Origin: a virus
Virus record (IMG/VR): IMGVR_UViG_3300042731_000990
Location: 1-64,000 of that record
DNA length: 64,000 nucleotides
Reading direction: 5' to 3' (one strand)
The translations under genes and the position numbers were made by a program. The notes below the pieces were generated by a model. It saw only the letters and a program-made list of their open reading frames with translations. It had not been told where the DNA came from and searched no databases. Numbering within the stretch: the stretch's first letter is position 1; each line of letters opens with the position of its first letter. Positions 1-64,000 of this stretch are shown piece after piece.

Positions 1-416
1 CTATCATTGATACTGTATATGATTACCGTATTGTAAACATCTGTGAAGTAGGTGGTCCTACTAACGGTGGACGTGCAACCATTGTAGACATTACTTGTCC
101 TACAGTTACTGCAACGGCTAATGGTTTGATCATTGCTGGTGGTTATGGTGATACTACTAATGAATCAGAATACCAGTCTCTTAAGCTTTTAAATCAAGCT
201 GAGGACGAGCTTCAGACATTAGCTATTTCTGGTAACCAATCTAGTGATTACACATTTACCGATGCTGGTATTGAGTATGATACTACTTACATTGTAAGAG
301 CAGTAATTGTTGCTCCTGACGGTACAACTAAAGATTGTGATACTTCTGTATCAACTGGTGCAGCTCCTTCTTGTGATGCTCCAACAGGATTGACTGTACA
401 AGTAGTACAATCATAA
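1..416 (+). CDS. Partial FN3-like virion surface protein (5' end outside window)
   Basis: The reading frame is open from base 3 to the TAA at 414-416, so this is the C-terminal part of a longer protein. The visible 137 residues alternate short hydrophobic strands with Thr/Ser/Gly turns. The YDYRIVNIC and YDTTYIVRAVIVAP stretches resemble the F and G strands of fibronectin type III-like domains. Cysteines are scattered, as in the next genes. It heads a run of small Cys-rich beta proteins ahead of the tail genes, which suggests a head or tail fibre or decoration subunit. The family is inferred from residue pattern only. An ATG at 126 lies inside a domain and is unlikely to be the true start. 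Confidence 0.6.
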   Translation, partial: IIDTVYDYRIVNICEVGGPTNGGRATIVDITCPTVTATANGLIIAGGYGDTTNESEYQSLKLLNQAEDELQTLAISGNQSSDYTFTDAGIEYDTTYIVRAVIVAPDGTTKDCDTSVSTGAAPSCDAPTGLTVQVVQS

Positions 417-436
417 TTTAATTTAGTAACTTAGAC

Positions 437-458
437 GGGGTGGGAGAAATCTCACCCC
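437..458 (+). terminator. Intergenic hairpin after first FN3-like gene
   Basis: GGGGTG (437-442) pairs with CACCCC (453-458) across a 10-base loop. No long T-run follows (TCTAATACT). It may be a weak terminator or an RNA-stabilising processing hairpin between structural genes. Confidence 0.45.
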
Positions 459-475
459 TCTAATACTATACGCAT

Positions 476-1204
476 ATGCCTACTATAAATTTATCATGGA
501 CACCTGCTGGAGGTGCTGCTACTGGTCAGAAAGTATATAGAAGTAATGACGCTGGGGTTAACTACAGTTTGTTAACTACTTTATCAGCTACTGCTAATAG
601 CTATTCTGATACTACCCCTACAGCTGGTGATGTATATTTTTATAAAGTAGCTACAGTCTGTGCTTCAGGTGATGAAGAAACATTACCTGTAGATGTTTGT
701 GCAGATGGATCTATTAGTACTCCAATCGCATTAGAAGGTGTTACTTATGTAAATGTACAAGGTGCTCCTTCAGGTTTTACCCAAAGACATTCTCAGTATA
801 CTTTTTCTATTGGTGATTTAACAGGTCCTCAACAACATTACCAAATAAGTAAAGATTCTAATTCAGATTCATATACTGGTGGTCCTGCTGAAATTGCTAA
901 TCCTTACAATTATTGTACTGGGGGTTGGTGTTATGGTTCATCTCAAAGCACTTCAGTATTATCAGGAGAGTTAGGGTATTCTTTTGCCCCAGATTCAACT
1001 TGGTATACTAGAGTTGAAATATATTTTGATGGTGTTTTATTAGATGTTGTACAGTCTAATGTAAATCAAGGAGGAGGAACAGCTGGTCAAACATATGACT
1101 CTTCTAATCCTACAGGTTTTGGTACACAATACCTCTTTCTAGAACCTAAAGGTGGTTCTGGTTTTTCTTTAGTAGTCAGTCTAGTACCTGCTGCTGGAGA
1201 ATAA
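476..1204 (+). CDS. FN3-like virion surface protein
   Basis: This 242-residue protein starts at ATG 476, just after the hairpin. Residues 1-75 look like a fibronectin type III domain: TINLSWTPAGG (strand A/B), then QKVYRSNDAG, and GDVYFYKVATVC as the F-strand Tyr corner. The remainder is Ser/Gly/Thr-rich beta sequence with a few cysteines and no transmembrane segment. Together with its neighbours it suggests a decoration or fibre protein of the virion, where Ig/FN3 folds are common in phages of Bacteroidota. No catalytic motif is seen. The domain call rests on residue pattern. The exact virion location is unknown. Confidence 0.6.
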   Translation: MPTINLSWTPAGGAATGQKVYRSNDAGVNYSLLTTLSATANSYSDTTPTAGDVYFYKVATVCASGDEETLPVDVCADGSISTPIALEGVTYVNVQGAPSGFTQRHSQYTFSIGDLTGPQQHYQISKDSNSDSYTGGPAEIANPYNYCTGGWCYGSSQSTSVLSGELGYSFAPDSTWYTRVEIYFDGVLLDVVQSNVNQGGGTAGQTYDSSNPTGFGTQYLFLEPKGGSGFSLVVSLVPAAGE

Positions 1205-1231
1205 TTAATTCTTCCTTTTAAATACAACTAG

Positions 1232-1253
1232 TTTTTTGTATATTATAATGTAG
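1232..1253 (+). promoter_or_regulatory. Putative phage promoter element (GTATATTATA type)
   Basis: A T-run is followed by GTATATTATAATGTAG (1238-1253), 59 bases before the ATG at 1297. Similar elements precede genes at 16352, 20271, 41473 and 46601 at 29-37 bases. The core resembles the Bacteroidota -7 box TAnnTTTG. Function is inferred from recurrence and position only. A 10-base palindrome CTTAGCTAAG lies downstream at 1267-1276. Confidence 0.4.
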
Positions 1254-1296
1254 GGTGCAAGCCCCACTTAGCTAAGTATTTACAAAATTCTAGTAT

Positions 1297-2526
1297 ATGA
1301 TTCCTGTATCTTCAAATAATCATGAGCAAGGTTGTGGATCAGTGTCTTCTAACTGTGTAGTTTGGCAAGGACCTGATGTAGCTTGTCTTAACATCTGTAA
1401 GGGTGATACCGTTTCTGATGTTGTGGCTGATCTTGCTACAAAGCTTTGCGATCTTTTAGCAGAGTTAGACCTTGATGCATTTGATTTAACATGTTTAAAT
1501 CTTGATGCACAAAATGTTCCTACTGACCTCACAGAACTTATTCAAGTTATTATTGACAAAACTTGCTCTTTGTCAGGAAGATGTGATGCTTTAGAAGGTG
1601 GCTCAGGTGGTGGTGGTTCTACTACTGAGATTGTAGCTACCCTTCCTGTATGTTTACAATACACTAACTTAGAAAATGATCTGGTTACTGAATTACCTAT
1701 TGATCAGTACGCAGAATTGGCAGCAGCTAAAATCTGTGAAGTGATTGCAGATATTACTACTTTAGAGACTACAGTAGATAATCACGAAACTCGTATCACT
1801 AATCTAGAGAATGCAGGTAGTGGTAGTTCTTATACTACTCCGCAGATTACACCAAGTTGTGTTCTTCCTGCAGTACCTACAGATATTGATGAAGTAATTG
1901 ATGAATTAGAAGACCAGTTTTGTGTTATTAAAGGGGCTTTGGGTGAGTCTACAGATCTAATTGCTAGTACTACTTATCAGTGTGACCTTCTTTCAAGTGA
2001 TGGTCAGTTAGGGGGTTCTGGTAACATGAATGACTTAGAAGGTTGGAATTTAGCTCCATCTACAGTAGCTCAGTCACTTTCTAATATGTGGTTGACTATC
2101 TGTGATATGCGCGCAGCTATTAAAGATATTCAAACTAACTGCTGTTCAGGCCCATCATGTAATGATATCTTGTTTACAGCATTTGGTAGCTATACTACAG
2201 GTACTATTACTTTAAACTTTGGAGGAACTATTATTCCTGCAGGATTTACACAGTGTAATGTTAATGGCGCTACTGTAGTTATTACAGATGCTGCAGCTAA
2301 TACTTACAGTACTACTGTATCTGTAACAGATGCCTTGTTAGGTAATGATACTGATACTATTGACATTTCAGGATCTCAGTTGAGTGATGTGTCTAATTAT
2401 ACTGTAACAATAACCTTGTGTTTAACAGATGGTAGTAATACTTGTGAAAAAACATTAAGCTTTGAAGTAGAGAATGAAGCTTCATCTTGTGGTATTCCTT
2501 CAGGTATTTCAGCAACAATAGAATAA
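1297..2526 (+). CDS. Cys-rich structural protein, probable fibre/attachment subunit
   Basis: 409 residues with 21 cysteines. The N-terminal part (about 1-100) has a WQGPDVACLNIC stretch followed by a helix with regularly spaced leucines. A Gly/Ser linker (GGSGGGGS, about residue 101) leads to a second helical block including a short coiled-coil-like stretch (ETTVDNHETRITNLENA). The C-terminal third (about 290-400) is beta-rich (TGTITLNFGGT, NYTVTITLCL). The order anchor, trimerising helix, beta domain is typical of fibre or spike subunits, and I have seen similar N-terminal anchors in other Bacteroidota phage structural proteins. The role is inferred. A promoter-like element sits 59 bases upstream. 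Confidence 0.55.
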   Translation: MIPVSSNNHEQGCGSVSSNCVVWQGPDVACLNICKGDTVSDVVADLATKLCDLLAELDLDAFDLTCLNLDAQNVPTDLTELIQVIIDKTCSLSGRCDALEGGSGGGGSTTEIVATLPVCLQYTNLENDLVTELPIDQYAELAAAKICEVIADITTLETTVDNHETRITNLENAGSGSSYTTPQITPSCVLPAVPTDIDEVIDELEDQFCVIKGALGESTDLIASTTYQCDLLSSDGQLGGSGNMNDLEGWNLAPSTVAQSLSNMWLTICDMRAAIKDIQTNCCSGPSCNDILFTAFGSYTTGTITLNFGGTIIPAGFTQCNVNGATVVITDAAANTYSTTVSVTDALLGNDTDTIDISGSQLSDVSNYTVTITLCLTDGSNTCEKTLSFEVENEASSCGIPSGISATIE

Positions 2527-2529
2527 ACC

Positions 2530-3231
2530 ATGGCAACATTAACTATCAACTTCAATACTGTAGCTAACGCTATCAAGTATAGAATCAAAGTAAGACAAGC
2601 TGGTACTAGTACTTATGCTACCCACGAGGTGACAGCTAGCCCTCTTGTCATTAATAACGTTCCTTGTGGTATTACATATGAAGGTACTGTACAAGCGGTA
2701 TGTTCAGAAGGTATTCCTTGTGATAGATATAGAGTAAGTACTAATGATGCAACTGCAGATGGTGATGCTTACTATGATGACTGTGCTACGGGTAATTCAG
2801 CTTCACAAGCTATTACTGGATCTGGAGACTTTTATGTATGTAGTAGAACAGAGCCTGTTATTCAAGGATCTCCTAGCACTACTGTAACTAAAGTATCTGC
2901 TGGTACGTGTGTATCTCCTTCTCCTGAAGAAGTAAGTGGTCCTGTATACTGGACAGCACCTGCTGCTACATGTCCTCCTAACTCTTATGTATTTGTTAGT
3001 TGTGAAGACGGTGAAACTGAAGTTGCTGTAAGTCAAACAATTTGGAATAGCAATAATGTATATGGTAGCGCTCCAACTCTAAATTTAGTATATAAACTAG
3101 CAATGGGTGAGGTAGGTGAAGGATACACTTGTTGGACTTATGTTAGAGAAGATAACGTTACTAATCAAATAATTCCTCTAGATGTAGATCAATCAGTTTA
3201 TGATAACTGTGCTACTTGTGAAGCATCTTAA
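2530..3231 (+). CDS. Cys-rich FN3-like structural protein
   Basis: 233 residues, starting 3 bases after the previous stop. Residues 1-65 (TLTINFNTVANAIKYRIKVR to YEGTVQAVC) have the FN3 strand pattern with the tyrosine corner. The rest is rich in Cys, Thr, Ser and Pro and contains CTWYxR-like beta strands without enzyme motifs. Close coupling to the genes on either side argues for co-transcription and a shared structural role, probably as a fibre or decoration component. The precise function is unknown. Confidence 0.55.
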   Translation: MATLTINFNTVANAIKYRIKVRQAGTSTYATHEVTASPLVINNVPCGITYEGTVQAVCSEGIPCDRYRVSTNDATADGDAYYDDCATGNSASQAITGSGDFYVCSRTEPVIQGSPSTTVTKVSAGTCVSPSPEEVSGPVYWTAPAATCPPNSYVFVSCEDGETEVAVSQTIWNSNNVYGSAPTLNLVYKLAMGEVGEGYTCWTYVREDNVTNQIIPLDVDQSVYDNCATCEAS

Positions 3232-3245
3232 AAAAATAAATAACT

Positions 3246-3761
3246 ATGGCTTGTAATACTTGCAATGGTACTTGTACCTGTGGTCCTATTAGAATGAGCT
3301 ACACATATGCAGATTGTCCAGGTGGAGAACCTTGTGAAGAAATTGTATCTGCAGACTGTGTAAAATATATGGGTGACGATCTAGCAGATTTCCCACTATC
3401 TAATGGTGATAGACTTTCTAGATTTATGCAAACTCTTTTATTAAGAGAACTTGACCCTGTAGGATTTGCTGGACAAGATTTTATTCATTCACCATACTGG
3501 ATTGAATCTCTTTCTGTAACAGATACTACTATGGATATCCGTTGGGATATTTCCAATAATAATGCATATGAGTGGATTTTATCTTACTCAACAGACAACA
3601 GTACTTGGACTGACATTACAGGTATTGCGGTTAATAAAGATACTTATCAGTTAATTAACCTTACACCATCTACTAAGTACTACGTTAAAGTAGCAGCTTC
3701 AAGTCTTGGTGCAGGTTTGGTCTTTTACTCTCTTACAATAGAGGTAACAACGAAAGCTTAA
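3246..3761 (+). CDS. Small Cys-rich/FN3 structural protein
   Basis: 171 residues. The first 15 residues hold a dense cysteine cluster (CNTCNGTCTC), followed by two more pairs of Cys before residue 40. A helix at about 55-75 (LSRFMQTLLLREL) precedes a clear fibronectin type III domain at about 88-171: WILSYSTDNSTWTDI, then LTPSTKYYVKVAASS, the classic FN3 E-F-G region. It is the last gene before a strong terminator, closing the surface-protein cluster. The cysteine cluster could bind metal or form disulfides; the sequence does not decide. Probably a virion adhesin or decoration protein. Confidence 0.6.
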   Translation: MACNTCNGTCTCGPIRMSYTYADCPGGEPCEEIVSADCVKYMGDDLADFPLSNGDRLSRFMQTLLLRELDPVGFAGQDFIHSPYWIESLSVTDTTMDIRWDISNNNAYEWILSYSTDNSTWTDITGIAVNKDTYQLINLTPSTKYYVKVAASSLGAGLVFYSLTIEVTTKA

Positions 3762-3800
3762 TGTCAGACGGTTTGTTGGTTTTTCGTTACTGACAGAAAG

Positions 3801-3828
3801 AAAGCCCTGGGGTAACCTGGGGCTTTTT
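3801..3828 (+). terminator. Rho-independent terminator of the fibre/FN3 cluster
   Basis: AAAGCCC (3801-3807) pairs with GGGCTTT (3820-3826), with a run of five T at 3824-3828. A second inverted repeat just upstream, TGTCAG (3762-3767) with CTGACA (3790-3795), starts at the stop codon of the preceding gene. Confidence 0.8.
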
Positions 3829-3877
3829 GACTTATAATATTTTTATTTATATTTAACAAACTCTAAATCAAATAACT

Positions 3878-5077
3878 ATGAGTTCATTACTGGACCGTGT
3901 AAGACAATCCCTTAAATGGAAAAAAACTGCGCAACTTTGTGCTGACAGAATTGGCATTAGCGTAGAAGATTACCTAGCATTAAAATCTATAGTATCAGAT
4001 GATACTATCACAGACACAGGTGTACGCACAGGTGTTATGTCTGAGAATGTAAATTTAGAAGAAGGTTCTTCAAAGATTGAAGCTATTTCAAGTACAGAGC
4101 CTAAGACTCCTGAAGATATTATTGAGATCCTAGGAATTGATACTAATGAATGGAAACTATCACAGTATTGGAATAAACAAAAATCTGATCATTGGGTAGT
4201 GTCTGCATTAGTTACAAAGCTTAAGCCTACAGAAGTAGATAATTTAGCTGAAGCGGTAAAGAATTATATACCTTCTAATTATTTAGTTACTGCTTGTCCC
4301 CGTATAGAACTCAATGATGAACGTGAGTACTGCGGGGTTTTTAGTGTTCAAGATGTACACTTTGGTAAAGAAAACAATAGTAATGTGATTGATAGATTTA
4401 AAGACTCTATTTTAGAAGTATCTCACAAAGCTTCTAGTGCCTTTAGACTATCTAAGTTATACTATGTGGTAGGAGGTGACTTGTTAAATGCTGATACGTT
4501 TGCTAAAACAACCACTAAGGGTACACCTGTAGAGAATGATATAGATCCTATACAAGCTTACATTAATGCTTTTGATGCTGTTGTTTGGTCTATCTTCCAA
4601 CTTAAAGAAGCTTGTGATGAGTTGGTAGTTGTATATATTCCTGGTAATCATGATAGACTTTCTTCTTGGCATTTAGCTCATGCTTTAGAGAAGCACATTG
4701 ATGAGCCAAATATTACATTTGATGTGGAGTACAGTGAACGTAAGGTACACTTGTACGGTGACAATTTCCTAGCATTTGAGCATGGTGATGTAAATACCTC
4801 TAACTCTGATAGAGTATATGCTGCAGAGTTTCCTGAAGAGTGGGGTAGAACAATTTATAGAACATTATACACTGGTCATTATCACCAAAAAAAGACTTCT
4901 GTCTTTGTTACTGAAAATGAGATTAACGGATTTGCTGTAAAGATCATGCCTAGCCTTTCTAACTCAGATTATTGGCACTACCACAATAAGTATGTGGGTA
5001 GTAAGAAAGCTGCTGTATTAGAGGTGCATGAGTTTAGTGACGGTAAGGTTGCTGAGTTTTCTCATATAGCACGTTAA
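3878..5077 (+). CDS. Calcineurin-like metallophosphoesterase
   Basis: 399 residues. All conserved motifs of the calcineurin-like superfamily are in order: DVH (about residue 158, VQDVHFG), GGDLLNAD (about 200), PGNHDR (about 257), EHGD (about 300) and GHYHQKK (about 329). Two divalent metals are expected. Residues 1-40 form a basic helical segment with a putative helix-turn-helix (AQLCADRIGISVEDYLALK). The protein is likely a phosphodiesterase or nuclease-like enzyme, but the substrate cannot be read from sequence. Its place between fibre genes and tail ring genes is unusual for a metabolic enzyme and hints at a virion-associated or assembly role. Own transcription start is possible after the upstream terminator. 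Confidence 0.85.
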   Translation: MSSLLDRVRQSLKWKKTAQLCADRIGISVEDYLALKSIVSDDTITDTGVRTGVMSENVNLEEGSSKIEAISSTEPKTPEDIIEILGIDTNEWKLSQYWNKQKSDHWVVSALVTKLKPTEVDNLAEAVKNYIPSNYLVTACPRIELNDEREYCGVFSVQDVHFGKENNSNVIDRFKDSILEVSHKASSAFRLSKLYYVVGGDLLNADTFAKTTTKGTPVENDIDPIQAYINAFDAVVWSIFQLKEACDELVVVYIPGNHDRLSSWHLAHALEKHIDEPNITFDVEYSERKVHLYGDNFLAFEHGDVNTSNSDRVYAAEFPEEWGRTIYRTLYTGHYHQKKTSVFVTENEINGFAVKIMPSLSNSDYWHYHNKYVGSKKAAVLEVHEFSDGKVAEFSHIAR

Positions 5078-5124
5078 TTTCTTTGATTCTTCCTCTATTT
5101 TCAGTAAATTATTAATGTACCTCT

Positions 5125-5709
5125 ATGGATAATTATAACGCTCCGGATCTAAATGCACCTAGATACAGAAAGAAATCTTTAAGTTTTTCAAACGCAAAGT
5201 TTTTTAAAGAGTTTAAAGAAAAGTATCCTGCATATAAAGATCTAGACAATAAGGTGTTGAAAGAGATTATTGCTCATTTCAACGGTCTTATTTGGGAAAA
5301 TGTAATTGAAGAACGTGAGGGCATGTCTTTACCAGAAAGTTTAGGCTTTTTGTTTGTTGGTAGTTGTACTGCTAAGAAAGCATTTAATGCTGATCATACT
5401 AAGTCAGCAAAGCTTGGAGTCAAGGTAAAGAACTTGAATTATGATACAGACAATAAATTATGCAAGATTGTCTATACTAATTACGCAAACAAGTATGCCT
5501 TCAAGTATAGAGAGATATGGGGTTTTCAAGCTGTAAGACAGTTTAAGAGAACAGTATCTAAAGCATACAGTGAAAACTGGCAGAAGTATATAGTGCTTGA
5601 CGAGTTTATTACTATTGCCCAGTTGTTTAGAAAGAACGATGAAAAGATGTATTCTAAAAAGCATGAGGAGAAATTGCTAGAAGAATACGATGAGTTTGAA
5701 ATTGATTAA
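5125..5709 (+). CDS. Conserved phage protein of unknown function, head-tail region
   Basis: 194 residues, charged and without transmembrane segments. It has a helical N-terminus (FFKEFKEKYPAYKDLDNKVL), a central LPESLGFLFVGSC segment and a basic C-terminal half (FKYREIWGFQAVRQFKRTVS) ending in an acidic tail. I have seen this LPE(S/N)LG arrangement in other Bacteroidota phages next to tail adaptor genes, but I know no assigned function. It ends 2 bases before the next gene, so translation is likely coupled. It may be a ring/adaptor subunit or an assembly factor. Upstream at about 5104 lies a weak match to the promoter-like element. Confidence 0.6.
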   Translation: MDNYNAPDLNAPRYRKKSLSFSNAKFFKEFKEKYPAYKDLDNKVLKEIIAHFNGLIWENVIEEREGMSLPESLGFLFVGSCTAKKAFNADHTKSAKLGVKVKNLNYDTDNKLCKIVYTNYANKYAFKYREIWGFQAVRQFKRTVSKAYSENWQKYIVLDEFITIAQLFRKNDEKMYSKKHEEKLLEEYDEFEID

Positions 5710-5711
5710 TT

Positions 5712-6383
5712 ATGGCAACAATTGGAGAAGTAGTTTCTCGTGTAAGAAACAATGTTAAAGGGTCTAAGCAGGATCCTTTTTTGACTGATAGGTATTTATA
5801 CAGTATCATTCTGAAATATGCTACTCTTTTAATGAGAAGACAAGATTCAGCTAACAAGTTGATGAAGTTTAATAGTGTATTTCAAACTCTCCCTTTTGTT
5901 GAGCTGATTGAAGTAGATAAGGTAGAAGCACAGTGTTCAGGTATCAAGTCTGGATGTACTATCAAACGTACTAAAGAGAAGTTACCCAGCTTTATGCAAG
6001 GATACTGGGGACCACTCATTAGAACGGTGAGCTCTATTGATGGTGGTATTGAACTACAACCTACTCATCCTGGTACTTATACATCTATGACTAAGACCAG
6101 TTCTTTCAAGTATAATACTACTAAGTACTTCTGGTTTTTAAATGACTATTTATACCTTCCTAATGTAGATTGGGATGCTATCAAGATTGAAGGTGTGTTT
6201 GAAGGTGATATTACTAAGTGGAACTGTGATCCAGAAGATGACTGTGATCCTAGACACATGCAGCCTTTTAACGTACCAGACTTTTTGTTTGCAGAGATTG
6301 AGCAAATGGTATTAAATGATCTCAATGTTGTTTTGAAGACTCCAGTAGATATGGCAGATGATAAACAAAATATTGTTAGATAA
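5712..6383 (+). CDS. Putative tail ring/adaptor protein (crAss-like)
   Basis: 223 residues. Helical ends (MATIGEVVSRVRNNVKG and a C-terminal FLFAEIEQMVLNDL) flank a beta-rich centre with several cysteines. Size, fold pattern and place directly ahead of the nozzle gene match the ring/adaptor proteins that connect portal and tail in crAss-like and other short-tailed phages. A gp4-like tail accessory factor (as in P22) is the closest functional analogue, by context rather than sequence motif. The stop codon overlaps the next start (TAATG at 6381-6385), indicating translational coupling. Confidence 0.55.
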   Translation: MATIGEVVSRVRNNVKGSKQDPFLTDRYLYSIILKYATLLMRRQDSANKLMKFNSVFQTLPFVELIEVDKVEAQCSGIKSGCTIKRTKEKLPSFMQGYWGPLIRTVSSIDGGIELQPTHPGTYTSMTKTSSFKYNTTKYFWFLNDYLYLPNVDWDAIKIEGVFEGDITKWNCDPEDDCDPRHMQPFNVPDFLFAEIEQMVLNDLNVVLKTPVDMADDKQNIVR

Positions 6384-7249
6384 TGGGACAGTATACAATT
6401 CAATATAGAACGTTTAATCAGCTCTTAGAAGATGTATCTGTAGACTTTTCTGCATATGCATTAGAGGGTATGATTGAACCTCAGCAGCTCATTAAAGTTG
6501 CTACTAGAGTTAATTATGATTTAGGTCTTAGGATTCATCAAACAAAAGAAGTAGTCTTAGATGTAGAGCATGGTAAGGCTAAGCTTCCATCTGACTTCTT
6601 TGTACTAAACTTTGGTATGTTGTCTAGTAAGGTTACAGTTACACAACCTGAACTAGGAGGTACACACATTGAAGAAGTTGTTTTAGATAAGTCTAAAGTG
6701 TCTGTAGATGATAATGGTTGTCCTACAGACAGTACTGTATGTAAATCAGATTGTGGTAATTACTATCAATTAGTACAGAAGTTTAAGACTAAAACAGTTA
6801 CATATGATAAGCTACAAGCTATTAAAATAAAGCCTAGTAGCTCAGTATCAGCAGATTGTCCTAACACAAATTGGTCTTCTACTTATCAAGCAGAAGTTAG
6901 AAACGGTTGGGTATATACCAGCTTCAAGACTGGTAAGTTGTACGTTAACTATCAAGGAGCTTTAGAAAATGAAGAAGGTGAGTTACTAGTAATGGATCAC
7001 CCTTTGATTAATGAATACTACGAATATGCCATGAAGCAACGTATTCTTGAGAATATGTATATGAATGGTGAAGAGGTGGTTCAAAAGATGAACCTTGTAG
7101 AAGGTAGACTTAGAGCTGCACGTAATAACGCTTTATCATTAGTGAACACTCCAAACTTTGCAGAACTTAAAAAGGTATGGGAGATGAATAGAAAATCTCA
7201 ATATCACAAGTATGTAAATATGTTTAAGAGTTTTCCTACTGTAAAGTAA
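6383..7249 (+). CDS. Putative tail ring/hub protein (crAss-like)
   Basis: 288 residues. An N-terminal helical part (FNQLLEDVSVDFSAYALEGM, then a stretch resembling adaptor proteins that bind the portal) is followed by a beta domain (VVLDVEHGKAKLPSDFFVLN) and a C-terminal helical part. In short-tailed phages the LPxDFxxL motif following a beta strand is common in tail tube or ring proteins. It sits between the preceding adaptor candidate and the nozzle gene, with a 1-base overlap upstream and an 11-base gap downstream. The role in the tail assembly is inferred from this context. Confidence 0.55.
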   Translation: MGQYTIQYRTFNQLLEDVSVDFSAYALEGMIEPQQLIKVATRVNYDLGLRIHQTKEVVLDVEHGKAKLPSDFFVLNFGMLSSKVTVTQPELGGTHIEEVVLDKSKVSVDDNGCPTDSTVCKSDCGNYYQLVQKFKTKTVTYDKLQAIKIKPSSSVSADCPNTNWSSTYQAEVRNGWVYTSFKTGKLYVNYQGALENEEGELLVMDHPLINEYYEYAMKQRILENMYMNGEEVVQKMNLVEGRLRAARNNALSLVNTPNFAELKKVWEMNRKSQYHKYVNMFKSFPTVK

Positions 7250-7260
7250 TATAGATAGAC

Positions 7261-10200
7261 ATGGCTAAGAAGAAGAATACATCTCCTGGTCTGGACCAGA
7301 CGTCAATCTTTAATAAAGGATTGATAAAAGACTTTTCAGATATTTTTACCCCTGAAGGTAGTTGGTCACATGCTCGTAATGCAGTTACTAATTCTGCTCA
7401 GGGTGACATGGGTGTCATTTCTAATGAGCCTAGTAATGTTCTATGTACTAAGGCACCTTATGATGTAATTGGTGCTATACATCTAGAAGATGACGAGTGG
7501 GTTATATATTCTACAGATGATGTTAATAGTGAGATAGGTTTATTTAAAGAGAAGACATGTGAGTATACAAAGATTGTAAATGCTGCTTGTTTAAACTTTA
7601 ATCGTGGTTATATGATCACAGGTGCATTCAGAGAAAACTTTGATTGTACTAGACAGGTATATTGGGATGATGGTTATAATCCTTCTAGGACATTAAACAT
7701 TGATGAGATCCCATATAAAAAGACAGAAAGGATAGTAGACGGTTGTGTACAAGAAACACTTACAGATGAAATCGAATGTGAAAAACTTTTATTGGCTCCT
7801 ATCTTTGAAGTACCATGTATTGAACTTAAAAGAGGAGACAACGCTGGGACTCTTGATAATGGATCTTATCAAGCAGCAATTGCCTACTCAGTCAACGGAC
7901 GAAGAGTAACAGACTACATTGCATTATCTAATGTATGTGCTGTCTTTGATCATGATAATGACCTGGGTTCTTTAGAAGTTAGAATTACAGGCTTAGAAAC
8001 AGACAGGTTTGAAGAATATGAACTTGTTATTATAGGTAATGTAGCAGCACAAGCTAATGCAAAAAGAATTGGTTTTTATAGTACCAATCAGAATGTAGTA
8101 TTCTTAGATACTATTGCTATTAGTTTACCTGCTGTACCGCTAGAAAATATACCGGTACTTAACCCTGCATATGAGAAGTCAGACAGAATGTTTGAAGTGG
8201 ATGACTACTTGGTACGTGTGGGTCTATATGAAAGATTTGATTTTAATTACCAGCCTTTAGCTAATAAGATAAAGACTGAGTGGGTAGCTGTAGCATATAA
8301 AGATGATTACTATTATAACGGGGGTCAGAACGCTGGTTACATGCGTGATGAGCAGTATGCTTTCTTTATTAGATGGGTATACAAAACAGGAGAGAGATCT
8401 TTTTCATATCACATACCTGGTAGAAAAGCTAATGCTGCTGATATATCTACTGTTGGTGGAGCTGATGTAATCTATCCATCAAAGAATAAAAAATGGCAGG
8501 TATACAATACAGCTAGTATTACAAGTACCACACAACAATCATTACAAGACAACGGTACTATCATTGCCAGAGGTAAGATGGGTTACTGGGAGTCTACAGA
8601 AAAATATCCTGATAGAAACTCAGAACGTTGGGGTGAACTATGTGGTAAAAACATTAGACATCATAAGATGCCTGATGATAGAATTATTCCTAGACACACA
8701 GATGACGGTAAGATTGTAATCATTGCTCCACAGTTTAGCAACATTGCACCACCATTAGATAACAATGGTAATGTTATTGAAGATGTAGTAGGATATGAGA
8801 TCTTAAGAGGTTCTCGTCTTGGTAATAAAACTATTGTAGGTAAGGGTCTTATTAATAACATGGGTGAGTACACTGTACCGGGTAACAATGATGAGAATGA
8901 AAAGACTTTGTTTGTTAACTATCCATTTAATGATCTTAGAGAGGATGACTATTTAACCTCATTTTTTGTTAGAGGTGCTAGTTTACTTAATAATAGTGAT
9001 TTAGGAACTGAGCGTGTAAGACCTTTTGATAGCTATAACCAAAAAAGATACTTTTCTTTTCACTCTCCTGAACTTTCTTTTTACAGAACTTTTTTGTCTG
9101 CACCAGAACTTAAGATTTATGGAGAAGCAACTGGTACAGCAAAAGGTACCTTTATAGAACCTAGCAAACATCCTAAGAATGTAATTATTTCTAATACAGC
9201 TGGTCTTATTTCTGTATTACTTGGTTTAGGATATTTAGATAGATACTTAAGGGGAAACAGAACATATACTATTCCAGGTGGAAATAGTTATGGTACGTTT
9301 ACTACTTACTTGAACACTCTAGCAAAGAATGTACCTTTTGCTAGTTACATTCCTGGTTTAGGTCAATATGCTGCTTTTGTAGGTAAAGCTACTACAACTC
9401 GTTTAGAGTCTAGTGACTATAATAATTTACCAGGCGCGTTGCGTAAGTTTATGTTTATTCCAGCATTAATAACTGGATTGTCTGAAGGTGCTGATATATT
9501 CTTACAGAGAATGTACGATATGTTACAGCCTAGACAACATGCATTACAACATGTGTCTCATGGTTTTTATAATAAGTTTAAACCTGCACAAGATGGTCAG
9601 ACTAGACGTTTGATTAAAGATTCTGTATATGCCAAACCTCATGTTCAACAGTTAAATTCTGATGTTACTGTAAATAACTTATTTAGAACGAGGACAGCTG
9701 TATTAGAATTAGGTAGAGATTTAGAAAACCCTAAAACTATTGATACATCAAGATATACTCTTAATGATATTGATAAAGATACTACATTATACTTAGGTGA
9801 AAGAGATCGTTTATACAATCCTTATAAGAACTTTACAGATCAGATTAGTACTACAATTGCTTCTCATTACTGTGCTTTAAAAATAGATAATGAAAATCAG
9901 TATGGTCAGTTATCCAGTGTAGTACAATTACCTACAGGTTGTTTAGATAAAGTAGTTGTGGGTAGTGTTAATCAAAGATATACATCTTCTATTGTATTTG
10001 GTGGTGATACATACATTAATCGTTATACTGAGAAGAACACAATGCCGTTCTTTAATAACTGGTTAACTACTCAACCAGATGGTTTTGCATTTGATTATAC
10101 AAACTATATTAATGTTCCTTATCCTAAATACTGGATGAATTCAGAACAGTGGGATCTTGGAGACTTTTTCCAAGGTCTTGGTACAGGTTTAGGTAACTGG

Positions 10201-12000
10201 GCAAGTAATTTGTTTAGAAGAGATGAGAATGATGAACTAAGAGAATCTATTCCTGGTATACAAACTTTACCTTCTAATATGCATAATTTAGATATGCGTA
10301 GACACGCAGGTACTTTGTTTACTCTTGGTGTAAGACACGGTTACATGTACTTGTTTAACTCTGGGGTAAGGGATTTTTATGTAGAGTCAGAAATTAATCT
10401 TGCTTACAGAGATCATAAAGACAGACCAGAGACTAGACACTATGATAGTAAAGATTACACAGATTTAGATTCATTATTTGACATTGATATTATTACATCT
10501 GGTAATTACTACTTGTATGATTTTTCTTTAAGCAATAACACATTCCCTACGTTTAAATACCCTCATAGTATTTTACAAGCATCATACTACGATCCTACCG
10601 TAGCTGAAGAATGTTTTTCTTACAGACCTTACAAGATTATTTACAGCTTACCTAACAGAGATGGTAGTATTAAAGATCCGTGGATTGTATTCTTACCTAA
10701 TAACTATAGAGAGTTTGGTAGTAAGCCTTCTAATATTAAGATGGCTGGTGATGGTAGTGCAATGATATTGTTTGAAAATGATTCTCCTGCTAGACTATTA
10801 CCTCAAGATACATTAAAGCTGGATCAAGGTACTAAGCTTAGTGTAGGTGATGGAGAGTTATTTAACAACCTTCAAGAGAATTTACTACGTACAGATGATG
10901 GTTATGAGTATGCAACGTGTCAAAGTGCATTTGGTGCAGCATCTACACCTGCTGGTATATTCTGGATTAGTTCTGATCAGGGTAAAATTTTCCAATACTC
11001 TAAAGGTATCAATGAGATTTCTAGATTGAATATGAAGTGGTGGTTAAGTAAATACTTGCCATTCCAGATTGTACAGGACTTCCCAACTTTTAATCTAAGA
11101 GATAATACGGTTATTGGTGCAGGTGTTACAACTATATACGATACTACAGAAGAGATAATATACTTTAGTAAAAAGGATTACAAGGTTAAGAAAGAGTTTG
11201 CAGCTAGATTAATTTATGATAAGTTAGATAAGTTTGTATTAGACGGTGTGTCTCAAGTTAGACTGACAGACTCTAAGTATTTTGACAATGCTTCTTGGAC
11301 TTTGAGTTATGATATTAAGAATAACTCTTGGATGTCATTCCATGATTGGCACCCTGATTTTGTTATTCCTGGTCAACAGCACTTCTTATCTGTTAAGTCC
11401 GGTAAGATTTATAAGCATAACAGTACATCAGAATCATTCTGTAACTTCTACGGTGTAGACTATCCGTTTGAAGTGGAGTTGTTCTCTGGTACAGGACAGA
11501 TGGTGTCTACTGTACGCAGTGTGGAATATCAACTGGAAACATATCAGTACAAGAATAATGGTACGGATGCACACCATGTATTAGACTTCAACTTTGATAG
11601 AGCTATTGTATATAACTCTGAGCAAGTTTCTGGTTTACTTAAACTAAACTTGTCTCCTAAAAACAATGCTCCTGAAATATTAAGTTACCCAAAAACTAAT
11701 ACAAGTAGTATTGATATTCTATACAGTAAGGAAGAAAACAAATACAGATTTAACCAGTTCTGGGATATTACAGATGACAGAGGTGAGTTTAGTTCACTAA
11801 GAAGAGCTATTTGGAATACGTCTCCAAGTGGATACATTAGAACACTAAACTCGTTTAATTTGGACTATACTAAAAACCCACATCAGCGTAAGAAATTTAG
11901 ACACTATGTGAACAGAGTTCTTTTGAGAAGAAATATTTCTGGTAGAAACCACATGATGTTAAACATTGCTACGATGAAGTTACAGCTATCACAACGATGA
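7261..12000 (+). CDS. Tail nozzle ('muzzle') protein, P22 gp10/T7 gp12-like
   Basis: 1579 residues. The N-terminus (GLIKDFSDIFTPEGSWSHAR, then NAVTNSAQGDMGVISNE) matches the opening of podophage nozzle proteins, where the chain starts a beta-propeller and describes a list of residues lining the tube. The body is rich in aromatic and Asp residues with repeating beta strands and lacks transmembrane helices except one hydrophobic stretch near residues 640-660 (NTAGLISVLLGLGYLD). Its length and its place after the ring genes fit the muzzle of crAss-like virions. It overlaps the downstream lysin gene by ATGA (11997-12000), tying tail tip and lysin expression together. Nozzle assignment is from family resemblance plus context. 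Confidence 0.65.
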   Translation: MAKKKNTSPGLDQTSIFNKGLIKDFSDIFTPEGSWSHARNAVTNSAQGDMGVISNEPSNVLCTKAPYDVIGAIHLEDDEWVIYSTDDVNSEIGLFKEKTCEYTKIVNAACLNFNRGYMITGAFRENFDCTRQVYWDDGYNPSRTLNIDEIPYKKTERIVDGCVQETLTDEIECEKLLLAPIFEVPCIELKRGDNAGTLDNGSYQAAIAYSVNGRRVTDYIALSNVCAVFDHDNDLGSLEVRITGLETDRFEEYELVIIGNVAAQANAKRIGFYSTNQNVVFLDTIAISLPAVPLENIPVLNPAYEKSDRMFEVDDYLVRVGLYERFDFNYQPLANKIKTEWVAVAYKDDYYYNGGQNAGYMRDEQYAFFIRWVYKTGERSFSYHIPGRKANAADISTVGGADVIYPSKNKKWQVYNTASITSTTQQSLQDNGTIIARGKMGYWESTEKYPDRNSERWGELCGKNIRHHKMPDDRIIPRHTDDGKIVIIAPQFSNIAPPLDNNGNVIEDVVGYEILRGSRLGNKTIVGKGLINNMGEYTVPGNNDENEKTLFVNYPFNDLREDDYLTSFFVRGASLLNNSDLGTERVRPFDSYNQKRYFSFHSPELSFYRTFLSAPELKIYGEATGTAKGTFIEPSKHPKNVIISNTAGLISVLLGLGYLDRYLRGNRTYTIPGGNSYGTFTTYLNTLAKNVPFASYIPGLGQYAAFVGKATTTRLESSDYNNLPGALRKFMFIPALITGLSEGADIFLQRMYDMLQPRQHALQHVSHGFYNKFKPAQDGQTRRLIKDSVYAKPHVQQLNSDVTVNNLFRTRTAVLELGRDLENPKTIDTSRYTLNDIDKDTTLYLGERDRLYNPYKNFTDQISTTIASHYCALKIDNENQYGQLSSVVQLPTGCLDKVVVGSVNQRYTSSIVFGGDTYINRYTEKNTMPFFNNWLTTQPDGFAFDYTNYINVPYPKYWMNSEQWDLGDFFQGLGTGLGNWASNLFRRDENDELRESIPGIQTLPSNMHNLDMRRHAGTLFTLGVRHGYMYLFNSGVRDFYVESEINLAYRDHKDRPETRHYDSKDYTDLDSLFDIDIITSGNYYLYDFSLSNNTFPTFKYPHSILQASYYDPTVAEECFSYRPYKIIYSLPNRDGSIKDPWIVFLPNNYREFGSKPSNIKMAGDGSAMILFENDSPARLLPQDTLKLDQGTKLSVGDGELFNNLQENLLRTDDGYEYATCQSAFGAASTPAGIFWISSDQGKIFQYSKGINEISRLNMKWWLSKYLPFQIVQDFPTFNLRDNTVIGAGVTTIYDTTEEIIYFSKKDYKVKKEFAARLIYDKLDKFVLDGVSQVRLTDSKYFDNASWTLSYDIKNNSWMSFHDWHPDFVIPGQQHFLSVKSGKIYKHNSTSESFCNFYGVDYPFEVELFSGTGQMVSTVRSVEYQLETYQYKNNGTDAHHVLDFNFDRAIVYNSEQVSGLLKLNLSPKNNAPEILSYPKTNTSSIDILYSKEENKYRFNQFWDITDDRGEFSSLRRAIWNTSPSGYIRTLNSFNLDYTKNPHQRKKFRHYVNRVLLRRNISGRNHMMLNIATMKLQLSQR

Positions 12001-15000
12001 GAAAGAAGTTTGACTACAGATTTGATAAAGGATTACCTGGTGGAGCTAACCAAGTAAAAGGTAGAGTAAAAGGTTCTGTTACACAGACAGGGTACAAAAG
12101 AAACTCTCCTGACGTTAATAATGATTTTAATATTATTCCGTCTCCTTATATCACAATGGTAGGTGTAGACTTTCCTGTATACGGTGAAGATAACTTAGGT
12201 AACGGTCAGATGATGTACCCTGGTAATGAGTATATGTTTCCAGGTGATTACGTTACAGAATTACCAGCATTTGGTAAGGGTGGTCTTAAGCAATGGTTTG
12301 CTGAGAAGTGGGTAGATGTAAAGACAGGTAAAGAGTGTGGTAGATCTGGTAAAGATAAAAACGGTAGACCTTATCCTGCATGTAGACCAAGTAGAAGAGT
12401 AAATGAAACTACTCCTAAGACTACATCAGAAATGTCAGCATCTGAAAAAGCTAAGTTTAAAAGAAAGAAGACTTCAGGTAAACGTATTGATTATAATCAT
12501 AAACGTGCACAATATGGTGGTAGACAAGGAGATGTATTTCAAGAAGTGGATACTTATATCAAACCAGGTCAAAGAATTCAACCTAACTGGGCTCAGTCTC
12601 CAGTAAGTGTAACTAACTATACTTTTGGTAAAAACTTAGTAGATGATGAGCCTAGATTTTCATTAGGTCTTCAAGGTACAGATATTTTAGATGAAATTAA
12701 ATATCGTGCTGACGCTATAGGTAGTATAGGTATAGGTGTAGGAAATCGTAAGGGTAAAAGTTTTAGACCTGCAGGTGAAAATTTAAGAGCAGGTCTTAGA
12801 GGTCAAGCTAGCTGGCAGGGTGTACCAGGTAATGCTATTGAAAACCTGTTTGGTAGACGCAGTGGTCTTGACTGGAGAGGAAGCTTTGAAGGAGAAGCAG
12901 GTCTTGCATATGCTAATGGTGCAGTAAGACCTTATATGAGTGTTATGCCTCAAACCAATGTTTTTTTAAATGATAATCTATCTCTTGGTATAGGTTATGA
13001 AATGAGAGGTAGATATGATAAAAACTTTGACGAGCCTGTTTATGGTAATACTGACACAGGTAGCATAGCTCCTATAAGTCAAAGAGATGGTTACTCTGGT
13101 ATGGGTAGAGGTGCTGCTAGATTTTCATTAAACTATGATTTAGGTAATGGTGACTTTATTGAAGGTTATTATGCTAAACCTGATCCTTTATATCAAGGTA
13201 GTATGCCAGGTGTACGTGAAATGTTAGCATTAGAATCTGAACAACCTAGATTTGGTGTAAGACTTAGAAAGAGTTTTAAACAAGGTGGTCAACTACCTAA
13301 AGCTCAACAAGGTAAAAAGATTGCAGATGTAGCCAATCAAATGGTATTAAATGGTGAAGACGGTACTCGTCCACCTTTAAATATTATTGATAATATGGTT
13401 GCTCTATTTGATGAAGACGGTGTATGTAGAGATAACACTTGTGTTAATGTTGTAAAAGATATTTATAATAGAGCCGGTTATAATGTAATACCAGAAGGTG
13501 TATACAATAACAGAGCTTTTAAAGATGATTATGATTCTTATGGGTTACAATTGGTAGCTCCTCAAAATAAAGGCAGATATATTTTAGATGATTTACAGCC
13601 TGGAGATATTATACAATATCGTCATGATTCAAATAGTGGAGGTGCTTTAGGAAAAGAGGGTTATCCTTTCCATTTAGGTGTTTATACTGAGAATGGTCAA
13701 TACGTTAGTGATGGTTCTAAAGATGATCCTATTAAAAAGCAAAGTGTTTTTTATTATGATGATGGTACTTCTAAACCTCCTTTTGATGTATTTAGATTAA
13801 AACAATTAGGAGGTTCAATTCCTAAAGCTCAGGGTGGTATTTATACTGTACGACCTGGTGATACTTTTAACGGTATTGCAAATAGTACAGGTATTGGTCA
13901 AGAAGCTTTACGCGTAGCTAACCCAGGTATAGACTATAATAAAATACAAGTTGGTCAAGTTTTAGCAGCTCCTGGTTTGATGGGTCCACAAACCCCTCCT
14001 GTAGAAGCTCAGACTAAAACAAAGAAAAAGAAAACAACAGGTAACTTATCCTTTAATGATTTGCTGTATAGACAGGCATATCAAGAATCTAAGTTTAATC
14101 CTAATGCTAAATCTCCTAAAGGTTATAAAGGATTTACACAAATAGGTTCCGGTATAATGCAGGACTACGCAAAAGCTACTGGTGATACACGTACTAATCC
14201 TTATGATCCTGATTATGCTATTGCTGTACAGAAATGGGCAATGGATAAGTATTTAAATAATACAGGTTGGATTAAAGGTTCCGATAAAGTAAAACAAGCT
14301 AAAGCTCTTGCAGCATATAACTGGGGTCCGGGTAATACATTAAAGTATTTAAATGCTCAGAAAGAAAAAGGTACTGATATTTACGCTGATGATTTAAGTT
14401 GGGTATCTGGTATGCCTAAAGAAACTAGAGATTACATAGATCATATTTTAGGACTTGAATACCCTACTAAAGATAAATGGGAAGCTAATTTCCAACGTGA
14501 TACTACAGACTCTCCGTATAGTAAATACTATAAACAACAAGGTGGTGAAACTTTATACGATTACGTAAAAGGTTTAGGTTACAGTCCTACATTTGCGAAT
14601 AGAAAAAAGATATTTGCTGACTACTTTGATACAGAGTACACAGGTACTGCTAAACAAAATATAGAGCTTCTAAATCAGTTAAAGTCTGGTAAATTAAATA
14701 TCAATGAATACGCACAACGTGCTGATGTTCAACCTGTTAGAGAAGCTGTAATACAACAACCTGCACTTGCTCCACAACCTTCTGTAAGTAGTGAAGCGGT
14801 TAGAGGTACAGTTATGAATCCAACACCTGCACCAGAAACTACAGCAGAACCTGTAAGTAGTTATAGAGGTGCAACATCCTTAACTACGGATGATGATTTA
14901 CAAAAAATAAGAGATGGTGTTGTAAGAAGAGCTTATGATGTTATTTCTGGTAAAGAAGCTCCTTATAGGTTACCTTCTAATATAGCAAATGCTCCATCAA

Positions 15001-16295
15001 TGGAGGGTAAGAACCCTGATAACTTTACGTGTATTGGTGGGGTTTGTTCTTTATATAAAGATGAAGGTGTTTTGGATCAGGTTATTACTAGTAACACAGA
15101 GTTTGCCAGAACTGCTTATAATTCTGGTTTTAGTAGAAAGTCTACACGATTAGAAAATCTAAAACCTGGAGACGTGATTCAGCACTATGGTAGAAATAAT
15201 AATGAGGGTACTCCTATTCCTACACATGCTCAAATGTTTTTAGGTCTTGATGACGATGGTAACTATTTATTTTTTGATAACTATGAACGTACTGCTTCTA
15301 GGGCACCTAGCGATAACAAAAGAGATGCTCTAAGAACTTACAGTCCTGAGAAAATGCAAAGCTTTGTTGAGAAAGGTAAAGCAGGTAAGTTAAATGGAGT
15401 TGCCTTTTACCACTTGAATAAAGAGGATGCTTATGATCCTGAAGAACAAGTTAGAAGAGCTAGAGCTCAAGCTAATAAACAAAGACGTTTACCTGGTGAA
15501 TTATATATAGATGAGCAGTATGATGGTAAAGATTACGATCAAGAAATACAGAGCTCTCAAGATGTACCATATATCTATAGAGGTAAAAAAGACGGGAGTG
15601 ATTTTGAAAATGATCTAGTAGGTTTATTCAACAATTCAGAAATGGATGAAAGAATGAAATCTACATTTGGTATTACAGAGCAAACGTTAAATGATATTAA
15701 ACCTATTGTTTATGGTATCATATCTCAAGAATCTAATATGGATAGAGGCGCTAGATTTGAAGGTGCTGAAGGTCTTTTAGATAAAACTAGAAAACGTGGT
15801 AGACAGATTAAATATAAGCTTGAAAATATTATAGCTCCTACAGGGGTTGGAGATTTATCATACGGTCCTGGTTCTGTAAGATGGAGTGGATTAAGACGTG
15901 GTGCTAAAAAACAAATAGGTAAACGCAAAAACATGACCACCCCTGAAGGTTCTTACTTTGCTATAGTTGACCTCCTTTTACAAAGTGCAAATTTAGGTGA
16001 ACGTTACGTTGGTGAAGACTTAAATCCTGATTTGTTAGATAAGAACCCGTGGTATCCTGCTTTATATGCTTATAATGGTCAGATGTCTGGTAGCAGAAAA
16101 GGAAAGACCTGGGGTCTTAAGAAAGGATATACTTTTGATGGCTCAAGTTATTCTGCAGATCCTGGAAGCTATCCTGATAAAGTACAAGGGTATGCTAATC
16201 AACTTCAGAGATTTGTACCTATTGATTGGGAGCCAACTCCAGATAATTATTACGACCCTAGATTTGTACCAGTGGTCAAGCCTAAAGCCAAGTAG
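11997..16295 (+). CDS. Multidomain virion-associated cell-wall lysin (two peptidase-like and two lysozyme-like modules, LysM)
   Basis: 1432 residues. Modules in order: a basic DUF5872-like segment at about 101-155 (FAEKWVDVKTGKECGRSG); a glycine-rich beta region to about 425; an NlpC/P60- or CHAP-like peptidase at about 470-600 with Cys477/Cys482 and His559 (YPFHLGVY); LysM at about 615-662 (YTVRPGDTFNGIANSTG); a soluble lytic transglycosylase-like domain at about 680-830 with catalytic-type Glu697 (QESKFNPNAKS) and ALAAYNWGPGN; a second peptidase-like domain at about 1000-1120 with Cys1012/Cys1017 and His1077; and a second lysozyme-like domain from about 1225 with Glu1245 (GIISQESNMD). It probably opens peptidoglycan during DNA delivery. 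Which cysteine is catalytic is unresolved. Confidence 0.8.
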   Translation: MRKKFDYRFDKGLPGGANQVKGRVKGSVTQTGYKRNSPDVNNDFNIIPSPYITMVGVDFPVYGEDNLGNGQMMYPGNEYMFPGDYVTELPAFGKGGLKQWFAEKWVDVKTGKECGRSGKDKNGRPYPACRPSRRVNETTPKTTSEMSASEKAKFKRKKTSGKRIDYNHKRAQYGGRQGDVFQEVDTYIKPGQRIQPNWAQSPVSVTNYTFGKNLVDDEPRFSLGLQGTDILDEIKYRADAIGSIGIGVGNRKGKSFRPAGENLRAGLRGQASWQGVPGNAIENLFGRRSGLDWRGSFEGEAGLAYANGAVRPYMSVMPQTNVFLNDNLSLGIGYEMRGRYDKNFDEPVYGNTDTGSIAPISQRDGYSGMGRGAARFSLNYDLGNGDFIEGYYAKPDPLYQGSMPGVREMLALESEQPRFGVRLRKSFKQGGQLPKAQQGKKIADVANQMVLNGEDGTRPPLNIIDNMVALFDEDGVCRDNTCVNVVKDIYNRAGYNVIPEGVYNNRAFKDDYDSYGLQLVAPQNKGRYILDDLQPGDIIQYRHDSNSGGALGKEGYPFHLGVYTENGQYVSDGSKDDPIKKQSVFYYDDGTSKPPFDVFRLKQLGGSIPKAQGGIYTVRPGDTFNGIANSTGIGQEALRVANPGIDYNKIQVGQVLAAPGLMGPQTPPVEAQTKTKKKKTTGNLSFNDLLYRQAYQESKFNPNAKSPKGYKGFTQIGSGIMQDYAKATGDTRTNPYDPDYAIAVQKWAMDKYLNNTGWIKGSDKVKQAKALAAYNWGPGNTLKYLNAQKEKGTDIYADDLSWVSGMPKETRDYIDHILGLEYPTKDKWEANFQRDTTDSPYSKYYKQQGGETLYDYVKGLGYSPTFANRKKIFADYFDTEYTGTAKQNIELLNQLKSGKLNINEYAQRADVQPVREAVIQQPALAPQPSVSSEAVRGTVMNPTPAPETTAEPVSSYRGATSLTTDDDLQKIRDGVVRRAYDVISGKEAPYRLPSNIANAPSMEGKNPDNFTCIGGVCSLYKDEGVLDQVITSNTEFARTAYNSGFSRKSTRLENLKPGDVIQHYGRNNNEGTPIPTHAQMFLGLDDDGNYLFFDNYERTASRAPSDNKRDALRTYSPEKMQSFVEKGKAGKLNGVAFYHLNKEDAYDPEEQVRRARAQANKQRRLPGELYIDEQYDGKDYDQEIQSSQDVPYIYRGKKDGSDFENDLVGLFNNSEMDERMKSTFGITEQTLNDIKPIVYGIISQESNMDRGARFEGAEGLLDKTRKRGRQIKYKLENIIAPTGVGDLSYGPGSVRWSGLRRGAKKQIGKRKNMTTPEGSYFAIVDLLLQSANLGERYVGEDLNPDLLDKNPWYPALYAYNGQMSGSRKGKTWGLKKGYTFDGSSYSADPGSYPDKVQGYANQLQRFVPIDWEPTPDNYYDPRFVPVVKPKAK

Positions 16296-16316
16296 AATAT
16301 GGTATTCTCCTATAAA

Positions 16317-16336
16317 TTTTGTATATTATAAATGAG
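16317..16336 (+). promoter_or_regulatory. Putative phage promoter element (GTATATTATA type)
   Basis: TTTT followed by GTATATTATAAATGAG (16321-16336), 31 bases before the ATG at 16352. It shares 12 leading bases (GTATATTATAA) with the element at 1238. It lies in the only sizeable gap between the lysin gene and the cargo block. Function is inferred. Confidence 0.45.
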
Positions 16337-16351
16337 ATATAGTAACTAGTT

Positions 16352-17806
16352 ATGTCAAAGAATGTCCCCACTAATAAGAAGCTTTATGCTAGAGTAAAAG
16401 CAGAAGCTAAAAGAAAATTTGATAGATGGCCTTCTGCTTATGGTTCTGCCTGGCTTGTAAGAGAATACAAGAAACGTGGTGGTGGTTACCGTAAAGCTGA
16501 AATGGGTATGGAAGTAGAGAACCCTTATGCTGATATGTATAGTGTAGGTGGTGGTATTATGACTGGTGATTATGAAATGGGTTATGGGGGCATGCCTGAA
16601 TATGGTTACGGTGGTCAAGAATACTCTGAAGGTGGTATGCCTGAATATAAAAAAGGTGGAGGTATTCCTCAACGTTATAGAAATTTAGGTTTTACTAAAG
16701 TAGGTGCTAAGAAAAAGTCTACACGTCCTGGTAAAAAATGGATGGTGCTTGCCAAGAAAGGTGATAAGTATAAAATTGTTCACGGTGGTGATAGCAACAT
16801 GAAAGATTTTAAACAACACGGTTCTGCTAAAAGAAAGAAAAGATTTTGGGATAGAATGGGTGGAAGAAATTCTGCTAAAGCTAAAGATCCGTTTAGCCCA
16901 CTATACTGGCACAAAAGATTTGGCACATGGGCTGAAGGTGGTGAAATGGAATTTGAACCACACATGATGTATGATCCTGAAACAGGTAAAGGTTACATGG
17001 CTGAGAAATACGAAGACCATCTTAAAATGGATAAGATGGGTTTTGGACATGAAGCTCCTGAAATGGGTTATGGTGGTTACCAATATGGTAACGGTGGTTA
17101 TAAGTATGCTAAAGGTGGTATAAATAATCCAGGCTTTAGAGCACTACCTCCAGAAGTACAAGATAAGATTAGAGCCAACATGAAGATGGGAGGTATGCCT
17201 TGTTATGAATGTGGTGGTTATGCTGAAGATGGTACTACTGTGGGTGTCCCTACTAAATCTATTTTTGGTCAAGCTCAAGGTGCTGAGCTTATGGATATAA
17301 TTCCACCTCAAGGTTATGGAGAAGGTATGTCTGTATTTGGTAGACAGTTTGAAACTCCGGCTGAAAGTTATGGTAATGCTTTTGCTAATAAATACACTAG
17401 TGGTTATTTATTTAGAAATGGTAAATTTAACCCAACCTTACAAATTAATGATCCTAAGAGTGATTCTACTTTACAATTAGGTTTAGCAGATGCAGCTAAT
17501 GCAATTACTGGTGTAGGAGCATTTATGGGTAGACGTGCTAAAGAATCACGTCAGTTACAAGATAATAAGAGACGCCAGTTTACTGATAACTTATATGATC
17601 CTATTAGAGCTGGTGAAATGGGTTCACGTGGTGATTACAATATCTCAGGTCAGTTTAGACCAGATAGAGTAGCTAACTGGAATCCTTATATGGCTGAGTC
17701 ATTTAATACTACTCCTTTCTATCAAGAAGGTGGTGTAATGGAAATGTCAGACGCAGAGATAGAAAGACTAAGAGCAATGGGTGCAGACATTGAAATACTA
17801 GATTAA
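16352..17806 (+). CDS. Gly/Tyr-rich virion protein with DUF5872-like N-terminus
   Basis: 484 residues. Residues 1-50 (NKKLYARVKAEAKRKFDRWP, then SAYGSAWLVREYKKRGGG) resemble DUF5872, a small basic domain common in large DNA viruses and phages. Residues about 60-110 are Gly/Tyr/Met repeats (GYGGMPEYGYGG). Residues about 115-190 hold a basic module with KKWMVLAKKGDKYKIVHGG and DPFSPLYWHKRFGTWAEGG, a pattern I know from other phage virion proteins. The C-terminus ends in GGVMEMSDAEIERLRAMGAD, a tail motif also seen in Bacteroidota phages. Probably a virion or packaged cargo component; no enzyme motif is seen. One base separates it from the next gene. Confidence 0.6.
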   Translation: MSKNVPTNKKLYARVKAEAKRKFDRWPSAYGSAWLVREYKKRGGGYRKAEMGMEVENPYADMYSVGGGIMTGDYEMGYGGMPEYGYGGQEYSEGGMPEYKKGGGIPQRYRNLGFTKVGAKKKSTRPGKKWMVLAKKGDKYKIVHGGDSNMKDFKQHGSAKRKKRFWDRMGGRNSAKAKDPFSPLYWHKRFGTWAEGGEMEFEPHMMYDPETGKGYMAEKYEDHLKMDKMGFGHEAPEMGYGGYQYGNGGYKYAKGGINNPGFRALPPEVQDKIRANMKMGGMPCYECGGYAEDGTTVGVPTKSIFGQAQGAELMDIIPPQGYGEGMSVFGRQFETPAESYGNAFANKYTSGYLFRNGKFNPTLQINDPKSDSTLQLGLADAANAITGVGAFMGRRAKESRQLQDNKRRQFTDNLYDPIRAGEMGSRGDYNISGQFRPDRVANWNPYMAESFNTTPFYQEGGVMEMSDAEIERLRAMGADIEILD

Positions 17807-17807
17807 G

Positions 17808-20195
17808 ATGAAAAGAAAAGTTAAAATTAATAAGCTACCTAAAGGGTACATGCAAGAAGGAGGATCTGTTAATAAGACCCTTCAACCTGTACCTAGAGAG
17901 GAAGCTAACCTTGAAGCAGAAAAAGGTGAAGTAGCTTTGCTTAAACAAGGTGGTGAACCAATGACATATAACATTGGTGGTAAACGTCACTCTGAAGGTG
18001 GTACACCTCTTAATCTAGAACCAGGCAGTAGAATTTTTTCTGATACTAAGAAGATGAAAATTAAGGATAAGAATATCCTTGCTGAGTTTGGTGCTACTAA
18101 ACCTGCTACTCCTGCTAAGTTAGCTAAGAAGTATAATGTAAATGATTATCAAGCTTCTTTGGCTAATCCGTTTGCTGATGATATTGAAAAGAATACTGCA
18201 CGTATGATGATTGATAAGAATGAAGAAAAGTTAGATAACTTGTTCTTTGTTCAAGAAGCTAAGAAAGGATTTCCACAAGGTGTTCCTGGGCAGCAGATGA
18301 GTCAAGCAGGTATGATGGCTAAGTATGGTGCAGAGTTACCAAAAGCTCAAGAAGGTGCAAGAGCAGGTTCTTCTTTAGCAGAAAGAGAAAAAAAGCTTCA
18401 AGAATTAGAGTATCAAAGAAAAATGGTTTCTTCAAATCCTAATTTGACAGCTGTTGAAAAAGACAAACAAATGACTGAGCTTAATAGAGCAATAGCTATA
18501 GAGGCCCAGTACATTGGTAAAATGAGACAAGAACCTGCAGCACCTCAATCTACTGAAGAGGATCCTGCTACGTCTAGTCCAACTTTTCAATGGACTAAAC
18601 CTAGTCAAAATTTTGGTGATGCTATGTTTGGAGATCCTACTGCTAATTTTCCTCAAACACCAGTCTTACCATTTGATACAACTCCATATCAAGTAACACC
18701 TCCTGCATCTACAGAACCTTCATCTGCTGGTTCAGGAAGTTCTAACACATCTTCTACAAGTTCTAGTAATAGAGATTCTCAAAGTAGAGATCCTAGAATG
18801 TACGGTAGTATAGAAGCTTATGAAGGTAGTCGTGCCAATACACCTACAGGACAATCTAACAGATTTGATTACGGAAATCAATTTTTTGACAGATGGGCTA
18901 CTGTAATTCCTGGCATTACAGAAATGACTAATAAAGAAGCACAGAGAGCCACTTATGAGTATATATTAAAAAACAATCCGGAGCAAGCTGCAGAAATGTG
19001 GAAAGCATTTGGATTAACTAAAGCAGGTTTTGCAGATCCTGAACTGGCTGCTAAATATAAGGATGGTATAATTAGTGGTGATCTTACATTAGAAGATTTA
19101 CAAGCTTTAGAAAAAGCTTATGTAGATGGTTATTTTGGAGCAAGACAAATGTTACCGGAAGAACCTACTCTCATACCTCCTCCTCCAAAGACCCCTCCTA
19201 CAGAGATCCCTCCCACAGAGATTCCTCCTCTCACACCTCCTAGAGTAAGAGATCCTAAACCATTTGAACAGGATCTTAGAAATGAAAGATTGATTGGTAG
19301 AAACAGAATGTCAGAACGTTTACGTTTACCTTGGAGAGGTAGACTAAGAGCACGTACTGCAGATCCTACATACCAATCTGATGTTCAGCAACAGCAGAAT
19401 CTTTTATCTGGTTTAAATACTGCATCAGAAGCTGCATCTACGTTTGGTGCTAATCCTGGTGCTGTAATGTCTAACGTAGCTAGGTTATCAGGTCTTACCG
19501 GTACAGAGTCTAACAAGATTGCAGCTGCTCTACAAAGAGAGAATACGGGTATAGCTAATACATTTGAACAGTTTAATGCTAAAGAACAATCAGCTACTGA
19601 TGTACGTAACATGGCAAATGCTCAAGACCTTTATGACAATACAGTTAAGGCTCAGGAAGTATTTGATGAAAAAATGAGACGTTATAACATTTTAGGTACT
19701 GCTGCTCGTAATGCTACGGATACTAACCTTGCACGTATTAAAGCAATGAATAAGTTAAATCCTTTGTTTACTATTAACACAGGGTTAGGTCCTCAGTTTG
19801 GTGATATTCAGTTTCAACCAGGTGTATCTGCAGCTATGTTTGATCCAAATCAAGCAAGTGCTTCTGAAAGTAGAAAAGAATACTTAAAAGGATTTAGACA
19901 ACAAATCTTAGAAGATCCTTCTTATGGTGATTCAGATAAAAGAATAGATCTTTTGAAGAAGATAGATGAAGAGTTGATGGGTTTAGGAACTAACTCTTCT
20001 GCTAATAATCTTCAGCAACAAGCTGCTCAAATGTATGGAGCAGGAATGCAAGGTGTAGGTTTTGCTATGCCTGGTATGAATCCATTTGCTGTAGGTATTA
20101 ATCCTGGATATGGTAATCCATATATGAATCCTTACGGAATGGGTATGAGATCTCCATATGGATTTAGATATGGAGGAAGATATGATGAGGAATAA
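17808..20195 (+). CDS. Large virion/cargo protein with RHSEGGTPLNL motif
   Basis: 795 residues. The N-terminal 110 residues (LQPVPREEANLEAEKGEVAL, then GGKRHSEGGTPLNLEPGSR, IFSDTKKMKIKDK) match a module I recognise from crAss-like and related Bacteroidota phage virion proteins; its function is unknown. A GAELPKAQEG linker at about 174-183 resembles linkers in the lysin at 11997. A Pro/Thr-rich stretch (about 455-485) separates two mostly helical halves. The C-terminus is Met/Gly/Tyr/Pro-rich (MNPFAVGINPGYGNPYMNPY). Position directly before the giant cargo genes suggests packaging in or ejection from the capsid. No membrane segment or catalytic motif is seen. Confidence 0.6.
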   Translation: MKRKVKINKLPKGYMQEGGSVNKTLQPVPREEANLEAEKGEVALLKQGGEPMTYNIGGKRHSEGGTPLNLEPGSRIFSDTKKMKIKDKNILAEFGATKPATPAKLAKKYNVNDYQASLANPFADDIEKNTARMMIDKNEEKLDNLFFVQEAKKGFPQGVPGQQMSQAGMMAKYGAELPKAQEGARAGSSLAEREKKLQELEYQRKMVSSNPNLTAVEKDKQMTELNRAIAIEAQYIGKMRQEPAAPQSTEEDPATSSPTFQWTKPSQNFGDAMFGDPTANFPQTPVLPFDTTPYQVTPPASTEPSSAGSGSSNTSSTSSSNRDSQSRDPRMYGSIEAYEGSRANTPTGQSNRFDYGNQFFDRWATVIPGITEMTNKEAQRATYEYILKNNPEQAAEMWKAFGLTKAGFADPELAAKYKDGIISGDLTLEDLQALEKAYVDGYFGARQMLPEEPTLIPPPPKTPPTEIPPTEIPPLTPPRVRDPKPFEQDLRNERLIGRNRMSERLRLPWRGRLRARTADPTYQSDVQQQQNLLSGLNTASEAASTFGANPGAVMSNVARLSGLTGTESNKIAAALQRENTGIANTFEQFNAKEQSATDVRNMANAQDLYDNTVKAQEVFDEKMRRYNILGTAARNATDTNLARIKAMNKLNPLFTINTGLGPQFGDIQFQPGVSAAMFDPNQASASESRKEYLKGFRQQILEDPSYGDSDKRIDLLKKIDEELMGLGTNSSANNLQQQAAQMYGAGMQGVGFAMPGMNPFAVGINPGYGNPYMNPYGMGMRSPYGFRYGGRYDEE

Positions 20196-20234
20196 CCTTA
20201 TCATAAACCTTATAAGTTTAAAAAACTTTAAAGA

Positions 20235-20259
20235 TTTTTTAGTATCTTTTTAGTGTAAG
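20235..20259 (+). promoter_or_regulatory. Putative phage promoter element (GTATCTTTTTA type)
   Basis: A run of six T (20235-20240) precedes GTATCTTTTTAGTGTAAG (20242-20259), 29 bases before the ATG at 20271. It closely resembles the element at 46564 (GTATCTTTATAGTGTAG). Function is inferred from recurrence. Confidence 0.45.
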
Positions 20260-20270
20260 ATCAATTACAT

Positions 20271-23027
20271 ATGGCATCATATATTGACAACATAAATGCA
20301 AACGCTGCTGTAGCTGCACCACAAGCCTTTACACCTGATTGGTCGTTTTTAGGTAAAACTCAAACGGCTCTTACAGATATGCAACGTAAAGGCTTTGAAG
20401 ACTTTAGAAGCAAGTACAGCACGTTTTTAAATTCAGAGTTGTCTAGAGAAGATAATATTGCATTACGTGAGCGTTTTAAAAAACAAGCTGATCAAACAAT
20501 CTCTAGAATTACTGGTACAGATCTTACAGATCCAAGAAATGTAGCTTCTGCTAAAGGTATTTTTAAACCATTAGTAGAAAATTCTCTATATACCAAAGAC
20601 ATTATGACTACCAAAGCTCTGCGTCAAGAGTATATGAAGGGTCAAAGTCTTATGAATGCAGCAGACGAAAGAGTTAGAGCTGCTTATAATCCTTACAGTA
20701 TTCAAGAGATTCAGTATGCAATGCAAGATTTTCAAAATATGGATCCTGAAGCTGCTTTATCTTTTAGTGCCCCTCGTTACATTAACAATGTAGATTTAGA
20801 AGGATTGGCTCAAAAGTATTATGATGAAAGAGGTTGGGAAACTGTAATGGAAACCTATGATGGTAGTGGTTTATACAAGATTACTACTAAGAATGGTGAA
20901 ATTATTAGAGAAGATGTAAATAGATACTTACAGTCTAGGTTTGCTAACGATCCTTTAATTCAAGCAAACCTTGCATTAAAATCTAGAGTAGAAAGAAGAA
21001 ATTATGTAGAAGCTAATCTAGATAATTTTGGAGGTGATAGAACTGCTGCAACTGCTGCATACTTACGTACTAGATATGATGAGTTAAGTACAGAAGCTCA
21101 AGAAGTTTTAGCAGAAAGAAATAATTACATCAAGTCTTTATCGTACGCAAAAGAAGAAATAGAAGAGTCTGTTGAAAGAAATGGAGCTCCTGTTTCTGAG
21201 TATCAACAGAATCTATATAATGACCTCATGACTAAGTACGAAGCTGCTGAAGAAGAAGCTAATACTGTTGATGGTGTAAAGCCTTTAAATCTTTCTGAGA
21301 ATCCTACTCAAGCAGAGATACTAGGTGCTATATCTATGATAGATCAATTAGAATTTAATTCTGAAGTTGCTGTAATTGCTAATAGCCTTGCATACAGTAA
21401 AGCTGAAACTAAAATTGATGATAGTCTTAAGAAAGTTCAGCTTACAGCAGATCTGCAAATGCGTAACATGTATGCACGTGTTCAAGCAGAACATGAAAGT
21501 AAAGTAGCTCTTAAGATGCTAGAGTTAGAAATGCAAGGTATGATGCAGGGTGGTATACAAAACACACCTATAAATATTGGAAATAGTAATGCTATACCGG
21601 AAGGTGCAGATGGTGTTGCTTATGTAGAATATAACCAGGGAACTGTTGATAATTATGCTATTCAAAGCAGACAAAATGGAGCTATGGCTATTGCACAATG
21701 GGCTGCTTTAACCGGTACAGTAATTACAGATGCAGAAGGCAATCCTATTGCGGATGAAAACATTGTTGGTTTATCTCAAGATAAATATAATGAGTATTTA
21801 GAAAAGGCTAGAGTAGTTTCTGAAAGTGGTACAAGATTAAAAAATGCAGATGGTACTGTAAACCAAGATGCTTTAGCATTAAATGCAACACTTGCTAACT
21901 ACGATAAATCTAAACTTGTATATGAAGAGGTCTTAAAGTTTGAAACTGAAAATATTTTAAATGCATTAGATTCATATAACCCGGGTGATGATGAGGTTAA
22001 GCAATTTACTTTAGGTATTATTAGAGAAATTGTTAATGACGGCTTTATTACTCCAGATCTTATTAAGGCTGAGTATGAAAAAAGAGTAAATGATCCTACT
22101 TTCATGGATAGAATGAATTCTATTCCTCCATTTGGTAACCCTTTTAATCTTTTGGGTGCTATTGGAGATTATTTCTTTGATGATAGAGAAGATCGTTGGG
22201 AAGAAGTAATGGAAGATAAGGGTGGTGTATACGATATGTATAGTCGTAATGCTAAAGATATTAGTGGTGTTATGATGGGTGTAGATGCTACCGTAGGTGG
22301 TTTATCACGTGTTGGTACTAATCTAGGATATGCTTCAACTAAAGGTGGTCAGGTTAATTCAGTAATCAATATGGCTTTACAAGGAGTTAATCAGGATATG
22401 GGTACAGTTGTTATAGGAGATATTCCAACAACTTTATCTGAAAATTCTCCTGCTTCTGACAAAGGTTCTGAAATTTTAAGAGCTATCACAACCAGACTAA
22501 ATACATCTACAGGTAAAGGTGCTCCTAGAAACATGAGCGTTAGTATTTATAGAGATCCTTCAACAGGTAAACAATACTTAAATATTATTCCTGATCCGGC
22601 AACTATTAAAGAGCTTACAGGAACTAAAGCAAACAAAGGCGTTGCTTATGGTCAGGGAGAGGACCTGGCATTAAATGGTATTACTGTAAGACTAGAAAAC
22701 GCAGGTGTTTTACCTGAGTCTGTATATTCTATGACTACTAGTAATGTAGAAACATATATGAATCTTAATAAAGGTGCTTATACTGTTGGAGGTGATAATC
22801 CTATGCAAGGAGGTAAGATTGTAATTACCAAGTCTAGTACGGGTTATGATTATAAAGGTTATATTTGGTTGTATAAGCCTGAGTTGAATAAACATATTAA
22901 GCAACCTTTGGACGCAGCTACTATTAAAAAACTTAAAGAAAGTGGTGATTCAGTAGATGCTATAGTTCAAAATTTAGAGCAACAATTACAAACTGTTGCA
23001 ATAAGTAATATTAAAGAGCAAAACTAA
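20271..23027 (+). CDS. Large helical virion cargo protein
   Basis: 918 residues, largely alpha-helical, acidic, with heptad-like stretches (for example SRVERRNYVEANLDNF to AQEVLAERNNYIKSL, and DLQMRNMYARVQAEHESKVA). No Walker, nuclease or protease motif and no convincing transmembrane helix were seen. The N-terminus (about 1-60) is rich in Asn/Ala and resembles capsid-interior proteins. It lies between the smaller virion genes and the RNA polymerase gene with only 5 bases to the latter, so it is probably co-expressed and packaged with it, as the cargo proteins of crAss-like virions are. Function is unknown. Confidence 0.6.
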   Translation: MASYIDNINANAAVAAPQAFTPDWSFLGKTQTALTDMQRKGFEDFRSKYSTFLNSELSREDNIALRERFKKQADQTISRITGTDLTDPRNVASAKGIFKPLVENSLYTKDIMTTKALRQEYMKGQSLMNAADERVRAAYNPYSIQEIQYAMQDFQNMDPEAALSFSAPRYINNVDLEGLAQKYYDERGWETVMETYDGSGLYKITTKNGEIIREDVNRYLQSRFANDPLIQANLALKSRVERRNYVEANLDNFGGDRTAATAAYLRTRYDELSTEAQEVLAERNNYIKSLSYAKEEIEESVERNGAPVSEYQQNLYNDLMTKYEAAEEEANTVDGVKPLNLSENPTQAEILGAISMIDQLEFNSEVAVIANSLAYSKAETKIDDSLKKVQLTADLQMRNMYARVQAEHESKVALKMLELEMQGMMQGGIQNTPINIGNSNAIPEGADGVAYVEYNQGTVDNYAIQSRQNGAMAIAQWAALTGTVITDAEGNPIADENIVGLSQDKYNEYLEKARVVSESGTRLKNADGTVNQDALALNATLANYDKSKLVYEEVLKFETENILNALDSYNPGDDEVKQFTLGIIREIVNDGFITPDLIKAEYEKRVNDPTFMDRMNSIPPFGNPFNLLGAIGDYFFDDREDRWEEVMEDKGGVYDMYSRNAKDISGVMMGVDATVGGLSRVGTNLGYASTKGGQVNSVINMALQGVNQDMGTVVIGDIPTTLSENSPASDKGSEILRAITTRLNTSTGKGAPRNMSVSIYRDPSTGKQYLNIIPDPATIKELTGTKANKGVAYGQGEDLALNGITVRLENAGVLPESVYSMTTSNVETYMNLNKGAYTVGGDNPMQGGKIVITKSSTGYDYKGYIWLYKPELNKHIKQPLDAATIKKLKESGDSVDAIVQNLEQQLQTVAISNIKEQN

Positions 23028-23032
23028 TTGGT

Positions 23033-26000
23033 ATGGATCTTAATCTACCTGGAGGAGTTCAGCAAAACACTGAGCCTGAAAAGACTACACCATCATCTAA
23101 TGATACTTATTCTATTTTTTCTAAAGGTGTTCAGGCAAATTTAGGTACGTACGAAGGTACTGCTTTAGATCCTGCAAAACCTTTGTTTACAGAATATGCT
23201 GATCAACCTTTTGGTTTATATGAAACCAATTACTTTAGATATGCTAACCGTAGTTCATTTGATCGTTTAGGTTTTTCTCCTTTTGTAGATAATGAAGCTA
23301 TATATAATGCAGATGCTTCTTGGTATGGTGAGATAGGTAGAGGTATTAGAGGTGCTGTTGCATTGACTGGTGTTAGTGCTCTAGATACTTTACGTAGTAC
23401 TGGAGATTTGTTAAGAGGAGATTGGGAGAGTTTTATATCTCCAGATACTAGTACAGCTTTAGAATTTTCAGACATCATGTCTAGATATGGATCTACTAAA
23501 GGTGGCGCCACAGGGTTTATTGCAAATAACTTAATTAGTACGGGTTTTGTAACTGGTATGGTCTTGGGTTCTATTCCTGAGTATGCTGCAGAAGCTTTAA
23601 TCACTGCTGAAGCTGGTGGTGTAGGTGCCTTTGCAGGTATTGCTAATACTGGTAGAAAAATATTTAGTGGTTTAAGAACAGCAGACAAAGCACTAGATGC
23701 TGTAAAAGCTGGAAGAAAAGCTTCTACTGTTCTTAATCAAGCCGGTAAATCTCAGAAAGCTGCAGGAGCTTTTGCAAGAGTTTTGAAGCAGCAGGCTGAT
23801 AATATTATCAATGTTGGAGGTAACAAGGTTGTAAACATGCTAAATCCTTTTGGTAATACTACTGACTTTTTAGTAGATATGGCCAGGGCTGCAAAAGCTG
23901 GTGAAGCATTACCTAGTTTAGCTAAAGGTTCTGGTGCAATGCTCAGAGATATGTCATTGTTTAAAGCTGCAATGACTGAAGCTACTCTTGAAGGTGGTTT
24001 TACCTCTAATGAAGTCAGAGATAGAGCTATTGCAGAATTTACAGAAAAGAATGGTAGAAGACCTAATGAAGATGAGTTAGCTCAAATTCAAGATGCAGCT
24101 AACCTAGCAGGTCATAGAAACGTTATGGGTAACCTACCTGTAGTATTACTTACAGATAAGATGGTCTTTGAACCACTTATGAAAATGGGTAGAACTACAA
24201 GTAGAGTATTTGGTTACAATCCCGTAAGTAGCAATCTTGCTAGTAGAGGTATTAGAAACGTTGACGGTACTTTTACAAGTAAGAAAATTTCTGGTGCTAA
24301 CTTTAAAGAAACCATGAAGCTGAGAAGTAAAGCAGCTATCAAAGGTTTACTTAGTCCTAGTGGTTATGTACGTAGAGGTAAAGCTGTTTTAAAGGCAGGT
24401 GCTGGTGAAGGTATCCAAGAGGTGTTCCAAGAAATTTCAGGTGGTGTATTTGAAGAAGAAGGACTAGAAACTGCAAGAACAGGTAGAACTAACTTCTTGT
24501 TTAACTCATATGCTGATAACTATAAGAACTTAGTAGAAGATCCTAGCCAGATGCCTTTCTGGTCTATGAGTGGTTATCTTGGTGATAACGTTATGAAGCA
24601 GTTTTCTGGACAGGGTGTAGAAACATTCTTGTCTGGTTTGTTTATTGGTGGTCTTGTAGGAGGCGGTGGTTCTAAACTTACTAAACTGATGTCTTTGTCT
24701 ACTGCAAAAGGTAGAGCAAATTATCAAGCAGCTAAGGCAGAACAAGATAGCTTAACAGAGGACCTAGTAAACATTCTTAATGAGAATATTAAAGATCCTT
24801 TTGCTTTATTTAATCCTAGAGTAAAGAATCATATTCAAGCTAAAGAACTTCTTAAAGAACAAACTGAAGCATTGCTAGCAGGGGACTTTAAGAAAGCTAA
24901 AGATATTGCAGAAGAGCTTAGATTTAATCATCTTAGCACAGCTCTACAAACCGGTACCTACGATATTTTTAAGAGTAAGTTAGAAGAGATGCGTCAGTTA
25001 GATGATGCTGGTATCTCAGAAGCTACTGGTATTGAGAATGCAAATGAAGCTAGAGAAAGGTTAGAAGAAAGTATATCTTATGCTGAGAGTCTTAAGGAAA
25101 GATATGATCAGGCTAATAAAAAGTTTACCAATCCTTTTAATCCAACAGCATATAATCCTAATACTGAAGAGTACAATAGAAATAAGATTAACTATCTAGC
25201 TTTTGAAGATGCTCGTAGAGATTATATTTTCTTAGCAGAGTCTGCTGATAAGACTCAAGAGAGAATGCAGAACCTAAGATCTGAAATGGGTGCTTCAGGT
25301 ATTACTTCTAACTGGTCTGCAGCTGATGTAGATTCTTTAACTAGTGTTGCTAATCTTAATAGAGAGATTGGTTTACTAGAAGAAGAAATTCTTGTAGGTA
25401 AAGGAGCTCAAACAGAAGAAGAGAAAAAGTTACTTAATGAAAAGAAAGCTAAGTTAAAATCATTAAAGAGCTACAAGTCTGAGTTAGACAAGTACATTAA
25501 CCTGGTTACTAAATTAGAAACAGACAGTTCTCCAGCTGCTGATGCAAGAAGAGAGAAAGCATATGAAGCTTTGAAAGCTAAGTTTAGTAATTACGTTAAT
25601 ACTATTAATGAAGCTTCAGAGAATCCGCAAGAGATTAGTCAAGAAACTTTAGATAATGTTTTTGATTCTATTGTGGATCATCATCTCCTAGAAAAAGATT
25701 ATGCTATTGCATCTAGATCTTTAAACATTTTAAATAATCCTGCAGCTCTTACAGAGTTGGCTTTGAGAAAAGCAGCTATTGCAGAAGATGTTTTTGTTAA
25801 TAGAAGAAAGCATATTAGAAAGTCTGTTAAGACCTTTAAAGAAAAACTAGGTTCTAATCTAGACATTCTTAATAGACTAAAAGGATTGGGTGTTGTTATA
25901 CCTCACGATCAGCTAGAAGCATTTATTGAAAAAGGTGAAATGCCTACAGAGCTTTTCTCTTTGTATAATGGTGGTGAGATTAACCTTACAAAAGGTAAGG

Positions 26001-29000
26001 GTAAACAAGCTATGCAACTCATTACGGAGTATGCAGAAGCTCAGCAAGAAAGATATGCAGAAAAGCAGAAAGAGGCAGAAGCTGAGGCTGCAGAACAGAA
26101 GGCTAAAGAAGAAGCTGCTAAGAAAAACAATGCTACTCCTGAACAACAAGAGAACAACCGTACTGAAAGTGCTAAAGAAGATCTCAAGAAAGAAGATAAA
26201 TCTTTAACAGTTGTTCAAGCATTTGCACAATTAGCTCAACAAAATAAAGGTATTGCTGTATTACTAGCCAATAGAATGGCTTATAATGAAACCCAGCAAA
26301 CACAGGAAGAGTTTTTAAACACCCCTGACGGTGCTAAGATTGTTGCTATTATTCAATCTGTTGTAGAAGCATATGATGTTTCTCAGTCTACTCAACCTAT
26401 TCATATATGGTTAAGAGGTAATGGAGCTGCTCAAAGTATTATTATAGCAGATGCTATTGCTAAGTACTACCCTAATGCAGAAACTTCTGATATTATTGCT
26501 CAGTTGGCAGGGTCTGTAGAAAGACGTGGTGATATTGCTAAAGCTGTAGAAGATATTGAAAACAGCTCTGATGTAATTACTTCTGTTACCAAAGTCTATG
26601 AAGATGCTACTAATGGTTATTATGTAATTGAGATTAAGTCTAACATTGCTGGTCAGAAAAATACAGAATACTCTATTGTAGATGCTTCTGGTGCTCCTAT
26701 TCAATCATTAATGGAGCCGTTAGTAGGAACAGAAGTTACTACTAGTAAAGAAGAAATTATTAATTACTTAAAAGGTTTAGGATCTACAGAGACTGCAACA
26801 ACAGAAACCCCTAAAGGTAAGAAGCCTTTTGTATTTGATGGTAGAACATTATATGAAGGTCAGACACTTTACATTGGTAACCGTAAAGTAACCGTTGATA
26901 GAAATCAAACTGTTGATGAAAACGGTATTGTACAACGTCTTAGAGTAAGAGATAAAAACGGTATTGTTTTAAGAGATGCTATTACAAGCATGTCTGATGT
27001 ACGTGTAGAAGCTCCTGCTAAGATTAGTAACAAAGCTCAAAGGCTTGGTAAATTTACTTTTGGAAGTACTGCTCAAAATAGAAAGCTGTCTGATAAAGAA
27101 TTAACTGAGCTTACTGAAGCAAGAATGCAGATGACTGAAGAAGAGTTCATGCAGTCTTTATCAGTAGAGGTTACTTACAATGCTCAGTATGTACCAGTTT
27201 CTCAAGCCGGTGCTCATACAAACGCTAAGTTTAATGATAAGAATGAGGAGAATCCTCGTATTAAACTTAATGCTGATAGTAGTACAAGAGAACGTGCTGA
27301 GATACAGCTTGTGTTTAAGAATCCAATGACGGGTTCTTCTATTGTTTTGTCTTACTTAAACGATCCTCTTCAATATGCATTCTTAGATAAGTCTGGTAAT
27401 TATGTACCAAACTTTAACGAAGGACTTGCTACAGATTCAGAATTATTCTTTGGAGCTGAAAAGGAAATTGTAGATAGATATAAAAGACATTTGTCTTTAG
27501 TTAACTACTTAGTAGCTGAAGCTCAAAAAGGTAATACAACTTTCTCATTAGACTCTTTAGAAGGTTATGGGTTTAGACTAGGAAACTTTAGTTACAACTT
27601 TGCAACTAAACTTAATGAGCCTAAAGCAGCTTGGGAAGAGGTGGCTTCTAAATTGGGATATTCTCCTACTGACAAGGTTGTCATCTTAGATAGAAAGTTT
27701 ATTAGCGGTACAGCTATTACTGAAGAAAACTTTACTGTTGTTAACGGTGAATTTGAAAAAGGTGAAGCTAAACAGTATAGAGAGGCTTTAAAATCTAACC
27801 CATATGTACTAAATGGTTTAGGTAGATATGTAGCAATTAAACTAGTACCTGGTGCTAAACCGGTTGTTATTGAATTAAGTCCTAAGAATCTTACAGAAGA
27901 AAGGCTAGACACTCTGGTTAATCAGTTAGGTACAAAGATAGAAGACATCCGTGCTAAGCTCGCAGAAGGTAAAGATGTTACTAAAGAGGTTATTGAATTT
28001 AATGATTCTTTTAATAACCAGTTTTATGTGGGTTATACTATATCAGCTGGTTCTAGAGCTCAAAACTTTAATGTAGCTCTTGAAGTTAGGATGAATGGTA
28101 CTCTTAGAGTAAACATATCACCTAACAATATAGGAAGAACTCAGATTGCAGGATTTGATTTCAATTTGAATGCTGCTCCTAAATCATTTGCTGAGTTGTT
28201 GTCAGCTGTTAATACAGCTATAGAAGCTAATAATAATCAAATTAGAAAGCCTCAAAGAGCTGCTCTTTTAAAACCGTTTGATGCTTCTATGTTCTTTGAA
28301 AATATTAACAAAGACTTAGATGCTTCAGATCTTTCTAACTTTAAAACAAACGTAACCGCTTCTCCTTTAAAGGCCCCTTCAGTAATTATTACTCAAGCTA
28401 GTTTAGAAAATTTAGGAGGTATTGAAGGAGTTTCATTAGAAGAGGTTCCAGGCTCTAAAGTAGAATCAGAACCTGTTAATGATCAGTTAGAAGCTTTAGG
28501 TAGTGCTTCTTCACAAGCAAGTATAGAGGCAGAAGCAGAAGGTGAAGTAGAAGCTGAAGTAGAAGTTTCAGGTATAGATCAGCAGATCAACGAGGTTAAA
28601 AAGAAAATAAAGGAAAGAAGAAAAGGTCTTAAGCCTAGTCAGGTTGCTAAGGATGAACAGTTGAAAAAACTACATCAGCAACTAAAAGATCTTAGAGATA
28701 AAAAGAATACTGCTAATAAGGTAGGTAATGACTTTACTTTTGAGAATGAGCAGCAGCTTGAAGATTTCTTAGGTTGGGTACGTGCTGTACTTCCAGATTT
28801 TATTACAGTAGAATCTGTAGATATCATTCGTGATAGAATGGTAAAAGAAGGTATGACTGTTGGTAGGTTCTTTACACAGATCAGACCAGGTGCTAAAGGT
28901 ATTTCTGAACTAGAAGGTGTGATAGAAATCACGAAAGATTCTCCTTTTAAATACCATGAAGCATTCCATGCTGTATTTAGAATGCTACTATCTGATCAAG

Positions 29001-32000
29001 AAATTCAGAAAGTTTTAAAGTTAGGTGAGAAAGAACTTAGGGCAGACCTTAGAAAGAAAGGTATGACAATGGATCAGGCAATTGCAAAGATGGTTAAAAC
29101 ATCTTCATTGTATGATGGTATGTCACGTCAAGAACTTAAAGAAAGATTGATTGAAGAGTTCCTTGCTGATAAATTTGAAGAGTTCAAAAAAGATCCTAAG
29201 AATACTAAGATTAATACTGAAGTTAAATCACTCTTCCGTAAGATTCTTGATTTCTTCATTGAGTTGTTTAATGATTACCCTGTAGATAGAATTACTAGTG
29301 TAGATCAATTATTTAGAACTATTGATTCTGGTGAACTAAAAGGACGTGGTGTTTCTAGCAATCAGTTTACAAGAGACGCAGCCTTTAGTGATAATATGGC
29401 TTATGCTGTGTTAGAGTATACAGAAGATACCGGTGGTACGGATGTAGCCAGATATCTCAATGCTGAAGATTCTCAATACATATTATCTTCTATTACAGCT
29501 CTTGTAGATAGAGCAAGAAGAGAAACAGAAGAAGGTAGTATTGAAGACCTTACTTACGAAGCTTTAGATACAGTATCTAATTTATTTGATAGTGATATTA
29601 AGACATATGAGAACCCTGCATTGCAAAAACGTGCTGATCAGATCTATGATGTTTTAGGTAATCCTGAAGCTATTGCATCTATTGTAGAGTATGTAGAAGA
29701 TCAGATTGCACAGTTTGATGCTGCAGATCAGTTTATGAAAGATAGTTTGGATGCTCTTGAGGATGAGTTTGGTGGTTCAGCTAGAAGTAGTTGGTCTGAA
29801 GAAGCAGAATCAATTGGAGGTCTTACATCTTTGCCAACATTAGTACGTGCAGTAATTGGTACTACTCCTGTTGCAGAGATAGATGCTTTTGGTAATGAGT
29901 TCTATATAGATGCTGAAGGTAATCTTTTAACAGAGCGTATTATTGTAGCTGCTGATGCTCCTACAGTTTACAACGGTTTGGTTAGAATTTTAGCAGACTC
30001 TTCTAGTGATGTAGATATGTTTGAAAGACTACAGGCCCAAAGAGTAATGCAGTCTAAATCTACAAGTAAATCGCAAACTGTTACCTTTATTGACAAGCTG
30101 TTTGACACATTAGGTGTATCTGTATTACCAGATGGGTCTTTAGATCTAAACAATATTAAAAGACCTCAGCTTTTCCAAGCATTTGTAAGAGCCTTTGACG
30201 TAAGTAAAAGAACTTACAACTTTATGGCTATTGATATTAAGTCTGGTAGAGTTGTAACATTTGAGTCCAACAGATCTAATGAAGCTGTAACCCAGTTACA
30301 AACTTGGCAATCTGCTCACGATGCTAATGTAGGTTCTATAACTTCTGATAGTGCTGCCCGTGCTTCTACTATTTTGAATGAAGTTAAAGATGTATTTAAT
30401 GAATCTGAGTACAGTGCTAATGAAGTTGCTGAATTACTTCAAGAGTTTGCTGATATTACCGGTATAGAAATTTCTCCTGCATTTGTAGAATATTCTTATT
30501 ACAAGTCTAGATGGATGGAAGGTAAATTAGATCTTGGTAGTTTAGAAGATCAAGATTTAGCCTTTGTAATTACCAACACAAAGGTTCCAGCAATGACAAA
30601 AGAAGACTTGTCAAATATTGCTAACAGCTTTACAGTAAGTAAAGGACGCCAGTTGTTCTTGAAAAACTTTGAAGACGTTGAAAGAACAGAAGAAAATCAA
30701 GCGTCATTTACAGTAGGTGGTAGATTTAAAGTATTAGCAGAAGGTAATGTGTTCTTTAATGAGAACATTGATACTACTACATTCAACAATGCTAATAATA
30801 AGAAGATTCAAACATATCAAGCTCGTAATGTAATTACTAAAGTTATTCAATCATTGAAAGATCCTGCAGTAAGAGAACGTATTATGAACGATCCTTACTT
30901 GGCAGAGAAGCAATACTTATTGAGTAACGAAGACTTTATGGCTATTATTGATGAGCTCACTACTGAGAACATTGATGGTATTGGTGAAAGAAAATTATCT
31001 AGTCAAGATAAAGAGGCCTTTGGTAGCACAGATAGAGGTAGAGTATACAAGGGTATGACACCACGTGAGTTTATGACTCAGCAGTTATTTTCTTATACAA
31101 GTAAGATGAAGTCTGTTAACGGTGTTATTACTGTACCTACTTTGATCAGAATTATGGAGGCTTCTAGTCAAGGTATGACTGTAGGTCTACCTATTACAGA
31201 TGCTGTTGAGTATAACTTTAAATCAGAAAATGGTTACGAGTTTACTGATAGTTATTTAGATGCTATCATTACAGAGGTTGAAAGAGACTTGGCTAGAATT
31301 ACTAGAGTTGCCGCAGAGATTGATGACCCTAGAGTTCCACAACTAATGAACTACCACAACGGTGCATTAAGAGGTTTAAAACTAGGTGAAACAGGTGATC
31401 TTATTTCAGAAGAGCTTAAACAAAAGCTTGAAGAAAAAGCTCAGAAAGGTGAAGATATTAGTGTTGCTGATGCTAAGAAACTTAGAAAAGAAATTGCTGA
31501 AGGTTTAAATGCTCAGTTTAATTTATATAAAGATAAACTTGCTAACGAGGGTATTCTTGCAGAGTCTGTGACACTGCGTCAAATGTTACCGGGTTATGCT
31601 CCTACACAAGGTTCTTCTGCTGTAGTATCTGTAAAGAAAGGAGCTTCACTAGAACTTGTAGCTCATTCTAAAGATGAAGGTAAAGCTGTTAGAGATAAGA
31701 AACTATCTCATAATATTGCTCAGTATTTCTTTAATGATTACTTGAATACACTTGCTATTAACCAGTTGGTTACAGGTGATCCTGCTGAATCATTTAAAGG
31801 TCCTATTGATATTGTAAAACGTGCTAAAGGTTATAATGTTTCAGGTATCAAAGCTGCTCATAGCATTGTTCCTGCAGATCCTAATCTGGGTATTACAAGC
31901 ACGTTTGATCAGTTAGGTGACTTAGAGCATATTACATTTGAAGATGATGCTTACACAGACGGTCAGTTTGCTGATAAACAAGATCGTGATGATGGTCAGC

Positions 32001-35000
32001 TTTACATGAGTGTAAAAGGTTTACGTCATGTATTGTTTGGTATGGGCCGTCTTACACAGTTTCAAGCTAAAGTTTTAAATAAACTAGAAAATGGTCAAAA
32101 GCTAACAGATGCTGAGGTGTTTGGTGCTTTTGGTAAGAAAGGTTCTGTACAATTCAATGCTCAAACAAACTCATTGAAGTTAGTATATTTTGACGGTAAG
32201 AACTATTTGAAAATGTCTGCATTCTTACTTACCCCAGAGTTTGTAGATAGAATGTCTGGTAATGGTTTAGAAGGTGGTAATAATTTCTTGGCTAATCTTC
32301 TTAATAAGATTCAATTGAGAGAAGCACAGCAAGGTAATGTTGTATTTGCATCTCCTGTGTCTGCATCTAAAGGTAGAAAAGCTAACGTTATTCCAAGAAC
32401 TGGTATTACTAGTGGTAATGAATTATTAGATTCTAAATATTTCAATCCTTTAGATCCTAACTATTTATACTTGTCTACGGAAACTCCGTCTAATAAACTT
32501 AAAATTAACAACCCTACTCAGATGAGACATATAATCTTATCTGAATTAGATGGTGGTAAAAAGGTATATGTAAACGGTCAGGAGACTACAGTAGATGCTT
32601 TACGTAAAGAGTACTTACAAAATGATAAGTCTATTCTTACATCTAGATATTTAGACAAGCGTAAACAACTGTTTGATCTGGAGGATTTCCAGAATGAAAT
32701 TAGAAAATCTAGAAATCTTAAGCAGGTTACTCCTAAGCTTGAAGAGTTTAGAGAGTATGTGGTTGAAACATTAAAAGGTTTGGGAGCATCTCCTCAAGAG
32801 ATTGCTGTATTTAAAGACAATACTATTGATCTGAATAACCCAATCACCCTAGAAAGATTTGAGCAATTTGTTCTTTCTATGTTTAACAAGACTGTTATAC
32901 AAGATAAGTTACCTGGTTACAAGCTTACACTTGTTTCTGATTCTGGTGTTAAGGTTATTAGAAAAAGAGGTACAGCTAAAGAAAATGGTACTAGTGTAGA
33001 CAGCGTTGTTAGCTATGAGTTCTTTAACAAACTTTCTAAAGAGGAGCAGGATAGCGGTGATTATTACATGGATGACTTGCGTTATGGTGTAGAAGAGTAT
33101 GGTAAAGATGGTAAGACTGTAATAGGTACTTACTCTGAAATGATGATGCCTCCTCACAAGAAAGACGCTATGGGTCTAAACGGTGAGGTTACAGAAAGTG
33201 GAATGTTTGGTGTACGTATTCCTTCACAGGATAAACACTCTGCAATTAACTTAAGAGTTGTAGACTACTTACCAGCTCATTACGGATCTGTAGGTATATT
33301 CCCTAAAGAACTTGTAGAACTATCTGGAGCTGACTTTGATATTGATTCATTATTTGTACATAGAAAAGAATTCTATAGAGATTCAGCAGGTGACGTTAAG
33401 TTCCACGGAGAAGGATCAGAACAAGATAGATTTGAAGCTTATTTAAGATTCCTTGCTAAGACTAACTCAGATGTTAAACAAGGTCTTCAAGATGGTAAGT
33501 TAAATGCTTTTGTAGCAGATGTTCTTGATGAAGTTGTAGAAGAGGTTGAATATACTTTAACAGATATTAAGACTGCAGCTAGAGAAGCTGGTCTACCTTC
33601 TACTCTGAAGGAATATAACAAAGCGGTTAAAGAAAATAATAATGTAGACATTAACTTGTTTGCAGTGCAAAACAGACAACTGGATATTAAGATGTCTTTG
33701 TTAGGCAATAGTATCATGGAACCTGCTTCTTTGAAAGCTTTTGAGAAGTTTGCTGACTATTTAAAAGAGAACGCTCCTGAGTATTACAATAAACTACAAG
33801 AGCAAAGACGCTTTATTAATAATGCGTTGGGTAAGGCTGAGTCTTTCTTTGATATTCATGAAGGTGCTGAAAACATTGGACCTGCAGTTAATACAGCTAT
33901 TGCGTATGCTTTCTTAAACACAATGGGTGTCTCAGCTACTGATGCTGCATTTGAAATTGATGGTGTAGAGTACAAATCATTCAATAATACAGAAGCTACT
34001 GATGGTTCACGTATTATGGATAACCTTTCTACTCTTATTACAGCAATGACGGATAACGCTAAAGAACAGTTAGCAAGTAAGTATGGTTTGAATATTGAAG
34101 CTGTTGGTCAGTTTGCGTACATGTTGTCTTTAGGGGTACCTTTTAATAAAGCGTTGTTGTTATTCCAGCAGCCTGTTGTTAAGGAGTTCTTTAGAAGAAC
34201 AGCAAATGCTAGTTCTATTCTAAACTTTAATAGTGATGGTAGCCAAAAACAAATGGCTAATCTTACAGCTACTACATTTAAAGAACTAGAAATGACTTTA
34301 GGAGAAGCTTCTGAAGTTACAGAAGAGATGATGGTTAAAGATCTTTCTTTGACAGAGACTTTTGCAGATTTGGTTAAAGATGAAGATGCTATAAACTCTC
34401 AAGCTTCTGTATTAGCATTGTTTAAAAAGATATATACACAATCTCAAACGATGAGAGAGCTGGCCTCTGTTGTTAAAGTTGGTGCTGGTGTGGGTCAAAC
34501 AATGGATCAGTTTGATTACAAGAATGATTCTTACAATAAGTTTGTAACTGAAGATACACTTGAAGAGATTAAGAAATCTGGTTTCCCTGTAGAAGGTTTA
34601 AAAGAAGCTATTGAGAATCATAGTATCATACAGACAGAAGCTGAGATTAGAAGAGAACTAGATGTACTATTTAAATCTTTGTTTGTTAGCAAGGCTCCGT
34701 TAGTTAAAGCTACAATGGAATCTATTGAAAGTTCTCTAAGCACTTCTAGAACAGGTTATGGAAAAGCTAAGAAGCAAGCTCTAAATGATTTCTTAGGAGC
34801 CTTATTAGTTAAAGCTTATAAGACCGCTAACTCTTCTAACAGTAGAGTACTAAAGAATCTTAGTAACGGTTTGATTTATGAAGATCTTAAAGCTAGTCAA
34901 CCTAATGTAGAAAGTGTAACAGAGATTGTAGGTTCACTGAGAAGACACTTGAAAGCTGCGGGTAAAACTAATAAGTTCATTCAGCAGTATGTGTTCTCTA

Positions 35001-36598
35001 TTCCAGCTATTAATCCTGATGGTACAGCTTCTAAGAGTAAAGGTGTAAACCAGCTTAAGTCTAATTCATTTACTAAGCTTTCACCAGAACTAGTTCAGAG
35101 ACTAGAAGCTGAAATGGCAGAGTTGCTAAGTGACGATACTGTATTAGATAATGGTTCTACTGTTAGAGATAACACTTTAGATCTAATTCATTACTTACTG
35201 GTAAAGGATGGTCTTCAGTTTAAATCAGGTAGTTTCTTACGTAGTGTACCTGCTGAAGCTTTATCTCAAATCTTTAGTGTAAATACTAGAGTTATTGAAG
35301 CTGTTAAATCTGCTGAAAGCTTTGAAGAAATAGGTTTGAATGTCTTTGGTGAGAACAATAGTGTTCGTGCTATTATGGCTGAGTTCCTATTAAACTGGGG
35401 AGAGCATGCAGCTAGCACACAGCACCTACGTTCTATATTTGATCCAGCAAAACAAAAAGTTTCTAAGAATCTTATTGAAAAGAAAAAAGAAGTAGGTTCA
35501 AGAGTTTTTGAATTTGTAGAATCAGATGGAGATGCTAAAGGTGTTCTTAATATTTCTTTATTCAATGATTATGCAAAAGATAAAGACTTTGCATTTAGAA
35601 TGGATTTGATACGTAACGCTAATTTTGAAGTCCAAACTACTGTTACAGAAAAAGGTACCCGTCACAATGTTGTATTCCCTATGTATATTAAGATAGGTAG
35701 AGATGTATACAAATTACGTACTTGGCAACGTAGTGAGTCTGGTACTGAGCCTTTATATAATGAAGAGACTGGTGAAGTATTAGGAACTACACAAGTAGAG
35801 AAGGGTGTTACTAGAACAGTTACAGCAGAAGGTATATCAGACTTTTTAGTATCAGAAAAGAGAGCTAATGGTGACTTTAAAATTAAAGGTAATCAAGCTC
35901 AGTATGTTAAGGTTACTAAAAAAGGTGAAGCCTCTCAGAACTTTGGTGGTGCTTATGCTTTAGGTGCTATTCCAGATTACAAAGCTCCTGAAGTTCCTAC
36001 AGAAACAAAAGGTAAACCTGCTAAGCCAGAAGAAACTGGTAAAGGAGTTAAATCTACAGCACCTTCTCAAGGTAATGCATGGACGTTAACACAAGATGAA
36101 ACAGGTGCAACAGTAGATACTACTGAAAAGTCAACTGTTATAGAAGGTCTAAGTGAAGAAAGTCCAGCTGCTGAAATAGTTACAGAAAAAAAGGTACCTA
36201 TTGATAAAGCACTTGAAATGTCTTTGCGTCAATATGGTTATATTTACCAAGAGATTAAAGATGGTAAGTACTATCTTAATGATGTAGTAGGAGGTCCTAC
36301 AGTTATAGAAGAATCTAAGTTTAACTCTTGGTTTAGCAGTCTTGAAGCAAATCGTCCACAGCAGTTAGAAAAAGCTTTAGGTGATATGTTTGAGCAGATG
36401 AATCAAGCAGCTCAAAAGAATGCAGCATCTCAGGGTTTGACACCTGCAGAGATGAAACAAAATCTAGAGAATGCTACAGGTTCTGAAATATCTACAAGAT
36501 CTGGTTTTATTAGTACTATGAAAACATTACTATCTATTCCAGGTGTAGAGATTAATCTTGAGGATATCTTTGATAGAATCCAAAGTTGTTACTTATAA
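23033..36598 (+). CDS. Giant virion protein: zincin-like protease region and DFDID RNA polymerase
   Basis: 4521 residues in one uninterrupted frame. The N-terminal part has hydrophobic segments (about 160-215) and long coiled coils (about 660-1060), then an acidic Glu/Ala tract (about 1834-1846) and another coiled coil (about 1850-1893). At 1975-1979 is HEAFH, the HExxH zinc motif of metallopeptidases, followed about 66 residues later by EEFLAD, a possible third ligand. The C-terminal half carries RIPSQDKHS, then GADFDIDSLFVHRK with Asp3434, Asp3436 and Asp3438, the metal-binding DFDID signature of the crAss-type single-chain RNA polymerase related to cellular beta' double-psi barrels (phi14:2 gp66 is the studied member). 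It is probably packaged, ejected and active early in infection. Whether the protease cleaves this polyprotein is inference. Confidence 0.85.
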   Translation: MDLNLPGGVQQNTEPEKTTPSSNDTYSIFSKGVQANLGTYEGTALDPAKPLFTEYADQPFGLYETNYFRYANRSSFDRLGFSPFVDNEAIYNADASWYGEIGRGIRGAVALTGVSALDTLRSTGDLLRGDWESFISPDTSTALEFSDIMSRYGSTKGGATGFIANNLISTGFVTGMVLGSIPEYAAEALITAEAGGVGAFAGIANTGRKIFSGLRTADKALDAVKAGRKASTVLNQAGKSQKAAGAFARVLKQQADNIINVGGNKVVNMLNPFGNTTDFLVDMARAAKAGEALPSLAKGSGAMLRDMSLFKAAMTEATLEGGFTSNEVRDRAIAEFTEKNGRRPNEDELAQIQDAANLAGHRNVMGNLPVVLLTDKMVFEPLMKMGRTTSRVFGYNPVSSNLASRGIRNVDGTFTSKKISGANFKETMKLRSKAAIKGLLSPSGYVRRGKAVLKAGAGEGIQEVFQEISGGVFEEEGLETARTGRTNFLFNSYADNYKNLVEDPSQMPFWSMSGYLGDNVMKQFSGQGVETFLSGLFIGGLVGGGGSKLTKLMSLSTAKGRANYQAAKAEQDSLTEDLVNILNENIKDPFALFNPRVKNHIQAKELLKEQTEALLAGDFKKAKDIAEELRFNHLSTALQTGTYDIFKSKLEEMRQLDDAGISEATGIENANEARERLEESISYAESLKERYDQANKKFTNPFNPTAYNPNTEEYNRNKINYLAFEDARRDYIFLAESADKTQERMQNLRSEMGASGITSNWSAADVDSLTSVANLNREIGLLEEEILVGKGAQTEEEKKLLNEKKAKLKSLKSYKSELDKYINLVTKLETDSSPAADARREKAYEALKAKFSNYVNTINEASENPQEISQETLDNVFDSIVDHHLLEKDYAIASRSLNILNNPAALTELALRKAAIAEDVFVNRRKHIRKSVKTFKEKLGSNLDILNRLKGLGVVIPHDQLEAFIEKGEMPTELFSLYNGGEINLTKGKGKQAMQLITEYAEAQQERYAEKQKEAEAEAAEQKAKEEAAKKNNATPEQQENNRTESAKEDLKKEDKSLTVVQAFAQLAQQNKGIAVLLANRMAYNETQQTQEEFLNTPDGAKIVAIIQSVVEAYDVSQSTQPIHIWLRGNGAAQSIIIADAIAKYYPNAETSDIIAQLAGSVERRGDIAKAVEDIENSSDVITSVTKVYEDATNGYYVIEIKSNIAGQKNTEYSIVDASGAPIQSLMEPLVGTEVTTSKEEIINYLKGLGSTETATTETPKGKKPFVFDGRTLYEGQTLYIGNRKVTVDRNQTVDENGIVQRLRVRDKNGIVLRDAITSMSDVRVEAPAKISNKAQRLGKFTFGSTAQNRKLSDKELTELTEARMQMTEEEFMQSLSVEVTYNAQYVPVSQAGAHTNAKFNDKNEENPRIKLNADSSTRERAEIQLVFKNPMTGSSIVLSYLNDPLQYAFLDKSGNYVPNFNEGLATDSELFFGAEKEIVDRYKRHLSLVNYLVAEAQKGNTTFSLDSLEGYGFRLGNFSYNFATKLNEPKAAWEEVASKLGYSPTDKVVILDRKFISGTAITEENFTVVNGEFEKGEAKQYREALKSNPYVLNGLGRYVAIKLVPGAKPVVIELSPKNLTEERLDTLVNQLGTKIEDIRAKLAEGKDVTKEVIEFNDSFNNQFYVGYTISAGSRAQNFNVALEVRMNGTLRVNISPNNIGRTQIAGFDFNLNAAPKSFAELLSAVNTAIEANNNQIRKPQRAALLKPFDASMFFENINKDLDASDLSNFKTNVTASPLKAPSVIITQASLENLGGIEGVSLEEVPGSKVESEPVNDQLEALGSASSQASIEAEAEGEVEAEVEVSGIDQQINEVKKKIKERRKGLKPSQVAKDEQLKKLHQQLKDLRDKKNTANKVGNDFTFENEQQLEDFLGWVRAVLPDFITVESVDIIRDRMVKEGMTVGRFFTQIRPGAKGISELEGVIEITKDSPFKYHEAFHAVFRMLLSDQEIQKVLKLGEKELRADLRKKGMTMDQAIAKMVKTSSLYDGMSRQELKERLIEEFLADKFEEFKKDPKNTKINTEVKSLFRKILDFFIELFNDYPVDRITSVDQLFRTIDSGELKGRGVSSNQFTRDAAFSDNMAYAVLEYTEDTGGTDVARYLNAEDSQYILSSITALVDRARRETEEGSIEDLTYEALDTVSNLFDSDIKTYENPALQKRADQIYDVLGNPEAIASIVEYVEDQIAQFDAADQFMKDSLDALEDEFGGSARSSWSEEAESIGGLTSLPTLVRAVIGTTPVAEIDAFGNEFYIDAEGNLLTERIIVAADAPTVYNGLVRILADSSSDVDMFERLQAQRVMQSKSTSKSQTVTFIDKLFDTLGVSVLPDGSLDLNNIKRPQLFQAFVRAFDVSKRTYNFMAIDIKSGRVVTFESNRSNEAVTQLQTWQSAHDANVGSITSDSAARASTILNEVKDVFNESEYSANEVAELLQEFADITGIEISPAFVEYSYYKSRWMEGKLDLGSLEDQDLAFVITNTKVPAMTKEDLSNIANSFTVSKGRQLFLKNFEDVERTEENQASFTVGGRFKVLAEGNVFFNENIDTTTFNNANNKKIQTYQARNVITKVIQSLKDPAVRERIMNDPYLAEKQYLLSNEDFMAIIDELTTENIDGIGERKLSSQDKEAFGSTDRGRVYKGMTPREFMTQQLFSYTSKMKSVNGVITVPTLIRIMEASSQGMTVGLPITDAVEYNFKSENGYEFTDSYLDAIITEVERDLARITRVAAEIDDPRVPQLMNYHNGALRGLKLGETGDLISEELKQKLEEKAQKGEDISVADAKKLRKEIAEGLNAQFNLYKDKLANEGILAESVTLRQMLPGYAPTQGSSAVVSVKKGASLELVAHSKDEGKAVRDKKLSHNIAQYFFNDYLNTLAINQLVTGDPAESFKGPIDIVKRAKGYNVSGIKAAHSIVPADPNLGITSTFDQLGDLEHITFEDDAYTDGQFADKQDRDDGQLYMSVKGLRHVLFGMGRLTQFQAKVLNKLENGQKLTDAEVFGAFGKKGSVQFNAQTNSLKLVYFDGKNYLKMSAFLLTPEFVDRMSGNGLEGGNNFLANLLNKIQLREAQQGNVVFASPVSASKGRKANVIPRTGITSGNELLDSKYFNPLDPNYLYLSTETPSNKLKINNPTQMRHIILSELDGGKKVYVNGQETTVDALRKEYLQNDKSILTSRYLDKRKQLFDLEDFQNEIRKSRNLKQVTPKLEEFREYVVETLKGLGASPQEIAVFKDNTIDLNNPITLERFEQFVLSMFNKTVIQDKLPGYKLTLVSDSGVKVIRKRGTAKENGTSVDSVVSYEFFNKLSKEEQDSGDYYMDDLRYGVEEYGKDGKTVIGTYSEMMMPPHKKDAMGLNGEVTESGMFGVRIPSQDKHSAINLRVVDYLPAHYGSVGIFPKELVELSGADFDIDSLFVHRKEFYRDSAGDVKFHGEGSEQDRFEAYLRFLAKTNSDVKQGLQDGKLNAFVADVLDEVVEEVEYTLTDIKTAAREAGLPSTLKEYNKAVKENNNVDINLFAVQNRQLDIKMSLLGNSIMEPASLKAFEKFADYLKENAPEYYNKLQEQRRFINNALGKAESFFDIHEGAENIGPAVNTAIAYAFLNTMGVSATDAAFEIDGVEYKSFNNTEATDGSRIMDNLSTLITAMTDNAKEQLASKYGLNIEAVGQFAYMLSLGVPFNKALLLFQQPVVKEFFRRTANASSILNFNSDGSQKQMANLTATTFKELEMTLGEASEVTEEMMVKDLSLTETFADLVKDEDAINSQASVLALFKKIYTQSQTMRELASVVKVGAGVGQTMDQFDYKNDSYNKFVTEDTLEEIKKSGFPVEGLKEAIENHSIIQTEAEIRRELDVLFKSLFVSKAPLVKATMESIESSLSTSRTGYGKAKKQALNDFLGALLVKAYKTANSSNSRVLKNLSNGLIYEDLKASQPNVESVTEIVGSLRRHLKAAGKTNKFIQQYVFSIPAINPDGTASKSKGVNQLKSNSFTKLSPELVQRLEAEMAELLSDDTVLDNGSTVRDNTLDLIHYLLVKDGLQFKSGSFLRSVPAEALSQIFSVNTRVIEAVKSAESFEEIGLNVFGENNSVRAIMAEFLLNWGEHAASTQHLRSIFDPAKQKVSKNLIEKKKEVGSRVFEFVESDGDAKGVLNISLFNDYAKDKDFAFRMDLIRNANFEVQTTVTEKGTRHNVVFPMYIKIGRDVYKLRTWQRSESGTEPLYNEETGEVLGTTQVEKGVTRTVTAEGISDFLVSEKRANGDFKIKGNQAQYVKVTKKGEASQNFGGAYALGAIPDYKAPEVPTETKGKPAKPEETGKGVKSTAPSQGNAWTLTQDETGATVDTTEKSTVIEGLSEESPAAEIVTEKKVPIDKALEMSLRQYGYIYQEIKDGKYYLNDVVGGPTVIEESKFNSWFSSLEANRPQQLEKALGDMFEQMNQAAQKNAASQGLTPAEMKQNLENATGSEISTRSGFISTMKTLLSIPGVEINLEDIFDRIQSCYL

Positions 36599-36608
36599 AT
36601 AGAATACA

Positions 36609-39600
36609 ATGGCTAAAGTTTGTTTTAATAAAAACCTAGAAGAATACAAAGAACTCCAAGGAGTCTATGGTTCAGATCTTATTGTAGATGCGGTTATAGA
36701 ATCTTATCAAAAGATAAAGAAAACAGACGCATATCCTTCTGTTGAAGACGTAGCAGCAATGCTTAATGACAAAGGTCAGGTAGTTAAAATGGATCCTGTA
36801 AAAGCTAAATTATTTAAAGCTGCTGGAGATTCATCTCTAAATCCTCAACAACGTCAAGTTGTACAGGATCTAGCAGAGTTCCACTTAGATGTAAAGTTTG
36901 AAGAAGAGGGTCATAAGTATACTCATGTAGGTAGTGGTAAGCAATTAGATTCTACTACTACTTTAATGAAAGGTACCTTGGACGACATGGGTCAATATGC
37001 TGTTAATAGACGTATTGGTAATTTGTTTGATAGAATGCTTGAGGCTGCTATACTAGGTCAATCCCTTGATTCAGTAAGTCTTGTATTTAGAGAAGAAGGT
37101 AAAGACGTTAGTCTGGTTATTGAAGATTCATTAAAAGAAGAAATCTGGAATTGGGCTCAGGATGTTGTAGCAGATTTACAAGCTGAAGGTTCTGTAGTTA
37201 TACCACAGTTCCGTGTAAGTAGTGAAAAAGATAATGTAGCAGGTAGTATTGATATACTCGTAGTTAAAGCTAACGGTGAGTTGGAAGTACTTGATCTTAA
37301 ATCTTCTAAGAATTCTATTACTAGTGAGAATTACATTACCCCATATCCTCTTAAAGCTTCAGATAATACTAAAGGATACAAAGGTTCTAAGATTGCAGAT
37401 GAGTTAGGTGGTGATCAATACTTAAGCACAGAACAACAACATGCTTTACAAACGGGTCTTTATGCCCGCATGTTAATGAACAAAGGTTTTGTAGTATCAA
37501 GAACAGCATCTTACCATGTTAAGTATAAAATGAATGACGATGCTACTACAGCTGTGGGATTTGATATAGAAGGTTACAGAGAGCATAATGCTGAAACTGA
37601 CATGAAGACTTATGCTGATGTAATTGTTAAGCTGGAAGAAAGTAATCAGACAGTAGATCAAAGTGGTCAGTTATCTAGAGAAATGGGTGAAGATGGTAAG
37701 CCTGAGATAGACGTTGAAGATGATGGAGTTAAGATAAATCATTTTGAACTTGCTCTTCTTATTAAGGAAAAGATCTACACACCTTTATCTCAAAGACTGA
37801 AAACTTTACAAGATCTTTATGATAAGCGTGTAAACATTACAGATCCAAAACGTAATCTATTTGTACCTAAGCAAGCAGAAACCATTGATGCTCTAGCAGA
37901 TCTTCTTTATATGATAGATAAGGAAGGTAAGACCGGTAAATCTTTATTGGCTTATGGTCGTTTTATGAACTATGCTATTAAAGATGTAAACAAGTTTATA
38001 GAATACGTAGGTAACGATAGTAATTTAAATAGAGAAGTAACAGCAGGGGTATTACAAAACTTTGGGATGTTCTTAAAAAGTTATGAATCTATATTGGCTG
38101 ATACAGCTACACTAGATAAATTATTACCTCCAGAACAGTTGTCAATAGTTAGTAAGCTTAAAGACAAGTTAGCAGAAGGTAGAGAAGTTTTTGAAGCTTC
38201 TAAAAAAGAGTGGCTTATTAGAAGTATTCAAAGTGGTACATCTCAAGCACTTACAAGAGAACAGATAGAAACTGCTCTTAATGAAGCTCAGGATATAGGT
38301 AGAGGTGAAGCTTTCTTAGGTGATCTTACTACAAGTACTGATCTTATCTTAAGACTTATAGATAAGAAGTATAAGCAGCAACGTATTGAAGCTGATGATG
38401 AAGCTGCTAAATTTAACGCTCAAGTAGATGAGGCTATAGCAGATCTTGTAAGACTATCTCCTACAGAACTAGGTGGTAGTAAAGCTAAAGTTGATTACAG
38501 CTTTATGTATGAAGAAGTAAACGGTGAAGCATTAATTATTGACAGATTAGGATCTAATTATACTCAAAAACTTCAAGAGCTTAAGTCAGCTTTATATAAT
38601 GAAGATGGTGATTATATTCAGTATAGAGAAATAACTGATGTCAACAAGGCTTCTCAAGATGATATAGATCATAATAAAAGAGTATTTGAAGCACGTAAAA
38701 ATTATAGAGAGTTTTTGAATGCTGAGATTATTGAGAAAGGTCAGGTAAAAGACGGAAAAGATCACAGATATACAGCTGAGTTTAAAGCTGAACGAGCCAA
38801 GTATGAAATGTTAGTTGGTAAACGTTGGGTTAAAAAGGTTGGAGTTAGTGATTATGCATATAGAAGATACCGTAATAAATACTATAATGTTCTTTCTGAT
38901 ATTATCGTTCCTGTTAAAAACTCTAAGGGTCAAACTACAGGAGCTACTAAACGTGTTTCTATTGAAGTAGTGGATCGTAAGTATGTAGAAGCAAGAGAAG
39001 TTAGTGCTGATGGTGTTAACTACTTAAATCCTGCATACGAGAAGCTGATGAATCCTACAACAGAATTAGGTAGAGCTCAAAAGAAATTTTATGAGTTTTA
39101 TATAAATGAGTGGGTGGGTAAGAAGTTATCAAGTCTACCTAATGAGTATGAAAGTTTCTTAAAACATAGAGTTCCTGTACTTGAAGATCATGTAAATAAC
39201 TTTGCTAATCTACCGGTACCTTTAAGAGTGATAGCTAAAATAGGAAAGTCTTTGTATGACTTTTTTGCAGATTGGAGTTTACCTGTACCTCAAGTCAAAA
39301 GAACAAGGCTTGATGAAAATGGAGATATTGTAAGTGCAGTACCTTTATTTATTCCTGGGTTTAGAGGAACAGCTTCTGAACAAAAGCTAAAAGATCTTGC
39401 TGAAGCTAAGGCAAAGGCCCGTAAAGACATGTTGGATGGTAAAATCACACATGATCAGTATAGAAAGATTAAACGAGATATTAAAGATCAAGAGAAACGT
39501 ATAGAAAGAATGCCTAAAAAGGCACGTACTGATGTAAATATAGCAGATGCTATGAAAGCTCAGAATGCACAAGTGTCTTATTACAATCACATGACACGTC

Positions 39601-41129
39601 TTGAAGATACTTTTGCAATATTTAAACAGGCTGCAAAGGATAGAAGTTACTATTCTAGATCTCAAACTCAAGCTGATGGTACAGAAAAAAAAGAATTTGT
39701 AAAGCCTGAAGAAGTTAGAGCTACTAAACGTTTAGATAAGTGGTTTAAAATGACTTATAATAAAGAGAACTACTTTGATAATATGGACGGAGGTCAACGT
39801 AGAATGGAAGTAGGTGTACGTAAGTTATTACAAGGTTCTTCTCTTTTGTATGTAGGTCTTAGCCCTATTGCTAACGCTTCAAACTATATTTGGGGTAGAG
39901 TGTCAACTGTTTTAGAAACTGCCGGTGGTAGATACTATAGTAGAAATGCTATGACTAAAGCTGTTAGTCTATATAATACAGAGTTTTTAGGTGGAGTTAT
40001 GCTTAAGACTATGAAAGGTTTTGATAAGCAGTTTAACTTTAAATCTAATCAGTCTATGTCTAAGTATGAGGCTCTGGCTAATCACTTTAATATGGCACGT
40101 CAGCTTATGGCTGGTGAAGAAAGATCTGATGCTCCTATACCAGGTGCTTATAAGTTGCAAGATTCTGCGGAATTTAATGTCCAGTCTAAAACTGGTATGG
40201 CTATTCTGTTATCACAAACTCTTAAGGATCAAAACGGAACTGAAATGAATGTTTATGATGCTTATGATTTTAATCAGGAAACAGGTGAAGTTACTTTGAA
40301 ACCAGGAGAGTGGACACTTATAAAAAGAGATGATCAAGGTAATATAACTGAAGAAGTATCTTTTAATTCTACAGAGAAAGCTAATCTTCAGAATTACATT
40401 TACGAGGTTAACAAGCAAATGCATGGTAACTATGCAGAAGAAGATAGAGCTGCTTGGCAAGATAATACATTTGGTACTCTAGCATTCCAATTCCATAAAT
40501 GGGTTTATCCAGCTTATAAAGCTCACTTTAAACGTAGATACTATGATGAAAACTTAGGTTACTATGAAGGTCGTGTAGTAAGTTTAATAAACTTTGGTCG
40601 TGCTATACGTGATTATGGTAGCTGGGCTGAAGCTGTATCTGCAACAGATGAACTTGCTAAAGCTAATATTAGAAAGTTAGGAGCTCAGCTAACAGTCATT
40701 GTAAGTACATTCATTATAGCTAATATTTTGAAAGGTATAATGAAATCTGTAGGTGATGATGAAGATGAAAATAAATTTATAAGACGTAATCTCAACGCAT
40801 TAAGTTTCTTAAATGATAGATTACAAGGTGAGGCTATGTTCTTCTTTAATCCTTATGAGTTAGCTACAGCTGCAGAGAGTCCTTTTGCTTCTAGTAGATA
40901 TATCAAAAACTTGTGGGATGCTTTAAGTACTACTGCAATGTCTGCTTACTATGGAATAGTTCAAGACCACGAAGAGCTTTTAGATAATAAGAATGTATAC
41001 TATCAAAAAGGTAGTAGAAAAGGTAAGCTTAAACTTGCTAAAGAGTGGGGTGATGTTATACCAGCTCTTTATCAGATAAACAGATACAAAGCCTTTGATA
41101 CAGTCAGTAAAGACTACAGAGCTAATTAA
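36609..41129 (+). CDS. Giant virion protein with N-terminal PD-(D/E)XK nuclease domain
   Basis: 1506 residues. Residues about 75-330 form a RecB/Cas4-like PD-(D/E)XK nuclease: GSIDILVVKANGELEVLDLK supplies Asp215, Asp229 and Lys231, and QQHALQTGLYARML the downstream Q-x-x-x-Y motif. The rest is long and helical with strongly basic stretches (about 945-985), a hydrophobic stretch at about 1073-1110 and a probable transmembrane helix at about 1357-1379 (AQLTVIVSTFIIANILKG). The combination of nuclease and membrane-active C-terminus in a late virion gene suggests ejected cargo that may act on host DNA or at the membrane. It is the last gene of the late block and ends right at a strong terminator. 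Confidence 0.75.
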   Translation: MAKVCFNKNLEEYKELQGVYGSDLIVDAVIESYQKIKKTDAYPSVEDVAAMLNDKGQVVKMDPVKAKLFKAAGDSSLNPQQRQVVQDLAEFHLDVKFEEEGHKYTHVGSGKQLDSTTTLMKGTLDDMGQYAVNRRIGNLFDRMLEAAILGQSLDSVSLVFREEGKDVSLVIEDSLKEEIWNWAQDVVADLQAEGSVVIPQFRVSSEKDNVAGSIDILVVKANGELEVLDLKSSKNSITSENYITPYPLKASDNTKGYKGSKIADELGGDQYLSTEQQHALQTGLYARMLMNKGFVVSRTASYHVKYKMNDDATTAVGFDIEGYREHNAETDMKTYADVIVKLEESNQTVDQSGQLSREMGEDGKPEIDVEDDGVKINHFELALLIKEKIYTPLSQRLKTLQDLYDKRVNITDPKRNLFVPKQAETIDALADLLYMIDKEGKTGKSLLAYGRFMNYAIKDVNKFIEYVGNDSNLNREVTAGVLQNFGMFLKSYESILADTATLDKLLPPEQLSIVSKLKDKLAEGREVFEASKKEWLIRSIQSGTSQALTREQIETALNEAQDIGRGEAFLGDLTTSTDLILRLIDKKYKQQRIEADDEAAKFNAQVDEAIADLVRLSPTELGGSKAKVDYSFMYEEVNGEALIIDRLGSNYTQKLQELKSALYNEDGDYIQYREITDVNKASQDDIDHNKRVFEARKNYREFLNAEIIEKGQVKDGKDHRYTAEFKAERAKYEMLVGKRWVKKVGVSDYAYRRYRNKYYNVLSDIIVPVKNSKGQTTGATKRVSIEVVDRKYVEAREVSADGVNYLNPAYEKLMNPTTELGRAQKKFYEFYINEWVGKKLSSLPNEYESFLKHRVPVLEDHVNNFANLPVPLRVIAKIGKSLYDFFADWSLPVPQVKRTRLDENGDIVSAVPLFIPGFRGTASEQKLKDLAEAKAKARKDMLDGKITHDQYRKIKRDIKDQEKRIERMPKKARTDVNIADAMKAQNAQVSYYNHMTRLEDTFAIFKQAAKDRSYYSRSQTQADGTEKKEFVKPEEVRATKRLDKWFKMTYNKENYFDNMDGGQRRMEVGVRKLLQGSSLLYVGLSPIANASNYIWGRVSTVLETAGGRYYSRNAMTKAVSLYNTEFLGGVMLKTMKGFDKQFNFKSNQSMSKYEALANHFNMARQLMAGEERSDAPIPGAYKLQDSAEFNVQSKTGMAILLSQTLKDQNGTEMNVYDAYDFNQETGEVTLKPGEWTLIKRDDQGNITEEVSFNSTEKANLQNYIYEVNKQMHGNYAEEDRAAWQDNTFGTLAFQFHKWVYPAYKAHFKRRYYDENLGYYEGRVVSLINFGRAIRDYGSWAEAVSATDELAKANIRKLGAQLTVIVSTFIIANILKGIMKSVGDDEDENKFIRRNLNALSFLNDRLQGEAMFFFNPYELATAAESPFASSRYIKNLWDALSTTAMSAYYGIVQDHEELLDNKNVYYQKGSRKGKLKLAKEWGDVIPALYQINRYKAFDTVSKDYRAN

Positions 41130-41159
41130 AAAAGAGGGAGCACAAAGCTCCCTTTTTTT
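41128..41159. terminator. Strong bidirectional terminator closing the late block
   Basis: A-run plus GGGAGC (41136-41141), loop ACAAA, GCTCCC (41147-41152), then seven T (41153-41159). The flanking A- and T-runs also allow termination for the minus-strand gene that ends at 41158. Confidence 0.9.
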
Positions 41160-41337
41160 ATACCAATACTCCAATTTGAAAGAATAATAAACCTATCACG
41201 AGTAAGTGATGTTGGTCTGGTTCTTCTTGTTCTTCTGATTTAAATACATAAGCTTTATTTATTTTAAAGCCTAATAGAACTTCATCCTTTGGAAGGACAT
41301 TCACGGAAACTCTTGTCCCTAGTGAGATTGAGTACAT
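41158..41337 (-). CDS. Small hypothetical protein, 59 residues
   Basis: An ATG at 41337 (reverse strand) opens 59 codons ending in TAA at 41158-41160. The sequence is MYSISLGTRVSVNVLPKDEV, then a central LLGFKINKAYVF, an acidic patch EEQEEPDQHH and a hydrophobic end LLVIGLLFFQIGVLV. No function is recognised. The gene uses the shared terminator at 41128-41159, is the only gene on this strand between the structural genes and 45.8 kb, and diverges from the holin gene at 41473. Its coherent composition supports a real gene. The C-terminal hydrophobic pattern resembles the 51-residue protein at 45478. Codon-use or homology checks would decide. Confidence 0.55.
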   Translation of the reverse strand: MYSISLGTRVSVNVLPKDEVLLGFKINKAYVFKSEEQEEPDQHHLLVIGLLFFQIGVLV

Positions 41338-41376
41338 AATTAAATTGTTTAAGGTTAATATACTAATATAAACTTT

Positions 41377-41398
41377 TCAGGTTTATCTCCCAACCTGA
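41377..41398 (+). promoter_or_regulatory. Inverted repeat in the divergent 41338-41472 gap
   Basis: TCAGGTT (41377-41383) and AACCTGA (41392-41398) form a perfect 7-bp stem, followed by GAGGGA and the T-rich TTTTATTTTTAG. It could terminate read-through towards the lysis genes or be an operator between the two divergent genes. Confidence 0.45.
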
Positions 41399-41433
41399 GA
41401 GGGATTTTATTTTTAGTTGTTTTCCTACAGCCA

Positions 41434-41456
41434 TTTTCGTATCTTATATATAGATA
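41434..41456 (+). promoter_or_regulatory. Putative promoter of the lysis/two-component operon
   Basis: TTTTC followed by GTATCTTATATATAGATA (41439-41456), 34 bases before the ATG at 41473. A TTG at 41417-41419 lies 20 bases ahead of the TAT, matching the Bacteroidota -33/-7 spacing. It shares the GTATCTT core with 20242 and 46564. Confidence 0.5.
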
Positions 41457-41472
41457 GAAACCAACAACTTAC

Positions 41473-41724
41473 ATGATGTTTAAAAAATTAAAATCAAAGC
41501 TTATGGCGTTTGCTGATATCTTTAAAGATGAAAATGATTACAATGAAAAGACTATTATTGGTTTTATGTCATTTGCTGTTATGGTAATTTTTGCTGTAGT
41601 AGATCTTGTTACTGGATACGTAGGTAAAGACCTCGTAATTAACGAAGGGATCTATAACAGTTTTGTTATAATCACTCTAGGTAGTTTTGGTATTGCAGGC
41701 CTAGAAAAATTTGCTAAGAAATGA
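41473..41724 (+). CDS. Holin candidate, two transmembrane segments
   Basis: 83 residues. A charged amphipathic N-terminus (FKKLKSKLMAFADIFKDEND) is followed by two hydrophobic helices at about 30-52 (IGFMSFAVMVIFAVVDLV) and about 60-78 (YNSFVIITLGSFGIAGL), with a basic end (EKFAKK). Size, topology and its place directly before a cell-wall-type gene match phage holins. The next gene starts 4 bases before this stop (ATGA overlap), giving translational coupling. No sequence family is certain. The first two codons are both ATG; either may start. Confidence 0.65.
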   Translation: MMFKKLKSKLMAFADIFKDENDYNEKTIIGFMSFAVMVIFAVVDLVTGYVGKDLVINEGIYNSFVIITLGSFGIAGLEKFAKK

Positions 41725-42191
41725 AATTAGAAGTAGTAAGAATCAGCAGTCAAGAGGACAGCACAAACGGAATTTTATTTGATGTTACAGAAGGAAGAAA
41801 GTTTTTATGCTACACTCTTGAAGATGAGTATAGGGAAACAAAAGTTATGTCTGAAACACGAATTCCTGCTGGCACATATAAAATCACTCTTAGAACGGTA
41901 GGAGGTCACCATGAAAGATATACTAAGAAATATGGTGAAATGCACAAGGGCATGTTATGGGTACGTGATGTGCCTAATTTTAAGTGGATCCTTATTCATA
42001 CTGGTAATACTGATGAACACACTGCTGGGTGCCTCCTTGTTGGTGATAGTCAACAAAACAATGCTATCAAGGCTGATGGTTTTGTTGGTTCAAGTACTCA
42101 GGCGTATAAAAGAATTTATCCTCCAATTGCTGCAGCTTTGGAAGCAGGAGAAGAAGTAACCATTACTTATATAGATTACGATACGGTATAA
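41721..42191 (+). CDS. DUF5675-like protein, putative lysis enzyme
   Basis: 156 residues. The pattern RIPAGTYKITLR (about 47-58), WVRDVPNFKWILIHTGN (His93) and TAGCLLVG (Cys104) matches DUF5675, in which a His and a Cys sit as in L,D-transpeptidase-like folds. The family is common in phages of Bacteroidota; its biochemical activity is not, to my knowledge, settled. Location one overlap downstream of the holin candidate suggests a role in lysis, perhaps cutting peptidoglycan cross-links. There is no signal peptide, so export would depend on a holin. The domain assignment is good; the lysis role is inferred. Confidence 0.7.
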   Translation: MKLEVVRISSQEDSTNGILFDVTEGRKFLCYTLEDEYRETKVMSETRIPAGTYKITLRTVGGHHERYTKKYGEMHKGMLWVRDVPNFKWILIHTGNTDEHTAGCLLVGDSQQNNAIKADGFVGSSTQAYKRIYPPIAAALEAGEEVTITYIDYDTV

Positions 42192-42209
42192 ACGAAATAA
42201 ACAAAACCA

Positions 42210-42344
42210 ATGGCAAAACACATTAACAATGCTAAGTTGACAACCTCTAAGAAACGTAGACCAGGGGTGCATGCTAAAACTAAAACTAGTAAAAGTAAAA
42301 ATTCAGCTAATTACAAAAAGAAGTATAAGGGACAAGGACGATGA
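42210..42344 (+). CDS. Small basic protein, 44 residues
   Basis: An ATG at 42210 opens 44 codons ending with TGA at 42342-42344, overlapping the next start (ATGA). It is very basic: KKRRPGVHAKTKTSKSKNSA, then NYKKKYKGQGR at the C-terminus. I have seen near-identical GVHAKTKTSK...YKGQGR peptides in other Bacteroidota phages, so it is likely a conserved phage gene and not chance. The composition suggests nucleic-acid binding or a virion internal protein, but no function is known to me. Confidence 0.7.
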   Translation: MAKHINNAKLTTSKKRRPGVHAKTKTSKSKNSANYKKKYKGQGR

Positions 42345-42553
42345 CAAAGAAGAGTTTACTTGATAGAGATAACATAGAGTTATTTATTCTTACACCAGAG
42401 GAGGATCAAAGAATATCTGATCTCCTTACTTGGGATGAGACTATACAAGAGCCAGAGGACTTGTTTCTTACACAAGAATTTAAATCTCTATCTCTATGGA
42501 AAAGATTTTATCTAAGATTAAAAGTAGCCTTTTGGGTTACGTTGAGTCTATAA
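42341..42553 (+). CDS. Small acidic hypothetical protein, 70 residues
   Basis: 70 residues, opening on the ATGA overlap with the basic-protein gene. The first half is acidic (LTPEEDQRISDLLTWDETIQ) and the C-terminus is hydrophobic and basic (LWKRFYLRLKVAFWVTLSL), which may form a membrane-associated helix. Its last 58 bases overlap the start of the next gene in another frame. Such a long overlap is uncommon, but the tight upstream coupling favours a real gene. No family is recognised. Confidence 0.55.
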   Translation: MTKKSLLDRDNIELFILTPEEDQRISDLLTWDETIQEPEDLFLTQEFKSLSLWKRFYLRLKVAFWVTLSL

Positions 42554-42738
42554 CAGACTGGACAAGCACACGTATGGTTTATTTATTAATGTCAGCTATG
42601 TTGTTTATAGCATGGTTGTTTAATTCATGGAACCTTGTGGGGTTTGTAGTAGTCATGTTAAATGTAAGTGTTTGGACTAGATTCTGTCCTAGTAAGTGGA
42701 TCTTTGAAAAGCTAGGCTTTCAAAAAACAGATCTGTAA
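42496..42738 (+). CDS. Small membrane protein resembling YgaP-like DUF2892
   Basis: 80 residues. A short helical N-terminus precedes two hydrophobic segments at about 28-45 (VYLLMSAMLFIAWLFNSW) and about 47-62 (LVGFVVVMLNVSVWTRF), then CPSKWIFEKLGFQ. The arrangement LVGxxxxxxxxxxxxCPxxxxxxxLG is characteristic of the YgaP-like transmembrane domain (DUF2892). It immediately precedes the histidine kinase, with TAATG overlap at 42736-42740, so a role as membrane partner or input of the kinase is possible; that is inference. Its start lies inside the preceding gene; a later ATG at 42574 would remove the N-terminal helix only. Confidence 0.6.
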   Translation: MEKILSKIKSSLLGYVESITDWTSTRMVYLLMSAMLFIAWLFNSWNLVGFVVVMLNVSVWTRFCPSKWIFEKLGFQKTDL

Positions 42739-43640
42739 TGAGTGTTTTAGATGGTATATCTATCAGAAGTAGAATATGTCTACTCTGTGCTACTTTGATT
42801 ATGCTGACTTTTTTTGTCTTTAAAACACTAGTAGTATTTCGTTATATACATCACAGTACTTTTACTCATTACTTTGAGTGGTTATCTGTTATTGCCTTTA
42901 TGCCTCCTTTCTTTGTAGTTGTCAAAGAATTTTTAGAAAACAAGGAGATCATAAAACAAGATCTTGGTAAGAAGAATATATATCTAGAACATGCAGCAAA
43001 AATCATTAGACATGATATGCACAGTGGTATCAATACTTACTTACCAAGAGGGATTAAGTCCCTTAACCGCAGACTTACTGAAGAAAATATTAAAGAACTC
43101 AAAATTGGATCACCCCTCAAATTAATAGCAGATGGTTTACACCATGCTCAAAAAGTATATGCAGGAGTTTATGAGTTTACAAACTTAGTTAAAGAGAACG
43201 CACAGTTAAATACCAAACCGCATAATATTAAAGAGATATTAGAAGACTACCTAAGACTAACAGCATATAAAAATCAAGTTGTCTTATCGGACAACTTACC
43301 ACAAGGTTTAGAAGTAAATGAAGCTTTGTTTTGTACAGCTTTAGATAACTTTATAAGAAACGGTTTAAAGTATAATGACGCTGGTACAAAGTATGTCAAG
43401 ATATACTTAGAGGCTGATTACCACAAAGGTTCTTTTATATGTGTAGAAGATAATGGCAGGGGTTTAACAGGTGAAGAGTTTATGGAACTCAGTAAACCTT
43501 ATGCTAGGAAAGAAGGTCAGAAAGAATCTGGCACAGGATTGGGATTAAATATTTCTATTGAGATTTTAAGAGAGCATGGTTTTATAGTACATGCTGATAA
43601 GATAAAAGAAGGTGGTACAAAAATTTATATAAAGATTTAG
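42738..43640 (+). CDS. Phage-encoded sensor histidine kinase
   Basis: 300 residues. Two transmembrane helices at about 13-34 and 45-63 are joined by a loop of roughly ten residues, so there is almost no extracytoplasmic sensor, and no PAS, GAF or HAMP is seen. The phosphoacceptor is His92 in IIRHDMHSG. The ATPase has all boxes: N box ALDNFIRNGLKYND (Asn204, Asn208), G1 VEDNGRGL (Asp238-Gly242) and G2 GTGLGL (265-270). It should autophosphorylate and pass phosphate to the receiver encoded 3 bases downstream. Such a kinase is rare in a phage; acquisition from a host is likely. The signal may come through the membrane helices or the small membrane protein upstream. Confidence 0.9.
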   Translation: MSVLDGISIRSRICLLCATLIMLTFFVFKTLVVFRYIHHSTFTHYFEWLSVIAFMPPFFVVVKEFLENKEIIKQDLGKKNIYLEHAAKIIRHDMHSGINTYLPRGIKSLNRRLTEENIKELKIGSPLKLIADGLHHAQKVYAGVYEFTNLVKENAQLNTKPHNIKEILEDYLRLTAYKNQVVLSDNLPQGLEVNEALFCTALDNFIRNGLKYNDAGTKYVKIYLEADYHKGSFICVEDNGRGLTGEEFMELSKPYARKEGQKESGTGLGLNISIEILREHGFIVHADKIKEGGTKIYIKI

Positions 43641-43643
43641 GAG

Positions 43644-44081
43644 ATGATTGATACATTGATGCTGATAGATGATGAGAATCTATTTCACTTGGTATTTGAA
43701 GATGCCTGCAGCATGTTAGATATAGCTTTATCTATTGAGGCTTTAGATAGCTCTGATGAAGCAGATAAGAAGTTTAAAGCTTGGTTCCCTGATGATCCTG
43801 ATCATGAAAGACCACAGTGTGTCTTTGTTGATCTTAACATAATTGGATCTTCATACGATGGTATAGAAATGATCCGTAAAATAAATGAAGATTATGGTAA
43901 CGGATGTGTTATTGGTATTATTTCTAGTAGTAGTGATCAGTCAGAGATTGAAAAAGCAAAAACAGTAGGAGCTCAGTTTTGGATTATTAAGTCTGATGAC
44001 ATTGAACCAAGACTAGAAGAGTTTAAAGAAGATTATGAGGGGTATATAAATAAGACAAACCCTTTTAAAGTATATAGATAA
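43644..44081 (+). CDS. Stand-alone response-regulator receiver domain
   Basis: 145 residues forming one CheY-like receiver and nothing more. The acidic pair Asp9/Asp10 (LMLIDDEN), phosphoacceptor Asp63 (VFVDLN), Ser94 (GIISSSS) and Lys116 (WIIKSDD) are all in place. There is no DNA-binding or enzymatic output domain, so a phosphorylated receiver would have to act by protein contact or as a phosphorelay intermediate. It is encoded directly after the kinase and should be its cognate partner. The stop overlaps the next start (TAATG at 44079-44083), linking it to the lipoprotein gene. Confidence 0.9.
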   Translation: MIDTLMLIDDENLFHLVFEDACSMLDIALSIEALDSSDEADKKFKAWFPDDPDHERPQCVFVDLNIIGSSYDGIEMIRKINEDYGNGCVIGIISSSSDQSEIEKAKTVGAQFWIIKSDDIEPRLEEFKEDYEGYINKTNPFKVYR

Positions 44082-44230
44082 TGAAGAATGTAATAAGGTT
44101 TGCTCTAGTGGTATATGCAATAATTGCACTTACCAGTTGTAGTAAAAGTTATGAAACAGGATATGTAACTAAAGGTAATCCTGATAACAGTTACCTGGAT
44201 ACATGTGAAATATACTGCTGCGGTGATTAG
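44081..44230 (+). CDS. Small lipoprotein, 49 residues
   Basis: ATG at 44081 overlaps the receiver stop. The N-terminus is a lipoprotein signal: MKN, a hydrophobic stretch VIRFALVVYAIIAL and lipobox LTSC with Cys20. The mature part is only 29 residues with four more cysteines (TCEIYCC near the end). After processing it should be a tiny lipid-anchored peptide in the inner or outer membrane. Too short for homology inference. Surface exclusion, lysis timing or a signal for the kinase are possibilities; none is shown. Its end overlaps the following gene by 26 bases. Confidence 0.65.
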   Translation: MKNVIRFALVVYAIIALTSCSKSYETGYVTKGNPDNSYLDTCEIYCCGD

Positions 44231-44789
44231 TTCTAAAGACACCGTAAAGGAAGCTATACTTAAAGCCAAGTCTAAGAAAGTTTTTATAGAGGGAAACTTT
44301 GTTAAGCTGTTGGCTAAGACTTCTGATCCTGAAGTTAAAGAGTATATCCAAGAGTGTAAGAAGAAAGATCTTGCACAAAGACGTAAGCGTTTAGATATTA
44401 CTAAGCAGGTCCAAGCTCAGAATAGAGAACTTGAAGAAGCTGCTGTGGTAAACAAAGCTCTACTTATTGACCTTGAAAATAAAATGGAGGAACTTGAAAT
44501 CTCTAAGAAAGAAGCTGAAGGTTTACGTGATGAAGCTTTAAATGATTTAGAAGTGATGCAGAAGAAGACTCAGTTTGAGCTTATTAGCATTATAGTAAAA
44601 TTAGCTCTTGCTGTTATAGTTGGAGTAGGTGTTACAACATCTGTTCTTTATATGTTTGTTTTATACCAGGGTTATGATTCTAAGATAATAGAGAGTACCT
44701 GGTCTAATTTATTTGGTATATTGTTAACTAATTCATTCAGTATAGTTGGTACCATTATGGGTGTCAAGTATGCTACAGAAAAAGAGTAA
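44205..44789 (+). CDS. Coiled-coil membrane protein
   Basis: 194 residues from a GTG start at 44205 (the frame has no better ATG upstream and overlaps the lipoprotein end). Residues about 50-120 are a long charged coiled coil (KKKDLAQRRKRLDITKQVQA, then ELEISKKEAEGLRDEALNDL). Two hydrophobic segments follow at about 128-152 (IIVKLALAVIVGVGVTTSVL) and about 165-185 (LFGILLTNSFSIVGTIMG). It resembles phage small membrane proteins, without a recognised family. It sits between the signalling genes and phoH and ends 2 bases before phoH. A holin-like, pinholin or anti-superinfection role is possible but unproven. Confidence 0.6.
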   Translation: MKYTAAVISSKDTVKEAILKAKSKKVFIEGNFVKLLAKTSDPEVKEYIQECKKKDLAQRRKRLDITKQVQAQNRELEEAAVVNKALLIDLENKMEELEISKKEAEGLRDEALNDLEVMQKKTQFELISIIVKLALAVIVGVGVTTSVLYMFVLYQGYDSKIIESTWSNLFGILLTNSFSIVGTIMGVKYATEKE

Positions 44790-44791
44790 TT

Positions 44792-45478
44792 ATGGCAGCA
44801 GCAAGATCTCATGATGATGAGGTGTTTAAAGCAAAAAGAAGACCTAAGCGTCCAATTAAATTTAATATAACCCTTAATGAAGAGCAAAAGCATGCAAAAG
44901 CAGAGATACTTGAAAACCCAGTCACTGTCTTACAGGGTATGGCAGGAAGTGGAAAAACTTTGGTGGCAGTGCAAGTTGGGTTGGATCTCTTATTTACAAA
45001 GCAAATTGAGAAGATTATTATTACCAGACCAACAGTTGCCAAAGAAGACATTGGTTTCCTTCCTGGAGATATCAAGGAAAAGATGGATCCGTGGCTTGCT
45101 CCTATATACCATAACTTGTACTTACTATATGACAAAGTTAAGATTGACAAGTGTGTTGAAGAAGGCTCTATAGAGATTGTACCATTTGCTTTTATGCGTG
45201 GTAGAACTTTTACTAATGCTGTAATTATTCTAGATGAAGCACAGAATGTTACCATGAATCAAATGGAGATGATGTTAGGACGTCTGGGTAAAGGTAGTAA
45301 AATGGTTGTGTGTGGTGATAAAGCTCAGATTGACTTACGTAATAAGAAAGATTCAGGCTTTGGTTTCTTATACACTTTAGAAGCACAGGTTAAAGGGTTT
45401 AAAGTGATTACTCTTAAAACAAATCACAGACACGAAATAGTAGAACCTATACTTAAGGTATACGAAGATTATAGATAA
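44792..45478 (+). CDS. phoH: PhoH-family ATPase
   Basis: 228 residues. After a basic N-terminus comes the PhoH P-loop ATPase: QGMAGSGKT (Walker A, about 50-57), ITRPTVAKEDIGFLPGD (PhoH signature), FMRGRTFTNAVIILDEAQNV (Walker B) and GDKAQIDLRN (sensor). The family is an NTPase with RNA or nucleic-acid binding links and is one of the commonest auxiliary genes in marine and other environmental phages. Its role in infection is not known. Start ATG follows the previous gene by 2 bases; the stop overlaps the next ATG (TAATG). Length is typical for phage members lacking extra domains. Confidence 0.9.
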   Translation: MAAARSHDDEVFKAKRRPKRPIKFNITLNEEQKHAKAEILENPVTVLQGMAGSGKTLVAVQVGLDLLFTKQIEKIIITRPTVAKEDIGFLPGDIKEKMDPWLAPIYHNLYLLYDKVKIDKCVEEGSIEIVPFAFMRGRTFTNAVIILDEAQNVTMNQMEMMLGRLGKGSKMVVCGDKAQIDLRNKKDSGFGFLYTLEAQVKGFKVITLKTNHRHEIVEPILKVYEDYR

Positions 45479-45633
45479 TGAATTGGCAATTAATGATTAC
45501 AGCACACTGGCCTCATGATAGATTTGCATTAGGCTGGGAAGTACTGAACCCCACAACAGAAGTAAATTGGACTACTATTCAAGTATTCTTATTTATATTT
45601 ACTATCAGGCTAGATATATTTCCTGAAGAATAA
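45478..45633 (+). CDS. Small hypothetical protein, 51 residues
   Basis: ATG at 45478 overlaps the phoH stop by one base and runs 51 codons to TAA 45631-45633. The sequence is aromatic and beta-like (MNWQLMITAHWPHDRFALGW, then TIQVFLFIFTIRLDIF). Coupling by TAATG supports translation. The hydrophobic C-terminal pattern recalls the 59-residue protein encoded at 41158-41337, but the similarity is too short to call them paralogues. It ends the plus-strand operon directly at a large hairpin. Function unknown. Confidence 0.55.
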   Translation: MNWQLMITAHWPHDRFALGWEVLNPTTEVNWTTIQVFLFIFTIRLDIFPEE

Positions 45634-45680
45634 CGGTAAGTGAGGGAGAACTTAATCTCCCCCTCTCTTATCCCTTACCG
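45634..45680. terminator. Large hairpin at the end of the plus-strand operon
   Basis: CGGTAAG (45634-45640) pairs with CTTACCG (45674-45680), enclosing GGGAGA (45644-45649) paired with TCTCCC (45656-45661). It starts directly after the stop codon and has no T-run, so it may stabilise mRNA or attenuate rather than terminate on its own. Confidence 0.6.
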
Positions 45681-45700
45681 GCTTATTAATATCCATAGCA

Positions 45701-45787
45701 GTATGATACTTAGTGTGTACCTGGTTTAATACAATGTATACATAGCAAATTACGGAGTGAAACCGTGGAGGCACCTATGTTTTTTTT
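45701..45787 (+). ncRNA. Candidate small structured RNA with intrinsic terminator
   Basis: GTATGATACTTAGTGTG (45701-45717) resembles the promoter-like elements at 20242 and 46564. Downstream, ACATAG (45740-45745) pairs with CTATGT (45775-45780), enclosing a second stem ACGG (45752-45755) with CCGT (45763-45766), and eight T follow (45780-45787). The arrangement fits either a stand-alone small RNA of about 65 bases or simply the main terminator of the operon. No open frame longer than 13 codons exists here. Confidence 0.35.
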
Positions 45788-45862
45788 ACTTGTACTGGAT
45801 ACTCTTCAATCCCTGTAAGCTGCAGGGCTACCTTATTATGTACACAAACCTCCCATAGTTTT
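45788..45862. other. Remainder of the convergent non-coding region
   Basis: Between the T-run and the stop of the minus-strand gene at 45863 lies one hairpin, CCCTG (45812-45816) with CAGGG (45824-45828). No gene, repeat or tRNA is seen. Confidence 0.4.
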
Positions 45863-46054
45863 TTAATCAGCTAATACAACGTCAACAATCTTTGTTTCAG
45901 TTACTGATTTAACTTCAAAGTGGTATCCTTGTAGATGTGAAACAATCACTACTTCAGCATCTGTTACAGATACTGCTTCTACAATGTACTGTTCTGTGAC
46001 ACTACGGTCATCTTCATTTGTCCGTTTAATCTTCACGGAGTAATACTTCTTCAT
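45863..46054 (-). CDS. DUF4494-like small protein
   Basis: 63 residues. The pattern YYSVKIKRTNED, then VTEQYIVEAVSVTDAEVVIV and a closing FEVKSVTETKI matches DUF4494, a small beta-alpha-beta domain common in Bacteroidota and their phages; usual members are longer (about 100-150 residues), so this is a minimal form. Function is unknown. The start overlaps the end of the preceding gene (46026) by 29 bases in a different frame. It is the last gene of the minus-strand replication block before the structured convergent region. Confidence 0.6.
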   Translation of the reverse strand: MKKYYSVKIKRTNEDDRSVTEQYIVEAVSVTDAEVVIVSHLQGYHFEVKSVTETKIVDVVLAD

Positions 46055-46403
46055 CTTGAATTGTGTATTGGTTATTATTAGTGGAACGTAATTCTTTAAA
46101 TAGTGCTTCTATTAGTACTAGGTAATTAATGGCATCACCAAACTTTTCATCAATCATATCTTGATCAGGTATGATATCTTCACATTCATACTCTCCTATA
46201 ATTCTACGTATAGAGTATAAATGTTTTACTAAAAGCTCCCAAGCCACAGAGGTTGGTTCTTGATGCATACTAAAATCTGCTTGTTCTTTAAAGCTTTTTA
46301 AGGTGTCAGATTTTACACCATATTCTTTACCCTTAGATATAAGAACTTCTTTGCTCTTATAATATCTTTCAGTAAGTAATTTATTGAGTTCTTCAGTAGT
46401 CAT
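46026..46403 (-). CDS. Putative nucleotide-metabolism protein, all-alpha NTP-pyrophosphohydrolase-like
   Basis: 125 residues, helical. The key stretches are SDTLKSFKEQADF, SVAWELLVKHLYSIRRII and DEKFGDAINYLVLIEALFKE. The KH-x-(S)I and (E)K-x-GD-x-x-NYL motifs belong to a widespread family of small phage proteins that I place near the all-alpha (MazG-like) NTP pyrophosphohydrolases because of the EKxxDxxNY helix; the exact activity is unproven. The C-terminus is an unrelated acidic tail. It starts inside the end of the 53-residue gene upstream (overlap ATGACTACTGA), so the two are translationally coupled. Confidence 0.55.
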   Translation of the reverse strand: MTTEELNKLLTERYYKSKEVLISKGKEYGVKSDTLKSFKEQADFSMHQEPTSVAWELLVKHLYSIRRIIGEYECEDIIPDQDMIDEKFGDAINYLVLIEALFKELRSTNNNQYTIQDEEVLLRED

Positions 46404-46554
46404 GACTTTCTATGATTTGTACAACTTTAGACCAATAGGTATCCCCAAAAGGAGCCATAGCAATTATCTGTCTTACTTGTGTAAGTGCCTGATCTCTAGT
46501 CTTATAACGATCTATAAACTGTTTGGCTTTGAGTTTTGGATTTGGATATCCCAT
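46393..46554 (-). CDS. Small hypothetical protein, 53 residues
   Basis: ATG at 46554 (reverse strand) opens 53 codons to TGA at 46393-46395. The sequence is MGYPNPKLKAKQFIDRYKTR, then DQALTQVRQIIAMAPFGDTY and an end WSKVVQIIESHDY: basic, helical and of normal composition. Its last 11 bases contain the start of the next gene. Upstream is the divergent gap shared with the lipoprotein gene at 46601. No family is recognised. The coding potential and coupling make it credible. Confidence 0.6.
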   Translation of the reverse strand: MGYPNPKLKAKQFIDRYKTRDQALTQVRQIIAMAPFGDTYWSKVVQIIESHDY

Positions 46555-46556
46555 GA

Positions 46557-46580
46557 TTTTACAGTATCTTTATAGTGTAG
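46557..46580 (+). promoter_or_regulatory. Putative promoter element for the plus-strand lipoprotein
   Basis: TTTT (46557-46560) followed by GTATCTTTATAGTGTAG (46564-46580), 37 bases before the ATG at 46601. A TTG at 46542-46544 lies 20 bases ahead of the TAT. It is the closest match to the element at 20242. Confidence 0.5.
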
Positions 46581-46600
46581 TAACATTAAATTTACAAATT

Positions 46601-46762
46601 ATGCGGTACATATTTATCATACTTTTAGCATTATTTGTAACAGGTTGTGCAACATCTAGCACATCATCACAAGTTACGTATGAACCTGTTACTTATACAA
46701 ACTGTAATGACACTAATTGCGATTATTACGCAACAGTGCACCACCACATTAGCATTCAGTAA
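46601..46762 (+). CDS. Small lipoprotein, 53 residues
   Basis: The chosen ATG at 46601 gives a textbook lipoprotein signal: MRYIFIILLALFVTGC with lipobox VTGC and Cys16, followed by ATSSTSSQV. An in-frame ATG at 46523 would add 26 residues ahead of the signal and is unlikely. The mature peptide is Thr/Ser/Asn-rich and ends with a histidine cluster (YYATVHHHISIQ), which could bind metal. It is a lone plus-strand gene within the minus-strand block, with its own promoter-like element and terminator, as seen for moron genes. A cell-surface role such as superinfection exclusion is a guess. Confidence 0.65.
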   Translation: MRYIFIILLALFVTGCATSSTSSQVTYEPVTYTNCNDTNCDYYATVHHHISIQ

Positions 46763-46787
46763 GACATAGGGTCTGAGCCCTATATCT
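46762..46787. terminator. Bidirectional hairpin between convergent genes
   Basis: AGACATAGGG (46762-46771) pairs with CCCTATATCT (46778-46787), a 10-bp stem with one G-T pair and a 6-base loop. It serves the lipoprotein gene (ends 46762) and the minus-strand gene ending at 46804. Confidence 0.75.
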
Positions 46788-46803
46788 ACTGACATTCACT
46801 CTG

Positions 46804-47637
46804 TTAAAGTAAATCAAATAAGTCTGTAGGCTCCTCTTGAACTTGAGGAGTTTCTACAGCTTTAACTGTTGGTACAACTTCTTGAATGATAGTTGACGGA
46901 ACAGGGTTCTCAATAACTTCTGTTGTCTGACTATTTATACAGTCGCTGAATATTCTATTCAGCTCCACATGTTTATCAGTAAAAGACATTGGACTCTGAT
47001 CTTTTAGGGCATGGGTCATGTGGTTGTATAAATGCCAAGCACTATTAGTATCACCTGAGTATTGATACGTTGGGCTTTCAATTTCATTACGTACAATACT
47101 TAACTGGTGATTACCAAGAACATTGTCCATGAATACTTTACCAATGATTTCATTTCTTAGTGAATCATTAAGTTCAGTTTCAATCATCTTATTCTTGTTA
47201 TCAATAAGCTCTTTAAAGATTATACGAGCATTAGTGATTTGATCATTAATACTTGCCATTGCTTCTTGATGTGCATTACCCAAATGTTTTCTGCTGTATT
47301 CTCCATACTTGGCACTGAGCATTCCGTTTAAACAAACAGTAACATAGGCTCCTACACCAGAGGAGAACTTACGTTGTTTGTTGTAACTATTTACCCAAGC
47401 AAACATCATTTGAATATCTGGATCTGTTTCTGATCTCAGTAAGTGCTGACCTAAAGCAATCTGACCATTGCCAGTTGACTTATAGATACTCTTAGTAATC
47501 TCAATACCCTGATTGTCTAGGGCTTTCTTTACTTCTGTTACAATATCCTTGTGTGGTATTGCTGCGTACCTGCCACCATGTGTGGGTACAGGAATGTTGA
47601 ACAACTCTACGTTGTCAATAAATTTAGTCTTTCTCAT
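46804..47637 (-). CDS. DUF932-like phage protein
   Basis: 277 residues. The stretch FSSGVGAYVTVCLNGMLSAK, then YGEYSRKHLGNAHQEAMASI resembles the core of DUF932 (phage/plasmid-like proteins), where a V-C-x-N-G/L motif is followed by a RKHxG motif. The C-terminal 45 residues are a Pro/Val/Glu-rich tail ending in DLFDLL, an acidic hydrophobic tip like those that recruit partners in SSB proteins. Its start overlaps the polymerase stop by ATGA (47634-47637), so it is coupled to the DNA polymerase and probably has a role in replication. Activity is unknown. Confidence 0.6.
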   Translation of the reverse strand: MRKTKFIDNVELFNIPVPTHGGRYAAIPHKDIVTEVKKALDNQGIEITKSIYKSTGNGQIALGQHLLRSETDPDIQMMFAWVNSYNKQRKFSSGVGAYVTVCLNGMLSAKYGEYSRKHLGNAHQEAMASINDQITNARIIFKELIDNKNKMIETELNDSLRNEIIGKVFMDNVLGNHQLSIVRNEIESPTYQYSGDTNSAWHLYNHMTHALKDQSPMSFTDKHVELNRIFSDCINSQTTEVIENPVPSTIIQEVVPTVKAVETPQVQEEPTDLFDLL

Positions 47638-49649
47638 AGGAATAACGTATACTGGTTAGTGCCTTCTATCTTTTTAATTTCGGCATCTATCTTGCTCAGA
47701 TAGAATTGGTAATTAATATTATAGTCAGCGATTGATTTTTCTTCAAACAGGTTGAAGACTGTTGTGTAATAAGGCCCTGCTTGTACTTGCTCCATTTTAT
47801 CAGGATTCTCTTTGCTATGTTTAAATAGCTTTCCTCCTTTATTACTAATATAGAAACGAGTAACTTTTTGCTCCTTTGTCTTTTTGGTAGTACCAGTTGA
47901 CAGATCTAGATAATGACAATATAGATCTTGTTTTCTATTGATTCTAACACCACCACAAAAATCAAAGATATTGTGATTGGTATAGATATACTTCTCTGGT
48001 AGTATACCGTGCACAAAGTAGTTGAATACAGCTTTCTTTATTACGAGGTATGATTTGTTCTTATGTAACGCAAGGTCATTAAACTCAAATCTACCTTTAC
48101 ATTTAGCAGGTGCGTAACCAAACCCTTCAGATGTAATTTTAAACAACCAAAACGGGTTATCTTTCTTTAGCTTATCCCATGTTTCCTTGTCAGTGTACTT
48201 GTAATCATAGACAGCAATGTAATTGTTTACATCTGCTAGCACAAGCTTTTGGTAAGTATCATGTTCAAGCTGGAGATTGGTTAAGTCTTCCCACTCTTTA
48301 CATATCTCATAGTAAGTATCTACGTATTTACGAGGTATCAATGTTTCTAGACCGTCAGTATTCTGCATAAGAGGAATACAATCTGGTATCCGTTCAATGA
48401 TCATCTCATATAACATAGATAGACTAAGCTGACCATTCATTGTGATCTTCATAGTTAGTTCTGGATCGTACAAATAACTATTCTTGTCATTACTAAGCCC
48501 GTAAGTAGAGTTTAGAATAATCTTGTAGACGTAGTTTGTAGGATCAGACTTTGGAATTTTCTTTCTTTCATCAAAGAACCATTCATACTGCTCACAAAAT
48601 TGTTCAGTAGGAATATGTTCAGGTGACCATTTATTTCTAATAGCCAGGTTAGGATAGAAAGAAGTAACATCTGAAGACATAATGATCATCTCATCATTAC
48701 TTTCATACACCCCTGCAGATCTAGCACCATGAATACCTCCTAAACCATAGTCAGTAGTACATCCCATATGATTAATGCGATGTTTAAAACCTCCTTTGGT
48801 TTGATCTACCATGATAATAAGATCTTCAAAGACTTTAAGAACTGATTTAAAGATTGGACTGGTAAACTTCACGTACGGAAGTATGATGTTTTTTACTTTA
48901 ATCATTTCCTTTTTAATAGGTTTGAGTCTCTTAATATCCTGTTTAGGTTTATTAAGTTTCTTACCTAAGAAGTAAGCAAATAGTTCTTTACTTATCCGGG
49001 GTTCACTAGCACTGTATAAAGAAATCTTGTATGTATTACTTAACTGCATACGTAACTGAATTAGCTTTTTGCTTTTATGAGCTAAGCTTTTAGTTGATGC
49101 TACATCATTGACACAGTAAGAAAGAACCTCCTGGATCTGTTCTTTAGTATCAATAGTGTCAAGAAAATCAATGTCTGATTCTTTTAAATTATGCCAGTCT
49201 GTGGTAAACTGGGTCCACTTAAGAGAGGCCCTTTTTGCAAGGTTATCCCAGTGGTTCAGTTTGAAGATGTCTAATTGTCTAGTCTTCATTTTGTATTCAC
49301 TGTAAGGAAGTCTGAAGTTTTCATCATTCCTTCCATTAATGATCTGACTAGATTTAATAAACAACTTAGAGCATACCTGATGTGGTGCAAGAGCGGTAAA
49401 GTGTTTGTGTGAATCTAATATGTATTCAATGATTTGAGCATCATAGTCAAGATTATTAAAGCCTACAAACCAGCTTTGATTCTTAACCTCTCTTCTCATA
49501 AATTTAATTAGATCTTGGTAATCATCTACCATGTGATGTATGATGAAGTATTCTCTTTCTTCTTCATGGTAGTCTTCAAATACTACACAGAAAAAGTTTT
49601 GAAATACCTCTATATCATATACCCATATTCTTCCTTTGCTATCACTCAT
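47634..49649 (-). CDS. Family B DNA polymerase
   Basis: 671 residues. The 3'-5' exonuclease has ExoI VYDIEVF (about 9-15), ExoII GFNNLDYDAQII (about 62-73) and ExoIII YCVNDVASTK (about 172-181). The polymerase has motif A SSDVTSFYPNLA (about 322-333), motif B KIILNSTYGL (about 377-386) and motif C as NTDGLE (about 430), where the usual first Asp of DTD is Asn. This variant occurs in other phage PolB proteins. Compact size suggests a replicative phage enzyme of the type in crAss-like phages; there is no sign of a terminal-protein region. It overlaps both neighbouring genes by 4 bases. Confidence 0.9.
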   Translation of the reverse strand: MSDSKGRIWVYDIEVFQNFFCVVFEDYHEEEREYFIIHHMVDDYQDLIKFMRREVKNQSWFVGFNNLDYDAQIIEYILDSHKHFTALAPHQVCSKLFIKSSQIINGRNDENFRLPYSEYKMKTRQLDIFKLNHWDNLAKRASLKWTQFTTDWHNLKESDIDFLDTIDTKEQIQEVLSYCVNDVASTKSLAHKSKKLIQLRMQLSNTYKISLYSASEPRISKELFAYFLGKKLNKPKQDIKRLKPIKKEMIKVKNIILPYVKFTSPIFKSVLKVFEDLIIMVDQTKGGFKHRINHMGCTTDYGLGGIHGARSAGVYESNDEMIIMSSDVTSFYPNLAIRNKWSPEHIPTEQFCEQYEWFFDERKKIPKSDPTNYVYKIILNSTYGLSNDKNSYLYDPELTMKITMNGQLSLSMLYEMIIERIPDCIPLMQNTDGLETLIPRKYVDTYYEICKEWEDLTNLQLEHDTYQKLVLADVNNYIAVYDYKYTDKETWDKLKKDNPFWLFKITSEGFGYAPAKCKGRFEFNDLALHKNKSYLVIKKAVFNYFVHGILPEKYIYTNHNIFDFCGGVRINRKQDLYCHYLDLSTGTTKKTKEQKVTRFYISNKGGKLFKHSKENPDKMEQVQAGPYYTTVFNLFEEKSIADYNINYQFYLSKIDAEIKKIEGTNQYTLFL

Positions 49650-50200
49650 AATATAATGTTTACAGGTTGCAGCGTAAGAGTTTCTTTATTTGTATCTAAC
49701 AGTGGACACAGCTCTCCAGTTGCTTTTAACTCATCAACATCCATAAATAAAAGTTTAGAGTATAGATCAAAATATCTCTCTGGATACAGATAACTGTTCA
49801 TCCAGTGAAATGCTTGAGATTTAGTGTTCATATTAAAGTATTTAAGAATCTTGTCTTTATTAGCTGTACTCATTTGGCTGTAGTGACTATCTAAGAAATG
49901 ATGATAGTCTTCTACAAATGATTCTAAACTAAAGACATATGCTACTTTATTATTAGATAAATAGTGAAAGTCTACAAAGTGAAGATTATAGAATAATATA
50001 GATTTCTCAAAATCGCGGTACTCCTGACTGTTTACCAAGTTGTAAACACAAATAAGGACATCATCATAAAATTTATAATGTTCCTCCCAAGAAGTAAAAG
50101 TATTCTCAGGTTTGTATTTAACAGATTTCTTAATGCCCAGTAAAGGATACAGGAATGTCTTAGACTTTTGAAAGAATTCCTTCTGCAATTTTGTTATCAT
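49646..50200 (-). CDS. Hypothetical protein between nuclease and DNA polymerase
   Basis: 184 residues, rich in Phe, Tyr, His and Lys and mostly helical (TSWEEHYKFYDDVLICVYNL, then FVEDYHHFLDSHYSQMSTAN). No motif is recognised. It overlaps the nuclease gene stop (ATGA, 50197-50200) and the polymerase start (49646-49649), so all three should be made together, which suggests a replication or repair role. No membrane segment or signal peptide. Confidence 0.6.
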   Translation of the reverse strand: MITKLQKEFFQKSKTFLYPLLGIKKSVKYKPENTFTSWEEHYKFYDDVLICVYNLVNSQEYRDFEKSILFYNLHFVDFHYLSNNKVAYVFSLESFVEDYHHFLDSHYSQMSTANKDKILKYFNMNTKSQAFHWMNSYLYPERYFDLYSKLLFMDVDELKATGELCPLLDTNKETLTLQPVNIIL

Positions 50201-51168
50201 AAATACACTCTGCCGGTTCTTAGTTCATATGGTAGACTAAAGTTACGGTTACTGATATGCCATTCTACTGCATCAAAGACTTTGAATGCATCATCTAATA
50301 GCTCTATAACTCTATCATGGTTGAAGCTAAAGATACAAACTTGCTGGTATTTATCAATGACAATGAAATTAAATTCTACATCATACGAGGAGTATTCTGG
50401 TAGACTAGCTAAGGCCATGTAACTATACATACCTGCTTGCAGATCATAGTTGTAATAAGTAACAGTGTCTTTAAACTCTTTGACAGTTTTACCTGTGGTT
50501 TTAATATCATTAATAACAATCTTCTTGTTATTATGATCTACGACAAGGTTGTCAATAAATCCACGGATGTTAAAACTATATTCTTTAAGTTCAGTAGTCA
50601 TCATTATCTCTGATTCAGAAGATAAATTGAATCCACTCTCACCTATTCTAAGTAAGTCCATAACACCTGGTGAAGACTTTAGTATTTCAGCATAGTTCTT
50701 ACACTTGTCATAAGTGTCTTGGTCAACTACATCTTTACCTTTACTATTCCGGAGGTACTTAAAGTATTCAACGGACTCGTAGGTAAGAACCTTTTCTAGA
50801 CGTTTACTATCTTCTTTGTAAGACTGATAGAGGTTACGGTCAATCAAGGTTTGTAGAATCAAAGTTTTATGATCAGCTAAGTTATCTGAAGCACTATCAT
50901 CTAGATTAATGTGTATATGAAACAAAAGTTTAGCTACGTTATCTGTAGGAGTTTTAGAGGGGCTCACTACAAAGTTCTTTAGCAAGTTCTCTTCTTCAAG
51001 TATAAGGAGGTGTACAAGCTTACCTTCTATAAGATGAGGTTCTAACTTCTCTTCACGTTCATCTTCTAAATAATGTTTCTGAAACAGTACTGGTGAGAAC
51101 AGTAGTTTGTTAATACCGCTGTAGCTCAAGACAGGATTGTCAAAGTAAGGATGATTAGATAAATCCAT
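50197..51168 (-). CDS. PD-(D/E)XK exonuclease, Cas4/RecE-like
   Basis: 323 residues. The N-terminus SYSGINKLLFSPVLFQKHYL and GKLVHLLILE follow the helical start of RecB/Cas4-family nucleases (GxxxHxxxxE: Gly49, His53). The core is GFIDNLVVDHNNKKIVINDI, then KTTGK, giving the catalytic D...D-x-K set, with the downstream YDLQAGMY (Q-x-x-x-Y). It is likely a 5'-3' exonuclease producing ssDNA for the Sak4-like/SSB annealing or recombination set encoded at 57-59 kb. No iron-sulfur cysteine cluster is seen. An inverted-repeat region lies 36-67 bases upstream, suggesting its own promoter. Confidence 0.8.
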   Translation of the reverse strand: MDLSNHPYFDNPVLSYSGINKLLFSPVLFQKHYLEDEREEKLEPHLIEGKLVHLLILEEENLLKNFVVSPSKTPTDNVAKLLFHIHINLDDSASDNLADHKTLILQTLIDRNLYQSYKEDSKRLEKVLTYESVEYFKYLRNSKGKDVVDQDTYDKCKNYAEILKSSPGVMDLLRIGESGFNLSSESEIMMTTELKEYSFNIRGFIDNLVVDHNNKKIVINDIKTTGKTVKEFKDTVTYYNYDLQAGMYSYMALASLPEYSSYDVEFNFIVIDKYQQVCIFSFNHDRVIELLDDAFKVFDAVEWHISNRNFSLPYELRTGRVYL

Positions 51169-51203
51169 AAATGTTAAGTTGTTTAATAGGTTAAAGATTG
51201 ATT

Positions 51204-51235
51204 CGGATTTTATTCCGGTTTTAACCTGGTTAAAA
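51204..51235 (-). promoter_or_regulatory. Adjacent inverted repeats upstream of the nuclease-polymerase operon
   Basis: CGGA (51204-51207)/TCCG (51214-51217) and TTTTAAC (51219-51225)/GTTAAAA (51229-51235) lie side by side in the 130-base gap before the start at 51168. Their place fits an operator or promoter-proximal element. Confidence 0.4.
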
Positions 51236-51256
51236 ATAATCTACGTGGTTGATTAA

Positions 51257-51289
51257 GGGGGATAATGACAATAGTGACAAAAATCCCCC
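51257..51289 (-). terminator. Hairpin downstream of the 377-residue gene
   Basis: GGGGGAT (51257-51263) pairs with ATCCCCC (51283-51289), 7 bp, ten bases beyond the stop at 51299. No long T-run follows on the minus strand, so it is a moderate terminator. Confidence 0.6.
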
Positions 51290-51298
51290 TCATAAAAA

Positions 51299-52432
51299 TC
51301 ATTCTTCTTTGTAATCTATTGTGATGTCAAAGTATTTTGTAAATTCAGCTTGTCTGAACGTGTAATGTAATCTGTGATTGTATTCATTTATAATACTTTT
51401 AATAAGATTACTTTTCATGTCATTAGGAAGTTCAATACCTTCTTTCTTATACCAATCTAGTAAGTGAGCTGTAGGTGTCTCATCCCATTCATTAATGTTT
51501 AGTTGCCTAAATATATTTCTCACATTCTTAAATCTATTGTAGTCTCTAAGAGAACTTAAAGCTTGTGTAAGTATGTAGTAAGAATAAGGTTTGGCAGCAT
51601 CAGAATAGAAATCACTTTCTGCAAATACAGTGGCACCCATAAGCCTATCTTCTTCTACAGGAGATTTAAGTAATTTAATAATCATATCAGCAGTATCCAT
51701 GTTAATTGGTTCTCTGTTAGCATGAGTTTCTACAAAGTCCTCTTCAATGTATACTTGTTTACCATTCTTTAAATGGTGATACAAAGCTTCCATAATTCCA
51801 CCTGCTACAAATACGGTATCAGTAGATTGTTCATAGTCTTTACTTGTAGAAGTAAGTGTTTCTTCAAGACATTGATCAAATACATTTTTACTTTTACTCC
51901 ACCAACTGGCGCGTAAAAGTTTTTTAGTATCATGACCAAAGAAATCTTCTAGACTTTTACCAGCAGTGTATTCATTACAGTATAGATTAGAATGTACTAG
52001 TTGACCAGATTCAGGTTTGTATAGTCTATCATTATATACTTTAGGTAACTTAGGAATAACAATAATATCTGCAGTAGACATTTTTCTAACACGTTTACAA
52101 TTATGCTCATGAAGCATTTGTGTAAAGTTTTGAGAAGGTGTGCTCAGGTCTTTCATAAAGTATACTGTTTGACCTTTCTGCATTTTTGTAGTGTTATTAT
52201 TAAAAACACCTTGAAGTTTGTCATATTTGTCTCTATTGATCTCATAGAATAATTCAGCTCTGTAGCTGTACTTATTCTCACGTTCACTGTTGTAGACAAT
52301 TAAAGTACTAGGATAGGTCCCCAAGCTTTTTACAGCTTGAGGATCTTCCACTTTATAATTACTTTCAACTGGATAGAAACGACCTACGATTGTTCCTTGC
52401 CAGTTGGTTTCTTTAGATGTTATCGCTTTCAT
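51299..52432 (-). CDS. Hypothetical partner of the MoxR/VWA pair
   Basis: 377 residues with no motif that I recognise. The N-terminal 120 residues are beta-rich (WQGTIVGRFYPVESNYKVED), the centre is mixed, and the C-terminal 200 residues are helical (VEEDRLMGATVFAESDFYSD, then FRQAEFTKYFDITIDY). It is encoded one base overlapped with the MoxR ATPase stop, so it is in the same operon as the ATPase and VWA protein. It may be a substrate or adaptor for them; this is inferred from the operon only. No signal peptide or transmembrane helix. Confidence 0.6.
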   Translation of the reverse strand: MKAITSKETNWQGTIVGRFYPVESNYKVEDPQAVKSLGTYPSTLIVYNSERENKYSYRAELFYEINRDKYDKLQGVFNNNTTKMQKGQTVYFMKDLSTPSQNFTQMLHEHNCKRVRKMSTADIIVIPKLPKVYNDRLYKPESGQLVHSNLYCNEYTAGKSLEDFFGHDTKKLLRASWWSKSKNVFDQCLEETLTSTSKDYEQSTDTVFVAGGIMEALYHHLKNGKQVYIEEDFVETHANREPINMDTADMIIKLLKSPVEEDRLMGATVFAESDFYSDAAKPYSYYILTQALSSLRDYNRFKNVRNIFRQLNINEWDETPTAHLLDWYKKEGIELPNDMKSNLIKSIINEYNHRLHYTFRQAEFTKYFDITIDYKEE

Positions 52433-53628
52433 TATGATACAGTCATTTTAACAATGTCAGGATTCATCATTAATTTCTGGAACTTATTACGGTTACCATT
52501 AATGATTTCTCTAACCATTGTGTATTTTAAGTCATTAGTAAATACTTCATCTGTAAAGATGTTACTGAGTCTTTCAATGATCTTCTTATTTACAGCAGTT
52601 TTATCTGCTTCAACAAGATTGTAATTGATAAGTCTGCGGGCAATAACAGAAGCAATATCTGCACGGTATGTCTCTTCTTTACCAATAGCTTTAGTTAATA
52701 CAGCTTTAGTATTAGACCACTCATCCATTTCCATAATTTGCTTAGGGGTAACTAGTTTATCTAAACGATTATTAATAAACGTAGTAAAGAGTGTAGCAAA
52801 TTCATCACCTACAGAACCTTCACCAATCATTTGAATAAGAGGTAATTGTTCTTCAAAGTTTTGAATAGTACTAATAGCATTAAAGAAAGTAGTGATAGAT
52901 CTTGCGTTAGTTTCCTGAGTTACAAGCTCTGGGTGCATCAATAAGAAGTTAATACAACGGCCATCAATACCATCTTGTTCTGCCCATCTAGCCCAGCACT
53001 CAATGTCAAAGGTTAGATTGGTAGAAATGAAACGAGTCTTTTGAGCTGAATCTAGAGAGTTAACAATGTAGTCTCCGTTATCAGGATTACTGGTTAGAAG
53101 AATAGTCCATCCTTTAGGTAGTGACCAAGAGATGTAAGTTTGTCTGTCTACCAACTCCATAACTGCTTGAATGAAACGTTGATCAGCTCTATTCCAGTCA
53201 TCTAGAATAAGAATACCACCGTTTTCTTTATTAGCAATCCATTCTGGTGCAGCATAAGACATACGCTTTTTACCAGTAGCTAAGAACCCTGCATCAAGAT
53301 ACTGAGTAATAGATACTTCATCTACCCATTTAGTCTGAGGTGTTTGACCAGACTTTAGTGTAGAAGGTTTTTGTTGGATCTCAAATTGTCTAACAGGATA
53401 ACCAACCAAGTCACCAATCTCTTCTATCTGTGCCAAGTTAAGTTTAACACAATCTAACTCATGTTCTTCAGCTACTTGCAATACAGTAGAAGTTTTACCA
53501 ATACCTGACTCACCTACTACCTCTACAGCTGTAGGAATCTTGTTGTTTTCCTGAAGTCTTTTATTGTTTTCAATAATGTGAGCTAAGAAATCTTTTAGTT
53601 CATTAATGTTAAGTTGAGTAGTTGCCAT
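52432..53628 (-). CDS. MoxR-like AAA+ ATPase
   Basis: 398 residues. The AAA+ core has Walker A EVVGESGIGKTST (about 35-47), Walker B GILILDDWNRAD (about 134-145) with a following Q-rich region (RFIQAVMELVDRQTYIS), and sensor-1 LLTSNPDNGDYIV (about 167-179). The IxLDDxNRA form and the QAVMELVD helix are typical of MoxR/RavA-type ATPases, which act with VWA proteins to remodel or insert cofactors in target complexes. The gene sits one base from the VWA gene, the usual pairing. It may remodel a phage or host complex; target unknown. Confidence 0.85.
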   Translation of the reverse strand: MATTQLNINELKDFLAHIIENNKRLQENNKIPTAVEVVGESGIGKTSTVLQVAEEHELDCVKLNLAQIEEIGDLVGYPVRQFEIQQKPSTLKSGQTPQTKWVDEVSITQYLDAGFLATGKKRMSYAAPEWIANKENGGILILDDWNRADQRFIQAVMELVDRQTYISWSLPKGWTILLTSNPDNGDYIVNSLDSAQKTRFISTNLTFDIECWARWAEQDGIDGRCINFLLMHPELVTQETNARSITTFFNAISTIQNFEEQLPLIQMIGEGSVGDEFATLFTTFINNRLDKLVTPKQIMEMDEWSNTKAVLTKAIGKEETYRADIASVIARRLINYNLVEADKTAVNKKIIERLSNIFTDEVFTNDLKYTMVREIINGNRNKFQKLMMNPDIVKMTVS

Positions 53629-53629
53629 A

Positions 53630-54805
53630 TTAATTCAATTTAATTTTAAACCCTGGTAGGTCATCGTTAATAGTAGACTGTGAGCTGTGTGCCCACAAGA
53701 TTTTACAGTTCACATCTTCTGGAGGCCGAGCCTCACCATCTGTGAAATAAATAATTGAGGTATACTTTCTTGGATTATCATTGAAATGATCAATGACTGG
53801 TTGGAAGCTAGTACCACCTCTTCCGTGTACTTCATAGGTTTGAGAAGGTTTAAACTTCTTAACACTATTGATTTGAGTATCACATTCTACAATAGTAATT
53901 TCATTACCACTCTTATGAATATGATTGATCTCTTTCAGAAACTCTACAAGTTCTTCATTAGATACACTACCTGATGTATCTATAGCAACTAAAACATGGT
54001 TTCTTCTTTTGATCTTAATACCAGGATTACCTGCATAACGTTTGTTATACTTCCTTCTACTTTTCTTTGTGTATACTATGCTGCTATTAGCAACAAATCT
54101 TCTTAAGTATCCTTTCCAGTCAAACTTAGGTGCTTCTACATCTGCAAACAGATTGTCTATAATAACCTTCAGTTCTCCTGGAATATGTCCTGCTTGTTTA
54201 GACGACACAGCTTGTGCTGTCTCACGCAGTTGATGTTCTATTTGTTTAACTACCAGTTTCTTTTCAGCTTCTGATAGTGAATCAAATTCTTTCCATGTAC
54301 CGTGTATGTCTTGATCACCTATACCTTGCATCATCTGTTGTACAGAATTAGGTTGATCCTCTGGGGTATCTTCCTCATTCTTATCATGAAGCAATTTGTA
54401 ATAAGTGTCTGTACCTGCTCTTACAGGAAGAGTCATGTCTGGAAATGAATCCATTGTAATACCACCTTCAGGTAATCTATGACGAGCAATGTATTGATTG
54501 ATTTCTAGATCTGCTGCAATATTAAATAGCTTATGATCTGCATAGTTTTCTCTGGTGGTTATGTGGTTAAACGCAATATGTAAAAGTTCATGTTTAATTA
54601 AACCCCATCTGTGATCTTCAGACAGATCAGTCCAGAAGTCTGGATTAATTACAAGCTTAGCATTAATATTTTGTTTGGCCACACCTGCTGTTGGAATACC
54701 TTTATTCCATTGTTTATTTAGCCCAACTAAAAAGAGCCCATAAAAAGGCTCTTCTAACATTAGGTTTTTTGTGGTCTTAGCTAAAGACCTTGACAAGTCT
54801 ACCAT
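53630..54805 (-). CDS. VWA-like protein with metallopeptidase-type HExxH domain (DUF2201-like)
   Basis: 391 residues. The N-terminal half resembles the putative metallopeptidase domain of DUF2201: INPDFWTDLSEDHRWGLIKH followed by ELLHIAFNHI, giving HELLH (residues about 72-76). The C-terminal half is a von Willebrand A domain: VLVAIDTSGSVSNEEL (MIDAS DxSxS, about 270), GRGGTSFQPVIDHF (MIDAS Thr) and IIYFTDGEARPP (MIDAS Asp). Together with the MoxR-like ATPase it forms a RavA/ViaA- or CoxD/CoxE-like pair, rarely noted in phages. The N-terminus overlaps the preceding gene by 7 bases. Proteolytic activity is not shown. Confidence 0.85.
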   Translation of the reverse strand: MVDLSRSLAKTTKNLMLEEPFYGLFLVGLNKQWNKGIPTAGVAKQNINAKLVINPDFWTDLSEDHRWGLIKHELLHIAFNHITTRENYADHKLFNIAADLEINQYIARHRLPEGGITMDSFPDMTLPVRAGTDTYYKLLHDKNEEDTPEDQPNSVQQMMQGIGDQDIHGTWKEFDSLSEAEKKLVVKQIEHQLRETAQAVSSKQAGHIPGELKVIIDNLFADVEAPKFDWKGYLRRFVANSSIVYTKKSRRKYNKRYAGNPGIKIKRRNHVLVAIDTSGSVSNEELVEFLKEINHIHKSGNEITIVECDTQINSVKKFKPSQTYEVHGRGGTSFQPVIDHFNDNPRKYTSIIYFTDGEARPPEDVNCKILWAHSSQSTINDDLPGFKIKLN

Positions 54806-55203
54806 ATTTTAATATTCATTTCTTTAACAAACCCGAAGCCGTAGCCTACAAGTGTTTTATGTAGAAATATACCAATGTTATCTTCAATAAACTTTTTAGT
54901 ATCTGCATTTAGGTTAGCTCTTCTAGCATAATTATAGATTCTATTTACACTAGTACCTACATCTACTGTAGCTTCTTTAACTTCTTTGTATGACTTGGGA
55001 AACTGATCTTGCCACATTTGTTTTTTAGCGTTAGTACAGTGTTTCCAAAAGAATACCAGAGCTATAGGGTCATCTATGTTATTCTCTTCAATAATAGTTA
55101 AGGCTAGATTAAAGTCTTCTTTGTTTCTAGAACGTATTAGTTCTACAATTCCTCTGAAGCTTTCACGTACTAGTCCTCTATCTTTAACGTTTTTATCATC
55201 CAT
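54799..55203 (-). CDS. Hypothetical protein, 134 residues
   Basis: Helical and charged (VRESFRGIVELIRSRNKEDF, then VNRIYNYARRANLNADTKKF), with Trp residues in the centre and a C-terminal aromatic stretch (VGYGFGFVKEMNIKIW). No family is recognised. It overlaps the DUF6915-like gene upstream by 34 bases and the VWA gene downstream by 7 bases, so it belongs to the same operon. Confidence 0.55.
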   Translation of the reverse strand: MDDKNVKDRGLVRESFRGIVELIRSRNKEDFNLALTIIEENNIDDPIALVFFWKHCTNAKKQMWQDQFPKSYKEVKEATVDVGTSVNRIYNYARRANLNADTKKFIEDNIGIFLHKTLVGYGFGFVKEMNIKIW

Positions 55204-55511
55204 TTAGTAGGAGTATTAATATTATCAATCCATTCTTTAGCACTGGGGATATACCCATTGCAATCTTCTTTTACATGTTGTTCTCCCACATAACGTGTGT
55301 ACACAACTTTTCCTTTACTATTTGTAAAACTGGTGCCAAACACCTTTTCACATTCAAATATACCTTCACTGTGATGTCTAAACATTCTGTGCATGCTGTG
55401 ACCATACCACGCTTTAGTTTCATCAAACCAGTTATGTATGTCTATATAATCTTCAGGAGCTCCTCCCCATTTACGAACAGAAGATTTAGCATGCTCATTA
55501 GGATGCGCCAT
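55170..55511 (-). CDS. DUF6915-like protein
   Basis: 113 residues from the chosen ATG at 55511; an ATG at 55538 would add nine residues. MAHPNEHAKSSVRKWGGAPE, then WFDETKAWYGHSMHRMFRHH, SEGIFECEKVFG and YVGEQHVKEDCNGYIPSAKE match DUF6915, a conserved family of phages and bacteria with many invariant His and Trp residues. I recall no assigned function; the His-rich centre (HxxHRxxRHH) could bind metal. It starts inside the end of the upstream gene (55498) and lies in the primase-to-MoxR operon. Confidence 0.75.
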   Translation of the reverse strand: MAHPNEHAKSSVRKWGGAPEDYIDIHNWFDETKAWYGHSMHRMFRHHSEGIFECEKVFGTSFTNSKGKVVYTRYVGEQHVKEDCNGYIPSAKEWIDNINTPTKWMIKTLKIED

Positions 55512-55842
55512 CTGCAAATACTTTTTGATCACTAACACCTTCTTCTTCTACTGTTCTTGCGTAGCCTTCAATATTAAATGTTACTTCTTCTAGATTTACT
55601 CTAATCCATCCGTAACCTCCTTCATTATTTACCCAATCATAGTAAAGATGTTTAGCTAATATATCATAAGCCCATTCTTCTAATACTTCTGTTTGATCTT
55701 TATCAATATCTAGATCATTATCAGTATGAATTTCTTCAATCCATCCTGAGTCTCCACCACCTTCGTAATATATTTCAATAGAGGTAGCTCCCTCATCTAC
55801 TAACTTTGTAAACAAGGGCTTTAATTCATCTGTGTTTTCCAT
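55498..55842 (-). CDS. DUF6878-like protein
   Basis: 114 residues. The order SIEIYYEGGGDSGWIEEI, then VLEEWAYDILAKHLYYDWVN and NEGGYGWIRVNLEEV matches a family (I place it in DUF6878) with the GxGDSGxIE and NxGGxGxI motifs, common in phages and mobile elements. Its function is unknown. Acidic throughout. It starts 3 bases after the RusA-like gene in the direction of transcription and overlaps the next gene by 14 bases. Confidence 0.6.
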   Translation of the reverse strand: MENTDELKPLFTKLVDEGATSIEIYYEGGGDSGWIEEIHTDNDLDIDKDQTEVLEEWAYDILAKHLYYDWVNNEGGYGWIRVNLEEVTFNIEGYARTVEEEGVSDQKVFADGAS

Positions 55843-55844
55843 AA

Positions 55845-56216
55845 TTATTTTTTGTGAACTGTTATATATACTCCGGGATTTTCTTTGTCATAGGAGTATA
55901 CATCAAATAAAGGAATCATTTCTTCACAGTTGTCATCATCTAACCAACCTGCATGAACCATTTCATCTTGAATAGTTTGTGCGGGATTGATGTAATCAAA
56001 CTTGTGACGAGTTTTTCTTACAAACCTCATACATATTTTATAAGGTTTTTCAAGACCTTTTATTTCATCTAAAAATTCTTGTTTGTATTTAGCCCAGTAA
56101 GGTTTGGTATCTTTTCTCCATTGCTGAGTAGCTTTACTAGCAATAAACTTTCTACCGGTCCATACTCTAGAGTTTTTACTAGAAGGAACATTACCTGGGA
56201 TAAACCACTCTTTCAT
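55845..56216 (-). CDS. RusA-like Holliday junction resolvase
   Basis: 123 residues. GNVPSSKNSRVWTGRKFIAS (about 8-27) is the RusA N-terminal signature (PxSKNxR), and FDYINPAQTIQDEMVHAGWL then DDDNCEEMIP carries the D-x-x-N...D-x-x-x-x-x-x-x-(D)D acidic cluster that binds catalytic metal. The length matches RusA proteins (about 120). It cuts four-way junctions as a dimer and probably resolves recombination or replication intermediates before packaging. It follows the primase gene by one base in the operon. Confidence 0.8.
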   Translation of the reverse strand: MKEWFIPGNVPSSKNSRVWTGRKFIASKATQQWRKDTKPYWAKYKQEFLDEIKGLEKPYKICMRFVRKTRHKFDYINPAQTIQDEMVHAGWLDDDNCEEMIPLFDVYSYDKENPGVYITVHKK

Positions 56217-56217
56217 T

Positions 56218-57180
56218 TTAGATGTTTATAGTTTCTAATAAGATCTTTTCAATAGTGTTACGTACAGAACTAAGTCCGTTTTCTTTTACACCGTCTGATA
56301 TGTCTTTAGCATAAGGATAAAAGCAACCATTGATTCCATACTCAGTACGGTACTTCTCAATAGCTTTTATACCTGCTTCGTCATTGTCAAACAAGGTAAT
56401 GATTTTTTTGTATTTAGTTCTTAGGTTATTAAGTATATGAGGTCTGAGAGTACTGTTCTCACTATCAGGAGCTATTACTTCTATCTTAAAGTTCATAGCT
56501 TCAAGAGTCATAGCATCCTTAAGAGAAGAACAAATAACAAGTACATCTTTATCAAATTCTAGTTGATCAAGACCTTGTACATGTTCAGCTAACTTCATAA
56601 ACTTCTTTTCAGTACCCGGTTTGTATATCTTATAGATAGTACCAGCTTGAGTAAAGTAACCGTATGTAATCTTAGTACCAGGAAAGAATTCTCTAACTTT
56701 TTCTCCGTTACTCATTTGATAGTAACTAAGAGGTTTCACATTATATTTTTCTAGTAGTTGTCTAGATATACCAAACATTTTCCAGAAGTCTGCATCTTCT
56801 TGAATCCAACCACGTACAGTATGCTCTGTAATCTGAAAAGGATTCTGAGCTTTTACAGGTTGAGATATATAACCAGATTTAAGACTTTGTCTGTAGTCTT
56901 TGAGAATCTTTTGTGCAGCGTCTTTAAACGGTACATTAAAAAGTTTCTCTACCATATCTATAGCAGAACCATAGTAACCACTTGAGAAGTCTTTAAAACG
57001 ATAAGCATTGGTGTTTCTATCTGCATATAAACACATGCTTGGTGTCTTCTCTTGTTTGAATACTGAATGTATCTTAATAGTCTGTCCGTGTAAACGTTCA
57101 GGAAGATTTAAATAGTATTCAAATATCCATGTATCTGGTACCTGCTTAACATCCGTTATAATAATTTTACTACTAATCAT
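56218..57180 (-). CDS. DnaG-like primase (Toprim), degenerate zinc finger
   Basis: 320 residues from the chosen ATG at 57180; an upstream ATG at 57252 would read through the terminator sequence as protein and is unlikely. The N-terminal part keeps the fold of the DnaG zinc-binding domain (FKQEKTPSMCLY, then YRFKDFSSGYYGSAIDMVEK) but the zinc cysteines are missing. The Toprim core has DVLVICSSLKDAMTL, where the usual Glu is Ser, and IITLFDNDEAGIKAIEKY with the DxD pair. It should prime DNA synthesis with the DnaB-like helicase encoded at 59.3 kb, a separate transcript because a terminator precedes this gene. Confidence 0.85.
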   Translation of the reverse strand: MISSKIIITDVKQVPDTWIFEYYLNLPERLHGQTIKIHSVFKQEKTPSMCLYADRNTNAYRFKDFSSGYYGSAIDMVEKLFNVPFKDAAQKILKDYRQSLKSGYISQPVKAQNPFQITEHTVRGWIQEDADFWKMFGISRQLLEKYNVKPLSYYQMSNGEKVREFFPGTKITYGYFTQAGTIYKIYKPGTEKKFMKLAEHVQGLDQLEFDKDVLVICSSLKDAMTLEAMNFKIEVIAPDSENSTLRPHILNNLRTKYKKIITLFDNDEAGIKAIEKYRTEYGINGCFYPYAKDISDGVKENGLSSVRNTIEKILLETINI

Positions 57181-57194
57181 ATCACCAAATATAT

Positions 57195-57232
57195 AAAAAA
57201 AGAAAAGGGAAACATTTCTGCTCCCCTTTTCT
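57195..57232 (-). terminator. Rho-independent terminator after the SSB-like gene
   Basis: On the minus strand AGAAAAGGG pairs with CCCTTTTCT (plus-strand 57224-57232 and 57201-57209), followed by at least seven T. It separates the helicase-SSB operon from the primase operon. Confidence 0.9.
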
Positions 57233-57274
57233 AACCATGTTAAACCTAGCACAAGTTAATTATGCAAGGTAAAT

Positions 57275-57997
57275 TTAGACATTAAATTCCCAATTAACAT
57301 CTTTCTCAGCTGTTTTTTCTGAAGAAACTGAACCACCTTTTAGATTAGCTTCAATCTCTTTATCCTTAGCAGCCATGTAGATATGTGTATCTGGGTTGTA
57401 CTGCTCTACAAGTTCTTCATTACCTTCTACAGCATAAGCTTTCTTACCTGCTTGAGGGATAGGAAGATATCTTTCATAACGTGGTTGAAATTCTCCATCA
57501 TCATTCTGTCTGAAGTATTTCTTACCACCAATAATTACATGTAGTTTCTTTTCAGCACTAACAAGTACATGACTTGCTGCAGCTACATACTCATCAAGAG
57601 TGTTTGCTTCAATGGTATCTAAAGTATCACGAACGCCAAGAGTATCTGCAAGGTTAGTAAGAGAACGTAATGTTTCTAAATCACGATCTCTTTGTTTACC
57701 AGCACGAGATGGCTTATTACTAAAATAGAAAGGAGCAATACGTACTTTTGCAAACTGACCTTTGTAAGTACCTTTATTAGGATTATCATAATCTCTTAAT
57801 GCACCTTCAAAGTCTGGCCCTTGATCAGGACCTTCTAAGCTTAGTACTACAGTTACGTCAGGGTTTTCACCTTTATCATAACCTGCATACTGAAGTTCTA
57901 GTCCACGTAGAGATACTAAATGATTACCTAATGATAAGATTTTACTAGTAGGATACTTGTTTCCTGTGTTTGTTGTAATGTTCTTAGATGATAACAT
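57275..57997 (-). CDS. Putative single-stranded DNA-binding protein
   Basis: 240 residues. The first 150 residues read as an OB-like fold (TSKILSLGNHLVSLRGLELQ, DVTVVLSLEGPD, YKGQFAKVRIAPFYFSN), then a helical insert and a beta segment. The C-terminal 30 residues are low complexity and close with KDVNWEFNV, like the acidic aromatic tips of SSB proteins. It follows the Sak4-like ATPase by 14 bases; Sak4-type single-strand annealing or recombinase proteins are commonly encoded next to an SSB in phages. The assignment is from neighbourhood and pattern, not from a certain family match. Confidence 0.55.
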   Translation of the reverse strand: MLSSKNITTNTGNKYPTSKILSLGNHLVSLRGLELQYAGYDKGENPDVTVVLSLEGPDQGPDFEGALRDYDNPNKGTYKGQFAKVRIAPFYFSNKPSRAGKQRDRDLETLRSLTNLADTLGVRDTLDTIEANTLDEYVAAASHVLVSAEKKLHVIIGGKKYFRQNDDGEFQPRYERYLPIPQAGKKAYAVEGNEELVEQYNPDTHIYMAAKDKEIEANLKGGSVSSEKTAEKDVNWEFNV

Positions 57998-58011
57998 AGT
58001 TAAAAATAAAA

Positions 58012-58704
58012 TTAAAGTTCATATTCAATAAGTGCTTCAATAACAGAAGCTAAGTTGTTGGGAATGTATTCTTCATCAAACATACCCATTGGCGACTTAC
58101 ATGTGTTGTCACCATTGTTCTTAGTCTCAAAGACATAGTCAATACCATCCTTTGTTTTTAATACTTTAGAGAATAGTACTACACTAAATAGACCTTCTAG
58201 AGTAAGAACATTGTCAATCATTTTACCAATAGTCTTGGCTTTGATACGTTTAGCACCATCACTATCATAAAACTCCTCACTGTGTGTAAGGAAGATAACT
58301 GTTAAGTCATCACGCATCTTAATAGGATAAGTACTAATATCACTCATAGCTTTTGCAAGTTGAGTAAACTTATCATAACCTTTTTCATTGGCTCTTGCAA
58401 AGTATTCATATGCAAAGATGTACTGAAAATCATCAATAATCAATGTCTTTACAGACTCTTTGTTATTGATAGCATCTAAAAACTTACGCATTTTAGCAAA
58501 GTCTACACGTTCTCCACGCTCATCAAGCATGTCACTTAAACTTGCTAAGTTTTTATTTTCTTTAGAATACTTGCTTTTCCAGCCTTTAAACGGTAAAGGT
58601 TTATTAGCTGTGTTAAAGACGTAGGTTGAAGCAGGATCAAGATCCTTAATACCAGTAGATTTACCACTACCGGAATCACCTACAATCAAAATAGATTGTG
58701 CCAT
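58012..58704 (-). CDS. Sak4-like RecA-fold ATPase
   Basis: 230 residues. Walker A ILIVGDSGSGKSTGI (about 5-19), the segment STYVFNTANKPLPFKGW (typical of the Sak4 subgroup), Walker B KTLIIDDFQYIF (about 86-97) and LTVIFLTHSEE (about 135) are in order. Sak4 proteins are Rad51/RecA-core single-strand annealing or recombination ATPases of phages. Located between a hypothetical gene and the SSB-like gene, it forms a recombination set with the Cas4/RecE-like nuclease and RusA-like resolvase. The core is short, with no helical N-terminal domain. Confidence 0.85.
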   Translation of the reverse strand: MAQSILIVGDSGSGKSTGIKDLDPASTYVFNTANKPLPFKGWKSKYSKENKNLASLSDMLDERGERVDFAKMRKFLDAINNKESVKTLIIDDFQYIFAYEYFARANEKGYDKFTQLAKAMSDISTYPIKMRDDLTVIFLTHSEEFYDSDGAKRIKAKTIGKMIDNVLTLEGLFSVVLFSKVLKTKDGIDYVFETKNNGDNTCKSPMGMFDEEYIPNNLASVIEALIEYEL

Positions 58705-58712
58705 AATGATTT

Positions 58713-59264
58713 TTATTTAATAGATTTCAATGCCTCTAAGAATTCTCCTAATGTTACACTAGACAGAGGCTTATCTAGCGGTAGACTTGATTTAACCGGT
58801 TGTTCAAACGCATCTGTTAAAGATGTTTGTAAAGTTTTACTGCTAAGTTTTGGTGCTTCTACAGTAAATTCTGGCTCCTTGTATACAGGATAGTCCATTA
58901 TCTTAGTAAGATTTTCTATAGGTAAGTAGTATCTTTCTTCTTTACCGGGATCTGTATCATGAATTAATACTTCAAATGGATGTCCATTGTGTACCCATTT
59001 ATATAGATCTCTGGTTTCAGAAGCAGGTGTAAATGTACCTGTAGTATCATCCTTGTCTGCAAATTCAAAGTATGCGCATGGTTGAGATGTCATTTCTTTA
59101 ACTTCATTCAACCATAATAGGATAACTTTTTCACCTTTAGGCAGTCCTAAACTTTTCTTAGCAAATGATAGTGTTGCTTTAAAGATAGGCTCATCTTCTC
59201 CAATACTTGCAAAGGTAGGTGCATGAAACCTTTGCCATAATTTGTTTAATTCTCTTTGTTTCAT
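58713..59264 (-). CDS. Hypothetical protein, replication operon
   Basis: 183 residues. The first 120 residues are mixed alpha/beta (MKQRELNKLWQRFHAPTFAS, then PCAYFEFADKDDTTGTFTPA), followed by a Lys/Ser/Pro-rich linker and a C-terminal helix (SVTLGEFLEALKSIK). No family is recognised. The gene overlaps the helicase stop by one base and precedes the Sak4-like ATPase by 8 bases, so it probably assists replication or recombination. No signal peptide. Confidence 0.55.
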   Translation of the reverse strand: MKQRELNKLWQRFHAPTFASIGEDEPIFKATLSFAKKSLGLPKGEKVILLWLNEVKEMTSQPCAYFEFADKDDTTGTFTPASETRDLYKWVHNGHPFEVLIHDTDPGKEERYYLPIENLTKIMDYPVYKEPEFTVEAPKLSSKTLQTSLTDAFEQPVKSSLPLDKPLSSVTLGEFLEALKSIK

Positions 59265-60271
59265 TAGAAATTCATTTGATTTTTACGTTTTTCTGGTTCT
59301 TGGATTTCTATTAGTTTCATTAGTTTACCATCTAATTTGAACCAAAGCATATTACCTGGTTCAGAATATCTGGTTTTAATCATATGCCATACCACAATAT
59401 TGTGATCTGGTATCATATGTTTACCTGGACCGTAAACTGTAATGTTAAATTTAGCAGGCCTGTTCATGCCAACAACTACATCTGCATGTTGCATGATAGA
59501 ATCACTACCTGCAATATCAGAATCATTGATATAGTTACCAGTCTTACCGTTTTCATTACGTGATGGGTCCAAAATATTCCTGTTAAGCTGAGATAAAATG
59601 ATAAAAAGTATGTTGTTATTGTACTTATTTTTCATCTCAGTGATCATTAAAGACAGCTCAATAAGCAAATCTCTCTCTGTTTGCCTACCTGATTTACGTA
59701 CTAGAAGGGTGTGATCAAGAGTATAAATGATCTTCTTATCTGGATATACCGTACCAGAATAATAATCAATCTCTCTTTTCATTTCACTAACAGTTAGAGG
59801 TGTATCAATAACCATAGGCATTTTACGTTTAGCCAATTGATTTTCAATAAGGTCTTCTAACTTTTTATACGTAGTATCATCAAGTGGATTAGGATTAGAG
59901 TTAATAAGATTATAATCAAGCTTGGTAGTACCAACAAGTTGTCTAAGTGCATGTTTATCACCAGGCATCTCAAACTGAAACTCTATGATTTCTAAGTCTC
60001 TTGCAATCTTTTGATTGAGTTGATAAGCTTCTCTAATAATCTGATCTTTAGCAAGTGTTTTACCAACACTGGAACGTGCTGCAAATACTACCATACTACC
60101 CCAGTCAATACCACCTAGACCTTCACTATTAAACTTAGCCCATGGTGTTTGTAATGAAGTAATTAAACCTTCTTTACGTTGCTTAATTACACGTAAAGCA
60201 TGGCGGTAGTTTTCTATTTGGTTTTTAGCACGAGACTCAAAACCATTATCTAAATTCTTGGATGACAGCAT
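59264..60271 (-). CDS. DnaB-like SF4 replicative helicase
   Basis: 335 residues. The RecA-like core has Walker A SMVVFAARSSVGKTLAKD (about 56-73, SSVGKT), a following DQIIREAYQ helix, Walker B IIYTLDHTLLV (about 175-185) with acidic residue, and a Gln-Arg/Asn rich motif LFIILSQLNRNIL (about 220-232) typical of DnaB H3. SDIAGSDSIMQHADVVVGMN is the H4 region. The N-terminal DnaB domain is short, as in several phage helicases. It should unwind at the fork with the DnaG-like primase. It lies between a winged-helix protein and the 183-residue protein with 1-base junctions. Confidence 0.85.
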   Translation of the reverse strand: MLSSKNLDNGFESRAKNQIENYRHALRVIKQRKEGLITSLQTPWAKFNSEGLGGIDWGSMVVFAARSSVGKTLAKDQIIREAYQLNQKIARDLEIIEFQFEMPGDKHALRQLVGTTKLDYNLINSNPNPLDDTTYKKLEDLIENQLAKRKMPMVIDTPLTVSEMKREIDYYSGTVYPDKKIIYTLDHTLLVRKSGRQTERDLLIELSLMITEMKNKYNNNILFIILSQLNRNILDPSRNENGKTGNYINDSDIAGSDSIMQHADVVVGMNRPAKFNITVYGPGKHMIPDHNIVVWHMIKTRYSEPGNMLWFKLDGKLMKLIEIQEPEKRKNQMNF

Positions 60272-60272
60272 G

Positions 60273-60881
60273 TTATTTAGATTTTGGAATTATAACAGGT
60301 ACATCATCTGAAGTGTCATGACTATCAAACATTTCTATTTCTTTAGCCAATTCACTTATAGTCTGTGCTTTTTCCTTGTAAACAAAACTAGAAGCATTTT
60401 TCATGTATCGTTTATCATCAGTGTTAGACCACTTGTGTAAGTAGTTTTTAGTAGCTTTAAATATATCTTCCCACTCAGTGGTTGGATAATGAGTAAAAAA
60501 GTTTTTAAATGCTCTGTTAATCTCAGCAGGTGAGCTTCTCAAAGGTCTTTTATTAGTTCCTTCACCGACACTTACTTTAGGCCAGATATCTCTGTACTTT
60601 TCTACGTTCTCTTTAAATGACGTTTGTTTAGTTACATCTTTAAGAGCCCAACGTTTTTTGAACATCTCTTGTACTTGATCTACTAAACTTTGACCAAGCA
60701 TTGTAAGTTTAACACTTTTTACATCTACTATTTCTAATAGTCCTTTTGTTTGAAGTAAGCGTATGTCAAGACTAACTTTAGTTTCTTCAAGTGGTTTTCT
60801 CTTCTGGTTAATGCACCAGAGAACATATAGTTGGTTTGGTGAAATGCCATATTGACGGCATAATTTTTCTATGTGCTCCAT
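60273..60881 (-). CDS. Winged-helix replication protein, putative helicase loader
   Basis: 202 residues from the chosen ATG at 60881; the longer frame back to 60938 would overlap the divergent regulatory region. Residues 1-80 form a winged-helix pattern (MEHIEKLCRQYGISPNQLYV, then LLQTKGLLEIVDVKSVKLTM). The C-terminal part has EKYRDIWPKVSVGEGTNKRP and FFTHYPTTEWEDIFKATKNY, resembling DnaD/loader-like phage proteins. It is first in the helicase operon (1 base ahead of the helicase gene), which fits a role in helicase loading. The function is inferred from this context. Confidence 0.6.
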   Translation of the reverse strand: MEHIEKLCRQYGISPNQLYVLWCINQKRKPLEETKVSLDIRLLQTKGLLEIVDVKSVKLTMLGQSLVDQVQEMFKKRWALKDVTKQTSFKENVEKYRDIWPKVSVGEGTNKRPLRSSPAEINRAFKNFFTHYPTTEWEDIFKATKNYLHKWSNTDDKRYMKNASSFVYKEKAQTISELAKEIEMFDSHDTSDDVPVIIPKSK

Positions 60882-61083
60882 TGGTTTTAGGTTTAATATG
60901 TTGTATTTTATATATGTAGAGGGAACTACACGGTACAAGCAAGGTACAAAAAAATATTGACCAACCGGTCAAACAAGGCTCCCACCTTGCAACTTTAGTA
61001 CGTTAAAGTTTCACATTTTGTTTTTTGTTTTTCAATAGCAAGGTTCACGTGAGGGGGTCTTGCCTTTTATAAAAATTATTACG
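60882..61083. promoter_or_regulatory. Divergent regulatory region with nested inverted repeats
   Basis: TTGACC (60957-60962) and GGTCAA (60967-60972) form a 6-4-6 palindrome, nested inside GCAAGGT (60939-60945) and ACCTTGC (60984-60990). A third GCAAGGT is at 61038-61044. The region lies between the divergent helicase operon and spanin-like genes, so it may hold operators for both. Confidence 0.6.
60903..60920 (+). promoter_or_regulatory. Possible promoter element (GTATTTTATA type)
   Basis: GTATTTTATATATGTAGA (60903-60920) matches the core element of the other plus-strand sites. It would drive the spanin-like pair, but the distance to the start at about 61084 (about 180 bases) is longer than at other sites. 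Confidence 0.3.
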
Positions 61084-61401
61084 GTGGATAATAAAGTAAT
61101 TTCAGCATTTGCAACTTGGGCTTTTCCAGGTGTGTTGTCATTTTTAATCATGTTGATGTATAATGACATTAAAGAAATGAAAACAGATATTAAAGCTTTA
61201 CTTGAGCAATCTGCAGGTGATAAAGTAAAAATTGAGTATCTTGAGAAAGAATTAGAATCCCTCAAAGATCAAATAACATATAACGATCTTCCTTATGATG
61301 ATGATCAACAACATAAAGAGAACATTCCAATCTATGCTGTCTTACCAAACAATAAGCAAGACGGTGTTTATACTAAGCGTATTCATCCTACAGGGGTGTA
61401 A
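61084..61401 (+). CDS. Membrane-anchored coiled-coil protein, i-spanin-like candidate
   Basis: 105 residues from GTG at 61084 (TTG at 61060 is the alternative; no ATG precedes the membrane segment). One transmembrane helix at about 7-25 (FATWAFPGVLSFLIMLMYND) is followed by a coiled coil at about 30-75 (MKTDIKALLEQSAGDKVKIE) and a hydrophilic tail. An N-terminal helix plus periplasmic coiled coil is the layout of an i-spanin. Its last 68 bases overlap the lipoprotein gene in another frame, like Rz/Rz1. Start codon and function are inferred. Confidence 0.5.
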   Translation: MDNKVISAFATWAFPGVLSFLIMLMYNDIKEMKTDIKALLEQSAGDKVKIEYLEKELESLKDQITYNDLPYDDDQQHKENIPIYAVLPNNKQDGVYTKRIHPTGV

Positions 61402-61900
61402 TCCAGTAAAACAAGTTCTCAAAGATAAAAAGAAGTTAGACATTGTAGCTGTTGAAGTAATACGTCAAGGTTACTGTGTTAACGATACTGTAGTAGAAAC
61501 AAGAGTAGATACTCTTTATCAATCTGATTCTTCTGCTATCAACTCTATTACTCTATATAAAGAAATTGATACAATCTTTACAGATGGCACTACTCTTCGT
61601 ATAGATTCTGCTGGAATCTTATCAGTAGGTTGTCCAGTTAAAGTACAATACAAGACTGTTACAAAAACAGAAACTGTTCGTGATAAGTCTTTAGAAAATA
61701 TTCTTAAGAAAGACATTGCTAAACTAGATAGTATAAAGAAGTCTTTAGAATATGATATAAGAGAAAGAGATTTTGTTGTTAAAGAAACACAAGAAAAACT
61801 CAAACAGGCTAACAATAAATTTAGATTGTTTATAGCTGTTCTCTTTATCATTGTTGCAGGTAGAGCATACTTAAAGTTTAAAAAGTATCTACCATTCTAG
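61334..61900 (+). CDS. Lipoprotein with C-terminal membrane helix, u-spanin-like
   Basis: 188 residues from the ATG at 61334 (an ATG at 61295 would give a signal 13 residues longer). The signal MLSYQTISKTVFILSVFILQ ends in lipobox LQGC with Cys22. A long ectodomain includes Thr/Val beta stretches and a coiled coil at about 125-160 (IAKLDSIKKSLEYDIRERDF). The end is a transmembrane helix (FRLFIAVLFIIVAGRAYLKF) and a basic tip. A lipid-anchored N-terminus plus C-terminal inner-membrane helix is the architecture of unimolecular spanins, which fuse the two membranes in lysis. The overlap with the upstream coiled-coil gene is unusual for u-spanins. Confidence 0.6.
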   Translation: MLSYQTISKTVFILSVFILQGCNPVKQVLKDKKKLDIVAVEVIRQGYCVNDTVVETRVDTLYQSDSSAINSITLYKEIDTIFTDGTTLRIDSAGILSVGCPVKVQYKTVTKTETVRDKSLENILKKDIAKLDSIKKSLEYDIRERDFVVKETQEKLKQANNKFRLFIAVLFIIVAGRAYLKFKKYLPF

Positions 61901-61924
61901 GTAACATTATATGCACGAGAATAT

Positions 61925-61949
61925 AAAGGGGGTCATACAGACCCCTTTT
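61925..61949. terminator. Bidirectional terminator between spanin-like and DnaA-like genes
   Basis: GGGGTC (61929-61934) and GACCCC (61940-61945) pair across a 5-base loop, with AAA before and TTTT after. It serves the convergent genes ending at 61900 and 61955. Confidence 0.8.
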
Positions 61950-61954
61950 ATACG

Positions 61955-62509
61955 TTATAACATATACCGTCTTCTAAAATCAGCAAGACGATCTTCAAGT
62001 TCATCACGTTCTTTAGTTAACTGTTTAGTGAACTTTGATAGTCTCTTAAGTTCAAGTTCATGACGTTCTTGTATAAGATGCATTTCTTTTTTTAAATCTT
62101 GTATTTGTCTGGTTAATAAACGATTTTTCATTTGTAAAGCAGCATCTGCACTAATACTAGATATTTGAGTAAGATCTTTCATATCATTTAACCGATATTG
62201 ATCTAATGCTTTTTCTACATACTTGGTTATATCTTCATATATCTTTCTGTATGTGGTATCATATAAGTAATTCATCTCATGTTGTTTCATAGCATGAAGT
62301 ACTGTAGCATGATCTTTACCTAAAAGTTTACCAATAGCGGCTAAAGATAGATCTGAATGAACTCTTACACATGTAGCAAAAGCATGTCTAAATCTTACAT
62401 TGTTTCTTTTACGAGATGATGTAATGTCATAGTCCTTAACAAGATTTTTCCATAGTTCTATCAGTACTGATTCTTGAGTAACAAGGTTTAAAATCTTTTC
62501 TTCTACCAT
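61955..62509 (-). CDS. DnaA domain IV-like DNA-binding protein with coiled coil, no ATPase
   Basis: 184 residues. Residues about 40-80 match the C-terminal DNA-binding domain of DnaA: RFRHAFATCVRVHSDLSLAA, then IGKLLGKDHATVLHAMKQHE (cf. the DnaA signature with IG...(G)xDHxTVLHA). There is no AAA+ domain. The C-terminal 70 residues (residues about 115-184) are a coiled coil (MKNRLLTRQIQDLKKEMHLI). It could bind DnaA boxes at the phage origin, or compete with host DnaA. The start overlaps the uracil-DNA glycosylase stop by 7 bases; it ends at a bidirectional terminator. Confidence 0.8.
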   Translation of the reverse strand: MVEEKILNLVTQESVLIELWKNLVKDYDITSSRKRNNVRFRHAFATCVRVHSDLSLAAIGKLLGKDHATVLHAMKQHEMNYLYDTTYRKIYEDITKYVEKALDQYRLNDMKDLTQISSISADAALQMKNRLLTRQIQDLKKEMHLIQERHELELKRLSKFTKQLTKERDELEDRLADFRRRYML

Positions 62510-63216
62510 TTTATAGGTTCTTTATTAAGTTTAACTAGAGCTTTGTTGACTTCATTGAAAACATTGCTACAGTTCCACTTAGATTGTTTTTGATAAGCTG
62601 CACTTGCGGGGTGACTTACTTTTAACTGTAAACAATTTTCTGGAAGCCATTGTTCCCAAGCTTGTGCTTTTTTACCTAGCATTACGTATATAATATCTTC
62701 TCTATCATACAAGTAATCTAGTATTAGACTCATAAAGTCTGTCCATACGTCATAATGTTTACCAATCTCTCCTACATTTGTAGTAAAGGCTGTATTAAGT
62801 AATAAGATACCTTGATTAGCCCATCTTGTAAGATCTGGGGTTTGATTTAGATCAAGATCTTGAGGGTCTACAGTATCTTGTATTGCTTTCATTATATATT
62901 GTAAAGACTTTTCAGGTCTATTAGTAATACCACATGAGAAAGCAAGACCATCAGCTACATTAAACTGAGGATATGGATCTTGTCCTATAAATACAACTTT
63001 AACATCTTCAAAACCACATTCTTGAAATGGTCTAAGAATATATTTTAAGGGAGGTGTAATCCGTTTACCAGTATTTCTTATATTTACAAGGTTGTTAAGA
63101 AGATCCCTAAAGTCTTGACTGTGCATGTAACTGTGAAACACTGTTGACCAGCTGGTATTAGCAACTTTATTGTATAACTTAGTAGCAACTTCTTTAGTAT
63201 CAATTTTAATTTCCAT
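62503..63216 (-). CDS. ung: Uracil-DNA glycosylase (family 1)
   Basis: 237 residues from the chosen ATG at 63216; an ATG at 63270 would overlap the divergent plus-strand gene. Motifs are in order: VFIGQDPYPQFNVADGLAFS (family GQDPYH, with catalytic-type Asp; His replaced by Pro), LLLNTAFTTNVGEIGKHYDV, IYVMLGKKAQAWE and SHPASAAYQK (family HPSPLS). The enzyme removes uracil from DNA at the start of base-excision repair. It is common in crAss-like and other phages. Start codons of this gene and the plus-strand gene at 63221 are only 4 bases apart. Confidence 0.85.
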   Translation of the reverse strand: MEIKIDTKEVATKLYNKVANTSWSTVFHSYMHSQDFRDLLNNLVNIRNTGKRITPPLKYILRPFQECGFEDVKVVFIGQDPYPQFNVADGLAFSCGITNRPEKSLQYIMKAIQDTVDPQDLDLNQTPDLTRWANQGILLLNTAFTTNVGEIGKHYDVWTDFMSLILDYLYDREDIIYVMLGKKAQAWEQWLPENCLQLKVSHPASAAYQKQSKWNCSNVFNEVNKALVKLNKEPIKW

Positions 63217-63220
63217 AATT

Positions 63221-63511
63221 ATGCAAGGTTCCATGCCTGTAATCCCACAAGACGCCATTATTGACATCAAAGTAAATGGTTCATTCTATTTCCGTGTAAC
63301 ACAAATGCTTATGTATTTGGTTAAGGATCAAGAACCACAACGTATTGCAGAGATTTTTGAGCGTATTAGTAGTAATTCTGTTCAAGAAGAACTTGAGGCT
63401 CACATTGAAACACTAAGTGTTCTAATGAATGAGATTGAAAATCAAGCTAAAGAACAGGGTAAAGTAGAAGAGATTGACCCTTCTACTCTAGAGGATAACT
63501 CAAAGGAGTAA
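63221..63511 (+). CDS. Small phage protein on the opposite strand, 96 residues
   Basis: 96 residues from the ATG at 63221; a longer frame from 63170 adds an artificial hydrophobic leader antisense to the glycosylase. MQGSMPVIPQDAIIDIKVNG, then SFYFRVTQMLMYLV and an acidic helical end (LEAHIETLSVLMNEIENQAK) are of normal composition. The gene is flush with the glycosylase start (4-base gap) and its last 12 bases overlap the end of the 126-residue gene, so it is inserted tightly between two minus-strand genes. No family is certain, though I have seen similar sequences in Bacteroidota phages. Promoter must lie in the glycosylase coding sequence. Confidence 0.65.
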   Translation: MQGSMPVIPQDAIIDIKVNGSFYFRVTQMLMYLVKDQEPQRIAEIFERISSNSVQEELEAHIETLSVLMNEIENQAKEQGKVEEIDPSTLEDNSKE

Positions 63512-63880
63512 ACCTAACTCCATACCCATATTCATAGTCTCTTGTATACACAAGGACAATTCATCTTTAGACATTTTAGAGAATGATTTTTCTATATCAT
63601 CTGCATCTGCAGACCAAGAAAAACCAGCTCTAGCTTTTACTAGGTCTTTTACTTCTTCCATAGTATGACCTGTATGGTTAGCTATCTCGCGAAGGCTAAC
63701 ATGTAACTTGGATAGTTGAGCATAAGTACCATTATCTTTAATTTTAGAGAAATGTACTTCTAGCTCTTCATCCGGTTGCAGATTTTTTATGTATTCATCA
63801 TAGATCTTCTTATCAGAAGTACTTTTAAATACCATAGTACCTTCTGCATTTTTATACATTTTGATGGTTAACGTGCGCAT
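63500..63880 (-). CDS. Hypothetical phage protein, possibly NinB-like
   Basis: 126 residues. An N-terminal beta stretch (RTLTIKMYKNAEGTMVFKS) is followed by KDNGTYAQLSKLHVSLREIA, NHTGHTMEEVKDLVKARAG and a helical end. The order K-x-(T/S)-x-x-Q-x-x-x-x-H...(H)TG(Y/H)-x-x-E-E-x-(K)-x-L resembles NinB and related recombination-function proteins of phages, but the match is by pattern only. An alternative start at the ATG 63859 would reduce the 29-base overlap with the upstream gene to 8 bases. It is the first complete gene of the glycosylase/DnaA-like group. Confidence 0.5.
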   Translation of the reverse strand: MRTLTIKMYKNAEGTMVFKSTSDKKIYDEYIKNLQPDEELEVHFSKIKDNGTYAQLSKLHVSLREIANHTGHTMEEVKDLVKARAGFSWSADADDIEKSFSKMSKDELSLCIQETMNMGMELGLLL

Positions 63881-64000
63881 GTAAGTATTCTATATTAGAT
63901 TTATCTATTCCTTTTAATGCTGAGTTGACCCAAGTCTCATCTATAGTATTAGCATAACACAGTATGTGAATAGTAGCATGATCATTAGGATTCAAACGTA
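63852..64000 (-). CDS. Partial hypothetical protein (5' end outside window)
   Basis: The minus-strand frame is open from the window edge to TAA at 63852-63854. The visible C-terminal 48 residues (from RLNPNDHATIHILCYANTID to IEYLHAHVNHQNV) look like a normal mixed alpha/beta protein. It overlaps the next gene's start by 29 bases, or 8 if the later start is used. No function can be read from the fragment. Confidence 0.5.
   Translation of the reverse strand, partial: RLNPNDHATIHILCYANTIDETWVNSALKGIDKSNIEYLHAHVNHQNV

Follow-up and report, generated by a model that had tools for sequence, protein, structure and literature searches.

Phage phi29 has a tail-tip protein, gp13, in which a lysozyme and a peptidase are joined. 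For the crAss-like phage phicrAss001, a channel of cargo proteins was proposed from cryo-EM without mention of a lysozyme or of peptidoglycan, and the cargo protein C1 (gp45), located in both tail and capsid, was proposed to be ejected first (PMC10172136). Domain shuffling is a known theme (PMC10684548). How crAss-like phages cross the envelope after muzzle opening is not settled, and the locus analysed here carries likely wall cutters. No paper describing it was found in a search of mostly open-access literature.

Locus and reading frame

The window (64,000 nucleotides) comes from a virus record of 68.5 kb (IMGVR_UViG_3300042731_000990). The features below are numbered along the window, with residue numbers referring to the protein encoded at 11997-16295.

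7261-12000, plus strand: muzzle (nozzle) gene, 1579 aa (Pfam crAss_MUZ, 4.6e-23); the next start is overlapped by ATGA
11997-16295, plus strand: mosaic multi-hydrolase protein, 1432 aa
11997-12272, plus strand: conserved N-terminal tag of post-muzzle proteins, residues 1-92 (profile hits)
12273-12530, plus strand: second part of DUF5872, residues 93-178 (Pfam 1.5e-11, profile positions 53-113; 16 hits in loci)
12594-13283, plus strand: tentative beta-rich, outer-membrane-barrel-like region, residues 200-429 (approximate; alternating hydropathy)
13284-13313, plus strand: linker GGQLPKAQQG, residues 430-439 (motif search)
13383-13805, plus strand: NlpC/P60-like peptidase module 1, residues 463-603, C477/C482 and H559 (Pfam, PDB, PHROG, hhalign)
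13809-13838, plus strand: linker GGSIPKAQGG, residues 605-614 (motif search)
13842-13967, plus strand: LysM, residues 616-657 (Pfam 2.8e-10; PDB chitinase LysM 1.1e-5)
14058-14378, plus strand: SLT lytic transglycosylase, residues 688-794, Glu697 (Pfam 4.8e-15)
14541-14915, plus strand: accessory domain, residues 849-973 (about 845-973; phrog_2307 6e-8; 16 hits in loci)
15009-15356, plus strand: probable papain-like peptidase module 2, residues 1005-1120, C1012/C1017 and H1077 (weaker than module 1)
15489-16196, plus strand: likely second lysozyme-like module, residues 1165-1400, Glu1245 (hhalign to relatives, model)
16352-17806, plus strand: next gene, first part of DUF5872 plus DUF5754 (Pfam 4.1e-10, profile positions 1-43; 38 hits in loci)
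17808-20195, plus strand: probable cargo-type gene with the related linker ELPKAQEG (81 hits in loci)

The 1432-residue frame is a genuine open reading frame, its start overlapping the stop of the upstream gene. It lies right behind the nozzle gene, as the sequence-only reading had placed it, and that gene is a crassvirus muzzle gene, with tblastn matches in Cellulophaga, Leptolyngbya and gut crassvirus records. The residues named in that reading (C477, C482, H559, E697, C1012, C1017, H1077 and E1245) were all found at their positions. The muzzles at L005 9001-16935 and L006 9001-17400 (2644 and 2799 aa; L-numbers denote loci) are far longer than that of the window and contain inserts which, by eye, resemble von Willebrand-type domains.

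Genes of relatives at the place of 17808-20195 match phicrAss001 gp45 (e.g. L049, L118 and L065). The frame at 17808-20195 itself gave no match to gp45 at E<=1. phicrAss001 has no counterpart of the multi-hydrolase gene behind its muzzle, a point against the entry role proposed below. Judged by these sequence matches, the gene at 11997-16295 is an extra gene at the cargo locus, between the muzzle and the gp45-like genes, since in relatives it is the downstream genes that gp45 matches. Further along the window, a 4521-aa frame (23033-36598) with a weak match to phicrAss001 gp47 (0.0058) probably encodes a giant virion RNA-polymerase-associated protein.

Wall-active modules

The LysM and SLT assignments are certain at the level of sequence, both lying far above the curated Pfam cut-offs (40.4 bits against 20.9 for LysM and 55.6 against 21.3 for the GH23-type SLT), in agreement with the LysM and lytic transglycosylase first proposed for this protein. 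Glu697 lies within an E-S motif that is invariant in an alignment with six relatives, and the SLT part also matched PHROG_342 ('internal virion protein with endolysin domain', 1.6e-9).

For module 1, the Pfam NLPC_P60 match (0.025) was under the cut-off (15 bits against 23), the top PDB sequence match was an NlpC/P60 peptidase (E 0.099) and phrog_1015 ('tail protein with lysin activity') was matched at 0.012. The hhalign comparison with four E. coli NlpC/P60 proteins (MepS, NlpC, MepH and YafL) returned 80% (E 1.4e-5) over the GD-H part, about a third of the domain, with the cysteine part lying outside the alignment; unrelated parts of the same protein, used as controls, returned 0.1% and 1%. 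The motif order is C477/C482, then GD (PGDIIQ), then H-x-G-[IV]-Y (FHLGVY). The NLPC_P60 profile had no match across the whole records of nine phages. The peptidase-like character first ascribed to this module is well supported by four partly independent sequence comparisons with clean controls, and it is labelled 'NlpC/P60-like' rather than a family member because the Pfam match is below the curated cut-off.

Module 2 matched no Pfam or PHROG family, and hhalign against the same E. coli set returned 15.6% (E 0.0017). Its Cys, Gly and His columns align with those of module 1 and of modules from six other phages (18-27% identity). In one of these loci, L042, the papain-like module reached Amidase_6 at 6e-4, just under the cut-off. 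A low-confidence model of module 2 retrieved the papain-like structure 9l5u first by Foldseek (E 0.68, non-significant) and gave Z 4.5 with the NlpC/P60 chain 3npf. The second peptidase first proposed is supported by the Cys/Gly/His columns that it has in common with relatives, while the database searches and hhalign (15.6%) gave no firm match. Alignment and model together suggest that module 2 is probably a papain-like peptidase with predicted activity. The protein contains six cysteines in total, with C-x4-C occurring only twice (C477/C482 and C1012/C1017). This spacing is kept in all of about ten papain-like modules inspected by eye, so the pair matters; either cysteine may be the nucleophile, or the two may form a disulfide, as the sequence-only reading had suggested.

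The C-terminal module was compared by hhalign with a profile of relatives' C-terminal modules built without the window sequence (79%, E 1.6e-5). The alignment of this family (A6) contains an invariant E-S, which includes E1245, and an S-x-G motif. Neither the module nor the members of its crassvirus-specific family matched a significant database family. PDB profile searches with A6 and with a further alignment, A7, returned nothing relevant, and a Foldseek comparison with predicted structures of viral proteins had no significant hit. The core of the model has a pLDDT of 70-86, and among its four best structural matches are a GH23 chitinase, MltF and the phi6 lysin, at Z 5.0-5.8. As matches below Z 8 can arise by chance, 'lysozyme-like' is likely rather than demonstrated and the activity is a predicted one; the earlier assignment is supported by the family of relatives with its invariant E-S, whereas no database family was matched and the GH23-type structural matches are weak.

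Tag, accessory and beta-rich regions

The tag, the DUF5872 part, the beta-rich region, the domain at 845-973 and the repeated linkers were absent from the sequence-only reading. DUF5872 is divided between adjacent genes, with profile positions 53-113 in the hydrolase protein and 1-43 in 16352-17806; Prochlorococcus phages and phages that infect marine Rhodobacteraceae have the second part as well. The phrog_2307 match to the accessory domain covers the first part of the profile, and the domain is possibly wall-binding.

Residues 200-429 showed alternating hydropathy (z 1.9), and so did similar stretches in four relatives (z 1.1-4.2), a pattern that the enzymatic modules do not share; the regions were picked by eye, and this result is a lead only. 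They had no Pfam barrel match. Sub-threshold hits came from the region of L004 alone, whose barrel-like module matched Autotransporter at 1.9e-4, below the cut-off; across 51 records the Autotransporter profile had no match at E<=0.05 and the OMP_b-brl_2 profile had two weak ones. An AlphaFold2 model of residues 180-612, predicted without an alignment, had a pLDDT of 32 and was discarded. The outer-membrane-barrel-like designation of this region is tentative.

A mosaic gene family

The gene behind the muzzle was taken from 80 muzzle-bearing contigs. In about 80 crassvirus relatives it consists of a conserved tag of about 90 residues, sometimes located inside the chain, and exchangeable modules (SLT, LysM, YkuD, papain-like, lysozyme-like, SET and barrel-like), with lengths of 253 to 2400 aa, the shortest being partly clipped by contig ends. 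The tag profile had 61 hits in the first 91 loci and found 81 distinct proteins after SLT-bearing contigs were added. In Cellulophaga phage phi17:2 (L009, 23704-26391) the tag sits in the 895-aa product of the second gene behind the muzzle; this isolate is a possible laboratory model. A Pfam search of 66 post-muzzle proteins identified DUF5872 in 13, LysM in 10, SLT in 8, YkuD in 7 and SET in 8, together with phage lysozymes, a single VanY and a single ART-PolyVal. SLT and a second lysozyme family occur together in 13 distinct relatives, nine of them also carrying YkuD, in a sample biased towards SLT because SLT had itself served as a search seed. YkuD L,D-transpeptidase-like modules with NGCxNGxC are encoded at L005 16935-22145, L065 16288-22374 and L082 9102-14090, each followed by the lysozyme-like family, and SET-domain methyltransferase-like modules stand at the protein start in L017, L084, L056, L063 and L073, replacing the tag or beside it. 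Sequence searches of isolate phages and IMG/VR identified no direct relatives of module 1, module 2, the C-terminal module or the beta-rich region.

The muzzles of L003 and L004 are 97% identical, whereas the post-muzzle gene of L004 is longer by about 408 aa, a difference that ends at linker-like sites. The sequences compared document rapid gain and loss of modules in the post-muzzle gene. L042 and L016 carry a single array of tag, LysM, SLT, PG_binding, papain-like and lysozyme-like modules, with the first peptidase absent, and L122 has the order papain-like, lysozyme-like, LysM, SLT; the array of the window is therefore one of several arrangements.

These arrays also bear on the earlier proposal of a duplicated peptidase and muramidase unit, which is not supported. 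SLT and the C-terminal lysozyme-like module did not match by sequence, and their profiles gave 0.2-0.3%; the two peptidases have in common one 21-residue stretch around PGD[IV]IQ. A tandem duplication of the unit was rejected on these sequence and profile comparisons. Module 1 looks as if it was gained separately and placed between two linkers, because L042 and L016 carry the array without it.

The linker GGx[LI]PKAQxG brackets module 1 on both sides. The motif GGx[LI]PKA[QK], searched as GGxxPKA[QK], occurred 28 times (16 in post-muzzle proteins and 12 in later genes), occurrences that are partly non-independent as closely related contigs are in the set, and was absent both from the muzzle and upstream frames (411,006 aa) and from shuffled sequences. 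Enrichment of plain GG was rejected, its frequency not being clearly above composition; only the longer linker is enriched. The linker may be a recombination joint, a flexible spacer or a cleavage site.

Role of the protein

In this crAss-like phage the protein is probably an injected (ejection- or cargo-type) virion component that opens host peptidoglycan at entry; its packaging into the virion is suggested by the gene position and the homologous modules. The tag would keep the protein associated with the muzzle or the cargo inside the virion. Upon ejection, LysM and perhaps the 845-973 domain would bind the wall. Glycan strands would be the target of SLT (Glu697) and of the C-terminal lysozyme-like module (Glu1245), peptide stems that of one or two papain-like modules, and together the cuts would open a hole through which DNA and the virion RNA polymerase fit. 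The module set would have been built by swapping at short GG-containing linkers rather than by duplication of a peptidase and muramidase pair. The original proposal of several wall-active modules in one virion-type protein, of modularity and of a likely role at entry is borne out in outline. For its 'tail protein', 'cargo/ejection protein' is the better description because the following genes match cargo C1 gp45 in relatives.

A large modular endolysin-type protein acting in lysis at the end of infection is improbable. The best PHROG match of the SLT part is phrog_669 ('endolysin'), other contigs (L103, L107 and L111) have short frames of the same family with a single SLT and modularity is typical of endolysins (PMC10684548), but the gene is placed in the structural block, with the muzzle on one side and cargo-type genes on the other, the tag is conserved and non-enzymatic, the size reaches 2400 aa and relatives carry non-wall modules (SET, ADP-ribosyltransferase). 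More probable, though still rather unlikely, is that module 2 and the second lysozyme have no activity and serve for wall binding alone, which would leave the remainder of the entry role intact. Neither has a database family, and the S-x-G-x-x-Q signature of relatives is S-Y-G-P-G-S in the C-terminal module, which may be inactive because the Q is replaced by S; against this, even distant relatives keep Glu1245 and the Cys/Gly/His columns without change.

It is likewise improbable that the papain-like modules act on the phage's own proteins, cutting at the linkers and so releasing modules while the virion assembles or once the protein has been injected. Cleavage after GG is known for some papain-fold enzymes (adenovirus protease, C39 leader peptidases), and the bracketing of module 1 and the confinement of the linker to post-muzzle and downstream genes would suit such a function, as would the peptidases often carried by polyvalent proteins for self-processing (PMC5512222). 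However, module 1 resembles wall NlpC/P60 enzymes, the linker is also present in phages that yielded no papain-like module, and the linkers may be mere flexible joints. Little probability is likewise given to a cassette array of injected modules freed by linker cleavage, some arrays with a host-inserting outer-membrane-type beta-barrel; if true, one changeable protein would combine an outer-membrane pore with host-matched wall cutters.

Comparison with known systems

As an entry protein, the product looks like the phage's changeable kit for passing the host envelope. The locus is recognisable through the conserved tag and varies more rapidly in content than the muzzle does, so that host wall type can be tested against module set across many phages. 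What appears to be new is a variant set of virion-associated wall hydrolases with fast-changing modules and predicted activity. As in phi29 gp13, glycan and peptide cutting would be joined, here with more modules, a LysM and in another phage lineage. Podovirus internal virion proteins of the T7 gp16 type likewise carry an SLT-type transglycosylase in an ejected virion protein; no similarity to T7 gp16 was noticed outside SLT, and the window protein differs in combining up to four catalytic-type modules and LysM in one chain that is mosaic between close relatives. Module 1 aligns with E. coli NlpC/P60 enzymes of the MepS type (C40) at GD, at H and over the segment behind it, and has C-x4-C where enzymes such as MepS have the single Cys of a DCSG motif. 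Polyvalent proteins are likewise long, injected and multi-domain, with a mix of lysozyme, peptidase and effector domains, and relatives here carry SET and ART-PolyVal; the window protein consists mostly of wall-active modules, and the domains reported for polyvalent proteins (PMC5512222) do not seem to include the crassvirus tag. A counterpart in position, phicrAss001 gp45, lies at the same locus directly behind the muzzle and has no reported wall-hydrolase module (PMC10172136).

Follow-up and report, generated by a model that had tools for sequence, protein, structure and literature searches.

A three-gene cassette encoding a histidine kinase (HK), a stand-alone receiver (REC) and a coiled-coil membrane protein (M) was found in a crAss-like phage, and its products probably act as one signalling pathway in which M is the membrane output. 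A fuller reading, held tentatively and clearly short of even confidence, is that HK-REC-M may be a virus-specific mobile phosphorelay, serving as an envelope or energy sensor in lytic phages of aquatic bacteria and controlling lysis or its inhibition at the membrane, transcription-free, via a new class of receiver-gated effector with two transmembrane (TM) segments.

The window analysed is a stretch of 64,000 nt from IMG/VR record IMGVR_UViG_3300042731_000990, the full record being a virus contig of 68.5 kb. A crAss muzzle protein is encoded in the window (Pfam PF25731, 4.6e-23), together with a 1506-aa protein (36609-41129) weakly similar to crAss-phage proteins, some of which are annotated as RNA polymerase. 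Crassvirales phages were among the matches of both proteins, by which the carrier is identified as a crAss-like phage. A replication-type set (DNA polymerase, primase, helicase and a Sak4-like protein) is also present, and no capsid or terminase genes were found within the window. The isolates closest by muzzle protein include Cellulophaga phages, Flavobacterium phages and Leptolyngbya phage Lbo-JY46; the hosts are probably Bacteroidota. Two further large reading frames were observed, one of 4521 aa (23033-36598) directly before the 1506-aa frame, and one of 1432 aa (11997-16295) with SLT transglycosylase, LysM and DUF5872 domains, which is probably a virion protein.

Table 1. Genes at and around the cassette, with positions in the window.
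Feature	Position	Strand	Basis
Candidate holin, small membrane protein, 83 aa	41473..41724	+	Homologues in 22/115 loci
DUF5675 protein	41721..42191	+	Pfam DUF5675, 1.2e-26; phrog_1501 (unknown function)
Small 2-TM YgaP/DUF2892-like membrane protein, 80 aa	42496..42738	+	PF11127, weak (0.012, below cut-off)
HK: PAS-less, intramembrane-type sensor histidine kinase, 300 aa	42738..43640	+	Pfam, AF2, alignment
REC: stand-alone receiver, 145 aa	43644..44081	+	Pfam Response_reg, alignment
Lipoprotein gene, 49 aa, lipobox LTSC	44081..44230	+	Sequence read
M: presumed output protein, 188 aa	44223..44789	+	Linkage to REC, AF2

The initial annotation had set the kinase and receiver between holin/DUF5675-like genes and a lipoprotein/phoH set; that order is seen (Table 1), but M was overlooked, and the lipoprotein gene actually lies between REC and M. 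It overlaps both the REC stop and the M start, and is regarded as an insertion rather than a core member because most relatives have no gene there. The M start overlaps the REC stop in most loci, whereas the window has the lipoprotein gene inserted instead; here M probably starts at the GTG at 44223, with an upstream alternative at 44205. The stop of the small YgaP-like gene overlaps the HK start in the window, and a homologue stands immediately 5' of HK in 55 of the 115 loci with distinct REC sequences; its product, for which no LiaF profile match was obtained, is a candidate accessory sensor partner of HK. The 83-aa candidate holin matched no holin profile in Pfam or PHROG, and the DUF5675 protein is a candidate envelope or lysis enzyme. 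A very basic 44-aa protein (MAKHINNAKLTTSKKRRPGVHAKTKTSKSK...) is encoded at 42210-42344, 5' of small membrane protein genes. The order holin-like, DUF5675, 2-TM, HK, REC, M, phoH recurs in four contigs from different metagenomes (L004, L006, L007 and L008), and a chimeric host contig is ruled out by its being kept across independent metagenomes. Promoter-like sites were no commoner in a scan than in shuffled sequence; terminator-like sites exceeded those in shuffles, none falling cleanly between genes.

HK was recognised by its HATPase_c domain (Pfam PF02518, 4e-12, 47 bits against a cut-off of 26.4), with no match to HisKA-type or other DHp families in Pfam. Its H box, RHDMHSGIN, is an unusual one by sequence and marks a DHp variant. 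In an alignment of 50 kinases, H92, N208, D238/G240/G242 (G1) and G265/G267/G269 (G2) were invariant, and the H box, G1 and G2 were intact in 207 of 224 HK reading frames, a set that includes redundant loci and fragments. Two hydrophobic segments were evident by sequence, and the AF2 model (pLDDT 88) consists of TM1 (9-33), a 7-residue loop, TM2 merging with DHp helix 1 (41-112), DHp helix 2 (124-149) and then the CA domain; Foldseek matched this model to HK853, ZraS and CpxA at about 1e-9. A histidine kinase with His92, N box, G1 and G2, as initially annotated, was thus confirmed by Pfam, alignment, AF2 and Foldseek. Intramembrane-sensing kinases are characterised by two TM helices and a linker of fewer than 25 residues (PMC4388633), and the HK of the window, which also has no sensory domain, belongs to this kind. 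The minimal external sensor first remarked upon therefore holds for this kinase with its 7-residue loop, but represents only one variant, as about half of the kinases have PAS. The latter was recognised between TM2 and DHp in 37 of 79 non-redundant kinases of relatives (Pfam 1e-12 in examples), and other versions carry GAF-PAS-PAS sensors. Two complete kinases precede one receiver in L183, L194, L179, L185, L197, L199, L216 and L249; the second kinase of L183 and L194 begins with what looks like a signal peptide and lies beside a small exported protein. In L041, L045 and L047, an insert of ~70 aa separates the G2 box from the final ATPase-domain strand.

REC matched Response_reg (Pfam, 1.3e-7, 32.2 bits against a cut-off of 30.2), and D9, D10, D63, S94-S96 and K116 were invariant among 64 diverse receivers; having the DD, D, T/S and K residues and no output domain, it is a single-domain response regulator. 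Pfam and this alignment agree with the earlier description of a stand-alone receiver with Asp63 and Lys116, encoded 3 bases from the kinase. The lack of an output domain was likewise borne out, but the linked M probably provides the output in trans. REC is on average the most conserved cassette member, with conservation of 0.96 in alpha1, 0.89-0.96 in beta5-alpha5 and a minimum of 0.61 in alpha4, the pattern that a conserved docking face would be expected to show. HK and REC make up a complete and plausibly functional two-component system (TCS), encoded in one operon with candidate lysis genes, and between its members we infer phosphotransfer.

M was modelled by AF2 as a small N-terminal domain (FIEGNFVKLL...RRKRLDITKQVQ), a helix of ~110 residues continuing into TM1, and TM2. 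The long helix is a coiled coil, two hydrophobic segments are evident by sequence, and TM2 (STWSNLFGILLTNSFSIVGTIMGVKYA) is the most conserved part. No family scored above cut-off in Pfam or confidently in PHROG, no PDB match was found for the fold, and sequence search gave weak coiled coils only; no holin family was matched in Pfam or PHROG, and no resemblance of M to known holins, antiholins or effectors was seen. A role as an HPt phosphotransfer protein was rejected for want of a conserved His, none being invariant or nearly so among 61 M sequences. In L098, a Bacteroidetes chromosome, positions 5709-9090 encode a kinase with three PAS domains, a phage-type receiver, and the M N-domain fused to a second HisKA/HATPase kinase. 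This fusion after REC points to M as the target of the receiver, and indicates that the N-domain is signalled to by REC and hands the signal on to the part joined to it, the kinase in L098 and the membrane hairpin in phages. M could also be a membrane tether rather than an effector. A membrane protein of ~165 aa with a coiled-coil-like tail was observed between REC and M in L143 (5440-5943); similar slots occur in 17 loci, the inserted protein having no family match.

Kinase-regulator pairs had been thought rare in phages, a view that does not stand, hundreds of environmental contigs, both crAss-like and T4-like, carrying one. Scans of IMG/VR returned 18 contigs with HK as query, and 530 and then at least 563 matches with REC (overlapping counts); the carrier contigs reach 298 kb, and 322 kb in one case. 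HK and M were each present in 113 of the 115 loci, in the order HK-REC-M on one strand, and a divergent REC query of IMG/VR yielded 56 loci, all 56 with the HK-REC-M set. When the M N-domain alone was used, 33 viral loci were recovered, with REC directly upstream in 32 of them. Four REC-M loci (L238, L243, L244 and L256) were without a recognisable kinase within ~3.5 kb upstream; their kinase may therefore be encoded elsewhere or come from the host. Neither REC nor M had a match in INPHARED (50,697 phages), in which HK retrieved generic kinases only, and REC had none in plasmids. A scan of all GTDB genomes with exact peptide patterns gave two carriers, L097, a phage-like contig binned with a genome, and the chromosomal L098. 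Profile searches of 395 Bacteroidota genomes, and of 390 genomes of the same order, each yielded a single carrier of the cassette, in both cases the genome of L098, the only cellular homologue found in the GTDB pattern scan and the Bacteroidota profile samples. A host-derived chromosomal pair common in Bacteroidota was rejected on these counts, and the cassette seems to belong almost only to viruses.

Among 31 carrier contigs, the crAss muzzle was present in 8, the T4 gp23 capsid in 10 and both together in none; the pair, which the initial annotation had suggested seeking in crAss-like genomes, was found there. In the HK+REC tree, crAss-like and T4-like carriers are interleaved, and supported branches require several lineage changes, so the cassette is transferred horizontally among phages. 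The REC of the window shares 82% with that of a T4-like carrier, L017; the isolates closest to the T4-like carriers by capsid are Flavobacterium phage immuto, Microcystis phage Mel-JY01 and Rhodothermus phage RM378. Pairwise dN/dS was mostly 0.02-0.10 for REC, 0.04-0.13 for HK and up to 0.25 for M, a few pairs being left unscored as too close or saturated, which indicates that all three genes are under purifying selection. Between L012 and L017, the kinase is nearly identical (dS 0.09) and REC and M stand at dS 0.7, a contrast that points to recombination inside the cassette.

It is proposed that the two TM helices of HK read the envelope or membrane state, to which other versions add cytoplasmic PAS or GAF-PAS. 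HK would autophosphorylate at H92 and the phosphate would then pass to D63 of REC, whereupon REC~P would dock on the N-terminal domain of M; the coiled coil would relay the change to the conserved TM pair, with an effect on the inner membrane or on a partner located in it. In carriers with adjoining lysis genes, the timing or inhibition of lysis might in turn be set by the envelope, the energy state or superinfection. Lysis control is considered the likeliest use, at a confidence a little short of even, with superinfection exclusion, host rewiring and defence ranked below it.

Sensing of the membrane to time lysis had been raised in the initial annotation, and finds support in part of the carriers: a holin-like or endolysin-type gene lies near the cassette (-5 to +3.5 kb) in 32 of the 71 loci whose upstream sequence extends for 5 kb or more (by set, 24 of 37 and 8 of 34), but the association is not universal, the other 39 having none. 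The nearby enzymes, encoded upstream on the cassette's own strand, are unrelated in kind, comprising Amidase_2 with PG_binding_1, GH19 with PG_binding_1, and an endolysin-PHROG-like family. Homologues of the candidate holin adjoin an Amidase_2 endolysin in several loci, and the holin match among the relatives' loci was weak (0.003). PG_binding_1 was located near upstream in some carriers and tens of kb off in others, and lysis context is missing in several large T4-like carriers; since the endolysin is distant in some carriers, lysis linkage is not claimed for all.

The endolysin or holin genes close to the cassette in nearly half of the loci would be unexpected if it served superinfection exclusion or immunity, an unlikely reading in which HK would sense the envelope disturbance caused when another phage adsorbs, and M, switched by REC~P, would stop DNA from entering or cause local depolarisation. 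Similarity to known exclusion proteins is also wanting (no significant PHROG function), although a membrane sensor with a membrane output and no transcriptional one, transfer across unrelated phages, and the signal peptide and periplasmic region of some second kinases would all suit such a role. Host rewiring, to which a low probability is likewise given, would have REC compete for host kinases or bind a host target (for example in gliding or secretion control) with M only anchoring it. The standing of REC as the most conserved member, the four loci with no evident HK nearby, and the host-type chromosomal version in L098, which feeds a second kinase, would be in keeping with this; against it stand the linkage, in 113 of 115 loci, of a dedicated kinase whose unusual H box is invariant, a conservation of TM2 exceeding the need of a mere anchor, and the near absence of host homologues from the Bacteroidota samples (395 and 390 genomes). 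That the kinase detects infection by a rival and M then disrupts the membrane to kill the cell, as an anti-phage defence or abortive infection moron, is very doubtful: the cassette is mobile, with varied sensors and a coiled-coil membrane protein, but PADLOC gave nothing beyond one weak PglZ match (4e-4) from one M coiled coil, nearly all surveyed chromosomes and the plasmids lack it, and M is deeply conserved rather than diversifying. Sporadic host-derived genes are common in phages, but passenger or decaying genes without function were rejected, at negligible probability, by the dN/dS values (mostly 0.02-0.25) and by active sites invariant across strongly diverged phages.

The proposed HK-REC-M relay shares with canonical TCSs (HK853/RR468, CpxA) the kinase fold, the catalytic boxes, the receiver active site and the adjacency of cognate genes, and differs in its unusual DHp, its output-less receiver, its third membrane protein and its almost wholly viral distribution. 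CheY and Spo0F are single-domain response regulators whose output is by protein docking; REC is likewise a receiver only, whereas its presumed target, M, is a coiled-coil two-TM protein without known family. Two TM helices, a linker of fewer than 25 residues and a candidate accessory membrane protein gene, the last in about half of the phage loci, are common to the window's kinase type and to intramembrane-sensing kinases and LiaFSR (PMC4388633, PMC7191749). Unlike in LiaFSR, the phage receiver is single-domain and not DNA-binding, M is not LiaF-like, half of the kinases add PAS, and the hosts are probably Bacteroidota, not Firmicutes. The agr genes of C. difficile phage phiCDHM1 include a histidine kinase, with no response regulator reported in the phage (PMC3901668); both kinases reside in phage genomes, the agr locus being host-derived quorum sensing. 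In pelagiphages, histidine kinases, sometimes two, lie in a curli (T8SS) cluster and are shared between phage families, and no paired receiver or M-like gene was noted beside them (PMC9599517). The cREC domains of jumbo phages are also receiver-like, but are stated never to occur in histidine-kinase systems (PMC7824862), whereas REC is a classical receiver nearly always beside a kinase. No published description of the HK-REC-M cassette was found in the open-access literature, in agreement with the earlier statement that no such pair was known to have been described in crAss-like phages. All elements of the cassette except M are of known kinds.

Lytic phages are usually thought to follow fixed timetables, with few sensory inputs such as T4 lysis inhibition and arbitrium peptides. 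If the relay is truly at work in hundreds of crAss-like and T4-like phages, many aquatic phages would sense and decide by phosphorylation. The findings also add an unassigned protein family (M) and a DHp variant to the known repertoire, and account for a group of genes that turns up repeatedly, without annotation, in viral metagenomes. By means of the cassette, the phage may sense the right moment for acting on the host envelope, such as the time to lyse it.
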